A DNA stretch of 64,000 nucleotides from Beggiatoa alba B18LD (lineage in GTDB: Bacteria; Pseudomonadota; Gammaproteobacteria; Beggiatoales; Beggiatoaceae), in NCBI RefSeq assembly GCF_000245015.1, contig NZ_JH600070.1, forward strand, positions 3,976,780 through 4,040,779, given 5' to 3'. This document shows positions 1-64,000 of this stretch, piece by piece. A program made the translations under genes and the position numbers. Each line of letters begins with the position of its first letter. Position 1 is the stretch's first letter. The notes beneath the pieces were generated by a model that was given only the letters and a program-made list of their open reading frames with translations, ran no database searches and was not told where the DNA came from.

Positions 1-121
1 CGAGATCGATAGTGCGCGTTTCAACCGCCTGCTTTGGCGAACTAGCTGTAACGTGAGTTATTCGAATATTAGCGAGGAGATTCTAAGTTTCAACCGCCTG
101 CTTTGGCGAACTAGCTGTAAC
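1..121 (-). CRISPR. Leader-proximal end of a CRISPR array
   Basis: Two identical 35-bp repeats lie at 18-52 and 87-121, beginning GTTTCAACCGCC and ending AGCTGTAAC on the plus strand. They are separated by a unique 34-bp spacer (53-86), and a further partial spacer fills 1-17. The repeat holds a short dyad, CGCC-AAAGCA-GGCG on the minus strand. Read on the minus strand the repeat ends in GGTTGAAAC, the usual 5' handle side of processed crRNAs, so transcription probably runs right to left and 53-86 would be the newest spacer. No cas gene is present and the array runs off the left edge, so the subtype cannot be assigned. Only two repeats are visible, but exact identity, spacing and unique spacer make CRISPR the best reading. 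Confidence 0.85.
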
Positions 122-320
122 CCCGACGGTCAAAATAATCGCATATTTTTCACTTGCTTGCAAGCCAAAATTTTCATGAAAAATCACCCAAAAAAGTAGA
201 ACTCTTTTGCATATTTCTTGCATAATAAAATATATAATTAAATCAATAAAATATAAATATCGTTTTTCAAAAAAACCGCCCATTTTACGACCCTCGAAAA
301 GTAGAACTCTCTTCTTGATT
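122..320 (-). promoter_or_regulatory. Probable CRISPR leader (AT-rich)
   Basis: This AT-rich, non-coding stretch directly abuts the last repeat on the side expected for the leader if the array is read on the minus strand. It contains a 14-bp direct repeat, AAAAGTAGAACTCT, at 192-205 and 297-310. The two short open frames here have no homology I recognise and no ribosome binding site. Leader status is inferred from position and composition. Confidence 0.45.
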
Positions 321-446
321 TTAAAGGATTATTCTATTATTCCCGTTTATCCCTACGATAGAGATAACTTGATATTGATACAACTTCATTAAAAAAACAG
401 TAAAGCGATGACAACCCCAATATTGCGAAAAAGTATTTAAAACAGT

Positions 447-538
447 GGGGAGCATTTGATGATGTTCCATTATGCTTGTTTTTCTTTAGGTACAACTTTT
501 TTATTTCAGCCCTTCTGCTTTTTTCAGTTTTATCATTA
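447..538. repeat. Diverged repeat C, copy 1
   Basis: About 92 bp here (core GATGTTCCATTAT, then CTTTAGGTACAACTTTTT and TTTTATCATTAA) is clearly related to 6348-6442. Its right end runs straight into the left terminus of a family-B element. It is non-coding and flanks the topA 3' region. The remainder of 321-446 shows nothing recognisable. Confidence 0.65.
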
Positions 539-888
539 ACCTGAGTTTGGCGAATTTCTTTTAAGAAGACAACAAGTTGTCTGAATCAGAATTCACAGAA
601 TTTTCAGAATTAGCAGAATTAAAAAGCATGATTCACTTTAACTTTTTGGTTTAAGGGGTTTAAATTCTGTTAATTCTGCTAATTCTGTGAATTCTGATTC
701 AGACAAAAAAAAACCTGCTAGGTTTTGAAAACCTAGCAGGTCTGTCGGTAAGCAGAATTAAAAAGCATGATTCACCTTAATTTTTTGGTTTAAGGGGTTT
801 AAATTCTGTTAATTCTGCTAATTCTGTGAATTCTGATTCAGACAAAAAAACCTGCTAGGTTTTGAAAACCTAGCAGGTCTGTCGGTAA
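536..888. repeat. Family-B composite repeat, one-ended, with internal tandem duplication
   Basis: It starts with a family-B terminus, TTAACCTGAGTTTGGCGA, followed by TTGTCTGAATCAGAATTC and CAGAATT-type 9-bp units. It then contains a 139-bp tandem duplication, 612-750 and 751-888. Each duplicate carries the loop sequence AAAAAGCATGATTCAC, the return arm ending CTGATTCAGACAA and a CCTGCTAGG palindrome. The right terminus CTCAGGTTA is missing, so the copy is truncated on the topA side. Confidence 0.8.
844..877 (-). terminator. Rho-independent terminator of topA, supplied by the repeat
   Basis: A perfect 13-bp stem, CCTGCTAGGTTTT / AAAACCTAGCAGG (851-863 and 865-877), is followed on the minus strand by seven Ts (844-850). 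It lies 23 bp past the topA stop codon. An equivalent hairpin at 714-740 backs it up. Confidence 0.8.
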
Positions 889-899
889 AAAGTCTTATC

Positions 900-3215
900 T
901 TATTCCGCTGTTGTTGGTTCTGTTACTGTTGCCACATTCTCTACAAAACCACAGCTCTTGTTTGGGCATACTTTTTGAGTTCCCCATCGTTTTGTGACTT
1001 TTAACGTCAAAATGGGTGAGCCACATTGTGGGCAGGGTTCGGCGATAGGTTGGTGCGAAACGGCGTAATTGCATGTCGGATAGGTTGAGCATGAATAGAA
1101 AAACGTCCCAAACCGCGATTTGCGTCGCACTAGCGTTCCTGTTTTGCAGGCAGGACATGTAACACCCGTATTATCTTCTGGCATCGGTTCTGTATGTTTA
1201 CAGGTGGGATAATTGCTACAGCCAATAAATTTGCTGCCATTGCGTGCTTGTTTGACATGTAACGCGGAATTGCATAAGGGGCAAGCGCGTCCTTCAACAA
1301 CAACGGCTTCTACTGCGGGTGCTGGGTTGCTGTTATCGCCATCAATATTGCGGGTGTAATCACAATCAGGATAAGCAGAACAACCTATAAATGAACCGCG
1401 CTTGCCTAACCGTTTTGTGAGTGGTTTCCCACATTTTGGGCAAGCTTCATCTAATACTTCTTGTGTGACATCTTTACGTTGTACGGTTTCCGTTTTTTCG
1501 TCGACGAGTTTTTTAAACTTTTTCCAGAATTTGTCCATCACGGGTATCCATTCTTTTTCCCCGCGAGAGATTGCATCTAATTCGTCTTCTAATTGAGCAG
1601 TAAAGTTGTAATCGACATAGCGTTGAAAATGCTCGGTTAGAAATTTATTAACGATTCTACCAACATCAGTTGGATAAAAGCGTTTTTTATCTAAAATGGC
1701 ATATTCACGTTGTAGTAAGGTTGAAATAATCGTTGCGTAGGTGGAAGGGCGACCAATGCCAAACTCTTCTAAGGCTTTTACTAAGCTTGCTTCTGAGTAG
1801 CGGGGTGGGGGTTCTGTAAAGTGTTGTTCTGCGCGAATATTTGCGACTTTAACTTGTTCACCAACTTCTAGGGGGGGGAGCATTTTTTCATCTTCATCCC
1901 CTTGTTTGCTATCATCAACGCCCTCTTGATATACCGCCATAAAACCAGCATGTACTAATGTAGAGCCATTCGCACGAAAATTATTACCTTCTCCACAGGC
2001 AAGGTCGACTGCAACGGTGTCTAAAATCGCGGGGGTCATTTGACAGGCAATGGTCCGTTGCCAAATGAGGGTATAAAGTTTAAGTTGGTCTATGGTTAAG
2101 ACTTTTGCGAGCGTATCTGGGTAACGGTGTGCACTGGTCGGGCGGATAGCTTCGTGGGCTTCCTGCGCATTTTTTGCTTTGGTTTTATACTGGACAGGGT
2201 TTTTCGGTAAATTATCTTTTCCGTAACGTTTTTCGATAACGTCACGAATATCGGCAATGGCTTCATCAGCTAGATTTACTGAGTCAGTCCGCATATAGGT
2301 AATTAAACCCACAGCACCATCACCAATATCAATCCCTTCATAGAGTTGTTGCGCTACTTGCATGGTTTTTTTCGAGGCAAATCCCAATTTGCGGGCGGCT
2401 TCTTGTTGTAGCGTTGAGGTTGTAAAAGGGGCAGTCGGTTGGCGTTTACGTTGCTTTTTCTCAACTTTGCTGACAATGAGCTTACCATCAGCAAGGGTTA
2501 TTAATTCATCACGGGCATGATGGGCTTGTTCAGTATTATTAATGCTGAATTGTGTGAGTTTTTCGCCCTTGTATTGATTTAATTTTGCGACAAATTTTTG
2601 TTTTTCTTTTTCGTTATCCGCTTCTATTGTCCAATATTCAAGGGGTTTAAACGCTTCAATTTCTTGTTCACGTTCTGCAATCAGCCGTAAAGCGGGACTT
2701 TGTACTCGCCCAGCTGAAAGTCCGCGCCGAATTTTTTTCCAAAGTAAAGGGGAGAGGTTAAAACCGACAAGGTAATCTAATGCACGCCGTGCTTGTTGTG
2801 CATTAATTAATTCAGAGGAAAGACTACGCGGATGTGCAATAGCATCTTGTACTGCTTGTTGCGTAATTTCGTAAAAAGCAACGCGATGAACTGGCTTTTT
2901 GCCAATCAGATTATTTTCTTTAAGAATTTCGTACAAATGCCATGAAATCGCCTCACCTTCACGGTCAGGGTCAGTTGCTAAATAGAGTGTATCCGCTTGC
3001 TTGATTGCTTTTTTTATTGTTTCAACGTGTTTGCTATTTTTTTCTATCAATTGATAATTCATGGCAAACGCATTATCAGGGTCAACCGCGCCTGATTTGG
3101 GTAGTAGGTCGCGCACGTGTCCATACGATGCCGTAACGGTAAAGTCTTTACCTAAGTATTTTTCTATCGTCTTCGCTTTTGCGGGAGACTCAACAATAAC
3201 AAGATTCTTAGCCAC
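900..3215 (-). CDS. topA: DNA topoisomerase I
   Basis: Type IA topoisomerase that relaxes negative supercoils in the nucleoid through a transient 5'-phosphotyrosine bond. The N-terminal TOPRIM domain begins with VIVESPAKAKTIEKYLG and has the acidic triad TDPDREGE (D82, D84, E86). The catalytic tyrosine is Y307 in ITYMRTDS. The C-terminus has four cysteine clusters starting near residues 592, 645, 687 and 728, typical of topoisomerase zinc ribbons. At 771 aa it is somewhat shorter than the E. coli enzyme (865 aa). It follows smg on the same strand after a 129-bp gap, so it may also have its own promoter. A hairpin terminator follows the stop codon. Confidence 0.97.
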   Translation of the reverse strand: MAKNLVIVESPAKAKTIEKYLGKDFTVTASYGHVRDLLPKSGAVDPDNAFAMNYQLIEKNSKHVETIKKAIKQADTLYLATDPDREGEAISWHLYEILKENNLIGKKPVHRVAFYEITQQAVQDAIAHPRSLSSELINAQQARRALDYLVGFNLSPLLWKKIRRGLSAGRVQSPALRLIAEREQEIEAFKPLEYWTIEADNEKEKQKFVAKLNQYKGEKLTQFSINNTEQAHHARDELITLADGKLIVSKVEKKQRKRQPTAPFTTSTLQQEAARKLGFASKKTMQVAQQLYEGIDIGDGAVGLITYMRTDSVNLADEAIADIRDVIEKRYGKDNLPKNPVQYKTKAKNAQEAHEAIRPTSAHRYPDTLAKVLTIDQLKLYTLIWQRTIACQMTPAILDTVAVDLACGEGNNFRANGSTLVHAGFMAVYQEGVDDSKQGDEDEKMLPPLEVGEQVKVANIRAEQHFTEPPPRYSEASLVKALEEFGIGRPSTYATIISTLLQREYAILDKKRFYPTDVGRIVNKFLTEHFQRYVDYNFTAQLEDELDAISRGEKEWIPVMDKFWKKFKKLVDEKTETVQRKDVTQEVLDEACPKCGKPLTKRLGKRGSFIGCSAYPDCDYTRNIDGDNSNPAPAVEAVVVEGRACPLCNSALHVKQARNGSKFIGCSNYPTCKHTEPMPEDNTGVTCPACKTGTLVRRKSRFGTFFYSCSTYPTCNYAVSHQPIAEPCPQCGSPILTLKVTKRWGTQKVCPNKSCGFVENVATVTEPTTAE

Positions 3216-3344
3216 AACAAATTTAACTCTGGTGAAAGGAAATGATGAACAGGGTCATAACATAAGGTGATATCCCTGTTTTTTCAAACAATAATTTGTT
3301 TTTAACGACTGTAATACGGTTGTTAGTCACACTATTCACGTTGT

Positions 3345-3821
3345 TTAGTGTAGTTGTCCCGCCATTTCTTCATAGACAAGTTCTTCAATCCATGAAAATG
3401 CGGTTTCATGATCTGGTTGGTTAAAGAGCACCATGAGAATGACCCATTTTAGGTCTTCTAAAGAAAGTTCGTCAGTTTCTAGTGCCATTACACGGTCTAA
3501 GACTAATTCGCGGTTTAGGGGGTCTAAAACGCCAATTTGTTCCAGAAAAAGCAGGAAACCACGGCATTCTAGGTCTAATTTAGCTATTTCTTCTTCTATA
3601 TAAATTCGAATAGAAGCAATATTTTGTTTTTTAGTATCTTGTGAGTCTGGACGTGAAACTAGCCCGACAAGCCATGTCAAGGCTTTTTGAACTGCTGTAC
3701 CAGAAAAACCAGCTTCTGTCAGTTCTACATAAAGCACATCGTGTTCTGTACTGATACGGTTATCTTCATCCATGTAATTTTCAAACAGATACATCAAAAT
3801 ATCTAAAATATTATCTTCCAC
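3345..3821 (-). CDS. smg: Smg family protein (DUF494)
   Basis: A 158-aa protein opening with MEDNILDILMYLFENYMDED, the hallmark of the Smg/DUF494 family found beside dprA and topA in many beta- and gammaproteobacteria. It is acidic and helical, with no signal peptide or membrane segment, so it is cytosolic. Its molecular function is not established. Position is the strongest support: it lies 19 bp downstream of dprA and upstream of topA on the same strand, so it is probably co-transcribed with dprA. The minus-strand start is preceded by a GGAGATAAA-like Shine-Dalgarno sequence. Confidence 0.92.
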   Translation of the reverse strand: MEDNILDILMYLFENYMDEDNRISTEHDVLYVELTEAGFSGTAVQKALTWLVGLVSRPDSQDTKKQNIASIRIYIEEEIAKLDLECRGFLLFLEQIGVLDPLNRELVLDRVMALETDELSLEDLKWVILMVLFNQPDHETAFSWIEELVYEEMAGQLH

Positions 3822-3840
3822 TCAATTTATCTCCGTCAGC

Positions 3841-4983
3841 TTAGGAAAGCCGTACATAAAGCCCGCCTGCTTGTGAGGCAACAAGCCCTTGCAATTCTAA
3901 AATTAACAGCATGGAGGAAACCGCCTCAGCGGTCAATCCACTCAGCTCGACTAGATTATCAATCGATTGCGCTTCTGTATATAAATATTCTAATAAACGC
4001 TGGTAATCGCTATCTAACTCAGTGTGCTGGGTGTAGCGTTTTTCAGAAGGAGGAAGTGTAGCTGATGGATATGCGGGGGTTTCAGGTTGTTTGGGTAAAT
4101 GGAGAAAGAGTTCTTCTATAACATCGGCAGCCGTTTCTACTAATTTCGCGCCTTCTTTTATCAGTGCATGACAACCTTTTGCTAAGGGATTATGAATAGA
4201 GCCTGGAATTGCAAAAACATCACGTCCTTGTTCTACGGCTTGACGTGCCGTGATGAGTGAGCCGCTACGCAATGAGGCTTCTACAACGAGTGTGCCAATG
4301 CTTAACCCACTGATAATGCGATTACGACGGGGGAAATGTTGGGTTTTTGCAGGTGTGCCTAGGGGTAATTCTGAAATTAATACCCCTGTTTGAGCGATTT
4401 GGTGCGCGAGTTCACGATTTTGTGCGGGATAAACGCGGTCTAATCCTGTTCCCGCTACGGCAATGGTGCGTCCTGTCGCGGCTAATGCACCTTGATGGCT
4501 GTAGGCATCGATACCTAAAGCAAGACCGCTGGTAATCGTAAACCCCGCTTGTGCTAAGTTTTTTGCAAAATCGTAGGCAATTTCTTTTCCTAAATGGCTA
4601 GGATTGCGCGTGCCGACCATTGCAACTTGTTGACTATTTAGTAAGGTGTAATCCCCATGAACAAAAAGAATCGGGGGGGGGTCATGAATTTCGCTCAAAC
4701 GGTGGGGATAGTGTGCGTCTGCAAAGGTGATTATGTAGTTATTATCTAAGGATAACCAGTGTAAATCTTTTTCTATCGCGCTTTTGTCAGGGTTTTCTAA
4801 ATAGTGTAAAAGTTCGCCTTTAATACCTAAGGCTGCCCATTCGGCACGCCCTGCGGTCATCGTGTTGCGGGGCGAACCGAAATGTTTGAGAAAACGTAAG
4901 AAGGTAACAGGACCAACAGTTGGCGCACGAGCAAGTAATAACCAGTATTCAATATCGGTCACATTGATAGTCGATGCAATCAA
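3841..4983 (-). CDS. dprA: DNA-processing protein DprA (Smf)
   Basis: Cytosolic single-strand DNA-binding protein that loads RecA onto incoming DNA during natural transformation. The Rossmann-like core is intact, with VGTRNPS at 123-129, SGLALGIDAYSHQGAL from 152 and FPRRNRIISGLS at 217-228. The last 60 residues form the C-terminal winged-helix domain of long DprA proteins. It is 380 aa, a normal length. The start overlaps the end of the upstream LysM gene by four bases (ATGA), implying translational coupling, and smg follows 19 bp later. No other competence gene is in the window, so transformability cannot be judged. Confidence 0.96.
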   Translation of the reverse strand: MIASTINVTDIEYWLLLARAPTVGPVTFLRFLKHFGSPRNTMTAGRAEWAALGIKGELLHYLENPDKSAIEKDLHWLSLDNNYIITFADAHYPHRLSEIHDPPPILFVHGDYTLLNSQQVAMVGTRNPSHLGKEIAYDFAKNLAQAGFTITSGLALGIDAYSHQGALAATGRTIAVAGTGLDRVYPAQNRELAHQIAQTGVLISELPLGTPAKTQHFPRRNRIISGLSIGTLVVEASLRSGSLITARQAVEQGRDVFAIPGSIHNPLAKGCHALIKEGAKLVETAADVIEELFLHLPKQPETPAYPSATLPPSEKRYTQHTELDSDYQRLLEYLYTEAQSIDNLVELSGLTAEAVSSMLLILELQGLVASQAGGLYVRLS

Positions 4984-6026
4984 GGAATTGCCACTTCATC
5001 ATGCAGTTGAATTGCAAGCGTTGCGTTGGTAATAACGCCGTAGCTTACTCGGTCAAAGGTTTTAAAAATCATCATCGTTCCAGCACTTTCACTGGGCATT
5101 TTAATGGCTTCTCCTCGGTCTTCTTTTATACCACCTGCATGGAGAACTTGTAACACATGACCAATTTCAATGCCGTCGTCTTCGCCTTTATTAATAACAA
5201 CAATTTGATATTGTCCAATTTGAGAAACGCCATCAACTAAAGCGATAATTTGCCCGTCTTCTAGTTCGTCAGGTGATGATAAAACAAAATCTTGATTATA
5301 CTCATTATTCACTATGGGCATAATGATATCGCCATCGCGGATTTCTCGTTGAGAATGAGTAACCAGTAATGTGGCAGGGTCGCCTTCTACGGTGAGTTTG
5401 GCATCGCCTAAAAAAATGGCTTCATGTGCTAATATCTCGCCATCCAGTGGATTTTGTAAAACTTGACCAAGACGAATAATTGCGTATTCTGCCCCTTTTT
5501 CGTTGTCTTCCATTTCGTCTAAACCGCGAACGTAAAGTTTAGAACCCATACTCGCTAATAAAGATTTATCCGCATTTCCAACGATATAGCCAGCTTTTTC
5601 TAATTCATCATCAGTGACTATGCGCGGGCGATTAAGGAATTGTTGAATAACTTCTGTGGGTAAAACAGGGGGAGCAGTGTTTTTATTAGAAGAAGCGCGT
5701 TCCGCAGGTAATAGCTTTACGTCGCGTCCTTCTTTGATTTGAAGGGCAAAATCTTCCCCTTGTTTGATAAGGCTGACAATATCGCCAGCACGGACTTGGG
5801 GGAGTTGGTCATCAGGCAGATAAATAGATTCTTGCCAATATTGTAGAACAATATCAGGATTAGTAACGAATTGTGCAGCAACATTCGCTAAACTTTCGCC
5901 AGCGTTGACGACATATCTATTCGGTGGGCTAGCAACGAATTTTGTTTCAGGGCTAAGCAGTAAAATAGTTGCATAGCTTGTGGAGGAACAGAGTAGGAGT
6001 AATGAGGAAAGTATCAGCTTTTTCAT
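4980..6026 (-). CDS. LysM domain-containing envelope protein
   Basis: 348-aa exported protein. Residues 1-19 form a signal peptide (MKKLILSSLLLL, then SYA) and a LysM peptidoglycan-binding module follows at about 38-85 (VNAGESLANVAAQF, then VRAGDIVSLI). The remainder has no motif I recognise beyond beta-rich segments. LysM proteins of this type are commonly encoded immediately upstream of dprA in gammaproteobacteria, which matches the ATGA overlap here. A role in peptidoglycan binding in the periplasm is inferred from the domain. It is the first gene of the cluster; its upstream region is occupied by repeats. Confidence 0.88.
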   Translation of the reverse strand: MKKLILSSLLLLCSSTSYATILLLSPETKFVASPPNRYVVNAGESLANVAAQFVTNPDIVLQYWQESIYLPDDQLPQVRAGDIVSLIKQGEDFALQIKEGRDVKLLPAERASSNKNTAPPVLPTEVIQQFLNRPRIVTDDELEKAGYIVGNADKSLLASMGSKLYVRGLDEMEDNEKGAEYAIIRLGQVLQNPLDGEILAHEAIFLGDAKLTVEGDPATLLVTHSQREIRDGDIIMPIVNNEYNQDFVLSSPDELEDGQIIALVDGVSQIGQYQIVVINKGEDDGIEIGHVLQVLHAGGIKEDRGEAIKMPSESAGTMMIFKTFDRVSYGVITNATLAIQLHDEVAIP

Positions 6027-6212
6027 AGCTTTGGTTCTGTTTATGGGCTGTTTTGGAAAAGTACAGGCAGATTTATTTAAAGAGTATCAAGGTCATCATA
6101 AAACAGCAATCTATCGTGTAGATTTTCTCTATTTTTAGAGAAGGCGTTAAGGACACGCTTCACTTAACCTGAATTCTGCGAGTTTCTTTTAAAAAGACAA
6201 CAGGTTGAATGT

Positions 6213-6319
6213 TGTAGGGTGGAATAGCGAAGCGTATTCCACCTTGAAATTCTGCAAAAACTGAGTAAAAACAGATTATAAATCGTATGGTGGAATACGC
6301 TTCGCTATTCCACCCTACA
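6213..6319. repeat. 31-bp perfect inverted repeat pair
   Basis: The arms 6213-6243 and 6289-6319 are exact reverse complements (core GGTGGAATACGCTTCGCTA), 45 bp apart. Each arm is itself partly palindromic (GGTGGAAT/ATTCCACC). Similar GTAGGGTGG-type repeats are scattered in many proteobacterial and cyanobacterial genomes. The pair sits inside a family-B element, so it is probably a nested insertion. Confidence 0.8.
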
Positions 6320-6347
6320 TTTTTTAGTTGTACCTTTGGAAAGTCGT

Positions 6348-6442
6348 GATGGGCGTTTGGTGATGTTCCATTATTCTTACTTTTCCTTTAGGTACAACTT
6401 TTTATTTCTTCTAGTCCGCTTTTATTCAGCTTTTATCATTAA
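6348..6442. repeat. Diverged repeat C, copy 2
   Basis: Related to 447-538 over about 95 bp. Here it is partly enclosed by short inverted ends: AGTTGTACCTTTGGAAA (from 6326) and TTTCCTTTAGGTACAACT (ending near 6400). This suggests a small hairpin element. No transposase or coding sequence is associated. Confidence 0.55.
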
Positions 6443-6587
6443 TCCTCTATTTTATATCTATTATCTCGCCGTACTCGGGTTAGGATTAAAAAGCGTGATT
6501 CACGTTAGTTTTTTTATTTCTTTTTGTTTCAGAGTTTTAAATTCTGTTAATTCTGAAAATCCTGATTCAGACAATCTTTAGCTTGTT

Positions 6588-7274
6588 TTATAACTCAATT
6601 TTGTACCCTACCCCATAAATCGAGCGAATCATCTCTGTATCTGGGGCTAATTCGGCGAGCTTTTTACGTAAATTTTTAATATGGCTGTCAACCGTGCGGT
6701 CAGTGACAATGCGGTTGTCTTCATATAGTCGGTCTAATAGTTGTGAGCGTGAATAAACACGTCCTGATGCACTCAGTAGGGTGCTGAGTAGGCGAAACTC
6801 GGCTGGGGTTAGGTCTAATGCGTGTCCTTGATAATGAATCGTGTAGCGTTCTTCATCAATGACAAAGCCTGTTTGTGGGTCTTCTAAGGTAGCTTGTACT
6901 TGTGTGACCCGACGCAAAATTGCTCTGACTCTGGCTATCACTTCGCGCAGGCTGTAAGGTTTGCAAATGTAATCATCAGCCCCTAGTTCTAATCCTAGTA
7001 AGCGGTCAATTTCTTCAACTCGTGCCGTCGCCATCATAATGGGAATATGGGATGTTCTGCGTAATTCGCGGCAAATTTCAATGCCATCTTTATTGGGTAG
7101 CATTAAATCTAAAATAATAAGGTCAACGCTGTTTTGCTCACACCATGGTAGAACCAGTGCCCCATCTGCTAGCCAATGTGTGATAAAGCCCGCTTGATGT
7201 AAGTAATCTTCTAATAAATGTGCAAGTTTTGGCTCGTCTTCTACGATTAAAATCGTGCGTTGTGTATTTTCCAT
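6588..7274 (-). CDS. OmpR/BaeR-like response regulator
   Basis: 228-aa DNA-binding response regulator. The receiver domain (about 8-122) has the acidic pocket VEDE, phosphoacceptor D56 in ILDLMLPNKDG and conserved lysine K105 in CKPYS. The C-terminal winged helix (about 130-228) ends with the OmpR-type RTVDSHIKNLRKKL and SIYGVGYKI segments. It lies six bases downstream of the histidine kinase gene and is surely its partner. The closest family I can name is BaeR, the envelope-stress and efflux regulator; the symbol is withheld because targets are not visible. Confidence 0.93.
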   Translation of the reverse strand: MENTQRTILIVEDEPKLAHLLEDYLHQAGFITHWLADGALVLPWCEQNSVDLIILDLMLPNKDGIEICRELRRTSHIPIMMATARVEEIDRLLGLELGADDYICKPYSLREVIARVRAILRRVTQVQATLEDPQTGFVIDEERYTIHYQGHALDLTPAEFRLLSTLLSASGRVYSRSQLLDRLYEDNRIVTDRTVDSHIKNLRKKLAELAPDTEMIRSIYGVGYKIEL

Positions 7275-7280
7275 GTTGTT

Positions 7281-8906
7281 TTAGCTCTGTTTTAATAAGG
7301 GCAGTTCAATACGGATGCCTAATCCACCTAATGAGGCATGAAACGCTTGAATCGTGCCGTTATGTGCTTCAACAATATTTTTACAAATGGCTAAACCAAG
7401 CCCCGCCCCGCCTAACGCGCGACTTCTTGATTTATCCACACGATATAAGCGTTCAAATAAATTTGGGAGGGCTTCTGTGGGGACACTGGGCGGCGTATCT
7501 TCGAGGGTGATGATAATAGTTTCTTGCGTTGAAGATAATGCCGTACTAATCACAACTTTTCCCCCTGCATCGGTATAACGCAAACTATTTTCTAACAGAT
7601 TATGGAGTAGTTGCATAAAGCGACGTGCATCTAATTGGCAATAGACAGGGCTAGTTAGTTCGGTTTGATTCTGTAGTTGTAATTGATGTTGTTGTAAGCG
7701 AATTTGAAAAATGCTAAAGATATCTTCGATTAAGGCTAGAATGTCTATTTTTTCACGTCGATAATCCAATGCGCCAATATCGGAGAGTGCAAGCTCATAT
7801 AAATCATCAACTAATTTTCCTAGTCCCAAGACTTCAACATGTAGCGATTTTAACGTATCCATATTAAATTGTCGGATACCATCCTGAATGGCTTCAACTT
7901 CCCCCCGTAATATCGCTAATGGCGTGCGCAATTCGTGCGAAATATCGGCAATCCATTGTCGACGAGCGGTTTCATTCCGTTCTAACGTGTAGGCAAGCAA
8001 ATTAAAATCATTGGCTAATTGTCCTAATTCGTCCCGACTGTTTACCATTACCCGTGTTTGATATTGTCCCGCGCTTAAATGACGAGCGGCTGTTGTGATA
8101 CGTTGAACGGGGATTAATAATTGTCGTGCTAAAAATAAAGAAGTCAGTGTTGTAATGAGTACGACTAGGGCTGCAATTAAATAATATGTTTGTGTTTGCT
8201 GTTTTAAAAAACTGGTGGCTAATTCATCTGTTTCTAACTCACCTTGTCCTAACACTAACCAGCCAATAGTTCGTTGCGCTCTGTCGTTAATTGGGACAGA
8301 AATCTCTCTCATCTTATTCGCTTTTAATTCCTCGCTAGAATAAATGATTGGCGTACCAACAATAAATTTTTTATCTGCCGACAATAATCGCAAGCGAGGA
8401 CGTAAAGACAGGGGTAATAATTTGGGCAAAAATTTTTCTCGCCCTTCGTGGGGTGGCGGTTCGCGTGGAAAATTGGGCAATGGCGCATTATTTGGGTCGC
8501 GGGGTTCATGCCGTTCTGCATTTTGATTAGGTGGCGGTGCACGCATCAATGGCGGTGGTGCTCCCCTCTCAAAAAATGGGTTGTCATCCCGCATAAACCT
8601 ATCATCGGGCGGTTTGGGGTGGGGAAACATCTCATTTGGCTGTAGGGGGTGAAATTCTTCGCCTAACTGTTTATCTAAAAACTCATGCCATTTTTTGGGC
8701 GATAAAAACGACCAGTTTTTTTTGATGGCATATTCATTTTCTAATGCTAATCGTACTTTTGCTAATTTTTCAGCATCGACATTCTGTAAATATTCCATAA
8801 AACCCGCACGAAAACTCCAGTGCGCAGAAATCGCCATGGCAATGGCGACTAATGTACTGCTGAAAAGTAATGCGAGAAAGAACTTAGCTAGCAACCCAAA
8901 TTTCAT
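7281..8906 (-). CDS. BaeS-like sensor histidine kinase with Pro/His/Met-rich sensor domain
   Basis: 541-aa inner-membrane kinase. TM1 is about 7-28, the periplasmic domain 29-240, TM2 241-261 and HAMP 262-315. The dimerisation histidine is H324 in DISHELRTPL, followed by an ATPase domain with N, GLGLAICKNIV and G boxes. The periplasmic part contains an unusual stretch at about 86-160 rich in Pro, His, Met, Asp and Glu, unlike standard BaeS. Its start is supported by GAGGG seven bases upstream. A family-A repeat ends about 21 bp before the start codon, so the promoter must lie in or beyond that element. The response regulator follows after six bases. Confidence 0.92.
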   Translation of the reverse strand: MKFGLLAKFFLALLFSSTLVAIAMAISAHWSFRAGFMEYLQNVDAEKLAKVRLALENEYAIKKNWSFLSPKKWHEFLDKQLGEEFHPLQPNEMFPHPKPPDDRFMRDDNPFFERGAPPPLMRAPPPNQNAERHEPRDPNNAPLPNFPREPPPHEGREKFLPKLLPLSLRPRLRLLSADKKFIVGTPIIYSSEELKANKMREISVPINDRAQRTIGWLVLGQGELETDELATSFLKQQTQTYYLIAALVVLITTLTSLFLARQLLIPVQRITTAARHLSAGQYQTRVMVNSRDELGQLANDFNLLAYTLERNETARRQWIADISHELRTPLAILRGEVEAIQDGIRQFNMDTLKSLHVEVLGLGKLVDDLYELALSDIGALDYRREKIDILALIEDIFSIFQIRLQQHQLQLQNQTELTSPVYCQLDARRFMQLLHNLLENSLRYTDAGGKVVISTALSSTQETIIITLEDTPPSVPTEALPNLFERLYRVDKSRSRALGGAGLGLAICKNIVEAHNGTIQAFHASLGGLGIRIELPLLKQS

Positions 8907-8927
8907 TTTTTCTACCCTCAGTCACTT

Positions 8928-9022
8928 TATAGTAACCGTACCATAAAGTGATTTAAATCTAGGACTGGCAGTCCTGTGAGGACTGCCAGTCCTTCATGTC
9001 GTTTTATAGTGCGTTTACTATA
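8928..9022. repeat. Family-A MITE-like element, copy 1 (95 bp)
   Basis: Terminal inverted repeats TATAGTAAcCG and CGTTTACTATA enclose the central palindrome AGGACTGGCAGTCCT / AGGACTGCCAGTCCT. The element begins and ends with TA, consistent with TA-target insertion. It occupies the 5' untranslated region of the histidine kinase gene. 9023-9181 shows only a weak ACCACTGAG/CCCAGTGGT dyad near 9045-9072. Confidence 0.88.
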
Positions 9023-9181
9023 GTTTCTTGGGTCGATAAAAAAGACCACTGAGATTATACACCCCAGTGGTCAAACACTTTCCCTTAAGAACCCGTTAAT
9101 GACTAAAAAGCAACTTCTTTATTATTCACAATTAATGTCCGTTACATTTTCATCATAATGTTATCATCGCATCCTACTGCT

Positions 9182-9751
9182 TTAAGGATGTCTGCCACGT
9201 CCTTCACCGCCTTGGGGAGCTGGTGGCATTGTCGTAAATTCTTCTTGAGAAATAACACCGTTACCATCTAGGTCTAAATGTGCAAAATGTTGCCATAAAC
9301 GACCCTCTTCACTTCTCAATACGGTAAATTCAGTGAGGCTTAACCCTGCATCGCCATTAGTATCTGCTAATGCGAATAAGGTTGCTAACGTAGCGCTTGC
9401 TTCATCAGGTTGATTTGCAACAAATTCTGAGGCACTAAGCACACCATTACCATCTGTATCTAAACTGGTGAATGCTTGACTAATCCGCGTACTTTTTTTA
9501 CTACTTTCAGCACCTTGAAGTTCACTCAGGCTTAAACTGCCATCACTATTTGTATCTGCACTGGTAAACTCAGCAGTCCGTAAGGTTTGCATTTCTGTTT
9601 CGCTTAATACGCCATCTTGGTCGGTATCGTATTGCGCAACAATTTCATCAGGAATTGGAGGGGGAGGAGGATTTCCGCCTCTTGCAAAAGCGACCGTACT
9701 GGTTGATAAAGCAAATACTAAAGCGGCATAAATTGTCGTTCTTTGTAACAT
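9182..9751 (-). CDS. Exported EF-hand calcium-binding protein
   Basis: The start at 9751 (MLQRTTIYAALVFA) is chosen because it gives a clean signal peptide ending AFA and has AGAGGGAAG just upstream; a longer frame to 9820 lacks both. The mature protein carries five EF-hand loops in tandem: DTDQDGVLSETE, DTNSDGSLSLSE, DTDGNGVLSASE, DTNGDAGLSLTE and DLDGNGVISQEE. The 12-residue spacing and acidic position-12 residues are intact in all. It ends in a Gly/Arg-rich tail. A calcium-binding or calcium-sensing periplasmic or secreted role is inferred. It is monocistronic and flanked by repeats on both sides. Confidence 0.88.
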   Translation of the reverse strand: MLQRTTIYAALVFALSTSTVAFARGGNPPPPPIPDEIVAQYDTDQDGVLSETEMQTLRTAEFTSADTNSDGSLSLSELQGAESSKKSTRISQAFTSLDTDGNGVLSASEFVANQPDEASATLATLFALADTNGDAGLSLTEFTVLRSEEGRLWQHFAHLDLDGNGVISQEEFTTMPPAPQGGEGRGRHP

Positions 9752-9929
9752 GATACTTCCCTCTACATATGGTTGTTTAAGGAGGCAATTAGCGAATTGG
9801 TTGCATGAATGCTTGTTCATACAGTGGGTATCGTTAATTTCGTTAATTGCGTTTTGGATGGTGGTAAGTATGCGAGGGAAATGCGGAAGTTTTTTGAGGA
9901 AATTGTGAAGATTTTATGGAATCGTTATT

Positions 9930-10149
9930 TTAACCTGAGTTAGGCGATATTTGTAATAAATAAACAGTGACTTGCTAGGTTTTTTAAAACTTAGCAGGTC
10001 TTTTTTTGTCTGAATCAGAATTCACAGAATTAAAAAGCGTGATTCGCATTCATTTCTTGGTTTTAAGGGTTTTAAATTCTGTTAATTCTGAAAATCCTGA
10101 TTCAGATAAATGCTTGTCTTTTTAAAAGAATCTCGCCGTACTCAGGTTA
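9930..10149. repeat. Family-B element (220 bp) abutting ureD
   Basis: Left end TTAACCTGAGTTAGGCGA and right end TCTCGCCGTACTCAGGTTA are inverted repeats. The interior has a degenerate TTGCTAGG/CTTAGCAGG hairpin, TTGTCTGAATCAGAATTC, the loop motif AAAAAGCGTGATTCGC and the return arm. The right end lies two bases from the ureD stop codon. Confidence 0.85.
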
Positions 10150-10151
10150 TG

Positions 10152-10988
10152 TTAAGTTGCCCAAATACGTGGCGGACAAGCAACACGGTTTGCAACCATT
10201 GGACGAATCACCCGCCACAAATCAATAAAAAAGGCTTTTGCCTCTTCGGCATGTTGCCCCAAATAGCGTGCAACTAATAAATCTTCCATAATCGTTATGG
10301 CACATAAACAGCGCGACTGTTGCAACCACGGTATTAATGCCTGCCGTACAGTATCTTGCATCTCACTATTAAAGGGCGCAACTGTAAAAAAACTACCAAT
10401 GACAGGTTGATTAGCCAACCCCCACATCTGATGCAACAAAGGGCTTCCCCCCTGATAATGAGCGCGTTCAATCCACAAGCGTTGTTTGACACGCTGAATC
10501 TTCAATCTTTGTTGAAACTCACCTTGTGTAAAAGGCGCATGACTGGCTGACCGTCCTAAACAAACAATATCCCACCCCATAAATATGCTATCAGTATGTA
10601 ACATCACCTCAATTTCACTACGACTACGACTATTTTCAAAAGCGATAGTCTCCTGTGGAAACCATTCCAATACGGCATTATCTGCGACAGAAAGCTGTAT
10701 CGTTTGTTGAGAAAATACATCAGGATGGGTATATAACTTTGTTGCAGCAGGTGTGGTCAACAAAACATTTGCCGCCGTCGCAACATGAACTTGTATCTGT
10801 AACTGGTCACCGCCAACAATGCCAGCGGGTGGATGTAATAAATACACATGACAAGTATCATTACTTTCAGGATAAAACGGGCGTTGTACCTGCAACGGTC
10901 CTTGATGATGACGTTGGCTTAAAACGGTGCGGGTTGGTGTACGGGTAAAATAAAGTTGCAACCGTGCTTGCCAAGTATCTTGTGTCAT
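10152..10988 (-). CDS. ureD: Urease accessory protein UreD
   Basis: 278-aa UreD/UreH family protein, the scaffold that binds apo-urease and, with UreF and UreG, delivers nickel in the cytosol. Family hallmarks are LLHPPAGIVGGDQLQIQV near residues 50-67, LLTTPAATKLY at about 76-86 and LEWFPQETIAFENS near 106-119. Length is normal. No ureABC, ureE, ureF or ureG is adjacent: the upstream neighbour is an OmpA protein on the other strand and downstream is a repeat two bases past the stop. Either the rest of the urease cluster is elsewhere or this is a relict. Confidence 0.9.
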   Translation of the reverse strand: MTQDTWQARLQLYFTRTPTRTVLSQRHHQGPLQVQRPFYPESNDTCHVYLLHPPAGIVGGDQLQIQVHVATAANVLLTTPAATKLYTHPDVFSQQTIQLSVADNAVLEWFPQETIAFENSRSRSEIEVMLHTDSIFMGWDIVCLGRSASHAPFTQGEFQQRLKIQRVKQRLWIERAHYQGGSPLLHQMWGLANQPVIGSFFTVAPFNSEMQDTVRQALIPWLQQSRCLCAITIMEDLLVARYLGQHAEEAKAFFIDLWRVIRPMVANRVACPPRIWAT

Positions 10989-11291
10989 AGTTTAGGCGTA
11001 TGGTAGTCAAAAAAGTGTTATTGTATCGAAAACCGTTCAAAAACGTACCGCATTCATTCATGATAAAATTATAATCTTAACGCTTTTGTCTGAATCAGGA
11101 TTTTCAGGAAGCGAACAGACAAAATTCATGATGTCATGTTGTCCCAATATGAAATTGCTATAACCCATAACATTAAGCTATTTTTACAAAAATAATAAAT
11201 AACTTCTCTATCCTCAACATCTTGCAAGTCTAATATATCGCACTTGCATACAGAAACCACCTTTAATCAAATGCTATTAGGAGAAGACAAA
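10989..11291. other. Divergent intergenic region with repeat fragment
   Basis: About 300 bp between divergent ureD and the OmpA-family gene. It must hold both promoters, though none is clear by eye. At 11087-11110 it contains a family-B fragment, TGTCTGAATCAGGATTTTC. The strong ribosome binding site TAGGAGAAG (11279-11287) belongs to the downstream gene. Confidence 0.6.
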
Positions 11292-13367
11292 ATGCAGATA
11301 GTTAAACCTGTCAATCTAATATGGATAAGTCGAACCCTATTCGTTATCTCTCTCGGTTTATTGGCTTTTTATAACCTCAGTTTTGCAGGTATCACACTTG
11401 ACGAAACAGCAACCCCAAGCACCAGCACAGAGCAAACACTCACCACCACAATAACAAGTTCTGCAACGGAAGCCGATGGACTATTAAACCGCTTACAACA
11501 ATCTCAAACAGAAGCCCAAGCGACACAACAAAATGTGTTCATGCTACAACGTGCAATAGAAGACTTACGGATTCAATATGAATCTGAACTGGTCGAAGCA
11601 CGTCACACGGTAGATGCCACCAAACAAGCACTAGCAAAAACCGAAGCGGAATTATCACACCTCCAAACCAAAGCAGAAGCTATCATTGCCGATTTACAAA
11701 AGACAAACAATCAAGAAAAAGAAGCACATGCCAAACAAATAGTACAGCTTAATACAGAAAAACAAACCGTTGAAAAAACACTGGCAGATAGTGAAGCGAA
11801 TTTGAAACAGCTACAAGCAACACAAGCAACTTTGAAAGCTGAATTAGAAAAGATACAAACCCAACAAAATGCATTACAAGCAGAAAAAGATAAATTAACG
11901 ACGGAATTATCTGAACAAACGGCATTACACACACAAGCACAAACAGCACTGACGCAATTAGAGACAGAAAAACAAGCATTAACCACAAAACTTGCTGAAT
12001 TAGAACAAGCCCTCACTCAAGCAGAAACCGTATTAACTGATACTCGCCAACAAGCTGAACAAAAAGCGAATGAACAAGCGCAAGCCTTAGAAACAGCTAA
12101 AACAGCGTTGCAAACAACAGAAACTATGTTAAGCGACACTCAGCAAAAACTGAGCACCCAAGAAACCGAATTAAAATCTATCATCGCTGATAAAGAAACC
12201 GCTTTAAAAACCGCCGAAGAAACCATTAAAACCCTAAAAGCCGATTATGAAAAGCAAATTGAAACATTAAACCAAGAAGCGGTTAAAAAACTAACGGAAA
12301 CGTTAGATAAAATGAAGCAAGACTATCAAGCAGAATTGCAACAAAAACAAACTGCATTACAAGAGACAGAAACCACGCTAGAAACGTTTAAAAAACAGAC
12401 TTATAGCGCACAAGCAGAGTTTGTCAATGCCATGCGAACCGCACGTGATACAGAAGACAGTCAACGTCAACAAATCACAACCCTAGCGCAAGAAGTTGAA
12501 ACAGCCAAACAATCCCAAGAAAAATCAGCAGAATCGGTTTTACAACTACGTCAAACTATTGAAAATTTAACGGCTGAACAAAGCGAACAATTAAGCCTTG
12601 CCGATAAAAAATTGCTTGAAGCAACGGAAACAGTAGATGTCTTAACGCTCAAACTTCAACAAGCGGAAACTAAAACAGCTATTGCACATGAAACGTTGAG
12701 CGAAGTAGAAACTAAAATGCAAGCACTCAACACGGAGTTAACAGAAAAAATTAGCAGTACACAAGCCACATTACATGAGGCTCACACGAAAATTAAGCAG
12801 TTAGAAACCGCGCTTGAAGCCAGCACAGAAGAAGCAAAACAAGCCCACATTCAAAACGACACATTAAAAGCAGAATTAGAAAAATTACAAACAGTTGTTA
12901 CTCAAGCAGAAGAAAAAGCCATCCTTGCTGAAAAACGTGCAGAAACTGCCGAACTCGCACAAGCACAATTACGGCAAACTGCCGGACAAGTTGTTGCTTT
13001 AGGTGGAGAATATACAGAGCGTGGAATTCGCTTAATTTTACGTGATTTACCTTTTGCCAGTGGTAAAGCTACATTGCCTGAAGATGTTGCGCTGTTAAAT
13101 AAAGTTGCAGATTTACTGAAAGCATTGCCACAACGCAAGATTTTAATTGAAGGACATACCGATGCTAGTGGCAACGCGGATACAAATTTAATGCTGTCTC
13201 AACAACGTGCGGATAGCGTAAAACAGGGTTTAATCAATAGAGGTGTTGATGAATCCTTAATGAATAGTCAAGGCTTAGGTAAAGAACATCCGATTGCAGA
13301 CAACGCGACAGCCACAGGGCGTAAACAAAATCGTCGGGTTGAAATTCTAATTATGCCAATGGAATAA
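11292..13367 (+). CDS. OmpA-family protein with very long coiled coil
   Basis: 691-aa envelope protein. The ATG at 11292 is preferred over upstream codons because TAGGAGAAG sits immediately before it and it opens a hydrophobic N-terminal segment (TLFVISLGLLAFYNLSFA) acting as signal peptide or anchor. About 500 residues of Gln/Glu/Ala/Thr/Lys-rich heptad sequence follow, a near-continuous coiled coil. The last 115 residues are an OmpA C-terminal domain, with IEGHTDASGNADTN and LSQQRADSVKQGLINRGV matching the peptidoglycan-binding motif. It is inferred to link the membrane to peptidoglycan over a long reach. It is monocistronic, with a repeat and a terminator downstream. Confidence 0.87.
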   Translation: MQIVKPVNLIWISRTLFVISLGLLAFYNLSFAGITLDETATPSTSTEQTLTTTITSSATEADGLLNRLQQSQTEAQATQQNVFMLQRAIEDLRIQYESELVEARHTVDATKQALAKTEAELSHLQTKAEAIIADLQKTNNQEKEAHAKQIVQLNTEKQTVEKTLADSEANLKQLQATQATLKAELEKIQTQQNALQAEKDKLTTELSEQTALHTQAQTALTQLETEKQALTTKLAELEQALTQAETVLTDTRQQAEQKANEQAQALETAKTALQTTETMLSDTQQKLSTQETELKSIIADKETALKTAEETIKTLKADYEKQIETLNQEAVKKLTETLDKMKQDYQAELQQKQTALQETETTLETFKKQTYSAQAEFVNAMRTARDTEDSQRQQITTLAQEVETAKQSQEKSAESVLQLRQTIENLTAEQSEQLSLADKKLLEATETVDVLTLKLQQAETKTAIAHETLSEVETKMQALNTELTEKISSTQATLHEAHTKIKQLETALEASTEEAKQAHIQNDTLKAELEKLQTVVTQAEEKAILAEKRAETAELAQAQLRQTAGQVVALGGEYTERGIRLILRDLPFASGKATLPEDVALLNKVADLLKALPQRKILIEGHTDASGNADTNLMLSQQRADSVKQGLINRGVDESLMNSQGLGKEHPIADNATATGRKQNRRVEILIMPME

Positions 13368-13373
13368 GCACAA

Positions 13374-13450
13374 TATAGCAAACGTATTATAAAACGACAT
13401 GGAAGACTAGCAGTCCTAGATTTAAATCACTTTATGGTACGGTTACTATA
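13374..13450. repeat. Family-A MITE-like element, copy 2 (77 bp, shortened)
   Basis: Ends TATAGCAAACG and CGGTTACTATA match the family-A terminal repeats. The central palindrome is reduced to a single imperfect GACTAGCAGTC half, giving 77 rather than 95 bp. It lies seven bases past the OmpA-family stop codon. Confidence 0.82.
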
Positions 13451-13479
13451 TTTCATTGAGTCTTATGTTTTTATCAATA

Positions 13480-13516
13480 AAAAAACCTGGTAGTGATGAG
13501 CTTATCAGGTTTTTTT
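13480..13516. terminator. Bidirectional rho-independent terminator
   Basis: The stem CCTGgTA / TAtCAGG (13486-13509) is flanked by an A run on the left and seven Ts on the right. It can end the OmpA-family transcript on the plus strand and the DUF3365 transcript on the minus strand. Confidence 0.75.
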
Positions 13517-13533
13517 ATGCCTATCTGTCTTTT

Positions 13534-14199
13534 CTACTTCTGTGTTTCAGTCGGTGTAACAGGTTGTAATTTACCTGCTTTATATAAAGCAGCGGCTTCG
13601 CTAACCGCCTGAGTGATGACAAATGCGCCCCGTAATTCCCCTTCTTTAAATCCAATGGCTTTATCATCAGGATAATATTCTTTAATTTTGCTATATAACG
13701 CAGCATCCACATTCGCGCCATGACAGGTTAAACAAACTGTGCCTGTTGGAATCGCTTTCATAAATTGGTAATAAGGCTGACCATTGACATCAATCACGGT
13801 TAGTTTATCTACCTGTGTTAAATCTTCACCTTTTGCTTGACGTTCCGCAAAATTTTGTAACACGCTTGCTTCCTGTGTATCTGCACTTAAACCATTATGT
13901 GGATTGCGATTTTTTAAACTTACTCGTTTGATACTCAAATGATTTTCTTCAGCAATACCTTTTGCAATCACAGGAGCTTGTTCACGACAAACCGCAATTG
14001 CATTTACCGCGCCTTCTGTTTGCATCGTTGTCTGCAAAGTCTTTAATAAAGTGCCGCCGAGTTGCTTAGTCATATGACGATAATGCGCAACGACTTGACT
14101 TTCTAACGCTTGCTGTTCTGCCGCATTTAACCCCGCTAGCTCCGTTGCTTGACAGGGAAGTATTGCCATCAGACTAAATATAATTAACATTTTTTTCAT
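13534..14199 (-). CDS. DUF3365 (Tll0287-like) periplasmic heme protein
   Basis: 221-aa exported protein. Signal peptide residues 1-18 (MKKMLIIFSLMAILPCQA) precede a DUF3365 domain. The c-type heme motif CLTCH sits in PTGTVCLTCHGANVDAALY, followed by the conserved GFKEGELRGAFVIT segment. The cyanobacterial relative Tll0287 binds c-type heme and is thought to act as a redox or ligand sensor; that role here is by family only. It stands alone, transcribed away from the tRNA, with a shared terminator after it. The start is supported by GGAGATAA just upstream. Confidence 0.88.
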   Translation of the reverse strand: MKKMLIIFSLMAILPCQATELAGLNAAEQQALESQVVAHYRHMTKQLGGTLLKTLQTTMQTEGAVNAIAVCREQAPVIAKGIAEENHLSIKRVSLKNRNPHNGLSADTQEASVLQNFAERQAKGEDLTQVDKLTVIDVNGQPYYQFMKAIPTGTVCLTCHGANVDAALYSKIKEYYPDDKAIGFKEGELRGAFVITQAVSEAAALYKAGKLQPVTPTETQK

Positions 14200-14293
14200 A
14201 AAGTTATCTCCTACGATTTTATACTAACAATATTAGTATATACTAATATATGAAAATTGCAGAAAGAAATTTAACGCAAAGTATAAAATTTAT

Positions 14294-14322
14294 TTGACAT
14301 AACGTTATCTATAAACTATTAT
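14294..14322 (+). promoter_or_regulatory. Sigma-70 promoter of tRNA-Val
   Basis: A consensus -35 box TTGACA (14294-14299), a 17-bp spacer and the -10 box TATTAT (14317-14322) lie 22 bp upstream of the mature tRNA. It is one of the clearest promoters in the window. Confidence 0.75.
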
Positions 14323-14343
14323 GTTGTCTTCAAGTCAAGCAGT

Positions 14344-14418
14344 AGGCGCGTAGCTCAGTGGTAGAGCATCACCTTGACATGGTGGTGGTCGGTGGTTCGA
14401 TCCCACTCGTGCCTACCA
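14344..14418 (+). tRNA. tRNA-Val (GAC)
   Basis: A complete cloverleaf: acceptor AGGCGCG pairs with CGTGCCT, the D-arm is GCTC/GAGC, the anticodon stem TCACC/GGTGG holds loop TTGACAT with anticodon GAC, and the T-arm is GGTGG-TTCGATC-CCACT. Discriminator A and CCA are encoded. The anticodon and variable regions closely resemble E. coli tRNA-Val(GAC). G-T wobbles occur in the acceptor and T stems. It is transcribed alone, upstream of thrS. Confidence 0.96.
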
Positions 14419-14596
14419 AATTTTTAACTCCTTCCTTAAAATGTAGTTTGGGATAAAATATTAAGTTATGTCCTATACTACCATTAGTATTAAATCCCTA
14501 AAATCTATAACATAACACGCATCTTACTTTATTTTAAGTAGCGTTATTGTTGATTTTTAATCGTTGTCCACTTCATTCAAATCAAATAAAATTATC

Positions 14597-16504
14597 ATGC
14601 TAAACATTACCTTACCTGATGGTAGTCAACGTCAGTTTGACCACCCCGTTACGGTAGCAGAAATTGCTGCCAACATTGGTGCAGGACTCGCGAAAGCCGC
14701 ATTAGCTGGCAAAGTGAACGGACGTTTAGTGGATACAACAACTACCGTGGACACTGATGCAGATGTCGCTATTATCACGGATAAAGACCCCGAAGGCTTA
14801 GAAATCATCCGCCATTCTTGTTCGCATCTCATGGCACAAGCGGTTAAACAACTTTATCCCGATACACAAGTAACCATTGGACCTGTGGTTGATGATGGTT
14901 TTTATTACGACTTTGCCAGAGAAAAACGTTTTACGCCTGAAGACTTAGAAAAGATTCAAGCGAAAATGGAAGAGTTAGTCGAAAAAGATTACCCCGTTAC
15001 TCGTTCCTTAATGCCTCGTGACGAAGCCGTTAACTTCTTCCGTGAAATGGGAGAAGAATATAAGGCGGAAATTATCGCTTCTATTCCCAGCAATGAACCC
15101 ATTTCCTTATATCAACAAGGTGATTTTATTGACTTATGTCGCGGCCCTCACGTGCCCAGCACAGGCAAGTTAAAAGCCTTTAAACTCATGAAATTGGCGG
15201 GTGCTTATTGGCGGGGTGACTCCAATAATGAAATGCTCCAGCGGGTTTATGGGACGGCTTGGGCGAAAAAGAAAGAGTTAGACGATTATTTACACCGTTT
15301 AGAAGAAGCAGAAAAACGCGACCATCGCAAATTGGGCAAGCAATTGAATTTATTCCATATTCAAGAAGAAGCCCCTGGCATGATTTTCTGGCACGATAAA
15401 GGCTGGACATTATATCTTGCGATTCAACAATATATCCGTCGCATTCTGCGCAAAAATGGCTACCAAGAAGTTCATACTCCCCAAATTGTTGACCGTTCTT
15501 TATGGGAACGCTCAGGACATTGGGACAAATTCCGTGAAGGGATGTTTACGACCCATTCCGAAAATCGGGACTATGCCATTAAGCCCATGAATTGCCCATG
15601 TCATATTCAGATTTTTAACCAAGGCTTAAAGAGCTACCGCGATTTACCCTTGCGATTAGCTGAGTTTGGCTCTTGTCATCGTAATGAACCATCAGGCACA
15701 TTACACGGACTAATGCGAATTCGCAATTTTGTCCAAGACGACGCGCATATTTTCTGCACGGATGAGCAAATTCAAAGCGAAGTTTCAAACTTCATTGATT
15801 TAGTTTATAAAGTTTATGCCGATTTTGGCTTTAAAGAAATTATCATCAAATTATCAACCCGTCCTGAAAAACGGGTAGGTAGCGAAACAGACTGGGATAA
15901 AGCAGAAAATGCTTTAGCTGTCGCCTTACAAAACAAAGGATTAGCCTTTGACTTGCAACCCGGTGAAGGCGCGTTTTATGGTCCTAAGATTGAGTTTTCA
16001 CTCAAAGACTGCATCGGGCGTGTGTGGCAATGTGGCACGATTCAAGTTGACTTCTCCATGCCTGCGCGATTAAGTGCTGAATACGTCGCCGCTGATGGTA
16101 GCCGTCAAGTGCCTGTTATGTTGCACCGAGCTATTTTAGGCTCATTTGAACGCTTTATCGGGATTCTGATTGAAGAACACGCGGGGATATTCCCTTTATG
16201 GCTTGCGCCTGTACAAGTTGCTGTCATGAACATTACCGACCAACAAGCTGAATATGCCCGCCAAATTACAGAGCAACTCAATCAACAAGGTTTCCGCGCT
16301 ATCAGTGATTTACGCAATGAAAAGATTAACTTAAAGATTCGTGAGAATACTTTAAACCGAGTTCCTTATTTGGTGGTTGTGGGTAATCGTGAAATGGAAA
16401 ACCAACAAATCGCTTTACGGACGCTAAAAGGTGAAGATAAGGGCACAATGTCATTAGAGGCGTTTATCCAATCCCTGAATACTGAATTAGCACCTTACCA
16501 ATAA
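14597..16504 (+). CDS. thrS: Threonine-tRNA ligase
   Basis: 635-aa class II synthetase charging tRNA-Thr in the cytosol. The ATG at 14597 ([11 protein letters not shown]) is preferred to an in-frame TTG at 14564 because it aligns with known ThrRS N-termini. Domains in order: TGS (1-60), editing domain with the [16 protein letters not shown] motif (about 72-88), class II catalytic core with the zinc-ligand region [10 protein letters not shown], motif 2 [20 protein letters not shown] and DDAHIFC, then an anticodon-binding domain. It heads the usual thrS-infC-rpmI-rplT order. No operator or T-box was recognised upstream. Confidence 0.97.
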
Positions 16505-16527
16505 TCGATAAATCTGATTTTTTACTG

Positions 16528-16569
16528 CTTTCTTCTATACATATAAAAGAAAGTAAATTTTTTTACTTT
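16528..16569 (+). terminator. AT-rich hairpins between thrS and infC
   Basis: The dyad CTTTCTT / AAGAAAG (16528-16553) is followed by TAAATTTTTTT, and an overlapping dyad AAAGTAAA / TTTACTTT spans 16550-16569. Stems are AT-only or weak, so this may be a leaky terminator or attenuator rather than a full stop between thrS and infC. Confidence 0.35.
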
Positions 16570-16677
16570 ATATCTCGTGTGTAAAGTAATTTTACGCTAG
16601 ACTATAGAGTCTTTAACTCCTTAGTTCCAAGTGAACTGAGTAGTAGTTAAACAGGAAATAGTACGTTTAATGACTTT

Positions 16678-16693
16678 GGAGGGCTGTTTCATC
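16678..16693 (+). promoter_or_regulatory. Shine-Dalgarno and ATC start codon of infC
   Basis: GGAGGG (16678-16683) is followed by seven bases and the in-frame codon ATC (16691-16693). The spacing is ideal for the rare start ATC and wrong for the ATG at 16670. Rare AUU/AUC starts are the known basis of IF-3 autoregulation in enterobacteria. Confidence 0.65.
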
Positions 16694-17230
16694 GCAACGG
16701 AAAAGGATAAACAGACGCGCTTAAATGAGCAGATTACTGCGCCAAAAGTGCGTTTAATTGACGCAGAAGGTAATCAAGTCGGAATCGTCTCGATTCGGGA
16801 TGCGCAGCAACTCGCGACTGACGCAGAATTAGATTTGGTAGAAATCGTCCCTAACGCCAAACCACCCGTTTGTCGCGTTATGGATTATGGCAAGTTTTTA
16901 TTTGAACAAAATAAAAAGCGTCATAGTGCGAAGAAAAAACAAAAACAGGTGCAAATTAAGGAAATTAAATTCCGTCCAGGCACTGACGAAGGGGATTATC
17001 AGGTAAAACTACGCAACCTGATACGTTTCCTAGAAGATGGCGACAAAGCCAAAGTAACCTTACGGTTTCGTGGGCGTGAACTTTCCCATCAGGAATTGGG
17101 AATGAAACTGCTAAAACGTGTGGAACAAGACCTGATAGAACATGGGATTGTTGAACAATACGCGAAAATGGAAGGTAAGCAGATGGTGATGATAGTCGCG
17201 CCGAAAAAATCACAACAAACTTCCTCATAA
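16691..17230 (+). CDS. infC: Translation initiation factor IF-3
   Basis: Binds the 30S subunit, prevents 50S joining and proofreads start codons. N-domain motif [15 protein letters not shown] and [16 protein letters not shown] are followed by the linker and C-domain with [20 protein letters not shown]-type sequence ([15 protein letters not shown] here) and [15 protein letters not shown]. Starting at ATC 16691 gives 179-180 aa, matching E. coli IF-3. An ATG at 16670 would add MTLEGCF, encoded by the Shine-Dalgarno itself. IF-3 normally discriminates against its own rare start codon, giving feedback control. It lies 17 bp before rpmI in a ribosomal operon. Confidence 0.95.
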
Positions 17231-17247
17231 ATGCGGAGTAGTAGAAT

Positions 17248-17445
17248 ATGCCTAAATTAAAATCTCATAGCGGTGCCGCGAAGCGATTCAAGCGCACAGC
17301 TTCAGGTGGATTTAAACATGGTCAAAGTTATCGCCGTCATATTTTGACCAAGAAAACCACCAAACGTAAGCGTCAATTACGTCATCCTACGATGGTGCAT
17401 GAGTCTGATGTGCCAATGTTAAATCGTTTATTGCCTTTCGCGTAA
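17248..17445 (+). CDS. rpmI: 50S ribosomal protein L35
   Basis: 65-aa basic protein beginning [20 protein letters not shown], the standard bL35 N-terminus, and ending with the [20 protein letters not shown] region. It is a component of the large subunit. It follows infC by 17 bp and precedes rplT by 13 bp, with a GGAGTAG ribosome binding site. In enterobacteria, L20 represses translation of this gene and rplT; that control is plausible here but no RNA structure was verified. Confidence 0.97.
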
Positions 17446-17458
17446 GGAGTAGTACAAC

Positions 17459-17824
17459 ATGGCAAGAGTTAAACGTGGTGTTACTGCCCGCGCAAGACAT
17501 AGAAAGGTTTTAAACGCCGCTAAAGGGTATCGCGGTTTTCGTAAAAACGTTTATCGCGTTGCAAAACAGGCTGTTACCAAAGCGGGGCAATATGCATATC
17601 GTGACCGTCGGCAACGTAAACGTCAATTCCGTGCCTTATGGATTGCGCGGATTAATGCCGCTGCTCGTGAGTTAGGTTTATCCTACAGCCGTTTCATTAA
17701 TGGCTTACATAAAGCAGGTATTGAGGTCGACCGTAAAATGTTGGCTGAATTAGCTGTTTTCAATAAAGAAGCCTTTAAAGCCATTGCTGATAAAGTGAAA
17801 AGTACTTTAGCAATAGCCGCATAA
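17459..17824 (+). CDS. rplT: 50S ribosomal protein L20
   Basis: 121-aa bL20, opening [20 protein letters not shown] with the basic N-terminal extension that penetrates 23S r[23 protein letters not shown] and the globular C-domain follow. L20 is essential for early 50S assembly and is a translational repressor of rpmI-rplT in enterobacteria. It is the last gene of this operon: a strong terminator begins 29 bp later, and pheS/pheT, which follow in E. coli, are absent. Confidence 0.97.
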
Positions 17825-17852
17825 GCATATCGCTTCAGCAAGATGTTAAAGA

Positions 17853-17894
17853 AAAACGCCCGATTTACTCAAAAAAGTAATCGGGCGTTTTTTA
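17853..17894 (+). terminator. Terminator of the thrS-infC-rpmI-rplT operon
   Basis: The 13-bp stem AAAACGCCCGATT / AATCGGGCGTTTT (17853-17865 and 17879-17891) is followed by a T run. It is a textbook rho-independent terminator 29 bp after rplT. Confidence 0.9.
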
Positions 17895-17936
17895 TTGGAC
17901 AATGATAATAACCTGAGTTCGGCGAGTTTTATAAAA

Positions 17937-18030
17937 TATAGTAAACGCACTATAAAACGATGCGAAGGACTGGCAGTCCTGTGAGGACTGCCAGTCCTAA
18001 ATTTAATCACTTTGTGGTACGTTTACTATA
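17937..18030. repeat. Family-A MITE-like element, copy 3, nested (94 bp)
   Basis: TATAGTAAACG ... CGTTTACTATA with the full AGGACTGGCAGTCCT / AGGACTGCCAGTCCT centre. It interrupts the family-B element after its GAGTTTTATAAAA segment, showing that family A was mobile after this family-B copy was in place. Confidence 0.88.
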
Positions 18031-18062
18031 GTTCTGAAAATTCTGTGAATTCTGATTCAGAC

Positions 18063-18100
18063 AAAAAAAGACCTGCTAGGTTTTGAAAACCTAGCAGGTC
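18063..18100 (-). terminator. Repeat-borne terminator downstream of cheC
   Basis: A perfect 15-bp stem GACCTGCTAGGTTTT / AAAACCTAGCAGGTC (18070-18100) is followed on the minus strand by seven Ts (18063-18069). It would terminate readthrough from cheC, about 257 bp past its stop. Confidence 0.65.
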
Positions 18101-18356
18101 TGTTGGAACACGCGAAAAGGTTTGACGGACTGGCAGAGATTATTCTCTTGTTTTTCATCAAGATTAACCAGACAAGATTACAACATTGTCTGAATCAGGA
18201 TTTTCAGAATTAACAGAATTAGCGGAATTTAAAATCCTTAAACCAAAAAGTAAGATGAATCATGCTTTTTAATTCTGCTAATTCTGAAAATTTTGTGAAT
18301 TCTGATTCAGACAAGCCGTTGTTTCTTTAACAGAAACTCGCCGAACTCAGGTTAGT

Positions 18357-18974
18357 TTACTGAATCATAAATTGGTTTAGGTAATTAGCAACCTTAACTT
18401 TTAATTCTTCTAAGGATGAAATATCTAAAACAAACGCGACATATCCAATAATATCTTTGGTTTGTAAGGTAAAATCGATTTTTAACAGCATAATAATGTC
18501 TTGTTCTATTGGAATCGTATTACTTAAGACCTCAATTGCAGAACCGACTGTAAATGTCGGTAATTCATTAATTAACTCGTGTCCCAAAATATCGGCAAAG
18601 CTGGCTAAACAAGAGTTAAGAATGATATTTCCAACCTCTATCATGGCATCTTGTTCTAACTCGCGTAATTCAGCAGTGGATAATTCTGTTTTAATAATTG
18701 CACGGGTTAACTCCAGACTTTTATCCTCTGGAAACAATAAGATTGCTTCCCCCCAAAACGAGCCATGAAATCGTTGGCGAATAGCTGTAATGGGTTTATC
18801 GGGTGTCTTATTAATGCTACACGCAGCAGATTGACGCGAAACGAACTCAATATTGGGAATGGATAATTTTACCTCTGCATTAACCATCGTACTCAATGCG
18901 GCAGCGGCTTGTCCCATTCCTATATTAAGCAATTCGGTAATAACATCAATTTCTAACTCAGTTAGTTGAATCAT
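18357..18974 (-). CDS. cheC: CheC-family CheY-P phosphatase
   Basis: 205-aa cytosolic protein of the CheC/CheX/FliY family, which dephosphorylates CheY-P. Two complete copies of the signature D-X3-E-X2-N-X22-P are visible: D10, E14, N17, P40 and D109, E113, N116, P139. Both active centres thus look intact, as in classical CheC. It starts one base after the stop codon of the upstream response regulator, its likely substrate. No other chemotaxis or flagellar gene is nearby. Beggiatoa-like bacteria glide, so the output may be gliding taxis or another receiver-driven process; that is inference. Confidence 0.9.
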   Translation of the reverse strand: MIQLTELEIDVITELLNIGMGQAAAALSTMVNAEVKLSIPNIEFVSRQSAACSINKTPDKPITAIRQRFHGSFWGEAILLFPEDKSLELTRAIIKTELSTAELRELEQDAMIEVGNIILNSCLASFADILGHELINELPTFTVGSAIEVLSNTIPIEQDIIMLLKIDFTLQTKDIIGYVAFVLDISSLEELKVKVANYLNQFMIQ

Positions 18975-18975
18975 T

Positions 18976-19332
18976 TCAATTTTGTAAGAAATTTAAGATT
19001 TTTTCTTCCGTAATGGGTTTCGAGATAAATTGAATACCCATTAAACTTGCTTTCTGCTTAACCATTTCTTGGATATTTGCCGTTAATAAACCAATTTTAG
19101 CGCGGGGATATTTTTCTAGTAATTTTGACGCTAATAATAATCCATCCATACCAGGCATGTTTAAGTCTAAAGTCGCAATATCAACTTGACATGATGCAGT
19201 TTTACTTAATGCTTCATCGCCATTGCTGGCTTCAATAATTTCCGCTTGTGGATTTGCTTGATTAATGATTGCACGAATAAGCATTCTGGAAACACGGCTG
19301 TCGTCCACAACTAAGATGGTTTGTGATGTCAT
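18976..19332 (-). CDS. CheY-like single-domain response regulator
   Basis: 118-aa stand-alone receiver with acidic pocket VVDDSR (D10, D11), phosphoacceptor D56 in LDLNMPGMDG and K105 in SKPIT. There is no output domain, so it acts by protein-protein contact like CheY. One base separates its stop from the cheC start, and GAAATTGAA precedes the next gene, so the two are translationally linked. The cognate kinase is not in the window. The upstream 233 bp (19333-19565), shared with a divergent NERD gene, shows no distinctive motif. Confidence 0.93.
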   Translation of the reverse strand: MTSQTILVVDDSRVSRMLIRAIINQANPQAEIIEASNGDEALSKTASCQVDIATLDLNMPGMDGLLLASKLLEKYPRAKIGLLTANIQEMVKQKASLMGIQFISKPITEEKILNFLQN

Positions 19333-19565
19333 ATTAAATTCCTAAAACTTAGTAAACATGCGAATAACCGATAGTATAAAGGAGCAATATTATTTTGGGT
19401 ATTTTTAGCGGACTTTGATAAAACAATATTGTGCTTCTTTATGAGAATGAATGCACTTTTACATATCTGTGTATAATATTTGTTTATTCATCGCTAAATA
19501 TCTATTTTAGATTGATTGGTAAATATTATTTTTTTATAAAAATCTTTTAGTTAATGGAGATGTAG

Positions 19566-20336
19566 ATGAAAGAATTTATTTTTTTAATTTTAATACTTAG
19601 TCCTATTTTTCTACTGATTACAGTCACTACTTTTTTAAAATCATCCTCTTTTAAAGGGATGCGGGGAGAAGCATGTATTAATAAACTTATTAGTAAGTCA
19701 TTAGATAAAAAGGTTTATCACTTGCTTAAAAATGTTACATTAGCGATTGACAAACAGCATACCACGCAAATAGATCACCTTGTGATTTCGCCTTTTGGAA
19801 TTTTTGTCATTGAAACAAAAAACATGCAAGGTGTCATCATTGGTGCACGTGATGATAAACAGTGGATGCAAAAAATTCATCAGCAATATTATCCTTTTCA
19901 AAATCCTTTACATCAAAATTATAAACACTTAAAAGCATTAGAAATATTGTTAAATGTGCGCTTGAATCAGTTACATTCTATCGTTGTTTTTAGTGGAAAA
20001 AGTAAATTTGCAGCCCCAATGCCTAGGCATGTTATTCAGAAAAAACAATTAATTTCCTTGATTCAGCAAGAGCAAACGCTTTGTTTTTCACCCGCAGAGG
20101 TAACTACTTTATTAGATAAAATAGCGACATTGCGTTTAACACCGTCGTTGAAAACGCATAAAGCCCATGTTAAACAACTTGCGACAATCAATGCAGAAAA
20201 AGCCTTAACGATGACTTGCCCATGTTGTCAACAGCCGATGGTTTTGCGCGTCACACAACAAGGAAAATCACAGGGGAAACCATTTTGGGGATGTTCTCAA
20301 TTTCCAACGTGTAAAACAGTCGTTAATATTTCTTAA
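19566..20336 (+). CDS. NERD-domain protein with topoisomerase-type zinc ribbon
   Basis: 256-aa protein. Residues 3-22 form a membrane segment. A NERD (nuclease-related) domain follows at about 30-145 with nuclease-fold positions G34-E35, D70 in QIDHLVI and E83-x-K85 in VIETKN. The C-terminus is a four-cysteine ribbon (CPCCQQPM, then FWGCSQFPTCK) like those of topoisomerase I. Such NERD-zinc ribbon proteins are widespread but uncharacterised; DNA processing at the membrane is inferred. The next gene begins five bases after its stop, so the two are co-transcribed. Confidence 0.88.
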   Translation: MKEFIFLILILSPIFLLITVTTFLKSSSFKGMRGEACINKLISKSLDKKVYHLLKNVTLAIDKQHTTQIDHLVISPFGIFVIETKNMQGVIIGARDDKQWMQKIHQQYYPFQNPLHQNYKHLKALEILLNVRLNQLHSIVVFSGKSKFAAPMPRHVIQKKQLISLIQQEQTLCFSPAEVTTLLDKIATLRLTPSLKTHKAHVKQLATINAEKALTMTCPCCQQPMVLRVTQQGKSQGKPFWGCSQFPTCKTVVNIS

Positions 20337-20341
20337 AGGTG

Positions 20342-20767
20342 ATGGAAACGCCCATGTTATTAACCTTAGAAAAAGTCATTATTCTAAAAACTGTTAATAT
20401 TTTTTCAGAAATTCCCGAAGAATATTTAGTCGAGCTTGCCTCTAGCGTTGAACAAATTCGGGTAAAAGCAGGAGAAATTATTTTTAAAAAAGGGGATTTA
20501 GGCTCGTCTATGTATATTATCGTCGTCGGCAAAGTCCGCATTCATGACGGAGATAAAGAAATTGCCGTCTTAGGCGACCGTGAAGTATTTGGTGAATTAG
20601 CCGCATTAGACCCTGAACCCCGTTCAGCGGCCGTCACCGCCATTGAAGATACAACGCTATTTCGTGTCAATGAAAGTATGTTATATGAGCTAATTACAGA
20701 GCGAACTGAAGTTGCTCGTGGCATTATTCGTGTCTTGTGCCAGCGATTACGAACAACAACAGATTAG
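20342..20767 (+). CDS. Cyclic nucleotide-binding domain protein
   Basis: About 141 aa, a single cNMP-binding domain: IFSEIPEEYLVELASSVEQI, GEIIFKKGD, GSSMYIIVVGKVRIHD, then FGELAALDPEPRSAAVTAIED resembling the phosphate-binding cassette (FGE-x-A-x-L and RSAA). There is no helix-turn-helix, so it is not a Crp-type activator. The alternative start GTG 20339 is possible. It lies between the NERD gene (five bases) and sppA (23 bases). Ligand unknown: the cassette arginine and glutamate are present, which favours real nucleotide binding. Confidence 0.85.
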   Translation: METPMLLTLEKVIILKTVNIFSEIPEEYLVELASSVEQIRVKAGEIIFKKGDLGSSMYIIVVGKVRIHDGDKEIAVLGDREVFGELAALDPEPRSAAVTAIEDTTLFRVNESMLYELITERTEVARGIIRVLCQRLRTTTD

Positions 20768-20790
20768 GCAGATTGATTAAAGGATGTGAA

Positions 20791-21798
20791 ATGATGACAA
20801 CTGATGATAAAAATATTACCCCTGCCAGTCCAAGCAGTTGGGAACGCGATGCACTCACCCGTTTAGCCTTTGCCGCGATTAATGAACAACGTCGCGCTCG
20901 TCGCTGGCGGATTTTTTTCACTTGTTTATTTTTTATCTATGCCTTTGCAGTGACGTTTTTAGTCAATCCTAACTTTTTGGAAACAGTGAAAAGCTGGTTC
21001 GGTACAGAAACCGAAGAGCCTTTAATTGGTGGCGATAAACATACGGCATTGATTGAAATTAATGGCGCAATTAGTTCAGGTAGTAAAACGAATGCGGATG
21101 TGATTATTACAGGGCTACGCAATGCCTTTAAAGACAGTAATACAGCAGGGGTGATTGTTCGCATTAATAGCCCTGGTGGTAGTCCTGTACAGGCGGGTTA
21201 TATTTACGATGAAATTAAACGGTTGCGGAAAAAATACCCCAATATTCCCTTGTATGCGGTTATCGTAGATTTATGTGCATCAGGTGGATATTACATTGCC
21301 GCCGCCGCCGACCAAATTTATGCGGATAAAGCCAGTTTAGTGGGTTCTATTGGTGTGATATTAAACGGTTTTGGTTTTGTTAATACGATGGATAAATTAG
21401 GCGTTGAACGTCGCTTATATACTGCGGGGGAACATAAAGGCTTTTTAGACCCCTTTTCGCCTGAAAACCCTGACGAAGTCGCGCATATAAAGAAAACACT
21501 GACCCAAGTTCATGAGCAATTTATTAATATAGTCAAGCAAGGACGCGGTGAACGTTTGAAATATCAAACACATCCTGAATTGTTCTCAGGCTTAATTTGG
21601 ACAGGCGAGCAAGCGATAGAATTAGGGTTAGTCGATGCTTTAGGCAGTAGCAGTTATGTTGCTCGTGACGTGATAAAGGCAGAAAAAATTGTTGATTTTA
21701 CACCTAATCCAAACTTATTTGAGCGATTTGCAGAACGCTTTGGTTCTAGTGCAAGCCAAACATTTTGGCAAAATTTGCAACCTATTGGCTTAGATTAG
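20791..21798 (+). CDS. SppA-type signal peptide peptidase (family S49)
   Basis: 335 aa from ATG 20791, which has AAAGGATG upstream; a longer frame overlaps the previous gene and lacks this. One membrane segment at about 39-58 precedes a single S49 domain. The likely Ser-Lys dyad is S164 in CASGGYYIA and K216 in AGEHKGFLDPFSPE. Conserved blocks INSPGGSPVQAG and ADKASLVGSIGV are present. The family degrades cleaved signal peptides in the cytoplasmic membrane. The short, single-domain form differs from the duplicated E. coli SppA. It is probably in an operon with the preceding NERD and cNMP genes. Confidence 0.92.
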   Translation: MMTTDDKNITPASPSSWERDALTRLAFAAINEQRRARRWRIFFTCLFFIYAFAVTFLVNPNFLETVKSWFGTETEEPLIGGDKHTALIEINGAISSGSKTNADVIITGLRNAFKDSNTAGVIVRINSPGGSPVQAGYIYDEIKRLRKKYPNIPLYAVIVDLCASGGYYIAAAADQIYADKASLVGSIGVILNGFGFVNTMDKLGVERRLYTAGEHKGFLDPFSPENPDEVAHIKKTLTQVHEQFINIVKQGRGERLKYQTHPELFSGLIWTGEQAIELGLVDALGSSSYVARDVIKAEKIVDFTPNPNLFERFAERFGSSASQTFWQNLQPIGLD

Positions 21799-21837
21799 CA
21801 TTAATCGTGGTCTTTCCCTTTTAATACATAATAAAAC

Positions 21838-22572
21838 ATGCTAAGTATCAATTCTCTTAAGATTTTTTGTCTAAGCGTAGGGTTAATATTCTCTCTCAAT
21901 AGCTATGCAGAAATGGAGACGATTTCTATTGTGCCAACTGCATTTTATTCCTATCGAGATTTTGAATATTCTGTTGGTGGGGCGGGCGGTGTGCAAGGCG
22001 CAATTAACTCACTGGGCGCGGGTGTTACGGTTATTTATCAACAGTTCTATCTGGATATTGCAGGGGAAGAAAACCCGCGTGCCAGTGAAGAAGAAACTAA
22101 TAACTTATTATTCACCAATACTGTTGATTTTGACCGCCGTGATTTAACGCTCTCTTTTGGCTATGCCATTAACGAAGCAATTAGCACATTTATTGGCTAC
22201 AAATATGGTAAATCGACTATTACTGCCCGTCCTGATTCTCCTTTTGCGGGTGAAGAAATCAGTTTAACGGGGGATGGCGTGTTTATTGGGGCGGGTGGTG
22301 TTTGGTCTGTACGAGATTGGGGATTTATTTCCTTCAGTGCAGCCTATGCCCAATTAGATAGCACTTATCGAGATTTAACGGTTGATACTGTTAAAGGCGA
22401 TGCAACAGGAACAAGTTTAAGCGTGAAATGGAAAGCCCCTATTACGGAAAACCTTTTTTATGACTTATCCTTAATTCGTCACGACTACCGTTATACCGAT
22501 TTCGATAAAATTGAATCGGATATTTCAGAGCAAATTTTATCGTTACGGCTTGGACTAGCCTATCGCTTCTAA
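21838..22572 (+). CDS. Outer-membrane beta-barrel protein
   Basis: 244 aa. A signal peptide (MLSINSLKIFCLSVGLIFS, ending SYA) precedes alternating hydrophobic/polar strands with repeated aromatic girdles, for example YGKSTITARPDS and SLSVKWKAPITENLFYD. The chain ends LGLAYRF, with the terminal phenylalanine recognised by the Bam machinery. No specific porin family is recognised. It lies 39 bp past sppA, so it may belong to that operon. Function unknown. Confidence 0.75.
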   Translation: MLSINSLKIFCLSVGLIFSLNSYAEMETISIVPTAFYSYRDFEYSVGGAGGVQGAINSLGAGVTVIYQQFYLDIAGEENPRASEEETNNLLFTNTVDFDRRDLTLSFGYAINEAISTFIGYKYGKSTITARPDSPFAGEEISLTGDGVFIGAGGVWSVRDWGFISFSAAYAQLDSTYRDLTVDTVKGDATGTSLSVKWKAPITENLFYDLSLIRHDYRYTDFDKIESDISEQILSLRLGLAYRF

Positions 22573-22625
22573 CACAACACATAAAAATAATTACTTTCTC
22601 CAAATCATTAAGGATATTCAATGTC

Positions 22626-23618
22626 ATGGAAAATATGGATACCCCGAAGTCTTATCCAGCCATAGAACCCTTTGCAACTCATATGCTAGCCGTTGGCGAC
22701 GGTCATACACTGTATTTGGAAGAAAGTGGACATTTACAAGGAATTCCCGTGATTTTCCTGCATGGGGGGCCCGGTTCTTACTGCAAACCACAACACCGCT
22801 GTTTTTTTAACCCACGCCACTATCGCATTATTTTATTTGACCAACGCGGCGCAGGACGTTCCACCCCAGCAGGCAACATTCAGCACAATACAACACAACA
22901 TTTACTTACCGATATGGAAACCATCCGCCAGTATTTAGGAATTGATAACTGGCTAGTCTTTGGTGGTTCTTGGGGAGCAACCTTAGGATTACTCTACGCA
23001 TTAACTTACCCCGAACGAGTATTAGGGCTGATACTGCGCGGTACATTTCTCGCCCGCCAACACGATTTAACATGGTTCTATCACCATAACGGCGTTGCTC
23101 GCCTCTTTCCCCAATATTGGGAAGCCTTTACAAACTTTAAATTTTTAACTGAAAAATGTGCTTACCCGCCTGTGAAAAAAGGAGAAGTAGCCGATTTACT
23201 GTCAACTTACAACTACTTATTACGTGACGACACCCCCCAAGCACACCAAGCCGCGTTAGCATGGTCGAATTGGGAAGGTACTGTTATTAGCATGGCGCAA
23301 TTTCCCCGCTTAACAGAACCAACGCTTGAACTACTCCATGCTGCCCGCGTTGCCTGTCACTACATCAGCAACAACTGCTTTATTGAAGATAACATCATCT
23401 TACAACAAGCCACCGCTCGCCTTGCCCACATACCAACCCAATTAATACACGGTCAACAAGACCTAATCTGTCCTTTAGAAAGTGCCTACCAACTGCATCA
23501 AGCCTTGCCCCACAGCCAATTAATGGTTTTACCCAACAGCGGACACCTCTCCAGTGACCCCGCAATGTTTAATGCACTCGTACAAGCGACAGATTCATTC
23601 TTACAACAACAAGGCTAA
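22626..23618 (+). CDS. pip: Proline iminopeptidase
   Basis: 330-aa alpha/beta hydrolase of peptidase family S33 that removes N-terminal proline from peptides in the cytosol. Hallmarks are HGGPGSYCKPQHRCFFNP, the oxyanion and strand region FDQRGAGRSTP, nucleophile S115 in GGSWGATLGL, Asp in GQQDLICP and catalytic His in PNSGHLSSDP. Length is standard (about 315-330 aa). Two ATGs occur at the start (22626 and in-frame 22635); 22626 is retained. Monocistronic by spacing. Confidence 0.94.
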   Translation: MENMDTPKSYPAIEPFATHMLAVGDGHTLYLEESGHLQGIPVIFLHGGPGSYCKPQHRCFFNPRHYRIILFDQRGAGRSTPAGNIQHNTTQHLLTDMETIRQYLGIDNWLVFGGSWGATLGLLYALTYPERVLGLILRGTFLARQHDLTWFYHHNGVARLFPQYWEAFTNFKFLTEKCAYPPVKKGEVADLLSTYNYLLRDDTPQAHQAALAWSNWEGTVISMAQFPRLTEPTLELLHAARVACHYISNNCFIEDNIILQQATARLAHIPTQLIHGQQDLICPLESAYQLHQALPHSQLMVLPNSGHLSSDPAMFNALVQATDSFLQQQG

Positions 23619-23657
23619 ATGCCTATTTACTTAACGTTATAAACTAGAAAAAATCCT

Positions 23658-24944
23658 ATGTCACACAATCGCAAAGTTTCTATAATTGGTTTAGGTTACG
23701 TAGGTTTACCTGCTGCGGTTGCCTTTGCTAAATACGGGCGCGTTATCGGCTTCGACATCAATCAACAACGCATTCAAGCCCTACAAGCAGGACACGACCA
23801 CACCCACGAAGTTGATAACATCGCATTACAACAAGCAGATGTCCTGTTTACCACCGACCCCACCCAACTAAAACAAGCCGACTTTCACATCATCGCCGTC
23901 CCTACCCCCGTCGATGAACAAAAACACCCCGATTTACTCCCCGTATTAAAGGCCTCCAAAACCGTTGGGCAACAACTCAAACGTGGCGATATCGTCGTTT
24001 ATGAATCAACTGTTTACCCTGGTGCGACAGAAGAAACTTGTGTGCCTGTCCTAGAACGCGAATCAGGGCTACGCTGTGGCGTTGATTTCAGTGTCGGCTA
24101 CTCACCTGAACGCATAAACCCCGGAGATAAAGTTCACACCTTCACCAACATTATGAAAGTTGTCTCAGGCTTTGATACAGACACCTTAGAAATTGTCGCC
24201 CAAGTTTACGGCTCAGTCGTCACCGCAGGCGTATATCGTGCTGCCAGCATCAAAATTGCCGAAGCAGCCAAAGTCGTTGAAAATACACAACGCGACGTTA
24301 ATATTGCCCTAATTAACGAACTCTCCATGATATTCAACCGATTAGGCATAGACACGCACGACGTACTCAAAGCAGCGGGCACAAAATGGAACTTTCTCCC
24401 CTTCACCCCTGGACTAGTCGGCGGACACTGCATTGGCGTTGACCCCTACTACTTAGACCACAAAGCCCGCCAAGTGGGCTATAAACCGCAAATTATTCCC
24501 GCTAGCCGCTTACTGAACGACAGCATGGGCGTATTCATTGCCGAACAAGCCCTACAACACCTAGAACGCTTAGGCAGTATCGTACAAGCCAGCATCGTCA
24601 CCGTACTCGGTATATCCTTTAAAGAAAACGTCCCCGACCTACGCAATACCCGCGTTATCGACATTATCCACACCCTACAACAACACGGCGTTATCGTCCA
24701 AGTCTATGACCCCTTTGTTGACGCGACCGAAGCACAACACGAACTTGGCATAACCCTATGCAAAGCAGAAGATTTAAAAAAATCAGCCTGCGTTATTCTC
24801 GCTGTTGCCCACCAAGATTTCCTAAAACAAGGCTGGGCATGGTTAAGCAGTTTACTAGAGGATAAACGCAGTCTTGTTGTTGATGTTAAAGGTGTTCTCC
24901 CAAGAGAAACAATCCCGCCCAATATCCAACTCTGGCGACTATGA
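23658..24944 (+). CDS. UDP-sugar 6-dehydrogenase (TviB/WbpO-like)
   Basis: 428-aa NAD-dependent UDP-glucose/GDP-mannose dehydrogenase family enzyme. The Rossmann motif is IGLGYVGLP (residues 9-18), with E-S-T-V-Y-P-G at about 116-122, the helix SIKIAEAAKVVENTQRDVNI and the catalytic cysteine C258 in GGHCIGVDPYYL. The sequence resembles TviB/WbpO, which oxidise UDP-GlcNAc or UDP-GalNAc to uronic acids for capsule or O-antigen, rather than UDP-glucose dehydrogenases. No other polysaccharide gene is adjacent. The stop overlaps the RDD gene start by four bases. Confidence 0.92.
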   Translation: MSHNRKVSIIGLGYVGLPAAVAFAKYGRVIGFDINQQRIQALQAGHDHTHEVDNIALQQADVLFTTDPTQLKQADFHIIAVPTPVDEQKHPDLLPVLKASKTVGQQLKRGDIVVYESTVYPGATEETCVPVLERESGLRCGVDFSVGYSPERINPGDKVHTFTNIMKVVSGFDTDTLEIVAQVYGSVVTAGVYRAASIKIAEAAKVVENTQRDVNIALINELSMIFNRLGIDTHDVLKAAGTKWNFLPFTPGLVGGHCIGVDPYYLDHKARQVGYKPQIIPASRLLNDSMGVFIAEQALQHLERLGSIVQASIVTVLGISFKENVPDLRNTRVIDIIHTLQQHGVIVQVYDPFVDATEAQHELGITLCKAEDLKKSACVILAVAHQDFLKQGWAWLSSLLEDKRSLVVDVKGVLPRETIPPNIQLWRL

Positions 24945-25633
24945 ACACCCCCCCACTGATTGACACAACCTACATCATTGAAACCCCCGAAGGCGTAGAA
25001 CTAACCCTACACATTGCGGGGCCAGTAGTACGAGCGATTGCATGGTTTATTGACTTATGCATTCGCCTTCTTATTTACATTCTGCTGGGCAATATGCTGT
25101 TGAAATTTGGGAATATTGGTGTGGGTTTGCTATTACTCATGCTTTTTCTCGGTGAATGGTTCTATTACGTACTATTCGAAGTTTATGCAGGCGGGAAAAC
25201 GCTGGGAAAACGCTTACTGGGTATCAAAGTCATACTAGCTTCAGGCGCGCCCGTTACTTGGTCGGCATCGATGACCCGTAACTTATTACGAGTTGCTGAT
25301 TTCCTACCGTTTCTTAATGCTCTTGGACTTATCAGCATGATATGTACAAAAAATTTTCAACGACTAGGCGATATAGCTGCACAAACTATCGTCATTTATC
25401 AAGATAAACCGATTAAACATAATGCCTTGCCTAATATGCCAGCTTATCATTTATCCTACCCCCTCACCCTAGAAGAACAACAAGCCATTATCAATTTTGC
25501 CGAACGAGCGCAAACCTTTTCCCAAGAACGCGCCGACGAACTCGCAAGCATCATTCAACCCCTCATCGCAGACGATAAAAACGCGACTCAAGCGTTATAT
25601 CAAATCGCCATCGGATTATTGGGGAAAAAATAA
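24941..25633 (+). CDS. RDD family membrane protein
   Basis: 230 aa. The RDD motif set is clear: VVRAIAWFIDLCIRLLIYILL, then FYYVLFEVYAGGKTLGKRLLGIKV and a third hydrophobic helix around NLLRVADFLPFLNALGLISM. Roughly four membrane segments lie in residues 25-145 and a soluble helical tail follows. RDD proteins are often encoded with MoxR ATPases and VWA proteins; here a VWA gene follows about 480 bp later and a moxR lies at 50257. It overlaps the preceding dehydrogenase by ATGA. Function unknown; transport of ions or osmolytes has been proposed for some members. Confidence 0.88.
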   Translation: MNTPPLIDTTYIIETPEGVELTLHIAGPVVRAIAWFIDLCIRLLIYILLGNMLLKFGNIGVGLLLLMLFLGEWFYYVLFEVYAGGKTLGKRLLGIKVILASGAPVTWSASMTRNLLRVADFLPFLNALGLISMICTKNFQRLGDIAAQTIVIYQDKPIKHNALPNMPAYHLSYPLTLEEQQAIINFAERAQTFSQERADELASIIQPLIADDKNATQALYQIAIGLLGKK

Positions 25634-25701
25634 CCCGTACAGTCTATTTCCTCATGAATAATACTTCCTTATAATTTCAGCATTAAAAACAAGGGGGAAG
25701 T

Positions 25702-26113
25702 ATGATGAATGAAGAAAATAAGCGTTTATTACTAGAAAAAATTGCATGTTTAGAAATTAACTTGAGTTCGGCGAGATTTTAAAAAAAGACAAGCATTTGT
25801 CTGAATCAGGATTTTCAGAATTAACAGGATTTAAACCCCTTAAACCAAAAAATTAATGCGAATCACGCTTTTTAATTCTGCTAATTCTGTGAATTCTGAT
25901 TCAGACAAAACAGAAACCTGCTAGGTTTTTAAAACCTATCAGGTTTCTGTTTTATTTTATAAATCTCGCAAACTGGGATTAAATTATAGTTTGACCGATG
26001 AAGAAATCTTGCAACGGACAGAATTAACCTATGGCTTTGTCGTTCCCCTTTATCGCCGTTGGATAAAATGGCGACACACGCCCCAACAGGTTAGCGAATA
26101 CTACGAGAGATAA
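25702..26113 (+). pseudogene. Small gene interrupted by a family-B element
   Basis: The left piece has a strong ribosome binding site (AAGGGGGAAG) and reads MMNEENKRLLLEKIACLEI before entering the repeat at 25757 and hitting TAA. After the repeat ends near 25982, an open frame without its own start reads NYSLTDEEILQRTELTYGFV and ends VSEYYER at 26113, two bases before the VWA start codon. Together they would encode about 63 residues. Removing the element plus one TTAA copy (222 bp) does not restore a common frame, so a further indel is needed or the pieces are separate. No homologue is recognised. Confidence 0.55.
25757..25982. repeat. Family-B element (about 226 bp) inside a small gene
   Basis: Left end TTAACTTGAGTTCGGCGA and a degenerate right end TCTCGCAAACTGGGATTAA enclose the TTGTCTGAATCAGG arm, the loop motif GCGAATCACGCTTTTTAATTC, the return arm CTGATTCAGACAA and a CCTGCTAGG/CCTATCAGG hairpin. 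TTAA is present at both boundaries. Degenerate ends suggest an old insertion. Confidence 0.82.
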
Positions 26114-26115
26114 TC

Positions 26116-27126
26116 ATGGATTTCACAAACTTCGAATTTGCTCAACCTTATTGGTTATTCGCCTTGTTTGTGCCTGTTTTGGTGTTTATCAGCTTGCGTT
26201 ATCGCCATCCTTTATATCGACGTTTGCATTTGTATGCAGACGAGCATTTATTACCGCATCTATTAGTTGGGGAAAATACGCCACTCAACGGCTGGAAAGG
26301 TAATTATTTTTTGGTTTGGTCAGTGGTTTGGCTGTGTGGTGTCATTGCTTTAGCACAACCGCGCTGGGATTATGAATTGCAAACTTTATTCAAACCACAA
26401 ACGCAATTATTAATCGTCTTGGATTTATCCGATTCTATGCATGTCCGCGATTTGCCTCACGCACGGCTTGAGCAGGCAATACAAGAAATTACAGAGTTGT
26501 TGGAGACACAAGCAGATATGTCTATCGGGTTATTGGCGTTTGCAGGTATTCCGCATATTATCACGCCTTTAACCGATGATTATCAAACAATTAAGCATTT
26601 ATTATATGAATTAAAGCCGTCGTTATTACCGATTCAGGGCAGTCGTTTTGCCCCAGCATTGGAACAGGCTTTATTTTTATTGAAAACGACGGCAAATAGT
26701 GAGGAAGCTGTACAGCATATTTTATTGATTTCCGATGGGGAATTTGAGCCACAGGATGTCGCGCAAAGTATCAAGTTATTACAAAACAGTCGCGCTTTTT
26801 TGCATAGTTTGGCGGTGGGAACGGTTAGCGGTGGGCATATTCCGCAAGAGACTCAGGATAAATGGGTGACTGATGCGCAGGGGAATGTGGTGATTTCGCG
26901 CTTACATGAAGAAATTTTACGGCAGTTGGTGCAAGTAGGGCGGGGGATTTATCAAGTAGGAACGTATCAAACCGCAGACACGCAGACAATTTTAAATGTT
27001 GTACGCCAACGAATGCAGGATTTTACGGAGCAACAGGCAACGCAGAAAGTATGGCATGAGCGATTTTATTTATTCGTCATTGTGATGTTGTTCTGGGTAT
27101 TATGGGCTTTTCGTAAAGTGATTTAA
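26116..27126 (+). CDS. VWA-domain membrane protein (BatA/BatB-like)
   Basis: 336 aa. Two N-terminal membrane segments (about 12-28 and 63-80), a von Willebrand A domain from about 95 to 300, and a C-terminal membrane segment (about 313-332). The MIDAS motif DLSDSM (D103, S105, S107) and TPLTDD are intact, so metal binding is likely. This topology is that of BatA/BatB proteins, partners of MoxR ATPases in aerotolerance or protein maturation clusters. The moxR homologue here is 24 kb away. An interrupted small gene precedes it by two bases. Confidence 0.9.
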   Translation: MDFTNFEFAQPYWLFALFVPVLVFISLRYRHPLYRRLHLYADEHLLPHLLVGENTPLNGWKGNYFLVWSVVWLCGVIALAQPRWDYELQTLFKPQTQLLIVLDLSDSMHVRDLPHARLEQAIQEITELLETQADMSIGLLAFAGIPHIITPLTDDYQTIKHLLYELKPSLLPIQGSRFAPALEQALFLLKTTANSEEAVQHILLISDGEFEPQDVAQSIKLLQNSRAFLHSLAVGTVSGGHIPQETQDKWVTDAQGNVVISRLHEEILRQLVQVGRGIYQVGTYQTADTQTILNVVRQRMQDFTEQQATQKVWHERFYLFVIVMLFWVLWAFRKVI

Positions 27127-27134
27127 GTGGGGTT

Positions 27135-28013
27135 ATGATGCGATTTTATCTTATGTTGTGTTTGTGTTGGCTGTCGTTGACGGTGTCGGCGGAAGTGGTG
27201 AAAATTCCTTATCAGCAAATGACCTTAAATGCGTCGTTAGCACTCGCGCCACAAAAGTCGTTAAAAGATGGGGTGGTGTTGATAACGCATGGTACGTTAG
27301 GTAGTCGGCAGATGGAGATTATTCAGACCTTACAGGCGTTATTAGTAGAAAAAGGCTTGAATAGTCTGGCGATTAATTTGAGTTATCAGATTGATGACCG
27401 TTCAGCAGAATTATTAAGTTGCCAAGTTGAACATCAGCATAAACATCAGGATGCTGTCGGCGAGATAGGCGCGTGGATGCAGTGGCTTATCGGGCAGGGT
27501 GTTGATAAGGTTGTGTTATTGGGACATTCTCGGGGTGCGAATCAAAGCGCGTGGTATGCGGTAGAGCATGATGCGGATGTTATTAAAGGCGTTGTTTTAG
27601 TTGCGCCGATGTTGTGGCGTGAAGAAGATAGGGCAACTCGTTATCAATCCGTTTATAAAATCGCTTTAGCGGAGGTGTTAGCGCGGGCGAAGCAGGAAAA
27701 AATGTTGTCAGATGTTGGCTTTTTGCAGTGTCCAAAGGTAAAAATTAGTGGGGAAAGTTTTTTAGCTTATTATGAGGATGAGCCACGTTTTCATACACCT
27801 AATTTGATGCAGGTGTTAAAAAAACCGCAGTTGTTAATCATTGGTTCGGCGGATAAGGTGACTACTGGAATAGAAAGCGATGTGATGCCATTAGTCACGA
27901 GTCATGCGGTGCAATTGGTGCGGGTTGACGGGGCTGATCATTTTTTCCGTGATTTGTATGCGGAGGATGTCGCGGACGCGGTGGCTGATTTTGTGAAAGG
28001 GGTGTTGAATTAA
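27135..28013 (+). CDS. Exported alpha/beta hydrolase
   Basis: 292 aa. A signal peptide (MMRFYLMLCLCWLSLTVSA) precedes an alpha/beta-hydrolase fold: strand and oxyanion loop VVLITHGTLGSRQMEI, nucleophile serine in LLGHSRGANQSAW, late aspartate in IGSADKVTTG and histidine in DGADHFFRDLY. The Ser-Asp-His triad therefore looks complete. Substrate unknown. It starts eight bases after the VWA gene, so the two are co-transcribed. A family-B element follows 35 bp after the stop. Confidence 0.82.
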   Translation: MMRFYLMLCLCWLSLTVSAEVVKIPYQQMTLNASLALAPQKSLKDGVVLITHGTLGSRQMEIIQTLQALLVEKGLNSLAINLSYQIDDRSAELLSCQVEHQHKHQDAVGEIGAWMQWLIGQGVDKVVLLGHSRGANQSAWYAVEHDADVIKGVVLVAPMLWREEDRATRYQSVYKIALAEVLARAKQEKMLSDVGFLQCPKVKISGESFLAYYEDEPRFHTPNLMQVLKKPQLLIIGSADKVTTGIESDVMPLVTSHAVQLVRVDGADHFFRDLYAEDVADAVADFVKGVLN

Positions 28014-28048
28014 CTTTTTGTAAGAGAAGGCATTAAGCTGTTTGTTAA

Positions 28049-28352
28049 TAACCTGAGTTCCGCGAGATTCTTTTAAAAAGACAAGCATTTGTCTGAATCA
28101 GGATTCACAGGATTTTCAGGATTAAAAAGCGTGATTCACCTGACTTTTTGGTTTGAGGGTTTTAAATCCTGTTAATCCTGAAAATCCTGATTCAGACAAT
28201 GTTTTAATCTTGTCTGGTGAATCCCGATGAAAAACAAGAAAATAATCTCTGCCAATCCATCAAACCTTTTCGCGTGTTCCGACAGACCTGCTAGGTTTTG
28301 AAAACCTAGCAGGTCTCTGTTTTATTTTATAAAACTCGCCAAACTCAGGTTA
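28049..28352. repeat. Family-B element (304 bp)
   Basis: Ends TAACCTGAGTTCCGCGAG (28049) and CTCGCCAAACTCAGGTTA (ending 28352). Inside are the CAGGATT-type hairpin with loop AAAAAGCGTGATTCACC, the GAATCCCGATGAAAAACAAG segment shared with 17909-18354 and 59797-60084, and a perfect GACCTGCTAGGTTTT palindrome followed by CTCTGTTTTATTTTAT. It occupies the gap between convergent hydrolase and rluD genes. Confidence 0.88.
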
Positions 28353-28403
28353 ATACCTTTCCTTTTAACGCATTAATAGATTAATCCATTTATTCACTCG
28401 ACT

Positions 28404-29363
28404 TTAAGTATGTTCTTTTACATCTTGGCTTAATAAATTTATCAAGTGTTGCATATCCGCAGGGATAGGCACTTGCCACTCCATATATTCATCTTGCGTG
28501 GGATGTATTAGCCCTAGTTTTTCCGCGTGTAAGGCTTGGCGTTTAAATTGGCGGAGTGCTTCTTGTAATTCGGGGCTAGAAGCGGGGGGAATATGTAGCC
28601 GTCCGCCATAAACAGGGTCGCCGACAAGTGGGTAGTGGACGTGGGAAAGGTGGACACGGATTTGATGGGTGCGTCCTGTTTCTAAAATGGCACGGATAAG
28701 GGTGTGGACGCGAAAGCGTTGCATAACGCGGTAGTGTGTGACTGCAGGTTTTCCATGGGCGACAACTGCCATTTTGGTTCTATGCACGGGGTGTCTGTCC
28801 ATCGGCGCATCTACTGTACCGCCCGCAACCATCATGCCTGTGACAATGGCTTGATATTCGCGTTTAAACTCGCGGGCTTGAAGTTGTTCCACTAGTGATG
28901 TGTGGGCAGGTAAACTGCGAGCCACGACTAAAATACCGCTGGTATCTTTATCAATACGGTGGATAATGCCTGCACGGGGGAGTTGTGCCAGTTCTGGCGC
29001 GTGGTTTAGCAGGGCATTCACCAGCGTTTTATCGGGGTTGCCTGCACCAGGATGTACAACAACTCCCGCATCTTTATTGACGACGATGATGTCTTTATCT
29101 TCATATAAAATTTTTAAGATGGGTAAGTCTTGACCTTCCCAAGTGACTTCTTCCTCGGCTTGGGCAATAATCTCGATGTCTTCTCCGCCTTGTACTTTAT
29201 CTTTACCGCGTAACGGCATAGCATTGACACGGACGAAACCGTCTTTAATCCATTTTTGTAAACGGGCGCGGGAATAATCGGGAAAGAGTTCGGCAAGGGC
29301 TTTGTCTAACCGCCAGCCAGACATTTCTTCGGGGATTTTCGTGCTAAAATGGGCATTCACCAT
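28404..29363 (-). CDS. rluD: 23S rRNA pseudouridine synthase RluD
   Basis: Makes pseudouridines 1911, 1915 and 1917 of helix 69 in 23S rRNA. An S4 domain (RLDKALAELFPDYSRARLQKW) is followed by the RluA-type catalytic domain with aspartate in GIIHRIDKDTSGILV and GRTHQIRVHLSH. The start at 29363 (MVNAHFST) is chosen because distance to the S4 domain matches E. coli RluD; an ATG at 29399 would overlap the divergent bamD start codon. Divergent rluD/bamD is conserved in gammaproteobacteria. 319 aa from this start. Confidence 0.93.
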   Translation of the reverse strand: MVNAHFSTKIPEEMSGWRLDKALAELFPDYSRARLQKWIKDGFVRVNAMPLRGKDKVQGGEDIEIIAQAEEEVTWEGQDLPILKILYEDKDIIVVNKDAGVVVHPGAGNPDKTLVNALLNHAPELAQLPRAGIIHRIDKDTSGILVVARSLPAHTSLVEQLQAREFKREYQAIVTGMMVAGGTVDAPMDRHPVHRTKMAVVAHGKPAVTHYRVMQRFRVHTLIRAILETGRTHQIRVHLSHVHYPLVGDPVYGGRLHIPPASSPELQEALRQFKRQALHAEKLGLIHPTQDEYMEWQVPIPADMQHLINLLSQDVKEHT

Positions 29364-29397
29364 CGTTGATTCATCAACTTTTTTTATGCGATCTGTC

Positions 29398-30174
29398 ATG
29401 AAACATTATTTATTAGTGTGGGTTTTGCTTGTTGTGGTTTCTGGGTGTAGTTCTTTTGGTTCTACGAAAGATCCAACAGAGGATTGGACGGTTGAGCAAT
29501 TGTACAACAATGCAAAGAAAGAATTAGCTGAGGGTAATTATCCCACGTCTATCGAGTATTATGAAAAATTAGAGGCAAGATTCCCTTTTGGCGTGTATGC
29601 GCAACAAGCGCAGTTAGATGTAATTTATGCGTATTATAAAGACGATCAAGCAGATGCCGCTATTATCGCCGCAGATAGGTTTATACGCTTATATCCACGT
29701 CATCCAAGTGTTGATTATGCTTATTATCTCAAAGGTTTAGTAAACTTTGAACGCGATAGAGGTTTTTTTGATCGGTTTTTACCTATTGATAAAGCGCAAC
29801 GTGATCAACATGCAACAACAGAATCTTTTCAAAACTTTTCAGAGTTAATTACCCGTTTTCCTGATAGTCCTTATGCAAAAGATGCACAGCAACGGATGAT
29901 TTATTTACGCAATAATTTAGCCAGTCATGAATTGTATATTGCGAAATATTATATTGTGCGGGGCGCGTATGTTGCAGCGGTTAATCGGGCGAAGCGCGTT
30001 GTTGAAAATTATCAGGGCACGCCTGCTGTACCCGATGCATTAGTGTTAATGGCGAAGATTTACAAGGCAATGGGGATGCAAGATTTATCAGATAGTGCGT
30101 TAGAAGTGTTAAAGCATAATTACCCAACTCATCAAGGGATTCAAGAAATTGAAGCGTTAACTGTACAAGGGTAA
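29398..30174 (+). CDS. bamD: Outer membrane protein assembly factor BamD
   Basis: 258-aa lipoprotein of the BAM complex, which folds beta-barrels into the outer membrane. The start ATG 29398 opens the lipoprotein signal MKHYLLVWVLLVVVSGC with lipobox VSGC; an upstream in-frame extension would bury it. TPR-like helices follow: YNNAKKELAEGNYPTSIEYY, RFIRLYPRHPSVDYAYYLKG and FSELITRFPDSPYAKDAQQR. The divergent rluD begins 34 bp away, or overlaps it if its longer start is used. BamC is encoded at 63357. Confidence 0.95.
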   Translation: MKHYLLVWVLLVVVSGCSSFGSTKDPTEDWTVEQLYNNAKKELAEGNYPTSIEYYEKLEARFPFGVYAQQAQLDVIYAYYKDDQADAAIIAADRFIRLYPRHPSVDYAYYLKGLVNFERDRGFFDRFLPIDKAQRDQHATTESFQNFSELITRFPDSPYAKDAQQRMIYLRNNLASHELYIAKYYIVRGAYVAAVNRAKRVVENYQGTPAVPDALVLMAKIYKAMGMQDLSDSALEVLKHNYPTHQGIQEIEALTVQG

Positions 30175-30272
30175 ACGACTGTTAACGATTTAACTGCTTG
30201 TCTTATTAGTTAAAAATCGCGCGGACTTAATAACGGCTACGACTAGCTACTACAGGATACCTAGAGAATATC

Positions 30273-31496
30273 GTGCAAAATTACCATTCTACGACATCAC
30301 TTTCAGTATTGCTTGTTGATGATACAGCAGTTAATCGGTTAGTAGCGGGTAGTATCCTAAAAGAATTAGGGTGTCAGGTTGCTGAGGCTACTAATGGTAA
30401 AGAGGCGGTGGAGGCAGTTATTTCTGACACAGATTATGACCTTGTACTTATGGATATTAATATGCCTGTCATGAGTGGTTTAGAAGCCATTCATGTCATT
30501 CGCACGGTTGAAAGTAGTGATAGTCACACCACCGTTGTTGCTCTCACCGCAAGCGATGCTGAACGTCAACAGTTAAATAATGTTGGATTTGATGACATTT
30601 TGCCTAAGCCTGTTACCGTAGATAATTTAACCACGTTGTTACAAAAACATTTTCCCAGTTTTCAAAAAGCTATCCACACAAACGCAATGCTTGCGCCTGC
30701 ATCAGCTACTGCACGGGTTGCAAGCACAAGCGTTGATAAATCGCATTACAATATTTTGCTAGTTGAAGACAATCAAGTAAATTGCATTGTTGCCACTAAT
30801 ATGTTGAATGCACTAGGCTATCAAACTGATGTCGTTTATAACGGCTGTGAAGCAGTCACTGCCTGCGCCAATAAACAATATGATTTATTACTCATGGATA
30901 TTCGAATGCCAACCATGGACGGGACAGAGGCAACTCAATTAATCCGCGAATATCCCAATTATGCAGACACGCCCATTATCGCGGTTACTGCAAATACGTC
31001 AGCAACAGACTTAATTTTGTATAAACAAGTGGGAATGAATGAGTGCTTACCAAAACCATTAACAATAGAAACACTTAGAAATATTTTAGATAAATATTTA
31101 ACTACCACAAAACCTAATCAACCTGAGTTGTTACAACACGATTTTAGTAGTTTCACGATTTTAGACCGACCGTTTTTACAAAAAGTAACCCTAAATAATC
31201 CAAAGTTAATGGTTTTACTATTAAAAAAATTTATTACTGAAACGAGTAACCAACTCAATAGTATTGCCTTCGCAACGGTTAATCAAAATCAAGAACTGTT
31301 AATCCGTGCCTCACACTCGATTAAAGGGGGAGCACGCAGTATCGGCGCAAATCGATTAGGTGAAGTTGCCGCATATATGGAAACGGATATGATGGAAGGG
31401 GTTGTACAAACAGCTGCCGTTTATTTAGACCGTTTAAAAGCAGAATTTGCACAGCTACAAGTAGAAATCCAGCAAGTAATAGAGGATAACACTTAA
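30273..31496 (+). CDS. Receiver-receiver-Hpt phosphorelay protein
   Basis: 407 aa, GTG start at 30273. Receiver 1 (about 10-128) has D61 in LVLMDINMPVMSG and K112. Receiver 2 (about 158-277) has D209 in LLLMDIRMPTMDG and K261. The C-terminal Hpt domain (about 305-400) has H348 in SHSIKGGARSIGANR. There is no kinase or DNA-binding domain, so it acts as a stand-alone multistep phosphorelay hub fed by a kinase encoded elsewhere. It is followed 13 bp later by priA, an unusual neighbour. Length and order resemble the C-terminal halves of hybrid kinases that have lost their kinase core. Confidence 0.92.
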   Translation: MQNYHSTTSLSVLLVDDTAVNRLVAGSILKELGCQVAEATNGKEAVEAVISDTDYDLVLMDINMPVMSGLEAIHVIRTVESSDSHTTVVALTASDAERQQLNNVGFDDILPKPVTVDNLTTLLQKHFPSFQKAIHTNAMLAPASATARVASTSVDKSHYNILLVEDNQVNCIVATNMLNALGYQTDVVYNGCEAVTACANKQYDLLLMDIRMPTMDGTEATQLIREYPNYADTPIIAVTANTSATDLILYKQVGMNECLPKPLTIETLRNILDKYLTTTKPNQPELLQHDFSSFTILDRPFLQKVTLNNPKLMVLLLKKFITETSNQLNSIAFATVNQNQELLIRASHSIKGGARSIGANRLGEVAAYMETDMMEGVVQTAAVYLDRLKAEFAQLQVEIQQVIEDNT

Positions 31497-31509
31497 AGAT
31501 TTATAAAAA

Positions 31510-33714
31510 ATGTCTAATCCTCCTATTTTACGGCTTGCCTTACCTACGCCCTTACAAAGTCTGTTTGACTACCTCGCCCCCGCTGATTGGCATATCACAG
31601 AACAGCACATCGGTACGCGGATTCAAGTCCCTTTTAGAAAACAAGTCTTAATGGGCATTTTGCTAGAAGTTGCAGAAAGCTCCAATATTCCTGCACAAAA
31701 ATTAAAAACTGCCTTAAATCTTCTCGACAATACCCCTGTTTTAAACCCTGCCGATTTACAACTGATACACTGGGCAAGCCGTTATTATCACTACCCTTTA
31801 GGACAAGTGATTGCAAGCGTGCTACCGACTTTACTCAATGCAGGACATCCAACCCGCTTAGACAGTCCACCCAGTGAATACTGGTGCATTACCCCAAAAG
31901 GTCAATTTATAGACCCCACCGATTTACCCCGCCAATCTCATCGACAAGCCTACTTACTCAGTTTATTACAAGAAAATCCGCAAGGTCTCAGCGAAACGAC
32001 TTTAGCCCTAGATTTCCCCAATCCCCGCAAAACCTTACAAGCCCTACAAAAACGCGGTTGGGTAAATCAACAAACCGTTATGCGCGATGCGGACAGCCTA
32101 AGCCCCCCGCTCCCACTCAATCCCGCACAAGCACACGCAGTTACCCAAATCAGCCAACACTTAGACCAATTTTATCCCTGCCTACTCGATGGCGTAACAG
32201 GAAGCGGAAAAACCGAAGTCTATTTGCAACTGATTCAACAAGTCATACAACAGGGAAAACAAGCCCTAGTCCTTGTTCCAGAAATCAACCTAACCCCCCA
32301 AATGCTAGGACGTTTCGAACAACGCTTTAATGTTCCTATTGCCGTTTTACACTCCCGTTTAAGCCCTAAAGAACGCCTATATTCATGGCTACAAGCCCGT
32401 GCAGGCACAGCCCCAATCGTCATCGGCACACGCTCAGCTGTTTGGACACCCCTACCCCAACTTGGCATCGTCATTGTCGACGAAGAACACGACCCCTCTT
32501 ATAAACAACAAGAAGGCTTTTGCTACTCCGCCCGCGATGTCGCCATGATGCGTGCACAATACGCCAAAGTGCCAATATTACTCGGCAGTGCAACCCCTTC
32601 GCTTGATAGCCTCTATAACGCACAACAACAACGCTATCAACACCTTATTTTGCCAGAACGCGCAGGGATTGCCGTCCATCCCAGCATTCACCTTGTGGAC
32701 ATGCGCACACAACCACGTCAACAAATCCTTTCTACCGCCTTACAACACTACATCCGCGCTCATCTCGCCAAACAACAACAAATTCTATTATTCATCAACC
32801 GACGCGGTTACGCGCCAACCCTACTATGCTTAAATTGCCAATGGACAGCCCACTGTCAACACTGCGATGCCCGCCTAACCTATCACGAAGCCAGCCGATA
32901 CTTACGCTGTCACCATTGCGGGATAATACAAGCCGCGCCCAAACAATGCCCAGATTGCCAAAGCAATAACTTACAACTACTCGGACAAGGTACAGAACGA
33001 GTTGAAGAACAACTGCAACAACTCTTCCCAGAAGCGCGTATTTTACGCATAGACAGCGACAGCACACGGCGCAAACAAGCCATGTTCGACATGCTCGAAC
33101 AAATTCATCGCGGTGAAGTAGATATTTTGGTAGGGACGCAAATGCTCGCCAAAGGACACCATTTCCCCAATGTGACCCTTGTCGGCATTATCAATATTGA
33201 CGGCGGATTATTTAGCGTGGACTTTCGCGGGACGGAACGCATGGCACAACTGTTTATCCAAGTCGCAGGACGTGCAGGACGGGCAGAAAATGCGGGCGAA
33301 GTTGTCATACAAACCTATCAACCAACACATGAACTACTCAATTGTCTTATCAGCAAAGGCTACCATGCTTTCGCCGATATTGTTTTAAAAGAACGGCAAC
33401 AAACTGATTACCCACCTTATACCCGTTTGATTTTACTCCGAGCAGACTCAAAAACCACAAGGCTTGCCTTAGACTTTTTACGCACAGTCAAAGACTACGC
33501 CCAACAATTAAACATCACAGGCGTAGAACTCTGGGGGCCTGCTCCTGCCCCGATGGAAAAACGCGCCAACTATTACCGCGCCCATCTCCTGCTACAAGCC
33601 CAACAACGCAGCACCTTACACTATCTCGTTGAACAACTACAAAACGTTTTACCAAGCCTCGCCACCAAAGATATTCGTTGGGGCATTGATGTTGACCCAC
33701 TAGATTTGTATTAA
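31510..33714 (+). CDS. priA: Primosomal replication protein N' (PriA helicase)
   Basis: 734-aa 3'-5' DEAH helicase that restarts stalled replication forks. The N-terminal 3'-DNA-binding domain is followed by Walker A GVTGSGKTE (residues 228-236), DEEHDPSYKQ (Walker B) and helicase motifs VGTQMLAKGHHFPNV and QVAGRAGRA. The intervening zinc-binding domain has CLNCQWTAHCQHC and CHHCG plus CPDCQ, so cysteines for two zincs are present. Length is standard. It may be co-transcribed with the upstream receiver-Hpt gene, given the 13-bp gap. Confidence 0.97.
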   Translation: MSNPPILRLALPTPLQSLFDYLAPADWHITEQHIGTRIQVPFRKQVLMGILLEVAESSNIPAQKLKTALNLLDNTPVLNPADLQLIHWASRYYHYPLGQVIASVLPTLLNAGHPTRLDSPPSEYWCITPKGQFIDPTDLPRQSHRQAYLLSLLQENPQGLSETTLALDFPNPRKTLQALQKRGWVNQQTVMRDADSLSPPLPLNPAQAHAVTQISQHLDQFYPCLLDGVTGSGKTEVYLQLIQQVIQQGKQALVLVPEINLTPQMLGRFEQRFNVPIAVLHSRLSPKERLYSWLQARAGTAPIVIGTRSAVWTPLPQLGIVIVDEEHDPSYKQQEGFCYSARDVAMMRAQYAKVPILLGSATPSLDSLYNAQQQRYQHLILPERAGIAVHPSIHLVDMRTQPRQQILSTALQHYIRAHLAKQQQILLFINRRGYAPTLLCLNCQWTAHCQHCDARLTYHEASRYLRCHHCGIIQAAPKQCPDCQSNNLQLLGQGTERVEEQLQQLFPEARILRIDSDSTRRKQAMFDMLEQIHRGEVDILVGTQMLAKGHHFPNVTLVGIINIDGGLFSVDFRGTERMAQLFIQVAGRAGRAENAGEVVIQTYQPTHELLNCLISKGYHAFADIVLKERQQTDYPPYTRLILLRADSKTTRLALDFLRTVKDYAQQLNITGVELWGPAPAPMEKRANYYRAHLLLQAQQRSTLHYLVEQLQNVLPSLATKDIRWGIDVDPLDLY

Positions 33715-33745
33715 ACACATTTAATTAAACAACAACGCTTTAAAA

Positions 33746-34342
33746 CTAAACCAACTGATACAACTTTAAAAACATATCCGTAGATTTTTCAATCACTTCC
33801 TTTTCCCTTTCAGGGCTAGGCATCGGAATAATACCCAACATCACCGGCCAAAATAACGCCTCTTTCACCATGCCTAAATAATGCATTGACGCTAACTGAA
33901 TATCCTCAATATCTTTCCCCGTCGACTGCAAATAATCCGCTAACGTTCGCACCAGTGAACGAATCCCACTTTCAGAATACAACGCAGTCAACTCAGGAAA
34001 ACGCCCCGATTCCCCCATCACCAAACGCAACAACTTAGAAAACTGCTCCGAACGCAACATAACTAAAAACTTATTCGAAAACGTGATTAAATCCTGACGA
34101 ATATCAGAACCCTCTTGATAAACCATGCAAGGAATATCAAATAAAGACCACGTATTACGCACAATTTCCGAAAACAACGCCTCCTTAGACGGAAAATGAT
34201 TATAAACCGTGCGTTTAGACACCCCCGCCACTTCTGCAATTTTATCCATACTGACACTGCCATATCCATTATCCAAAAACAACGCCGCCGCCGCGTCAAC
34301 AATGGCTTGTTTCTTTTTCTGTGTGAGCGTTGCTGATTCCAC
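33746..34342 (-). CDS. TetR/AcrR family transcriptional regulator
   Basis: 198 aa from GTG 34342, chosen because AGAGG lies eight bases upstream on the minus strand; the longer frame to 34426 would start inside the divergent promoter. The helix-turn-helix is AALFLDNGYGSVSMDKIAEV plus AGVSKRTVYNHFPSKEALF, classic TetR. The C-terminal ligand domain resembles TetR_C_33/AefR-like types. It probably represses itself and the divergent aldo-keto reductase through the palindrome at 34426-34446. Confidence 0.9.
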   Translation of the reverse strand: MESATLTQKKKQAIVDAAAALFLDNGYGSVSMDKIAEVAGVSKRTVYNHFPSKEALFSEIVRNTWSLFDIPCMVYQEGSDIRQDLITFSNKFLVMLRSEQFSKLLRLVMGESGRFPELTALYSESGIRSLVRTLADYLQSTGKDIEDIQLASMHYLGMVKEALFWPVMLGIIPMPSPEREKEVIEKSTDMFLKLYQLV

Positions 34343-34403
34343 CTGATTAACCTCTGCAATTGTCGTGATAAAGATAAACCAAATATTGTAACAAGAATTC
34401 AAC

Positions 34404-34446
34404 TTGACTTTTACGTCAAAGCGCATAAACTACACCGTACAGTTTA
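34404..34446 (+). promoter_or_regulatory. Promoter and TetR-type operator of the aldo-keto reductase
   Basis: -35 TTGACT (34404-34409), 16-bp spacer and -10 TAAACT (34426-34431). The -10 box is the left half of an imperfect 21-bp palindrome TAAACT-ACACCGTAC-AGTTTA (34426-34446). This position is ideal for repression by the divergently encoded TetR protein. Confidence 0.6.
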
Positions 34447-34468
34447 CATTTTCAAATGAGCGTCAATC

Positions 34469-35458
<990 letters not shown>

Positions 35459-35491
35459 TCTGGATGTTGCAATTTTTTTGAGCTAAAACTG

Positions 35492-35529
35492 AACCTAGCA
35501 GTTTTTTAGAAACCTGCTAGGTTTGATTT
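35492..35529. terminator. Bidirectional hairpin between convergent genes
   Basis: Stem AACCTAGCAG / CTGCTAGGTT (35492-35501 and 35514-35523), a degenerate relative of the family-B palindrome. It lies between the aldo-keto reductase and the minus-strand lipoprotein gene and could terminate both. Confidence 0.55.
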
Positions 35530-35535
35530 ATAAAC

Positions 35536-36241
35536 TCATTGACAAGTAAGTTGAAAATCCCAACCTGTACTATTATCTCCACGACATGCACCATTAACAG
35601 TAATAGTAACTAGTCCAGTTGCTGAGCTAAAGCCAAGAGGTTGACTTCTAGCACCAGAAGTACAACCTGTATTATAAAGTTGATAAGAGCCAGCTTTAAT
35701 ACTCAAAGCATCTGGCACATCATAAAAGTTGTATCCTATCCCTGTTATGGCTTTATTTCCAACAAAAACATTATAGGTAGAGTAGCCTCTACCCCCATTT
35801 TTAGAAATATTACAGTCAATATATTGTTCTTGACACGTAGCTTCTATTCCTTGATCGTTATCTATAAAATTAACTAGGGACTTCAATGCATTTTGAGTGA
35901 TAACTACAAAAACAGATAGCGGTAGTGTTTTTGAGAATGCACCAGCTAAATCTCCGAGGAAGTCTATTACCCCCGTAATTCTGTCTCTAACTACTTTATG
36001 TTTATTTGCACAATTATAACGGGCATCTTCTAATGAAGAAGCTTGTTTAAATGCAGAAAGAAGTTCCGTATCTTGGTTTAGCTGATGCAATTTCAACTCC
36101 GTCGTTGATTGAGATTGAGCGGTCACTTGAGAAGTAACTTGAGAACATGATATAAATCCACTTGTCTCTATTACATCCCCCCAACAGAGTAATCATAATT
36201 ATGAGTAAAAGAAGACTTTTGAATGGTTTATATAAGTACAT
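35536..36241 (-). pseudogene. Lipoprotein gene, apparently frameshifted at a G6 tract
   Basis: The upstream part begins at 36241 with a strong GAGGAG nine bases ahead and encodes a signal MYLYKPFKSLLLLIIMITLL followed by GGC. At a run of six Gs (36175-36180 on the plus strand as Cs) that frame diverges and stops near 36047. A second frame open from the G run to 35536 reads GDVIETSGFISCSQVTSQVT and then about 196 residues. Its tail has paired cysteines and Gly/Ser-rich beta-like sequence. Removing one G joins signal and body into one protein of about 235 aa. The body alone has only a GTG start at 36126 without a visible binding site. No family recognised; frameshift, phase variation or sequencing error are all possible. 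Confidence 0.6.
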
Positions 36242-36372
36242 ATAAATATTCTCCTCTATCGAAATTAATATTGAAAGCATTTGCCCGCTTTATCATGTGG
36301 GAACAAAGCTTGTGTAACGATAAAGAATAAGTCTATGTTTATGAAGCGACTTAAAGTCTATTTACCAACACT

Positions 36373-36765
36373 ATGAGAATAAAAATGCTACTCCATGAAA
36401 AAATTCAACTGATGCGCACACTCAAAGGATGGTCACAAGAGGAAATGGCTGAAAAATTATCTATGTCAGTCAGTGGGTATGCAAAAATAGAAAGAGGGGC
36501 AACAGATATTACAATGTCAAGACTTAAAAGTATTTCAGAAGTCTTAGGCGTTCAATTACAAGATTTATTTAGCCAAAGTGGAAAAGTATTAATTAACTTA
36601 GGTGAGATTCACGGATTAAATTACTCATACATTGATACTTGTAACATAACAGAATCTGAAAAAGAGTTAGCACATAAAATAGAAAGTTTAGAACTAATAG
36701 TTAAACAACAAACCAAAGAAATTGATTATTTAAAAAATATCATTGAATTAATGAAAAGCAAATAA
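36373..36765 (+). CDS. XRE-family transcriptional regulator with coiled-coil tail
   Basis: 130 aa (126 if ATG 36385 is used). An N-terminal helix-turn-helix (IQLMRTLKGWSQEEMAEKL, SVSGYAKIERGATDITMSRL) is followed by a C-terminal helix of heptad character (ELAHKIESLELIVKQQTKEI). The tail probably dimerises. It is divergent from the damaged lipoprotein gene and lies 16 bp upstream of the antitoxin/PIN pair, so it may regulate either. Composition is markedly AT-rich compared with neighbours, as for the whole 35.5-38.9 kb block. Confidence 0.88.
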   Translation: MRIKMLLHEKIQLMRTLKGWSQEEMAEKLSMSVSGYAKIERGATDITMSRLKSISEVLGVQLQDLFSQSGKVLINLGEIHGLNYSYIDTCNITESEKELAHKIESLELIVKQQTKEIDYLKNIIELMKSK

Positions 36766-36781
36766 ACTAAGGATTGATATC

Positions 36782-37003
36782 ATGATGATAGAAGCCGTTG
36801 TTGATGAACAAGGCGTATTAATTGCGCATTTACCCCCCTATCTAAAGGGTAAAAAGATATTGCTTTCTGTAAGACCATTATTAGAAACAGAATCGAATGT
36901 GATAACTATTTTAGATGTCTTTACAGAGGCAGATAAATTAGATATCCCTCGCTATACACAAACGGAGATTTTAGAATCATTACAAATGATTAAAGGGCAA
37001 TAA
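36782..37003 (+). CDS. Putative antitoxin partnered with a PIN toxin
   Basis: 73-aa protein with an N-terminal short beta region (MMIEAVVDEQGVLIAHLPPY) resembling AbrB/SpoVT-like or related small antitoxins, and a charged C-terminal helix (YTQTEILESLQMIKGQ). A good GGA-containing binding site (AAGGATTG) precedes ATG. Its stop is two bases before the PIN-domain gene, the canonical antitoxin-toxin spacing. The antitoxin family is not firmly identified; the role is inferred from context. Confidence 0.72.
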   Translation: MMIEAVVDEQGVLIAHLPPYLKGKKILLSVRPLLETESNVITILDVFTEADKLDIPRYTQTEILESLQMIKGQ

Positions 37004-37005
37004 TA

Positions 37006-37407
37006 ATGAAGTTAGCTTATGTAGATTCGTCTGTTTGGATAACACGTGTAGAAGGTTTATCAACGTATCGCAACACTTTGGATGATACATTACTGCAATT
37101 ATTACAGAGTGGTTGGCAACTTTGTATTTCAGACGTTGTTATGTTAGAAGTCTTAGCAAAGCCTTATAAACAAAATCAAACAGAATTAATTAGTATTTAT
37201 CATAAAATATTTAGCCATACTAAGCACTTAAAAACTCCTACAGATATATTTACCGATGCTTTATTAATTGTTCAATTAGAGCAATTAAATGCACTAGATG
37301 CGGTACATGTTGCATTAGCTCGGCATCATCATTGTCAAGCTTTTATTTCAACGGACAAACACTTACGTACTTTAAAAACAATTCAATCCATATGGGTTAA
37401 ATTATAA
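37006..37407 (+). CDS. PIN-domain ribonuclease toxin (VapC-like)
   Basis: 133 aa. The four acidic PIN positions are present: D7 in YVDSSVW, E48 in VMLEVLAKP, D98 in ALDAVHVALA and D117 in ISTDKHL. VapC-type PIN proteins cleave tRNA or rRNA when released from their antitoxin. It is coupled to the small upstream gene (AAAGGG binding site within the antitoxin's last codons). Convergent with hipB, 43 bp apart. Activity is inferred from residue conservation. Confidence 0.87.
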   Translation: MKLAYVDSSVWITRVEGLSTYRNTLDDTLLQLLQSGWQLCISDVVMLEVLAKPYKQNQTELISIYHKIFSHTKHLKTPTDIFTDALLIVQLEQLNALDAVHVALARHHHCQAFISTDKHLRTLKTIQSIWVKL

Positions 37408-37449
37408 GTCTTCATCGTATTTTACGCTTTATTCATTTCACCAGCCCCT

Positions 37450-37686
37450 TTATAGCTCATCCAACGTTGGTAAACCAAACCCCTGATTTGATGTAAATTC
37501 AATTTCATAACCCAAATTAAAAAGTATTAAATCTAACGTTTTAATAGAAGTATTGCCTAACTCTCCTCTTTCTACTTTTCCTAAAGTAACCCTACTGATA
37601 CCACAGCGCGTCGATAATTGTTCTTGGGTTAAGCGTTTATCCTTTCTTAATTTTTTAATTTTATTTCCAATTTCGTATAATTTCAT
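37450..37686 (-). CDS. HipB-like XRE antitoxin
   Basis: 78 aa from ATG 37686, which has AAGGA eight bases upstream. Helix-turn-helix IGNKIKKLRKDKRLTQEQLS then TRCGISRVTLGKVERGELGN. The C-terminal GFGLPTLDEL resembles the tail of many HipA-associated XRE antitoxins. Its first 26 bases overlap the 3' end of hipA, so it is translated after the toxin; in E. coli hipBA the antitoxin comes first. Confidence 0.87.
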   Translation of the reverse strand: MKLYEIGNKIKKLRKDKRLTQEQLSTRCGISRVTLGKVERGELGNTSIKTLDLILFNLGYEIEFTSNQGFGLPTLDEL

Positions 37687-38869
37687 TTGGAATATCCTTG
37701 TAACTTTTTTCATCTAAAGATAACACCCAACTATCAAGCATTATTCGTCCTATTTTTTCAAAATCCTTATTTTTTAAAATATATGTTTGCAGCATAGCGA
37801 TACTATTTTTTACAGCATTAATACATTCTTCATAAATACTTAATGCCTCACTTTCTTTTAAATAACAGCTTTGTAATCCAAATTTGATTAGCTCTTTTTT
37901 ACCAAACCAGATTTTTTTGCCAAACATCGTTAAAGCGGGTTTATCACTATGAAAATAAGCAACTGTATTAACTACGTCATAAGCAGGTGAAAACCATATT
38001 TTTGAGAAATCTGTATTATATAGTACCCCAAAATTTTTAAGATGCGCATCTCCATTTTTAAGTAAAAAATTCATAATGATAACTTTATAAAAATATTCCA
38101 TATCTTTTAATTTATTTGTTGATATTGCATATATCGTTTTTGCAACCAATTCATAACTACCACTATATTTTTCATCTTTATTTTTGCCAAGTAGTGTTAA
38201 AACTTCTTCAAATCCCCAAAAAGTATCTGTTTCTTTATCATAATTAAACCGTTCAACTAATAAAAATTTATTATTTTCAGATAATTTAATATTTGGTATT
38301 TTCACCCCTGTTTTTTCTATGGCTTTTAAGCAAAAGTACTCATTAAGTGCAAGTTGTGGATATTCTTCTCCCCAAGCTTTTATAATGTACTCTTTTGAGG
38401 CAATACTCTCTTTTTCTTTTAAAAGAGCCAGTGATTTTGGTTGAACACCAGAAATAGCATTTTTATCTAAAAAAGTAGTGATAATTTTTATAAAAGTATC
38501 GTGAGTATCATTTTTTAATATTTCATCTAAATCAAATGAAATAAAAGATTTTTTTAATACTTCACTTTCGTAGGATAGTCTTCCTTGAATGTTTGAACAA
38601 ATGTGAGAAAAAATCAAGAATTCGTCAATATATCCATATTTTTTTGCCAAATATTTTTTAAATATTTCAAATAAATACCCTTCTGGCATATTCATATCAA
38701 AAATTGGATGTAATTTATAATCCCTGATATATGAGGAATTTTTATAAGGCATGATTAATGATATAGGCTTCCCTTCAACGGTATAGTTAAAACCATATTG
38801 ATTTTTCTTAGACTCAAAAAAAAGTTTTCCTACTTCTTCATTATCCACTTTCACTTTTATGTCTTTCAT
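37661..38869 (-). CDS. HipA-like serine/threonine kinase toxin
   Basis: 402 aa from ATG 38869. HipA hallmarks in order: N-subdomain VDNEEVGKLFFE and MNMPEGYLFEIF, the P-loop-like ISGVQPKSLALL, ATP lysine in EYIIKAW, LLVERFNYD, catalytic aspartate in NGDAHLKNFGVLY and Mg-binding aspartate in SPAYDVVNT. E. coli HipA phosphorylates glutamyl-tRNA synthetase to induce persistence; substrate here unknown. It lies first in its operon, ahead of hipB. An AT-rich palindrome starts 13 bp upstream, the presumed operator. Confidence 0.9.
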   Translation of the reverse strand: MKDIKVKVDNEEVGKLFFESKKNQYGFNYTVEGKPISLIMPYKNSSYIRDYKLHPIFDMNMPEGYLFEIFKKYLAKKYGYIDEFLIFSHICSNIQGRLSYESEVLKKSFISFDLDEILKNDTHDTFIKIITTFLDKNAISGVQPKSLALLKEKESIASKEYIIKAWGEEYPQLALNEYFCLKAIEKTGVKIPNIKLSENNKFLLVERFNYDKETDTFWGFEEVLTLLGKNKDEKYSGSYELVAKTIYAISTNKLKDMEYFYKVIIMNFLLKNGDAHLKNFGVLYNTDFSKIWFSPAYDVVNTVAYFHSDKPALTMFGKKIWFGKKELIKFGLQSCYLKESEALSIYEECINAVKNSIAMLQTYILKNKDFEKIGRIMLDSWVLSLDEKSYKDIPNEIIRNWK

Positions 38870-38881
38870 CAAATATGCTCT

Positions 38882-38945
38882 AAATGATAAATTTACTTAT
38901 CATTAAATGATTTTTCTGTAAAAATGTAAAGTAAATTTATCATTT
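38882..38945. promoter_or_regulatory. Palindromic operator pair upstream of hipA
   Basis: AAATGATAAATTTACTT (38882-38898) is repeated in inverse orientation as AAGTAAATTTATCATTT (38929-38945). The first copy is also half of a local palindrome, AATGATAA-N6-TTATCATT (38883-38904). It lies between divergent hipA and polA, the expected place for HipB binding and autorepression. Confidence 0.65.
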
Positions 38946-39039
38946 CAAGAGATAGTATTTTTTAACAGAAATATCACTGTTTTTACTTCTCCCTTATACT
39001 TTAGAACACCTTTTAAAAAATCTACCGCTTGTGATAACG

Positions 39040-41781
39040 ATGACAACCGCAAATACACTCTACCTTGTTGATGGTTCTTCTTATTTATACCGTGCTTTCC
39101 ATGCAATGCCTTCTTTAAGTAACGCAGAGGGAACGCCAACAGGGGCAGTTTACGGGGTCACGAATATGTTGCGGAATTTGTTGAAAGAGTATCAACCGAC
39201 TCATGCCGCCGTGATTTTTGACGCAAAAGGGGAAACTTTTCGCCATCAATTATCAGCGGATTACAAAGCAACTCGCCCACCAATGCCACCCGAGTTAGCA
39301 GAGCAAATCCCCGTGATTCACGAGATTGTGCAAGCAATGGGCTTTCCTTTGTTATCCGTTTCTGGGGTAGAGGCGGATGATGTGATTGGTACGTTAGCGC
39401 GACAAGCGGAACAAGCAGGGATGTCGGTTATTATCTTTACAGGCGATAAAGATTTAGCGCAGTTAGTCAATGCACAAATTACACTTGTTAATACAATGAA
39501 TAATTCCCGTTTAGACCCACAGGGCGTTAAGGATAAATTTGGGGTGACACCGACACAGATTGTCGATTTTTTAAGTTTGGTAGGGGATAAGGTTGATAAT
39601 GTGCGGGGGGTGGATAAGGTTGGGGAAAAAACCGCCGCGAAGTGGTTAGCGCAATATCACTCTTTAGATAGTATTGTCGCTAATGCTTCGGAAATTAAGG
39701 GGAAAGTTGGGGAAAATTTGCGGGCAGCGTTAAGTTATTTACCCTTAACACGGGAGTTAGTCACGATTTGCTGTGATGTGCCCTTAAGTGAAACGCCGTT
39801 AAGTTTAACCCTCGCAACCCGCAACGATGCTCGCTTGCATGAGCTGTATCAAACTTTAGAATTTAAATCATGGTTGCGCGATTTGTCGACCGCGACAGAA
39901 TTAACAACAACTAGCAAAAAGACTTATAAAACTGTTACGCCAGAACCTGCAGAACCAATACAAGCGATTGAGCGAAATCCACAATATACGTGCATTTTAA
40001 CGGAAGATGCCTTGCAAGCGTGGTTAAGCCGTTTAGCCGAAGCGACATTAATCGCTTTTGATACAGAAACGGATGGCTTAGATTATTTACAATCACAATT
40101 AGTCGGCTTGTCGTTTGCCTTGCAAGCAGATGAGGCGATTTATATTCCTGTTGCCCATGATTATATGGGCGCACCTGCACAATTAAGCCGTGAACGTGTG
40201 TTGCAATTGTGTAAGCCGATTTTAGAAAATCCAAAGATTGGAAAAATTGGGCAAAATATTAAATTCGACGCACATATCTTGGCAAATCATGGGATTCAGT
40301 TACAAGGGATTGCCTACGATAGTTTGCTGGAATCTTATATTTTAGACAGTACCCGCCCGCATGATATGGATTCGTTAGCCCTTGCTCATTTACAGATTAA
40401 AACTACGACTTTTGAAGAAGTTGCGGGGAAAGGGGCAAAACAATTGTTGTTTAGCCAAGTGGCTTTAGACGTAGCAACGGATTATGCGGCAGAAGATGCA
40501 GACGTAACATGGCAATTACACCGCAAATTGTGGGCAGACTTGCAAACAACGCCAAGTTTACAAACGATTTTTACTGAGATTGAAATGCCATTAATTCCCG
40601 TTTTGTTGACGATGGAACGAAATGGCGTAATGATTGATGCAGATAAACTCTATAATCAAAGCAATGAGTTAGCCAGTCAGTTACAAGCATTAGAATTACA
40701 AGCCCATGAACAGGCGGGCATGGTGTTTAATTTAAATTCGCCCAAACAGTTACAGACAATTTTATTTGAAAAATTCAATTTGCCCGTATTAGAAAAAACG
40801 CCAAAAGGTCAACCCTCGACGGCGGAATCTGTCTTGCAAGAGTTAGCAAATAATTACCCTTTACCTGCGCTGATTATGTCGCATCGCACTTTGAGCAAAC
40901 TTAAATCAACCTATACCGATGCATTACCGCAACAGATTAAAGCGAAAACGGGGCGCGTGCATACCTCTTATCAGCAAGCCGTAACGACAACGGGTCGCTT
41001 GTCATCCACAGAACCCAATTTACAAAATATTCCGATTCGCACCCCTGAAGGTCGACGGATTCGTCAAGCATTTATCGCCCCCAAAGGCTTTAAAATCATT
41101 GCAGCGGATTATTCTCAAATTGAATTACGCATCATGGCGCATTTATCACAAGATGCAGGCTTATTAAAAGCCTTTAGTTTGGGCGAAGATATTCACCGCG
41201 CTACAGCATCCGAAGTGTTTGGCGTACCGTTAACGGAAGTCAGTGCGACACAACGGCGCAATGCAAAAGCGATTAATTTCGGACTGATTTACGGCATGTC
41301 AGCCTTTGGCTTAGGCAAACAGTTAGATATTGGACGCACCGAAGCACAAGGCTACATCGATGCCTATTTTACCCGCTATCCTGACGTTAAACGCTATATG
41401 AATGATATTCAACAACAAGCGCATGAGTTAGGCTATGTAGAAACAGTATTTGGTCGACGTTTATATCTACCTGAAATCAATGCACGTAACCATCAACGCC
41501 GCCAATATGCCGAACGAACCGCGATTAATGCGCCGATGCAAGGCACTGCCGCCGATATTATTAAAAAAGCGATGATAGTCTTGCATCAATGGACGCAAGA
41601 AAATACGTCAAAAATTAAAATGATTATGCAAGTTCATGACGAATTAGTCTTTGAAGTAGCTGATGATTTTATCGACATAGCGCGTGAAAAAATTCAGCAG
41701 TTAATGACTTCCGTTGCTGATTTACGAGTGCCATTAATAGTCGATGTCGGTGTTGGTAACAATTGGGACGAAGCGCACTAA
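39040..41781 (+). CDS. polA: DNA polymerase I
   Basis: 913 aa from ATG 39040 (a GTG at 39031 is an alternative). Domains in order: 5' nuclease (1-290; LYLVDGSSYLYRAFHAMP, GVEADDVIGTLA, FTGDKDLAQLV), 3'-5' exonuclease (about 315-510) with active residues in AFDTETDGLD and DYAAEDADVTW, and the polymerase with motif A ADYSQIELRIMAHLS, motif B RRNAKAINFGLIYG and motif C MQVHDELVFEV. All catalytic residues appear present, so it should proofread. It fills gaps and removes Okazaki primers. The hipA operator region lies immediately upstream. Confidence 0.97.
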   Translation: MTTANTLYLVDGSSYLYRAFHAMPSLSNAEGTPTGAVYGVTNMLRNLLKEYQPTHAAVIFDAKGETFRHQLSADYKATRPPMPPELAEQIPVIHEIVQAMGFPLLSVSGVEADDVIGTLARQAEQAGMSVIIFTGDKDLAQLVNAQITLVNTMNNSRLDPQGVKDKFGVTPTQIVDFLSLVGDKVDNVRGVDKVGEKTAAKWLAQYHSLDSIVANASEIKGKVGENLRAALSYLPLTRELVTICCDVPLSETPLSLTLATRNDARLHELYQTLEFKSWLRDLSTATELTTTSKKTYKTVTPEPAEPIQAIERNPQYTCILTEDALQAWLSRLAEATLIAFDTETDGLDYLQSQLVGLSFALQADEAIYIPVAHDYMGAPAQLSRERVLQLCKPILENPKIGKIGQNIKFDAHILANHGIQLQGIAYDSLLESYILDSTRPHDMDSLALAHLQIKTTTFEEVAGKGAKQLLFSQVALDVATDYAAEDADVTWQLHRKLWADLQTTPSLQTIFTEIEMPLIPVLLTMERNGVMIDADKLYNQSNELASQLQALELQAHEQAGMVFNLNSPKQLQTILFEKFNLPVLEKTPKGQPSTAESVLQELANNYPLPALIMSHRTLSKLKSTYTDALPQQIKAKTGRVHTSYQQAVTTTGRLSSTEPNLQNIPIRTPEGRRIRQAFIAPKGFKIIAADYSQIELRIMAHLSQDAGLLKAFSLGEDIHRATASEVFGVPLTEVSATQRRNAKAINFGLIYGMSAFGLGKQLDIGRTEAQGYIDAYFTRYPDVKRYMNDIQQQAHELGYVETVFGRRLYLPEINARNHQRRQYAERTAINAPMQGTAADIIKKAMIVLHQWTQENTSKIKMIMQVHDELVFEVADDFIDIAREKIQQLMTSVADLRVPLIVDVGVGNNWDEAH

Positions 41782-41798
41782 AGAGTCGAGAAACCAAG

Positions 41799-42830
41799 AT
41801 GCAAACCCTTCATGACCGAGGCTACAAAAAGCTCTTTTCCAATAAAACCTTTTTCCGCCAACTCCTACAAACCTTCGTCCCAGAACCTTGGGTTCAAGAA
41901 ATTGACTTTGAAACCGCTGAACGTCTCGATAAATCTTTCATCTCTGAACACTACAAAGAAACCGAAAGCGATTTAATTTACAAAGTTAAATTTAAAGAAC
42001 AAGAAGCCTATATTTATGTGCTACTAGAATTTCAATCATCCGTTGTATGGTTCATGGCGTTGCGCGTTCTACACTACCTCTGTAGCTTCTGGTTAGACTA
42101 TGCGGAAACCCGTCCTAAAGTAAAAAAACTCCCACCGATTTTTCCTGTTGTTTTATATAACGGTGAAGAAAAATGGACGAAACCCACCCGATTACGAGAG
42201 ATTTTAGAAGAACCCGACTTATTAAAAGGCTACACCCCTGACTTTCGCTTTTTCAAAATCGCTGAAAATGAATACAGTCAAGAACAACTGTTACAAATTA
42301 AAAATCTGGTTTCAACGCTATTCCTCGCAGAAACCTACCCCAACGATATAGAACTACTCATTACACAAGTACTAAACTTATTTGAAACTGAACAACAAGA
42401 AGGCGTTTCGTTATTAGCCAATTGGTTTGCACAATTAATGCTACACGGACGACGTTCAGCAGAAGACTACCAAAGTTTAGAACAGGTCTATCACGATAAA
42501 TATGAGGCAAAAGCCATGTTAGATAATGCGATTCAACAAATACGGCAACAGGAAAGAGCTGTAGGCAGAGCCGAAGGTAAAGCTGAAGGACTGGAAGAAG
42601 GGATTTTCAAGGGGAGAGTGGAAGGTAAAGCAGAAGGTAAAGCAGAAGGTAAAGCGGAAGGCAAAGCCGAAGCCTTAATCGTGTTGTTAGAAAACCGTTT
42701 CTCGCCCTTGATGACGGAAGAAAAAGAACGCCTGTTTCAACTCAGCGATGAGAAATTAATAGCTTTACTGGTCAAATTCTACAGCATTGAGAATATCAGC
42801 GCATTTTGGCAGGAAATTGAAACTCATTAA
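41799..42830 (+). CDS. Rpn-family recombination-promoting nuclease
   Basis: 343 aa. The start MQTLHDRGYKKLFSNKTFFR matches Rpn/PD-(D/E)XK transposase-like proteins; an upstream frame overlapping polA is not used. Probable catalytic residues are D58 (ESDLIYKV), E77 and Q79 (VLLEFQS). The C-terminal quarter has four perfect or near-perfect EGKA repeats encoded by 12-bp units, then a helical LIVLLENRFSPL region. Rpn proteins promote RecA-independent recombination and vary in repeat number. It lies 17 bp after polA but with different repeats and may be an independent insertion. Confidence 0.88.
   Translation: MQTLHDRGYKKLFSNKTFFRQLLQTFVPEPWVQEIDFETAERLDKSFISEHYKETESDLIYKVKFKEQEAYIYVLLEFQSSVVWFMALRVLHYLCSFWLDYAETRPKVKKLPPIFPVVLYNGEEKWTKPTRLREILEEPDLLKGYTPDFRFFKIAENEYSQEQLLQIKNLVSTLFLAETYPNDIELLITQVLNLFETEQQEGVSLLANWFAQLMLHGRRSAEDYQSLEQVYHDKYEAKAMLDNAIQQIRQQERAVGRAEGKAEGLEEGIFKGRVEGKAEGKAEGKAEGKAEALIVLLENRFSPLMTEEKERLFQLSDEKLIALLVKFYSIENISAFWQEIETH
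42621..42668 (+). repeat. 12-bp tandem repeat within the Rpn gene
   Basis: Four units of GAAGGTAAAGCA-type sequence (42621-42632, 42633-42644, 42645-42656, 42657-42668; the last two with one or two changes) encode EGKA. The unit is in frame, so copy-number change keeps the reading frame. Confidence 0.9.
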
Positions 42831-42984
42831 GTAATTTCTTTTTTATGAGTACATGCGATAAATTTATCATAAAAATAATGAATTAGTTATCAAAGCTCAC
42901 CTTTTACTTAAAAAAGTACCTTCTACTGTTTAGATTTGTTAAGATAAACAAATTTCTATTTGTCCTATAAGATGTTGTAAGATT

Positions 42985-43917
42985 ATGAGTTCTTTACCAC
43001 CGATTGTCATTGAGCCATCAACTGAACGTTTAATTGTCATGTCATTTGTGGCAATGCTTTTTCATTTATTCCTGCTCTATGCGGTGAGTTTTTCTGTGCC
43101 TAAAAGTCAGTCGACTTTGCGTAATCACATTATGGATGTGGTTTTAGTGCAGAAAAGTATGGAAAAAGCTCCCGCTGATGCTAAATTTTTAGCGCAAGCG
43201 AATCAGCAGGGGGGGGGCGCGGAAGAGGATGCGCAGCACCGACCTTCTACGCCAACGGTCGCCCCATTTCCTGATGAGATAGCGCGTTTAGTTGTTACGC
43301 CACCAGAGCAGCAAATTGCAGCCAGTGCAGTGCCTGAACCTGATTTAAAAGTTTTAACAGGTCATGTACCTTCCGCATTCAGTGTGCCCGATACGCAACG
43401 GATTAACCCGCCTGAAGAGGCTTCAGAATTAAATGGAGACGCGCTAGAAACGACTGTTTTATCGCCTGATGTGCCAAATACTCTGTTAATTATGAATGTC
43501 CGTGCTTCTTTAGCCAGTTTACAGGCGGAGTTAGATAAGAAAATCGAGAATTATGCGAAAAACCCGCGTAAAACGTTTATTGGTGCAAGCACTCGTGAGT
43601 ATAAGTATGCGAGTTATATGGATACGTGGCGGTTACGAGTTGAACGAATTGGCAAGGATAATTATCCATTAGAGGCGAAGGTGCAGGGAGTGTCAGGAAG
43701 TCTGATTTTAGAGGTTGCGATTAATAAAGACGGCACAATTAATGATGTCAAGATTCGTAAATCTTCAGGTCATGTGGTGTTAGATGATGCTGCCTTAAGA
43801 ATCGTACATTTATCGTCTCCCTTTGCACCATTGCCTGAAGAAATTCGCAAGGATACAGATATTTTATATATTACACGTACTTGGGAATTTTTAAATAATG
43901 GATTAAACACACATTAA
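42985..43917 (+). CDS. TonB-family energy transducer
   Basis: 310-aa protein with an N-terminal membrane anchor (about 16-37, IVMSFVAMLFHLFLLYAVSF), a Pro/Gln/Glu-rich periplasmic linker and a TonB C-terminal domain (about 208-305) with YPLEAKVQGVSGSLILEVAI and VLDDAALRIVHLSSPFAPLP. It transmits proton-motive force to outer-membrane receptors. TonB-like genes commonly precede yqgE and ruvX in Pseudomonas-type order, as seen here. No exbB/exbD is adjacent. Confidence 0.93.
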   Translation: MSSLPPIVIEPSTERLIVMSFVAMLFHLFLLYAVSFSVPKSQSTLRNHIMDVVLVQKSMEKAPADAKFLAQANQQGGGAEEDAQHRPSTPTVAPFPDEIARLVVTPPEQQIAASAVPEPDLKVLTGHVPSAFSVPDTQRINPPEEASELNGDALETTVLSPDVPNTLLIMNVRASLASLQAELDKKIENYAKNPRKTFIGASTREYKYASYMDTWRLRVERIGKDNYPLEAKVQGVSGSLILEVAINKDGTINDVKIRKSSGHVVLDDAALRIVHLSSPFAPLPEEIRKDTDILYITRTWEFLNNGLNTH

Positions 43918-44076
43918 ACGGCTAAAAATGAGAGAATAATGTAAACAGCATAGACAATGGATGTCTTGGGTATTTGTTTGCGTCATTATCGTAAATCAAT
44001 AAATACTCTTGCTTATGCTGTGTGCTTGTTTTTAGATTAAAATCTATTGACTTTTACCTGTAATGGATGCGACACA

Positions 44077-44640
44077 ATGCTAGAAACTATTAATCTGACC
44101 AATCATTTTTTGATTGCGATGCCTAACCTAGCAGACCCTAATTTTTATCAGACCGTTACCTATATTTGTAATCATACTGCAGACGGTGCAATGGGCATCA
44201 TTATCAATCGTCCGATTTTAGATGTGGATTTAGGTGATGTTTTACGCCATATGACGATTACTGTAACCGACCACTCTTCTGTGTTTTTACCTGTTTTTGA
44301 AGGGGGGCCTGTGCAGCGTGAACGCGGTTTTGTTTTACACAGTCCTGTTGGTAGTTGGGATTCTATGTTGACCGTTGGAGAGTTAGGGATTACAACTTCT
44401 CGAGATATTTTAACCGCTATTGCTAAAGGGGATGGCCCTAAACAGGTGTTAATTGCGTTAGGTTATGCAGGCTGGGCTGCTGGGCAGTTGGAAAAAGAGT
44501 TGTTATCTAATGCGTGGCTCATTATTCCCGCTGATAACAATATTATTTTTAATACTCCCCCTGAAAAACGTTGGAAAGCAGCAGCGAGTAAATTAGGGAT
44601 TGATTTAAATCTCTTATCCAGTGAAGCAGGTCACGGCTAA
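44077..44640 (+). CDS. YqgE/AlgH family protein
   Basis: 187 aa from ATG 44077 (MLETINLTNHFLIAMPNL), matching the family start; an in-frame TTG 30 bases earlier is less likely. The YqgE/AlgH signature MPNLADPNFYQTVTYICNH and GAMGIIINRPI, then FEGGPVQRERGFVLHS and ALGYAGWAAGQLEKEL, is complete. In pseudomonads AlgH affects alginate and stress gene expression; the biochemical role is unknown. It sits between tonB and ruvX, 17 bp before ruvX. Confidence 0.95.
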   Translation: MLETINLTNHFLIAMPNLADPNFYQTVTYICNHTADGAMGIIINRPILDVDLGDVLRHMTITVTDHSSVFLPVFEGGPVQRERGFVLHSPVGSWDSMLTVGELGITTSRDILTAIAKGDGPKQVLIALGYAGWAAGQLEKELLSNAWLIIPADNNIIFNTPPEKRWKAAASKLGIDLNLLSSEAGHG

Positions 44641-44657
44641 ACTAAATCGGCAAGGTC

Positions 44658-45110
44658 ATGAGTACAAATCGTTATTTAACGGTATTAGGGTTTGATTATG
44701 GCTCGCGACGGATTGGGATTGCTGTGGGGCAAACCTTCACTGCTTCCGCACGTCCGTTAAAAGTCATTGCTTGCGATAAATTTAACGCGCCTGATTGGGC
44801 AAGTATTCATGCAGTGATTCAAGAATGGTCACCGCAACGCTTGGTTGTTGGTGTGCCCTATACCTTAAATGGTGCAGAAACAGAAACAACATTGGCTGCT
44901 CGTCACTTTAGCGAAGCCTTACAAGCGCGGTATAATCTGCCAGTCGATTTGATTGATGAAACCCTTTCTTCTATCGCTGCTGAACAAGCTATTAGTGAAC
45001 GCTTTTCTGCAAAGAGTAAAAGTAAAGCCAAGCCTGCACTTGATGCGGTTGCCGCACAGGTGATTTTAGAAACATGGTTTGCAGAATACGCTAACACGGA
45101 ATCATTGTGA
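44658..45110 (+). CDS. ruvX: Holliday junction resolvase RuvX / pre-16S nuclease YqgF
   Basis: 150-aa RNase H-fold nuclease implicated in 16S rRNA 5' maturation. The active-site aspartate lies in LGFDYGSRRIGIAVG; VVGVPYTLNGAETET and LIDETLSSIAAEQ provide further acidic residues, and the last acidic site is in KSKAKPALDAVAAQVILE. Normal length. Its stop codon is immediately followed by the pyrB ATG. Overlap and order with yqgE and pyrB match Pseudomonas. Confidence 0.95.
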   Translation: MSTNRYLTVLGFDYGSRRIGIAVGQTFTASARPLKVIACDKFNAPDWASIHAVIQEWSPQRLVVGVPYTLNGAETETTLAARHFSEALQARYNLPVDLIDETLSSIAAEQAISERFSAKSKSKAKPALDAVAAQVILETWFAEYANTESL

Positions 45111-46079
45111 ATGAATGCAATACAATTAGATAAAAATGGGCGTTTAAAACACTTCTTAGGTATTGAAGGGTTAAAACGGGAGTTATTGCTCGAGATTTTA
45201 GATAACGCCGCTTTTTTTGCAGGCTTAGGCGAGCAAATTATTAAAAAAATTCCGTTGTTAAATGGTAAAACCATTATTAACTTATTTTTTGAACCCAGTA
45301 CGCGCACGCGCACGACCTTTGAATTAGCGGCAAAACGTTTATCCGCTGATATTTTAAATTTTAATATCAGTGCTTCGTCAACCAGTAAGGGCGAGACCCT
45401 GATTGATATGTTGCACAATTTAGAAGCCATGCACTGCGATATGTTTGTGGTACGTCACGACCAAGCAGGGGCAGCGCATTTTATTGCCCAGCATGTTTCC
45501 CCACATATCAGTATTGTCAATGCTGGGGATGGACGGCACGAACACCCAACCCAAGCGATGTTAGACATGTTTACCATTCGTAAACATAAAGGCGATTTCA
45601 CGCAATTACGGGTGGCGATTGTTGGCGATATTTTACATTCACGGGTTGCCCGCTCAGAAATTCATGCGTTAAATACTTTAGGCGTTGCTGAAGTGCGTGT
45701 CGTAGGCCCTAAAACCTTAATCCCGAAAAATATTCAGCCATTAGGCGTGAAAGTGTTTCACAATTTGCGCGAAGGGCTAAAAGATGTCGATGTCATCATC
45801 ATGTTACGTCTGCAAAAAGAGCGGATGCAAAGCGCGTTACTGCCCAGTGAACATGAATACTTTCAATATTACGGTTTAACAGAAGAAGATGTCGACGTTG
45901 CCCATCCTGATGCGATTGTCATGCACCCCGGACCGATTAATCGCGGGGTTGAAATTGCCTCATCGGTTGCAGATGGTGGACGCTCCGTGATTTTGCAACA
46001 AGTGAGTAATGGGATTGCGGTGCGTATGGCAATTATGGCGATGACCTTAGGGGCGATGAATAAAGAATTTCGCTTTTAA
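45111..46079 (+). CDS. pyrB: Aspartate carbamoyltransferase catalytic subunit
   Basis: 322 aa, second step of pyrimidine synthesis in the cytosol. Carbamoyl-phosphate site [18 protein letters not shown] and aspartate-site segments [32 protein letters not shown] and [12 protein letters not shown] are all present. It starts directly at the ruvX stop codon. No pyrI regulatory gene or dihydroorotase-like pyrC' follows; the next gene is epmB 59 bp later. Unusually, therefore, the catalytic subunit is alone, as in some class B/C arrangements. Confidence 0.96.
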
Positions 46080-46138
46080 CCCATGGTTATTATGATAAAT
46101 TTGCGTAGTTTTGTTAGTTGGGTGATAGAGCTGTTTTT

Positions 46139-47140
46139 ATGATGACTCCTTTAACGCTTGTACATGATTTTCCCCAAAATACTTGGCAAACTGCGCTACA
46201 GCAAGCGATTCGTGACCCTGCGATTTTACTAAAACAACTCGATTTACCCCTTAGCCTGTTAAATCAAGTTTATAACCCTGCCCGTTTTGCTTTACGTGTT
46301 CCACAAGGCTACGTTGCCAGAATGCGCAAGGCTGACCCGCATGACCCTTTATTGCGCCAAGTCTTACCATTAGTCGCAGAACAAGAAAATATTGCAGGGT
46401 TTGTACTAGACCCAGTTGGCGACCACATTGCCGAAAAACATGCAGGGCTATTGCATAAATATCAAGGGCGTGTCTTACTCGTCACGACAGGCGCATGTGC
46501 GATACACTGCCGTTATTGCTTTCGCCAACACTTTGCCTATGGGGATGCTCACCCTTTACAATCGCCCGCCGTTTGGGATTATTTACAACGCCATACGGAT
46601 ATTAAAGAAGTCATTTTAAGCGGTGGAGACCCGCTTACCCTCAGTGATAAACGTTTAACAGACTGTATTCAACGGTTAGCCAGCTTGTCCCATATTCAAC
46701 GCCTCCGCATCCATAGCCGTTTACCAGTTGTCTTGCCTGAACGTATTACCCCTGAGTTATTGCAACTACTGACACAAAGCCGCTTACAACCTGTGTTAGT
46801 CATCCACAGCAATCATCCAAATGAATTAGATACAACCGTCGTTACTGCGTTAAAACAACTCGCGGATGCAGGTATCAGCTTATTAAACCAAGCGGTTTTA
46901 TTAAAAGGGGTTAATGATAACATTGCAACCCTTGTCCAATTAAGCGAAGCGTTATTTCAGGCGCGTGTCATGCCTTACTATTTAAACTTATTAGACCGCA
47001 CACAAGGCACAGCACATTTTGAAGTAAACTTAAGCACTGCCCAACATCTTTTAGAAGGGTTGCGCCGTCAATTATCAGGTTATTTAGTGCCGAAATTAGT
47101 CCAAGAAATTGCGGGCGCACCTTATAAAGTCCCTGTCTAG
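46139..47140 (+). CDS. epmB: EF-P beta-lysylation protein EpmB (KamA-like radical SAM)
   Basis: 333 aa from ATG 46139; the frame upstream has no good start. The radical SAM cluster is CAIHCRYCFRQHF, preceded by the glycine-rich HKYQGRVLLVTTGA and followed by VILSGGDPLTL and LPVVLPERITPEL, as in EpmB rather than clostridial lysine 2,3-aminomutase. Together with EpmA it puts (R)-beta-lysine on elongation factor P. Neither efp nor epmA is in the window. The last residues contain the PLP-region tail common to the family. Confidence 0.93.
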   Translation: MMTPLTLVHDFPQNTWQTALQQAIRDPAILLKQLDLPLSLLNQVYNPARFALRVPQGYVARMRKADPHDPLLRQVLPLVAEQENIAGFVLDPVGDHIAEKHAGLLHKYQGRVLLVTTGACAIHCRYCFRQHFAYGDAHPLQSPAVWDYLQRHTDIKEVILSGGDPLTLSDKRLTDCIQRLASLSHIQRLRIHSRLPVVLPERITPELLQLLTQSRLQPVLVIHSNHPNELDTTVVTALKQLADAGISLLNQAVLLKGVNDNIATLVQLSEALFQARVMPYYLNLLDRTQGTAHFEVNLSTAQHLLEGLRRQLSGYLVPKLVQEIAGAPYKVPV

Positions 47141-47374
47141 TCCAAGACTCACGCGGTATGATTAAACATCCTCAGATGAGGAAACCTTGATTAAGCGGTT
47201 ATATTGCATTACGTTGTTAGCCCATTAATCCCTGCCACAGTGCCCATTTGCGCGACAAAGTGGATAGAAAACACAGGATAAAATAAAGGGATACAATAAT
47301 ATGCTGTACCACATGAATCAAGTCACAATAATTCTATTATCACATTAAAATGAACGATTTAAGGTAATTTCAAA

Positions 47375-47914
47375 GTGTCTGCCGAATTCAAACAACATAA
47401 TAATATTTTTTTAGTCGGTCTAATGGGGGTCGGAAAAACAACGATTGGACGACAACTTGCGACCGCTTTAGACGTGCCTTTTAAAGACAGTGATAAAGAA
47501 ATCGAAGAACGCACAGGCGCGTCAGTCTCTCTGATATTTGAAGTCGAAGGCGAAGCAGGTTTTCGCAAGCGTGAAACTGCCATGATTGCAGAATTAACCG
47601 CTCAAAAAGGCATTGTACTGGCAACAGGTGGCGGGGCGATTTTGAGCGAAGAAAATCGTAAATGTTTACAAGACCGTGGCTTAGTTGTCTATTTACACGC
47701 CTCTGTTGACGAACTCTTTCGCCGTACCTCCCACAGTCGCAACCGTCCCTTACTAGAAACGGCAAACCCCCGTGAACGGCTAGAAACGCTCTTTAATGAA
47801 CGTCATCCTTTTTACAAATCTATTGCAGATTTAGTTGTTGATACCGAACATCATACGGTAAAACAAGTTGTTAAATACATTTTAAAGCGTGTAGACCCCA
47901 GCAAAGACTTATGA
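47375..47914 (+). CDS. aroK: Shikimate kinase
   Basis: 179 aa, GTG start. ATP-dependent phosphorylation of shikimate in the aromatic pathway. Walker [19 protein letters not shown], substrate motif [13 protein letters not shown] and the [13 protein letters not shown] loop are present, as are the LID arginines in [11 protein letters not shown]. The ATGA overlap with aroB shows coupling. An upstream AAGG lies about ten bases from the GTG. Confidence 0.96.
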
Positions 47915-49002
47915 AAACAGTAACCGTTAATTTAGGTGAGCGCAGCTACCCGATTTTTATTGGACAAGGTTTATTAGGCAATCCTGAATTTGTTCAGCCT
48001 TATATTCAAGGTAAACAAGTGATGATAGTCAGCAATGAAACTGTCTCACCGTTATACCTAGAAAAAATTCTCCCTGCCTTTCAAGGGCTGAATATTGAAG
48101 CAGTGATATTACCTGATGGTGAACAATACAAAACCTTAGAGGTTTTAAATCAAATCTTTGATGGCTTACTGGGCGCGAAATTTGACCGTCAAGCGACACT
48201 GGTCGCGCTTGGTGGTGGCGTGGTTGGCGATATGACAGGCTTTGCTGCCGCCTGCTATCAACGCGGTGTTGAGTTTATTCAAATCCCAACGACATTATTG
48301 GCTCAAGTTGATTCTTCTGTTGGTGGAAAAACAGGGGTTAATCATGCATTAGGTAAAAACATGATTGGCGCGTTTCACCAACCGCAATGCGTCATTGTTG
48401 ATACCGACACGCTAAACACCCTCCCCGACCGCGAATTAAGCGCAGGACTGGCAGAAGTTATTAAATACGGTTTAATTGACGACTTAGAATTTTTAGACTG
48501 GTTAGAAACCAATATCGATGCACTCATAAAACGCGACCCAGAAGCCCTAAATTATGCGATTGCCCGCTCTTGTCAAAACAAAGCCCGCATTGTCAGCCTA
48601 GACGAAAAAGAATCAGGTGTTCGCGCACTTTTAAACTTAGGACACACCTTTGGTCATGCCATAGAAACAGGTATGGGCTACGGGACTTATTTACACGGCG
48701 AAGCGATAGCAGTCGGCATGGTATTAGCGGCACAACTTTCACAAGCCATGGATTGGCTCAGTCAAGAAGACGTGCAACGGGTTGTCCGTCTGCTTAAACG
48801 CTGTCATCTCCCGACCACCATTCCAAGCACAATGACGGCTGACGATATGTGGCAACGGATGCAAGTTGATAAAAAAGCCCGTGATGGCAAAGTCCGCCTA
48901 GTCTTAATGCAAAAATTGGGATTATCTTTACTGACCGATCAATACGACCTTACCCAATTACATCAAGTGCTTACCTTAGGTCAGCAGGAGATGACAACAT
49001 GA
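47911..49002 (+). CDS. aroB: 3-dehydroquinate synthase
   Basis: 363-aa NAD- and zinc-dependent enzyme forming 3-dehydroquinate from DAHP. Motifs [51 protein letters not shown] and zinc ligands in [16 protein letters not shown] are intact. It overlaps aroK by four bases and dgt by four bases, so the three are translationally coupled. It is the normal length for proteobacteria. Confidence 0.97.
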
Positions 49003-50171
49003 TATTTAATAAAGGTTCTCTGGCTAGTTACGCGGCACATGAAAACCTTTCATTGGGACGACAACATCTTGAAGCAGCTTCACAATATCGTAGTGAATAC
49101 CAACGTGATAGAGATAGAATTATTCATTCTGCTGCTTTTCGACGCTTAGAATATAAAACCCAAGTTTTTGTCAATCACGAAGGCGACTTATTTCGTACCC
49201 GTCTAACCCATTCCCTCGAAGTTGCACAACTGAGCCGTACCGTTGCCCGCTGTTTGGAACTGAATGAAGACTTAACCGAAGCCATTGCCCTTGCGCATGA
49301 TATTGGTCATACCCCGTTTGGACATGCAGGACAAGACGCATTAAATTACTGTATGAAACCATTCGGCGGGTTTGAACATAATTTACAAGCCCTACGAATT
49401 GTTGATGAATTAGAAGACCACTATCCCGCTTTTCGTGGCTTAAATCTCACCTTTGAAGTACGCGAAGGGATTCTAAAACATTGCTCGTCCAGACAAGCAA
49501 AACTCTTAGGCAATGTCGCCTCACGCTTTCTGCATGAACCCTACACCCAACCCAGTTTAGAGGCACAAGTCGCAAATTTATGCGATGAAATTGCTTACAA
49601 CAATCATGATATTGATGACGCATTACGGGCAAATTTAGTCACCGTGCAACAATTGCGGGAACAACGTTTATTTAATGACCATTACACAGATACCATGATG
49701 CAATGGTCATCCTTATCACAACGGCGCATTATTCATGAAACCATACGCCGTATGATAGGGGAACAAATTGCAAATCTGATTGAAACCAGCTCGACGCAAT
49801 TAGAAACTTTACAACCAAAAAATATCGATGAAGTGAGAGCACGTGAAGAATCTATGCTCACCATGAGCGCGGGCATGTATGAAAAACACTTAGAATTAAA
49901 ACAATTTTTACGTAAGCAAATGTATCAACATTATCGTGTGCAACGCATGGCATTTAAAGCCCGTCGCGTTATCGATGGCTTATTTGAAGCCTTTAATAAT
50001 GATGCACGTTTATTGCCCCACACCGTACAATTAGAAGTACAACGCTTACAAGAAATATCTGGCAATGACGCAGGACGCGCCCGCGCAGTAGCAGATTACA
50101 TTGCAGGCATGACCGACCGCTATGCCATTGCAGAATATCAACGGTTATATAACCCAATAGAATTACCGTAA
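48999..50171 (+). CDS. Deoxyguanosinetriphosphate triphosphohydrolase-like protein
   Basis: 390-aa HD-domain dNTPase. The metal-binding H-HD-D pattern is visible in [14 protein letters not shown] and [19 protein letters not shown], with [15 protein letters not shown] supplying the last aspartate. It belongs to the Dgt-like type found downstream of aroB in many gammaproteobacteria; these hydrolyse dNTPs to nucleoside and triphosphate. The N-terminus carries the typical [20 protein letters not shown]. It overlaps aroB by four bases and ends the operon. Confidence 0.94.
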
Positions 50172-50256
50172 CGCAAAAAATTTACTACAAAAGCGATATA
50201 AATCAACCAATCATTTACATCGCCTACCCCTTTCAACCGTGTTTCGGAATCAATGA

Positions 50257-51228
50257 ATGATGGATGCAAACGCATTTAAAACCCTACGCCAGCAATTAGG
50301 ACAGCAGGTTATCGGACAACATCATTTGATTAACAGCATGTTAATCGCGTTACTCAGTGACGGACATATTTTAGTTGAAGGAATGCCAGGGCTTGCAAAA
50401 ACAACCGCTGTGAAAAGTTTAGCGACAGCTATCGAGGGAGAATTTCATCGGATTCAATTCACCCCTGATTTACTACCCGCCGACCTAGTTGGAACAGATA
50501 TTTATCAACAAGAAACGGGCGAATTTACCTTTCGTGCAGGCCCTTTATTTCATCATGTTTTACTGGCGGATGAAATCAACCGCGCCCCCCCAAAAGTACA
50601 ATCCGCATTGCTTGAAGCGATGGCAGAACGTCAAATTACAGTCGGACAAACAACTTACCCATTGCCCAAATTGTTCATGGTCTTAGCCACCCAAAACCCC
50701 ATTGAACACGAAGGGACTTATACACTACCTGAAGCCCAACTCGACCGCTTTTTACTCTACGTAAAAGTCAGCTATCCCAGCCGTGAAGAAGAATTAGCCA
50801 TCCTAGCATTACACGAACCCAACACGCCCCCCACAGAAAATTTACCCAACACCACACCCAGCTATCATTTAAGTCAAGCCGATGTACTTGCCGCACGTGA
50901 AGCAGTAGGACAAGTGTATATAGACCCCCGTTTAAAAGAATATATTGTCGACATTATCCGTGCTAGTCGTGCTCCTGCTGCTTATGACAAAGATTTGCAA
51001 CGTTGGCAACGATTTGGCGCATCTCCACGGGCAAGTATCGCGCTGGTACGCTGTGCACGGGCTTACGCATGGCTATCAGGTGAGTCCCATGTAACCCCAC
51101 AACATATACAAACCGTCTTACCCGATATATTACGACATCGCTTATTACTATCTTTTGAAGCAGAAGCCGATGCCATTTCGCCCGATATATTTATTGAACG
51201 TTTATTACGTGTTGTTGGCGTGCCGTAA
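50257..51228 (+). CDS. MoxR-family AAA+ ATPase
   Basis: 323 aa. Walker A GMPGLAKTTAVKSLA, Walker B HVLLADEINRAPPKVQSALL, the insertion helix ERQITVGQTTYPLP and sensor 1 VLATQNPIEHEGTYTLPEAQ are characteristic of MoxR. The family acts as chaperone or maturation ATPases together with VWA proteins. Unlike many genomes, no DUF58 or VWA gene is adjacent; a VWA gene (26116) and an RDD gene (24941) lie 24 kb away. Monocistronic by spacing, with a repeat-derived hairpin after the stop. Confidence 0.93.
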   Translation: MMDANAFKTLRQQLGQQVIGQHHLINSMLIALLSDGHILVEGMPGLAKTTAVKSLATAIEGEFHRIQFTPDLLPADLVGTDIYQQETGEFTFRAGPLFHHVLLADEINRAPPKVQSALLEAMAERQITVGQTTYPLPKLFMVLATQNPIEHEGTYTLPEAQLDRFLLYVKVSYPSREEELAILALHEPNTPPTENLPNTTPSYHLSQADVLAAREAVGQVYIDPRLKEYIVDIIRASRAPAAYDKDLQRWQRFGASPRASIALVRCARAYAWLSGESHVTPQHIQTVLPDILRHRLLLSFEAEADAISPDIFIERLLRVVGVP

Positions 51229-51231
51229 AAC

Positions 51232-51268
51232 AAAAAAGACCTGCTAGGTTTTTAAACCCTAGCAGGTC
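51232..51268 (-). terminator. Repeat-borne terminator of the GGDEF gene
   Basis: GACCTGCTAGGttttTAAA / CCCTAGCAGGTC stem (51238-51268) with a T run on the minus strand (51232-51237). It lies 22 bp after the GGDEF gene stop and between convergent genes. It is an isolated copy of the family-B palindrome with no family-B ends. Confidence 0.75.
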
Positions 51269-51290
51269 TCTATCATTATCTATAAAACAA

Positions 51291-52733
51291 CTATTCCACT
51301 GTATCGTTCATCAATTGAATAACAATTCGATTTCGTCCTGTCTCTTTCGCCTGATATAACGCCTCATCCGCTGTTTTAATCAGCAACAACATCGATAAAT
51401 GACGATTCGGATAAACATTTGCAATACCAATACTTAAGGTAACAAAAGGTTGCACTTGAGAAGCCCGATGTGGCAATTGCAAGGCTTTCACCGCATCAGC
51501 GATATTCACCGCAACCGTTTTTGCCCCTTCAGTATCTGTATTCGGCAAAATCACGGCAAACTCTTCCCCCCCATAACGAGCGACTAAATCAGCAGGACGT
51601 TTAACAGCCTGACTCATGGCTTTAGCAACCTGTTGCAAACATTCATCGCCTGCCTGATGTCCGTAATTATCGTTATAAGGTTTAAAGTAATCTACATCAC
51701 ATAAAATCAATGATAACGGTGAATTATCTCGAGTTGCTCGTCGCCATTCTTGATCTAAATACTCATCAAAACGCCGTCGATTTGCTAATTGCGTTAACCC
51801 ATCTAAACTGGCGAGCCGTTGCAATTCTTGATTAGCTTTTGCTAATTCTGCTTCTGCTTTGCGTCGCTCTTGAATTTCCTGCGCGAGCAATGCATTCATA
51901 CGCAATGCGGCATCCTTCGCCTCACGCTCTTGGGCTAAACGAATACGCTCCGCCTCAGCTAATTTGCGTTGGCTAATATCTTGAAAAACAGCAATGGCAT
52001 ATAAAATTTCCTGTTTTTCATTAAAAATAGGCGTTGCCCACACTTCTAAAGGCAATAAACCATCTGCTAATTGAATTTCTAAATCGTCAATATGTACCTG
52101 TTCACCCTGCAACGCGAGGAGTAAAGGCTGTTCAGCGTGAGGATAGGGAACTGGAACTTGTTGCGCGTTTGCGCGGTATCCTTGAAAAAAGTCTGTTCCT
52201 AAAAAACTAGAATCTTGTTTAAACTCTAAATGTAACGATTTAGCATGAGATTTAGGAAAATAACTTTTATAATCCAATATTTGTGTTACAAGGTTTTGAA
52301 TATAATTAAATTGTCCCTGTGCATCCGCTAACATGGTATTGCCTTCTAATAACTGGCGTGCCATTGCGTTGGCGTAATAAGGCTTATTCTGCGCATCCAC
52401 GACAAATACGCCGACAGGAACTGCTTCTAAAAACTGCGCGAGTTTACGTTCACCTTCCTGCGCAACTGCACGCGCTTGATGCTTTAGTGCGTCAGTTACT
52501 GCATCTGAATGTTCCGTGGTGGTTTCGAGTAAAAGTTCTAAATCCCGTTTATCTTGTAAAACACTTTTAGCACGACGGGCTAAGATATCCTCGATATTAT
52601 CAGAATGACAAACGATAGTTTCTAGCAATAGCTCTAAATCATCGTTTTCCTGCTGTAAAATCTGAACTTCCTCACGTAAACGAGAAAGTTCTTCAAGTAA
52701 GCGGACAAGGTTGGGCAAATGGTCTTGCAACAC
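51291..52733 (-). CDS. PAS-GGDEF diguanylate cyclase
   Basis: 480 aa. The N-terminal coiled coil contains two tandem copies of a roughly 32-residue unit (DLELLLETIVCHSDNIEDI and DLELLLETTTEHSDAVTDA). A PAS domain follows (about 98-262), then a helical linker and a GGDEF domain (about 306-475). The active site GGEEF is at 388-392 and the RPAD I-site (379-382) lies five residues earlier, so it should make c-di-GMP and be product-inhibited. No membrane segment, so cytosolic. The sensory input to PAS is unknown. Confidence 0.93.
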   Translation of the reverse strand: MLQDHLPNLVRLLEELSRLREEVQILQQENDDLELLLETIVCHSDNIEDILARRAKSVLQDKRDLELLLETTTEHSDAVTDALKHQARAVAQEGERKLAQFLEAVPVGVFVVDAQNKPYYANAMARQLLEGNTMLADAQGQFNYIQNLVTQILDYKSYFPKSHAKSLHLEFKQDSSFLGTDFFQGYRANAQQVPVPYPHAEQPLLLALQGEQVHIDDLEIQLADGLLPLEVWATPIFNEKQEILYAIAVFQDISQRKLAEAERIRLAQEREAKDAALRMNALLAQEIQERRKAEAELAKANQELQRLASLDGLTQLANRRRFDEYLDQEWRRATRDNSPLSLILCDVDYFKPYNDNYGHQAGDECLQQVAKAMSQAVKRPADLVARYGGEEFAVILPNTDTEGAKTVAVNIADAVKALQLPHRASQVQPFVTLSIGIANVYPNRHLSMLLLIKTADEALYQAKETGRNRIVIQLMNDTVE

Positions 52734-53041
52734 GTTATTTTCGCAAGGCTAATGAAGAGATAAGGTCAATTAAGTATCTTATACCAAAATTGCGCATTTA
52801 GGGGATACCGTTTGTTACTAATAGCCGAGTAAATTAAGCAAGAATTGTACGCTAATTTTGCGGAAATTTAATGACACTAGTTTTGTCAAAAATCCAGTGC
52901 ATCACAAAATAATTAAGATTTAATTTATTGTAAAATTAATTAGTTATACTTGGTTTTTAACCAATCAGCAACCCTAAAATCGTCAATTATTTTAAAACGG
53001 ATGAATTAGGATTAAGAACGAATCGCATAAAAGGAACGGTG
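52734..53041. other. Divergent promoter region, no clear signals
   Basis: About 308 bp between the divergent GGDEF and quinone oxidoreductase genes. It is AT-rich with no repeat of the window's families, no hairpin of note and no convincing operator. It is assumed to hold both promoters. Confidence 0.5.
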
Positions 53042-54046
53042 ATGGCTGCCTCTCTCACGCATTTAATGAATTACATCAAAGTAAAATCCGCAGGTAGTGC
53101 TGATGAATTAATCTTAGCGCGAGATGCGATTCCACAACCGAAAACAGGCGAAGTACTGATTAAAGTTGTCGCAGCGGGGGTTAATCGCCCCGATGTCTTA
53201 CAGCGTCAAGGCTTATACCCACCACCAGCGGGCGCATCGTCAGTGCTTGGTTTAGAAGTATCGGGGATAATTGTTGCTGTTGGCGAAACAGTAAGCCCAC
53301 AATGGTTAAATAAACCTGTTTGCGCACTACTTAATGGGGGCGGTTACGCTGAATATTGCACAGCAGCCGTCGAATTGTGTTTACCCATTCCTGACGGTAT
53401 GGATTTTATCAGTGCAGCCGCTTTACCTGAAACTTTTTTCACTGTTTGGACGAATGTTTTTGAACGGGCAAAATTACAATCGGGAGAAACGTTTTTAGTA
53501 CATGGTGGTTCAAGTGGCATAGGAACAACCGCAATTCAATTGGCTAAAAGCTTTGGTGCAACCGTGATTGCAACCGCAGGTAATGAGGGAAAATGCCAAG
53601 TTTGCCGCGAATTAGGTGCACATCATGCGATTAATTATCGCACAACGGATTTTGTTGACGTTGTTAAACGTGTTACTCATGGACAAGGGGTTAATGTCAT
53701 TTTAGACATGGTCGGAGGGGATTATATTACCCGCAATTTAAAAGCGTTAGCGTTAGAAGGACGATTAGTGCAAATTGCATTTTTAACAGGAAGCCAGTTA
53801 AACCTTGATTTAATGCCCATCATGATGAAGCGTTTAACCTTAACAGGCTCTACATTGCGTGCTCGTAGCGTGACGCAAAAAGCGCAAATTGCACAGGCTT
53901 TATTACAAAACGTTTGGGCATTATTGGTAAAAGGGCAAGTTAAACCCATTATTTATAAAACGTTTTTACTAGCTCAAGCAGCCGAGGCGCATCGTTTAAT
54001 GGAAAGTAATGAGCATATTGGCAAAATTGTTTTGCAGATGGAATAA
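53042..54046 (+). CDS. NAD(P)H quinone oxidoreductase (PIG3/QOR-like)
   Basis: 334 aa from ATG 53042 with AAGGA ahead. Zinc-less MDR superfamily. N-terminal GroES-like domain with VAAGVNRPDVLQRQGLYPPP, followed by a Rossmann fold with VHGGSSGIGTTAIQLAKSFG and DMVGGDYITRNLKAL. These match the PIG3/TED2-like quinone oxidoreductase group, which reduces quinones using NADPH. Length is standard. It is monocistronic and followed by a family-B element 33 bp later. Confidence 0.93.
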   Translation: MAASLTHLMNYIKVKSAGSADELILARDAIPQPKTGEVLIKVVAAGVNRPDVLQRQGLYPPPAGASSVLGLEVSGIIVAVGETVSPQWLNKPVCALLNGGGYAEYCTAAVELCLPIPDGMDFISAAALPETFFTVWTNVFERAKLQSGETFLVHGGSSGIGTTAIQLAKSFGATVIATAGNEGKCQVCRELGAHHAINYRTTDFVDVVKRVTHGQGVNVILDMVGGDYITRNLKALALEGRLVQIAFLTGSQLNLDLMPIMMKRLTLTGSTLRARSVTQKAQIAQALLQNVWALLVKGQVKPIIYKTFLLAQAAEAHRLMESNEHIGKIVLQME

Positions 54047-54079
54047 AACCGAAAGTTTATGCTTCCAATTATTTATTTT

Positions 54080-54324
54080 TAACCTGAGTTCGGCGATATT
54101 TATAAAATAAAACAGATACCTGCTAGGTTTTTAAAACCTAGCAGGTCTTTTTTTTGTCTGAATCAGAATTCACAGAATTTTCAGAATTAGCAGAATTAAA
54201 AACAATTAAAAACAATTAAAAACATAATTTTTTATTCTTTTAATTTTCTTGTCTTTTTAATTCTGAAAATTCTGATTCAGACAAACTGTTGTCTTTTTAA
54301 AAGAAACTCGCCGAACTCAGGTTA
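54080..54324. repeat. Family-B element (245 bp), compact reference copy
   Basis: TAACCTGAGTTCGGCGATAT (54080) and CTCGCCGAACTCAGGTTA (ending 54324) are nearly perfect inverted ends. Inside, in order: AAATAAAACAGATA, a palindrome GACCTGCTAGG-type (about 54118-54148), TTGTCTGAATCAGAATTC with CAGAATT units, an AAAACAATT triplication, then the return arm CTGATTCAGACAA and CTTTTTAAAAGAAA. No open reading frame. Confidence 0.9.
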
Positions 54325-54381
54325 TTTTTAATCTATTTTTTAACAGCTTAAGTTTGGGTGAGATTTTACAGATAGCGCATA

Positions 54382-54449
54382 GACCTGCTAGGTTTTGAAA
54401 ACCTAGCAAGTCTCTGTTTTATTTTATAAATATTACCGTATTCGGGTGA
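54382..54449. repeat. Family-B fragment
   Basis: A CCTGCTAGGTTTT/AAAACCTAGCA palindrome followed by CTGTTTTATTTTATAAATAT and a degenerate right end ACCGTATTCGGGTGA. The left end is missing. The rest of 54325-54731, ahead of sbp, holds no other recognisable feature. Confidence 0.7.
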
Positions 54450-54731
54450 ATTAAATTCACTAAACGGTGTTCTGCTAAGGAATAAATTGCAATTTTGAGT
54501 AAAACATTGATAACGTGACTTGTCCGTCATTGCCCAAGCAAACCATACACGCATTTAATATTTTGATAAATCAACTTATTTTTAAAAATACGATAAGCAA
54601 TTTTTCTTAATAGCAATAACCAAAGGCTATTAATGAATACCAATCTATTCTTTTTCATGATTACCTTTTCTCGTTACAGTAAAGCGTAACAGGTCACTTT
54701 TAAAATGTTTTTCTCTCAGGAATCTACGTCT

Positions 54732-55727
54732 ATGTCATTCAAAAAAATCATTTCCTCTTTATTAATGGGTCTCAGTCTCTCGATTTCTGTTCCTGCAGCA
54801 GAAATTACTTTGTTGAATGTTTCTTATGACCCTACCCGCGAACTCTATCAAGCATTTAACCCTGCGTTTGCTAAATATTGGCAGGCGAAAACAGGGGATA
54901 CCGTTACGATTAATCAATCTCATGGCGGTTCTGGTAAACAAGCACGGGCGGTGATTGATGGCTTAGAAGCGGATATCGTGACCCTTGCATTAGCTTACGA
55001 TATCGACGTGATTGCTGGGAAAGGCTTATTAGCCACAGATTGGCAAAAGAAATTAGCGAATAATAGTAGCCCTTATACTTCTACTATCGTTTTTTTAGTG
55101 CGTAAAGGTAATCCTAAAGGGATTAAAGACTGGGATGATTTAATTAAAGAAGGCGTTTCTGTGATTACGCCAAATCCAAAAACTTCGGGCGGGGCGCGTT
55201 GGAATTATCTCGCTGCGTGGGGCTACGCGCTGAAAAAATTCGGCAATGATGAGGCAAAAGCGCAAGAATTTGTCGCGCAATTGTTCCGTCATGTGCCTGT
55301 GTTAGATACAGGCGCACGGGGCGCGACAAATACCTTTGCGCAACGTGGTATCGGTGATGTTTTGTTAGCTTGGGAAAATGAGGCGTATTTAGTTTTAAAA
55401 GAATCAAAAGATTTTGAAATTGTGACACCCTCACTCAGTATTTTGGCAGAACCGCCCGTTGCGGTTGTCGACAAAGTGGTTAAACGTCGAGGGACTGAAA
55501 AAGTAGCACAAGCCTACTTAGCATTTTTATATACCGAAGAAGGACAAGAAATCGCCGCGCAAAACTTCTACCGTCCCAGCGTATCTAGCGTTGCAGAACG
55601 ACACAAAGATAAATTTGCCCATGTTGAACTATTCACCATCGATGAATTATTCGGTGGCTGGTCAAAAGCACAAACGACACATTTCCAAGATGGCGGTGTG
55701 TTCGACAAAATCTATCAGGTGAAGTAA
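54732..55727 (+). CDS. Sulfate ABC transporter substrate-binding protein
   Basis: 331 aa from ATG 54732 ([20 protein letters not shown]), which opens a signal peptide ending PAA; a longer frame to 54705 does not improve it. Family hallmarks [56 protein letters not shown] and [20 protein letters not shown] identify a periplasmic Sbp/CysP-type sulfate or thiosulfate binder. It heads sbp-cysT-cysW-cysA. A 115-bp gap to cysT may contain processing or internal regulatory signals. Confidence 0.95.
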
Positions 55728-55842
55728 CGCATTGAATTTTTACAATAGCAATGCTCACTATTTAGAGACTTATCCGTACAGTGTTCATGGATGAGTCTCA
55801 TTTTTATCTATCTCTTTTTATCGATGTTTAGAGGTTTTATCT

Positions 55843-56742
55843 GTGTCCACTGTCAACCCTGTAGCCCTTAGCGTGCCTCAAGAAACTGAGGGGGTTGCCG
55901 CACCATCGGCGCGTTCTTGGTTTCATAAAAAACACAGTGTCCTACCTGGATTTTCACTGACTTTAGGCTACACCCTATTTTATTTATGTTTAATCGTTTT
56001 AATTCCTTTATCCATGGTTGTGTTTAAAACCTTTACATTGAGTTGGGAAGGGTTTTGGGCGGCGATTACCTCGGAGCGAGTTCTGGCATCTTATCGCTTA
56101 TCGTTTGGCTCGGCACTGATTGCCGCACTGATTAATGCCTTGTTTGGCTTTATCGTCGCGTGGATATTGGTACGTTATGACTTTGTTGGCAGACGGGTGA
56201 TTGATGCCTTAGTCGATTTACCCTTTGCGATGCCGACGGCTGTTGCGGGGATTGCGTTAACAGCGATTTATGCACCCAATGGCATTGTTGGGCAATATTT
56301 AGAACCTTTAGGAATTAAAGTCGCTTTCACCCCCATTGGTATTATGATTGCGATGATATTCATCGGCTTACCTTTTGTCGTGCGAACAGTACAACCCGTG
56401 TTAGCCGATTTAGAAAAAGATGTTGAAGAGGCGGCCGCCAGTTTGGGGGCGAATCGTTGGCAAACATTTTGGCTCGTCATTTTACCAAGTATTGTGCCTG
56501 CTTTATTAACAGGGTTTGCATTAGCCTTTGCGCGGGCACTGGGTGAATATGGGTCGGTAATTTTCATCGCGGGTAATATGCCGATGGTTTCAGAAATTAC
56601 ACCATTATTAATCATCATTAAGTTGGAACAATATGATTATGCAGGGGCGACAGCTATCGCGTTAGTGATGTTAGTCATTTCTTTTGCCCTGTTATTTGTG
56701 ATTAACCTGCTTCAAAGCTGGACACAACAACGCAATAGTTAG
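55843..56742 (+). CDS. cysT: Sulfate ABC transporter permease CysT (CysU)
   Basis: 299-aa inner-membrane permease, GTG start. About six membrane helices; the N-terminus has an extra 30-residue soluble lead. The EAA loop that contacts the ATPase is EAAASLGANRWQTFWLVILP. Other CysT marks include VDLPFAMPTAVAGIALTAIY and ALGEYGSVIFIAGNMP. It is followed by cysW after 12 bp and functions with CysW and CysA in sulfate import. Confidence 0.95.
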   Translation: MSTVNPVALSVPQETEGVAAPSARSWFHKKHSVLPGFSLTLGYTLFYLCLIVLIPLSMVVFKTFTLSWEGFWAAITSERVLASYRLSFGSALIAALINALFGFIVAWILVRYDFVGRRVIDALVDLPFAMPTAVAGIALTAIYAPNGIVGQYLEPLGIKVAFTPIGIMIAMIFIGLPFVVRTVQPVLADLEKDVEEAAASLGANRWQTFWLVILPSIVPALLTGFALAFARALGEYGSVIFIAGNMPMVSEITPLLIIIKLEQYDYAGATAIALVMLVISFALLFVINLLQSWTQQRNS

Positions 56743-56754
56743 GATTTATCGAGA

Positions 56755-57609
56755 ATGTCTCATTTTGCAACCCCTCATCACAGTATCAGCGAACCACGTT
56801 GGGTACGTTATAGTTTATTAACTATCGGCTTAGTTTTTTTAACTATTTTTATTTTATTACCCCTATTTGTCGTCTTTCATGAAGCCTTTGCAAAAGGTTG
56901 GCAGACCTATATCACCGCATTAAGTGAACCTGATGCAAAAGCTGCAATTTATCTCACCCTGATTACAACCGCGATTGCTGTCCCTTTAAATCTAGTTTTT
57001 GGCGTAACAGCCGCATGGGCAATTGCAAAATTTGAATTTACAGGGAAAAACTTTTTAATCACGTTAATTGATTTACCGTTTTCCATTTCCCCTGTCATTT
57101 CTGGCTTAATTTACGTCTTACTCTTTGGATTACAAGGATTATTAGGTGAGTGGCTTATCGACCACAATATCAAAATTATCTTTGCTATTCCAGGCATTGT
57201 GCTGGCAACAATTTTTGTCACCTTCCCCTTTGTTGCACGGGAATTAATTCCCTTAATGCAAGCACAAGGAACGGACGAGGAAGAAGCCGCCGTTTCTTTA
57301 GGAGCAAATGGTTGGCAGACTTTTTGGCATATTACCCTGCCAAATATTAAATGGGGTTTGCTGTATGGTGTGTTGCTGTGTAATGCACGGGCGATGGGAG
57401 AATTTGGCGCGGTGTCGGTCGTGTCAGGTCACATTCGCGGGCTAACAAATACAATGCCTTTGCACATTGAAATTTTATACAACGAATACAATGCCCCCGC
57501 TGCATTTGCGGTGGCTTCCTTATTGGCACTATTAGCCATTGTAACCCTCGTGTTTAAAACCTTATTAGAATGGCAAGTTCAAAAAGAATTTGCCAAAGAT
57601 GCTGCCTAA
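56755..57609 (+). CDS. cysW: Sulfate ABC transporter permease CysW
   Basis: 284-aa partner permease. EAA loop [20 protein letters not shown], CysW hallmarks [20 protein letters not shown] and [19 protein letters not shown], and the C-terminal [12 protein letters not shown] motif are present. Six membrane helices expected. It follows cysT by 12 bp and precedes cysA by 28 bp. The two permeases form the heteromeric channel. Confidence 0.95.
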
Positions 57610-57637
57610 TTGTCCCTAGCCAATTTGTGAACGAATC

Positions 57638-58690
57638 ATGAGTATTACCATTCAAAACATCCAAAAAACGTTTAATCAATACCAAGCGTTGAAAAGCATC
57701 AATTTAGAAGTACCAACAGGCGAATTAGTCGCGCTGTTAGGTCCTTCAGGCTGTGGAAAAACCACGCTATTACGCATTATTGCGGGTTTAGAAACCCCCG
57801 ATTCAGGCAATATTTATTTTCATGGCGAAGAAACTACCAGCCAGCCTGTACAAGAAAGACAAGTCGGCTTTGTCTTCCAACACTATGCTTTATTTCGGCA
57901 TTTAACTGTATTTGAAAATGTAGCATTTGGCTTACGAGTGCGTCCACGCCATTCCCGTCCGCCAAAAGCTGAAATTCGTAAACGGGTAGAAAGTCTATTG
58001 AAATTAGTTCAATTACATGGACTTGCTGACCGTTATCCCCGCCAATTATCAGGTGGACAACGGCAACGGGTTGCACTAGCGCGAGCATTAGCCGTTGAAC
58101 CCAAAGTGTTGCTACTTGATGAACCTTTTGGCGCGTTAGATGCCAATGTTAGAAAAGAATTGCGTCGCTGGTTACGCCAACTACATGACGAAATCCACTT
58201 AACCAGTGTTTTCGTCACCCATGACCAAGAAGAAGCCATGGAAGTATCGGACAGCATCGTAGTGATGAATCAAGGGAAAATCGAACAAATCGGCACACCC
58301 AATGAAATTTATGAGCACCCAGCAAACCCCTTCGTTTACCAATTTTTAGGTAATGTAAACCTTTTTCATGGACGCTTACAAAACGGCACGGTTCATGTTG
58401 GGGATGCACAAATTCCATTAAACGAACATCACCATATAGAACAATCTGAAACAGTTGCCTATGTCCGTCCGCATGAATTAGAAATTACCCGCGCCCCCCA
58501 TCAAAGCGCGTTAGAAGCGATTATTACCACCATTAGTAAAGTCGGCTCTTCTATCCGCTTAGAACTACATCGCCCAGATGATGAAAACGTCTTACAAGCA
58601 GAACTAAGCAAAGGCGAATTTGAACAACTCAGCCTGCAAAAAGGTGAAAAAGTCTTTATAAAGCCAAAACAAATGCGCGTCTTTTTATAA
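57638..58690 (+). CDS. cysA: Sulfate ABC transporter ATP-binding protein CysA
   Basis: 350-aa cytosolic ATPase. Walker [17 protein letters not shown]-loop VFQHYALF, signature [16 protein letters not shown], Walker [12 protein letters not shown] and switch histidine in [10 protein letters not shown]. The C-terminal TOBE-like domain includes [15 protein letters not shown]. It ends the transporter operon; a hairpin lies 23 bp after the stop. Confidence 0.97.
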
Positions 58691-58712
58691 CAAAAATCTA
58701 AGGGCAGCAAAC

Positions 58713-58750
58713 GGATACCCCCATTTTTAAACGGCGGTATCCCTATTTTA
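58713..58750 (+). terminator. Putative terminator after cysA
   Basis: Stem GGATACC / GGTATCC (58713-58719 and 58736-58742) followed by CTATTTTATAA. The loop is 16 bases and the T tract interrupted, so it is a moderate candidate. Confidence 0.5.
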
Positions 58751-58939
58751 TAAAAAACAACTTAACAAGTTTTTTATAAAAACCATTGAATTGTTATACA
58801 TAATTAGCGTAAACTACGCCGTTTTTTATTCGCAATTCACTGATGAAAAATAAGGTTTTTTTACAATGCGAGTTCATTGCAAACCCTTATTTTTGCTATT
58901 TAGCGTTTTTTGTTCTTTAACATTTAGAGTCCTCTCATC

Positions 58940-59395
58940 ATGTTCGAAAATAAACCGAAAATATCCCCGTTAGCCCGCCGTGCAGCGCGAGAACGTGTAC
59001 TCCAAGCCTTATACCAATGGCTATTTACAGGACAATCCGTTTCAAGCATCGAGGAACAATTTCTCGTTGACCAAGACATGAGCAAAGTGGATATTCCTTA
59101 TTTTCATAAGCTACTCCACGAGATTCCACTCTACACTGCTGGATTAAATGAAAAATTCAGCTCCTTCTTAGACCGTCCCGTCGCCCAATTAGACCCCATT
59201 GAACAAGTTATCTTATGGATAGGCAGTTATGAACTGTCCTACTGTCCTGATATTCCTTGGCGCGTCGCTATTAACGAATCTGTAGAACTGGCAAAACGCT
59301 TCGGTGCAGATAAAAGCCATAAATATATCAATGGGATACTAGATAAATTAGCCCATCGCTTACAAGTTGAAAATCCTGTGCGTCAATCCGCATAA
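58940..59395 (+). CDS. nusB: Transcription antitermination protein NusB
   Basis: 151-aa helical RNA-binding factor that with NusE binds boxA of rRNA operons. N-terminal RRAARERVLQALYQWLFTG and C-terminal IPWRVAINESVELAKRFGAD plus KYINGILDKLAH are the conserved blocks. Length is typical. Usually ribE/ribH precede nusB; here the upstream gene is cysA, about 250 bp away, so nusB has its own promoter region, probably in the AT-rich stretch 58760-58935. Confidence 0.94.
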   Translation: MFENKPKISPLARRAARERVLQALYQWLFTGQSVSSIEEQFLVDQDMSKVDIPYFHKLLHEIPLYTAGLNEKFSSFLDRPVAQLDPIEQVILWIGSYELSYCPDIPWRVAINESVELAKRFGADKSHKYINGILDKLAHRLQVENPVRQSA

Positions 59396-59416
59396 TATCT
59401 CTGTGAATATTGCCTT

Positions 59417-59695
59417 ATGGGATTAATCCGTTTTCTTATTTATTCTGCTATTGCGGCATTTCTTTGGTATATCATTCGCCGATATATTGCCTCTCTCAAA
59501 CGAGAGATAATGACCCGCAAAAGCAATACCTCTCAAACAACGGTTAAACAACAAGGCTTAATGCTCCGTTGCCGTCGTTGCCAAACGCATTTACCAGAAA
59601 CAGAAGTATCACGCCAAAAGACAGCAGATAACGAATTTATCCCTGTTATACAAAATGATAAGTGCGTACATTGTGGTAAACAGATGCTTGATTAA
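59417..59695 (+). CDS. PP0621-like small membrane protein with zinc-ribbon cysteines
   Basis: 92 aa. One N-terminal membrane helix (FLIYSAIAAFLWYIIRRYIA), a basic linker, then two CxxC pairs (CRRCQTHLPETEV and CVHCGKQMLD), like the PP0621 family of small uncharacterised proteobacterial proteins. A zinc ribbon facing the cytosol is inferred. It lies 21 bp after nusB and is followed four bases after its stop by a family-A element. Confidence 0.82.
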   Translation: MGLIRFLIYSAIAAFLWYIIRRYIASLKREIMTRKSNTSQTTVKQQGLMLRCRRCQTHLPETEVSRQKTADNEFIPVIQNDKCVHCGKQMLD

Positions 59696-59699
59696 AACC

Positions 59700-59794
59700 T
59701 ATAGTAACCGTACCACAAAGTGATTTAAATTTAGGACTGGCAGTCCTGTGAGGACTGCCAGTCCTTCACATCGTTTTATAGTGCGTTTACTATA
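59700..59794. repeat. Family-A MITE-like element, copy 4 (95 bp)
   Basis: TATAGTAACCG ... CGTTTACTATA with the complete AGGACTGGCAGTCCT / AGGACTGCCAGTCCT centre, nearly identical to copy 1. It ends two bases before a family-B element begins. Confidence 0.9.
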
Positions 59795-59796
59795 TC

Positions 59797-60084
59797 TAAC
59801 CTGAGTTCGGCGAGTTTCTTTTAAAAAAGACAACCGCTTGTCTGAATCAGAATTCGCAGAATTGAAAAGCATGATTCACCTTAAATTTTTGGGTTAAGGG
59901 TTTTAAATCCTGCTAATCCTGATTCAGACAAGGTTTTAATCTTGTCTGGTGAATTCCGATGAAAAACAAGAGAATAATCTCTGCCAGTCCTTCAACCCTT
60001 TTCGCGTGCTCCGACAGACCTGCTAGGTTTTGAAAACCTAGCAGGTCTATGTTTTGTTTTATAAATATCGCCGAACTCAAGTTA
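59797..60084. repeat. Family-B element (288 bp)
   Basis: Ends TAACCTGAGTTCGGCGAG (59797) and TATCGCCGAACTCAAGTTA (ending 60084). Contains TTGTCTGAATCAGAATTC, loop AAAAGCATGATTCACC, shortened return arm, the GAATTCCGATGAAAAACAAG and CTTTTCGCGTGCTCCGACA segments and a perfect GACCTGCTAGGTTTT palindrome. 60085-60290, ahead of rsmH, shows no further repeat or clear promoter. Confidence 0.88.
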
Positions 60085-60290
60085 TTATCCGTCTTTTTTC
60101 AGGTTCGCTAAAGGCATGACAGGTTTCATATAAGCAGACATCGTCATCAGTCGTTTTTCCAGATGTTTTATAAGCAGTAGAAAAAATCTCTAATAAATTG
60201 TAGATAAAAGCTAATTTTAAAAAAACATTCACAAAAAATTTCAAAAATCAGACGTTCTACCCCAACAAAAAAACCGCAGGAGTATTCAGC

Positions 60291-61217
60291 GTGACCACAG
60301 AACACCGTTCTGTTTTATTACAAGAAGCCATTGACGCATTAAATATTCAAGCTGATGGCATTTATATCGATGGCACATTTGGACGGGGCGGGCATAGTCG
60401 CGCAATTTTGGCACGGTTGAGCGCACGAGGGCGGTTAATTGCGTTAGACCAAGACCCCGACGCTGTCAGCGTTGGGCAGGCGTTACAACAAAGCGATGCA
60501 CGTTTTTCTATCGAACACACTCCCTTTATGGATTTGCAAAAAGTGGTTGAAGCGCGTCAATTACAAGGAAAAATTAACGGTATTTTGTTAGATTTGGGGG
60601 TTTCTTCGCCACAGTTAGATACGCCAGAACGTGGCTTTAGTTTTATGCGGGATGGGGTTCTGGATATGCGCATGGATACCAGCAGTGGCGAGCCTGTGAG
60701 TGCGTGGCTTGCGCGGGCGGGAGAAAAAGACATTGCGGATATTTTAAAAAACTATGGGGAAGAGCGTCATGCACGTCGAATTGCCCGCGCCATTGTCAGC
60801 GCACGCACGCAAAAGCCATTAACCCATACGGTGCAATTGGCAGAAATTATTCGCACTGCACATCCTGCTTGGGAAGTGGATAAACACCCCGCAACCCGTT
60901 CTTTTCAAGCCTTACGGATTTTTATTAATCGTGAGTTAGCGCAGATAGAAGCCGTTTTACCGCAAGCCTTAGCCGTGTTAGCCAAACAAGGACGTTTAGC
61001 GGTGATTAGTTTCCATTCTTTGGAAGACCGTATTATTAAACGCTTTTTTCGGGACGAAGCCAAAGGCGACCCTTATCCGCCAAATTTTCCCATTCCTGCG
61101 CATTTATTAAACCCAACCGTGCGTTTAGTGGGGAAAGCGATTTATCCCAGTGATGCAGAAATTGATGAAAATCCTCGCGCCCGCAGTGCAGTTTTACGAA
61201 TTGCTGAACGGTTATAA
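60291..61217 (+). CDS. rsmH: 16S rRNA (cytosine-1402-N4) methyltransferase
   Basis: 308 aa, GTG start with AGGAG upstream. SAM-binding motif YIDGTFGRGGHSRAIL, LDLGVSSPQLDTPERGFSF, and the C-terminal RLAVISFHSLEDRIIKRFFR identify RsmH (MraW), which methylates C1402 in the decoding centre. In most gammaproteobacteria it lies between mraZ and ftsL at the head of the dcw cluster; here neither is present and the upstream region is repeat-filled. Confidence 0.96.
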   Translation: MTTEHRSVLLQEAIDALNIQADGIYIDGTFGRGGHSRAILARLSARGRLIALDQDPDAVSVGQALQQSDARFSIEHTPFMDLQKVVEARQLQGKINGILLDLGVSSPQLDTPERGFSFMRDGVLDMRMDTSSGEPVSAWLARAGEKDIADILKNYGEERHARRIARAIVSARTQKPLTHTVQLAEIIRTAHPAWEVDKHPATRSFQALRIFINRELAQIEAVLPQALAVLAKQGRLAVISFHSLEDRIIKRFFRDEAKGDPYPPNFPIPAHLLNPTVRLVGKAIYPSDAEIDENPRARSAVLRIAERL

Positions 61218-61329
61218 CTAGTTAAGATTCAGTAGGATTTTACATAAACAGGTAAGTAATTGAGTAAAATAGCCTATGCCATTTTACTCATATTAAAAAA
61301 AGATGAGGCTCAGATTAAAACAGTTAGCA

Positions 61330-61524
61330 TTAACCCATTATTTCTCCGACGATTGGTGGATCGTAATCTTTTTCTAGCGCAATTAATGGGAATACATTGT
61401 AATAAATTTGATTTTCTGACATCCATAAGCATTTTGCTAATTTTTCATTCAGTTCCGTGATAGTCATGCGTGGAGAGCCTGACTTTAATGCGACCACCTC
61501 GCCGATTTTAAATTGTTCTGACAT
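61330..61524 (-). CDS. DUF2158 family small protein
   Basis: 64 aa. The opening MSEQFKIGEVVALKSGSPRM matches the DUF2158 (YodC-like) pattern of a glycine-rich beta domain, and CLWMSENQIYYNVFPLIALE fits its second half. A GGAGAAATACGGCT-type binding region precedes the start on the minus strand. Function unknown. An open frame on the plus strand over the same bases is rejected. Confidence 0.82.
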   Translation of the reverse strand: MSEQFKIGEVVALKSGSPRMTITELNEKLAKCLWMSENQIYYNVFPLIALEKDYDPPIVGEIMG

Positions 61525-61836
61525 AGCCGTATTTCTCCATTAGTATCAATATTATGTGTTTGGAGCGCAATCTAATAAATTGTCATATTGTGCTCATAGA
61601 ATTATCCAATATTTTAAGAGTGATAGATATTATTTAACGATTGGATAATATTTAGTTAAAAAATATTTAATCGTTTTTCCCCAAATATCATGACATTTGC
61701 CATATTTCTTTTTACATGACTTACAGTCCCTCAATAAATGTAGAAAATATCCCCTCGCTACTTGTTATCATTAGGCAAGATACGTACTATGAATCGTTTA
61801 ATTCCGTGATTGAATTTTGACTGAGGGAGTCATCTC
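61525..61836. other. Divergent intergenic region with an inverted repeat
   Basis: 312 bp between the divergent DUF2158 gene and dapA. It contains a perfect 10-bp inverted repeat, ATTATCCAAT (61601-61610) and ATTGGATAAT (61640-61649), 29 bp apart, a possible operator for either gene. GAGGGAG (61820s) is the dapA ribosome binding site. Confidence 0.5.
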
Positions 61837-62709
61837 ATGTTTCAAGGCAGTATGGTGGCATTAGTCACCCCTATGCACACTGATGGCACATTAGACATTG
61901 AAGCCTTACGCCGTTTAGTGGAATTTCATATCGAAAACCAGACCGATGCCATTGTGGCGGCTGGTACAACGGGTGAATCTGCAACCCTATCCCATGCAGA
62001 AAATTGTGAAGTTATCCGCCTCGTGGTCGAGATGGCTAAAGGGCGCGTGCCCGTGATTGGCGGAACAGGTTCAAACTCTACGGCAGAAGCCATTGAATTG
62101 ACGGAATGTGCGAAAAAAGCGGGCGCGGACGCTTGTTTGTTAGTAACCCCCTACTACAACAAACCCACACAAGAAGGTTTATATCGTCATTATCGTAAAA
62201 TTGCCGAAAGTGTCGATATTCCCCAAATTCTCTACAACGTTCCTGGTCGCACGGCTTGCGATATGTTGCCAGAAACCGTTAAACGCTTATCGGTGATTGA
62301 TAATATTATCGGGATTAAAGAAGCTCTAGGCGACTTAAATCGCGTTGATGCCTTAGTTGCCTTTGCGAGTGATAAATTTGCGATTTATAGCGGTGATGAC
62401 AACACCGTGATGGAAGCAATTTTGCGCGGTATGAAAGGCACAATTTCTGTAACGGCAAATGTTGCCCCCAAGTTAATGCATGAAATGTGTTTAAAAGCCT
62501 TACAAGGCGACCGTGCAGGGGCAGAAGCGATTAATCAACGCTTACAAAAACTGCATATTGACTTATTTGTTGAAGCGAATCCTATCCCTGTTAAATGGGC
62601 CGTTCAACAAATGGGCTTAATTGGCGATGGCATTCGTTTGCCATTAACCCCACTTTCTGAAAAATATCACGCTGTTCTTAAGCAAGCCATGCAAGCAGCG
62701 GGTGTCTAA
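61837..62709 (+). CDS. dapA: 4-hydroxy-tetrahydrodipicolinate synthase
   Basis: 290-aa class I aldolase condensing pyruvate with aspartate semialdehyde for lysine and meso-DAP. Schiff-base lysine K161 in IIGIKEALGD, Y133 in LYNVPGRTACD and GTTGES (T44, T45) form the active site. Length is standard. Following the E. coli order it precedes bamC, but an extra lipoprotein gene intervenes. A hairpin follows 27 bp later. Confidence 0.97.
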   Translation: MFQGSMVALVTPMHTDGTLDIEALRRLVEFHIENQTDAIVAAGTTGESATLSHAENCEVIRLVVEMAKGRVPVIGGTGSNSTAEAIELTECAKKAGADACLLVTPYYNKPTQEGLYRHYRKIAESVDIPQILYNVPGRTACDMLPETVKRLSVIDNIIGIKEALGDLNRVDALVAFASDKFAIYSGDDNTVMEAILRGMKGTISVTANVAPKLMHEMCLKALQGDRAGAEAINQRLQKLHIDLFVEANPIPVKWAVQQMGLIGDGIRLPLTPLSEKYHAVLKQAMQAAGV

Positions 62710-62736
62710 TATAGACATAATCTAAACAGCTTTAAT

Positions 62737-62772
62737 AAGCGGTGAAATGTTAAAACCTTCACCGCTTTCTTA
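62737..62772 (+). terminator. Putative terminator after dapA
   Basis: A 9-bp stem AAGCGGTGA / TCACCGCTT (62737-62745 and 62759-62767) followed by TCTTAAATT. The T tract is short, so it may only partly terminate. Confidence 0.55.
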
Positions 62773-62818
62773 AATTAAGAAAACCTTACCACTTAACGAC
62801 ATCAATGGGTCAAAACAC

Positions 62819-63295
62819 ATGAAGCGGTTGATAAACCTTATCACGCTATCCGTTACGGTTGGATGTGCGACAGGCTGTAGTATTGTTGTTCCTTTCCTCG
62901 ATAAATCATGGGTCGATAATCCGAGCTACGAAAGTGGAAAAATTATGCAACCGTTGACGGTTTCTAGCGAATTAGCGAATAACAATGCTTCTCAACATAT
63001 CAGTACTTCTTCAAGTACGACTAATAAAAAAACGCCCGCTACATCAACAGCAACCACAGCACCTGTTATAACGCCAAAATTGGCAGAACCAAAGCCAACA
63101 CTTGCACCTCATACAACAACAAAACCAAATACATCACCCAATGCACGTGTAGAAACCGCAGAGCCTGATAGTATCGATACTACTGATGAAAATCTGACGG
63201 AAACCCCATTAGAACAACCGATAACATTAGAGCCGTTAGGCACTGCAAAAAAAGGCGGGTTAGGGTCAGGCGGATTTAAAACACCATCACCCTAA
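62819..63295 (+). CDS. Ser/Thr/Pro-rich lipoprotein
   Basis: 158 aa. A lipoprotein signal ends with the lipobox ATGC (C20), then SIVVPFLDKSWVDNPSYESG. The remainder is low-complexity (Thr, Ser, Pro, Ala; residues 60-130) and ends GGLGSGGFKTPSP. No conserved domain is recognised. It lies between dapA and bamC and may be co-transcribed with bamC (61-bp gap). Anchoring in the inner leaflet of the outer membrane is inferred. Confidence 0.78.
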   Translation: MKRLINLITLSVTVGCATGCSIVVPFLDKSWVDNPSYESGKIMQPLTVSSELANNNASQHISTSSSTTNKKTPATSTATTAPVITPKLAEPKPTLAPHTTTKPNTSPNARVETAEPDSIDTTDENLTETPLEQPITLEPLGTAKKGGLGSGGFKTPSP

Positions 63296-63356
63296 TTTCA
63301 TACTACTCAACGAATTACCATTGCCTCATCAAATTCTCATTGCCTAAGGTCTGACT

Positions 63357-64000
63357 ATGTCCTCTCCGTTAAAACAAGTTAGTGGATTACTCCTCCTTTG
63401 CACCAGTTTAAGCAGTTGTGGCATGTTCGATAAAATCGACCGTGCTTTGCCTGATAACCGTGACCAATACAAAGACAGCAAGACTATTCCGCCATTAGAA
63501 TATCCGCCCACCATCACTGACCCCAATATCAATGGAGAAATGCCAATTCCTGAAGTCAGTGCCAATGCAAGAGCGGTTAATAACAGCCAAAACACCGTTA
63601 CACAATTACAGACTGGTACAAATACCACAGGGACAATGCCTGCCCCACGCGATAAACCGCCCGTCGTCGATTTAACCCAAACTGCCCGACAAACTAAAGT
63701 AGTCGTATTGCCAGAACTGAATGAAGTGGAAGTCAAAAAAGAAGGCAATAACCAATGGATGCTTATTCATGCTGAACCAGAACAAATTTGGTCAGTTGCT
63801 CGACAATTTTGGATAAAAAATGGCTTTGAACTAGAAATTGATGCCCCTGCTTTAGGCGTTTTACAAACCAAATGGGTAGAAGACAGTAGCACCTCAACCC
63901 GCAACCGCTATCGAATGCGCTTAGAACGCGGTAGCGATAGCAAAACGACTGAACTTTATATCAGTCATCAAGGGACAAAACGGGTTCGTGTTGGTGACGA
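63357..64000 (+). CDS. bamC: Outer membrane protein assembly factor BamC (partial)
   Basis: Truncated by the window edge after 214 codons. A lipoprotein signal (MSSPLKQVSGLLLLCTSLSS, then C) is followed by a disordered, Pro-rich lead (IPPLEYPPTITDP) like the part of BamC that binds BamD, and then a helix-grip domain, for example NNQWMLIHAEPEQIWSVARQ and GFELEIDAPALGVLQTKWVE. Position downstream of dapA supports BamC (NlpB). Identity rests on order, signal and these segments. An opposite-strand frame over 63344-63748 is a shadow. Confidence 0.9.
   Translation, partial: MSSPLKQVSGLLLLCTSLSSCGMFDKIDRALPDNRDQYKDSKTIPPLEYPPTITDPNINGEMPIPEVSANARAVNNSQNTVTQLQTGTNTTGTMPAPRDKPPVVDLTQTARQTKVVVLPELNEVEVKKEGNNQWMLIHAEPEQIWSVARQFWIKNGFELEIDAPALGVLQTKWVEDSSTSTRNRYRMRLERGSDSKTTELYISHQGTKRVRVGD

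Follow-up and report, generated by a model that had tools for sequence, protein, structure and literature searches.

Among the described systems that come closest to the locus considered here are the NTT-HEAT proteins whose cyclic-nucleotide-binding domain (cNBD) is either fused to them or encoded next to them. For these, in the account by Major, Embley and Williams (2017; PMC5381601), control by cAMP is suggested, repeated fusion and fission as well as duplicated cNBDs are described, and the functions of the NTT fusions were called unknown at that date. On the side of the NERD proteins there is SmdA of Staphylococcus aureus, an experimentally studied NERD membrane protein which, according to its description, is without a number of the residues most conserved among NERD domains (PMC9040797). 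The search of the literature gave no paper on the combination of the four genes discussed below, nor on Beggiatoa together with NERD, and nothing useful on NERD proteins with a zinc ribbon or on the neighbourhood of S49 peptidases.

The locus lies within a window (the whole stretch of DNA analysed, 64,000 nucleotides) of the 4.27 Mb genome of Beggiatoa alba B18LD (G000 in our comparison set), where four open reading frames, all on the plus strand, follow one another at the coordinates given in Table 1. The initial annotation had taken the short gaps to suggest one transcription unit, composed of a membrane-anchored nuclease-like protein, a ligand-sensing domain, a membrane protease and an outer-membrane protein, and had proposed that the combination could form a signal-responsive envelope or defence system. 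The reading that we consider probable is a different one: the cluster would be a genus-specific collocation of independent genes, one of which is a displaced regulatory domain of the NTT-HEAT type, and there would be no dedicated system. The proposal of a signal-responsive envelope or defence system is not supported by the comparison, as among the loci examined the order was seen in this genus alone, the co-occurrence of the genes is weak, and the matches to defence models are partial or weak.

Table 1. Positions of the four genes and of their neighbours in the window.
Feature	Position	Strand	Remark
CheX-like protein and response regulator	18357..19332	-	divergent from the NERD gene
Candidate -10 element TATAAT	19472..19477	+	5′ of the NERD gene; putative
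NERD protein with an N-terminal TM helix, a predicted PD-(D/E)XK-like fold and a C-terminal Top1-type zinc ribbon (residues 217-255)	19566..20336	+	
Stand-alone cyclic-nucleotide-binding domain (cNMP) protein, 137 aa	20354..20767	+	ORF open from 20339/20342
S49 (SppA-like) peptidase, one N-terminal TM segment	20791..21798	+	
Probable signal peptide and beta-barrel outer-membrane protein	21838..22572	+	weak Pfam match
Prolyl aminopeptidase	22626..23618	+	TIGR01249 above cut-off; 53 bp after the barrel gene
UDP-sugar dehydrogenase-like gene	23658-24944	+	named from sequence reading
RDD-family membrane protein	24941-25633	+	last gene of the same-strand run

The gaps of 5, 23 and 39 bp given earlier are reproduced from the starts of the open reading frames, except that the first is probably 17 bp, with the cNMP protein beginning at the ATG at 20354, because the sister species (G001, the only other genome of the genus in the comparison set) has an in-frame TAG before that ATG. 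The corresponding gap in the sister is 18 bp; the gap between the cNMP and S49 genes is 23 bp here vs 40 bp there, and that between the S49 and barrel genes 39 bp vs 76-85 bp, if starts matching the N-termini of the window proteins are taken, since alternative sister starts (for instance an ATG 1 bp after the S49 gene) would shorten these distances. The sister's S49-barrel gap contains a predicted hairpin and a TATAAT of its own. As for the TATAAT in front of the NERD gene, it is preserved in the sister species in a pairwise alignment, and it is not among the sites returned by the promoter consensus scan. Over positions 18900-26200, 13 promoter-like sites were observed against a shuffle mean of 18.1, and 8 terminator-like sites against 6.7. 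The same-strand run does not end with the barrel, as it extends through the prolyl aminopeptidase, the UDP-sugar dehydrogenase-like and the RDD genes with gaps of 53, 39 and -4 bp. With a simple ORF caller, 22 of the 58 adjacent pairs in the window are same-strand pairs separated by 60 bp or less, so that a tight run of this kind is unremarkable by itself. Co-transcription of the four genes is plausible, and they would perhaps make up one transcription unit, but genes can follow one another this closely without forming a system.

The initial annotation had asked for a comparison of the order with other genomes, and the outcome is divided: the sister species has the same order, the whole stretch from thrS to RDD, the four genes included, being syntenic there (L103), and the order was seen in no other locus examined. 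The adjacency is therefore no accident of a single genome, being present in both genus genomes (2/2); in every locus examined outside the genus the four-gene order is absent, no order common to further genera was found, and the idea of a conserved four-gene unit was rejected on this ground. Co-occurrence of the four genes is weak: across 57 genomes, with presence sets taken from E-value tables at thresholds of our own choosing, the pairwise co-occurrence gave one-sided Fisher p values of 0.03-0.9 in five of the six pairs and 0.01 for the cNMP-barrel pair, and within 36 genomes of the family all six pairs had p > 0.05.

The description of the first gene product as a membrane-anchored nuclease-like protein with a zinc ribbon is borne out by one N-terminal transmembrane (TM) peak in the hydropathy profile, by a match to NERD (PF08378, E 5e-30) and by a Top1-type zinc ribbon that scores slightly below its cut-off (31.2 vs 32 bits). 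When the window protein was aligned with 41 of 74 relatives (those of 80 loci with an ORF of 225-285 aa), residues E35, D70, E83 and K85 were invariant in the 42 sequences, and the D..ExK pattern was found in all 74 relatives scanned; the zinc-ribbon pattern occurs in 53 of the 74, most of the misses being due to the replacement of the P of CP by another residue, with one relative devoid of the ribbon. For the alignment-based model, which is a confident one (pLDDT 93.5), the best VIA-align match was VC1899, over 119 aligned residues at an rmsd of 2.9 Å and with a Z of 9.5 that is only somewhat above the 7-8 reached by models without relatives, followed by Can2 (Z 9.3), McrBC (Z 9.2) and then largely by other nucleases; VC1899, Can2 and McrBC/McrC we take to be members of the PD-(D/E)XK superfamily. 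Foldseek by itself was weak, its single hit with E ≤ 0.001 being an R2 retrotransposon protein. PF08378, the D...ExK motif and the modelled fold are found together in this protein, and the motif and the structural list, taken jointly, make it likely that it has a PD-(D/E)XK-like fold. Between the two species it is the least conserved of the 12 genes compared (56% identity, dN 0.34); dN/dS was not used, as for most genes the synonymous distances either approach saturation or have no defined value.

Full-length NERD is found in 7 of 42 genomes of the family (10 if fragments are counted), and in the flanks read around the five full-length loci outside the genus, one of them on a contig of 4 kb, the other three genes are absent, nor are any of them near the partial NERD gene of G035 or the second NERD copy of the sister species. 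Among the best 80 of at least 555 NERD loci in GTDB, with flanks of up to 8 kb that are often cut, an S49 or barrel gene was found in none, and a cNMP domain in two, at a distance of 3-5 kb; within the flanks examined, no NERD gene outside the genus has a cNMP gene adjacent to it. A Pfam scan of 141 immediate NERD neighbours (151 ORFs uncut by the end of the locus, minus 10 of over 900 aa) found no family in more than three of them.

The second gene product had been read as a ligand-sensing domain without a DNA-binding domain, and this agrees with what the protein contains, namely cNMP_binding (E 2e-20) and no domain for DNA binding. It is 94% identical between the two species of the genus. 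Because its FGELAALDPEPRSA stretch aligns with PKG sites and each of the two genomes has 16 matches to class III cyclase domains, it is likely, as judged from sequence, that the protein binds a ligand. Its best matches outside the genus, in many cases a tandem pair of domains, are encoded in one frame with a multi-TM-HEAT protein, with identities of 54% (G021), 50% (G006), 50% (G032, a 528-aa piece near the end of a contig), 45% (G016) and 38% (G027), and in G039 a stand-alone cNMP gene (43%) lies 2 bp upstream of a multi-TM-HEAT gene. The HEAT repeats were confirmed by Pfam in G021, G016, G039 and both proteins of the window genome, the rest being assigned by homology, and by hydropathy the G021 protein has 11 TM peaks, that of G039 has 10, and the two of the window genome have 10 and 12. 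This cNMP type occurs in eight genomes (E ≤ 1e-20), all of which belong to the nine that have the transporter type (E ≤ 1e-40), the remaining one being G034, where the transporter type is present (in a 544-aa frame) and the window-type cNMP domain is absent. This co-occurrence (p 5e-9 over 57 genomes, 1e-6 within the family) is the single strong association obtained, and it leads away from the cluster; it is inflated because the two are fused or adjacent in six of the eight genomes.

In the genus the arrangement is of another kind, as each of the two genomes carries two multi-TM-HEAT proteins without a cNMP domain elsewhere in the genome (L239-L242), those of the window genome near 1932145 and 1902620 of G000:C2; no transporter gene lies beside the gene at 20354, no matching cNMP gene was found at the two transporter loci of the window genome (L239, L240), and thus the domain is neither fused to nor beside a transporter in this genome. 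In the cNMP tree, from which six wrong-strand, stop-containing translations (L039, L041-L044, L047) were left out and in which weak joins and the meeting of long branches are seen, the window protein, a cNBD of PF00027, groups with the fused domains with moderate support (83/85); among the transporters, the two of the genus fall on the fused side of a 100/100 split from the transporters of a second type, CN2. In eight of nine loci, the cNMP gene of this second family precedes a large gene on its own strand by 1-16 bp; four of the nine (L251-L254) were chosen for a known transporter match, and the other five show the arrangement in four cases; the downstream genes match HEAT_2 in all four scanned (one below cut-off) and have 11-12 TM peaks in all three tested. 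With regard to the name of the transporters, PF03219 (NTT/TLC) is above its cut-off in one transporter of the window genome (24 bits) and in the G027 fusion, that is, in two of eight genomes, and it missed the first transporter of the window genome and both of those of the sister; hmmscan of four proteins gave no PF03219 and favoured MFS_1, below cut-off, in two. For the genus transporters the NTT label is therefore plausible but weak.

The membrane protease of the initial annotation can be maintained, given the Peptidase_S49 domain (E 1e-32) and one N-terminal TM segment; TIGR00706 is slightly below its cut-off (151.8 vs 155.45 bits), and within the S49 domain the serine motif and the lysine position align to solved SppA chains, these being presumably the catalytic residues. 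Matches at E ≤ 1e-60 exist in 43 genomes outside the genus, and in 15 of 19 loci chosen from these the S49 gene is preceded, at a distance of no more than some 1.5 kb, by a same-strand gene of the RluC cluster, with a HAD gene also present in 8 of the 19; the names RNase E, RluC and HAD were confirmed by Pfam in one such locus. The best rluC loci of the two genus genomes have neither S49 nor HAD within 8.5 kb, and therefore the S49 gene has probably moved. The fourth product, announced as an outer-membrane protein, fared less evenly: the signal peptide and barrel are probable, the N-terminus being hydrophobic by hydropathy, but the match to OMP_b-brl is weak and below the cut-off (21.5 vs 28.7 bits), and the single-sequence model (pLDDT 31) is unusable. 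Matches to it, all within the family, are found in 30 of 57 genomes at E ≤ 1e-3 and in 25 of 57 at E ≤ 1e-30. Ten barrel loci from outside the genus were examined. In one of them the barrel is beside thrS (G003); in G025 it is beside relatives of the response regulator and CheX, and in three loci (G025, G008, G015) it follows a gene of one and the same cluster, represented in G025 by a Ser/Thr kinase. The barrel may thus have had the thrS side and the response regulator/CheX pair as its old neighbours, with the NERD, cNMP and S49 genes as later arrivals.

The preservation of the order in both species of the genus, together with the 94% identity of the cNMP protein and the TATAAT found upstream of the NERD gene in both, would be expected of a true ligand-responsive envelope system special to the genus, in which cAMP acting on the cNMP protein controlled the S49 peptidase and the NERD protein, with the barrel as the outer-membrane part. 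However, the order is not seen outside the genus, there is little co-occurrence, the run continues into other genes, the distances on either side of the S49 gene differ in the sister, whose barrel is preceded by the hairpin and TATAAT described above, and the NERD protein is far less conserved than the cNMP protein, all of which makes such a system quite unlikely. A smaller unit, in which NERD and cNMP are a functional pair and the S49 and barrel genes bystanders, draws on the gap of 17-18 bp and the common start kept in the sister species, but it has to contend with that same disparity in conservation (56% vs 94%) and with the NERD genes outside the genus, none of which has a cNMP gene next to it within the flanks covered; we regard it as rather improbable. 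Given the kept order, the identity of the cNMP protein and the kept NERD-cNMP gap, some form of selected coupling is nevertheless conceivable.

A third possibility is a module against phages, centred on the NERD nuclease and sensing through the cNMP protein. In its favour, the NERD domain matches the corresponding part of the PglW and MADS6 models, the cNMP domain aligns, at the level of the domain, to Pycsar models, and a few NERD relatives are located beside GajA/GajB, JetD or LmuA-type genes. But each of these matches spans a single domain of a long model, and the scores lie far below the cut-off wherever a model has one; the eight flanking genes yield one weak partial match to defence models, and a padloc scan of the 141 immediate neighbours of NERD relatives found a few defence genes, with at most 2/141 per model. 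Another point against it is the location next to genes interpreted as thrS, infC and rplT, which is syntenic in the sister species. Neither a full-length match to a known system nor neighbouring defence genes were found for the locus, and the defence module, with partial matches alone and no recurring defence neighbour of the NERD relatives, was rejected; we hold it to be very improbable.

In the collocation that we prefer, the four genes would be independent of one another. The NERD protein would be a membrane-tethered, PD-(D/E)XK nuclease-like protein, as the model suggests, and it would probably bind DNA through its zinc ribbon. The S49 gene would encode an SppA-like protease of the usual kind, which in this genus has left the rluC(-HAD)-S49 neighbourhood, and the barrel would be a family-specific outer-membrane protein. 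The cNMP protein, to judge by homology and the trees, would be a regulatory cNBD separated from a transporter of the NTT-HEAT type. This protein would bind cAMP or cGMP from the many class III cyclases of the cell, and its docking site in trans would be the HEAT solenoid of each of the two multi-TM-HEAT proteins. That a diffusible cNMP protein, released from an NTT-HEAT-cNBD transporter and now expressed together with a membrane nuclease, serves two paralogous transporters in trans is a tentative proposal, possible though somewhat doubtful; if true, a single sensor of cAMP/cGMP would set the activity of both transporters, and ligand binding and docking would be easier to study on the detached soluble domain than on a fused membrane protein of 1,250 residues. 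The gene order is probably ordinary and genus-specific, and the useful by-product of its study is that the lone cNMP protein gains a concrete, probable partner to test.

Compared with the known systems, the locus shares with the NTT-HEAT-cNBD proteins a cNBD of the same Pfam family, whose relatives are fused or adjacent to a multi-TM-HEAT protein, and departs from them in that the cNBD of the genus stands alone, far from both transporters and behind a NERD gene, and in that the NTT model matches one of the two transporters of this genome and neither of those of the sister. Like SppA and SohB, the peptidase has an S49 domain and an N-terminal TM segment; it is away from its usual rluC neighbourhood. 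The predicted fold of residues 26-172 of the NERD protein resembles that of Can2 and McrC, from which the protein differs in having a membrane anchor and a zinc ribbon, and no sensor domain for cyclic oligoadenylate. With SmdA, as described in PMC9040797, it has in common one N-terminal TM helix followed by a cytoplasmic NERD domain, and, unlike SmdA, it retains the D-ExK motif and carries a zinc ribbon.

A second family of stand-alone cyclic-nucleotide-binding (cNMP) proteins, CN2, was found at loci L245, L246, L251–L254, L257 and L258, and at eight of nine CN2 loci, four of the nine having been picked for that arrangement, a large gene on the same strand starts 1–16 bp downstream of the CN2 gene; those of the large genes that were checked encode proteins with multiple transmembrane segments and HEAT repeats. 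A multi-TM-HEAT transporter gene faces a gene for a class III cyclase-match protein in the sister species; in Beggiatoa alba the likely counterpart of that cyclase, similar in size and score, sits far from the transporter gene. In G039, of another genus, the stand-alone cNMP gene adjoins the gene for a protein with a PqqD-like domain (see the table).

As for the gene of the probable outer-membrane beta-barrel, it is directly preceded in three loci of other genera (L132, L134 and L140), at a gap of 1–81 bp, by a gene of cluster cl18; in L132 the cluster's member encodes a Ser/Thr kinase that also matches TPR models weakly. In L132, from genome G025, the barrel gene has relatives of the window's CheX-like/response regulator pair immediately downstream. 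In the window the gap between the SppA-like peptidase (S49) gene and the barrel gene is shorter than in the sister species, where a hairpin is predicted, and no hairpin of that kind was found in it.

Coordinates of the neighbouring genes and of the predicted hairpin
Feature	Source	Position	Remarks
CheX-like protein and response regulator pair	window	18357–19332	minus strand
Transporter gene; class III cyclase-match protein gene	L241, sister species (G001)	2–3316; 3337–6240	convergent, 20 bp between
690-residue protein, two cNMP domains and PqqD-like domain	L130, G039	5227–7299	
Predicted hairpin, AT-rich 9-bp stem and 3 further pairs	L103, sister species (G001)	8395–8428	S49–barrel gap
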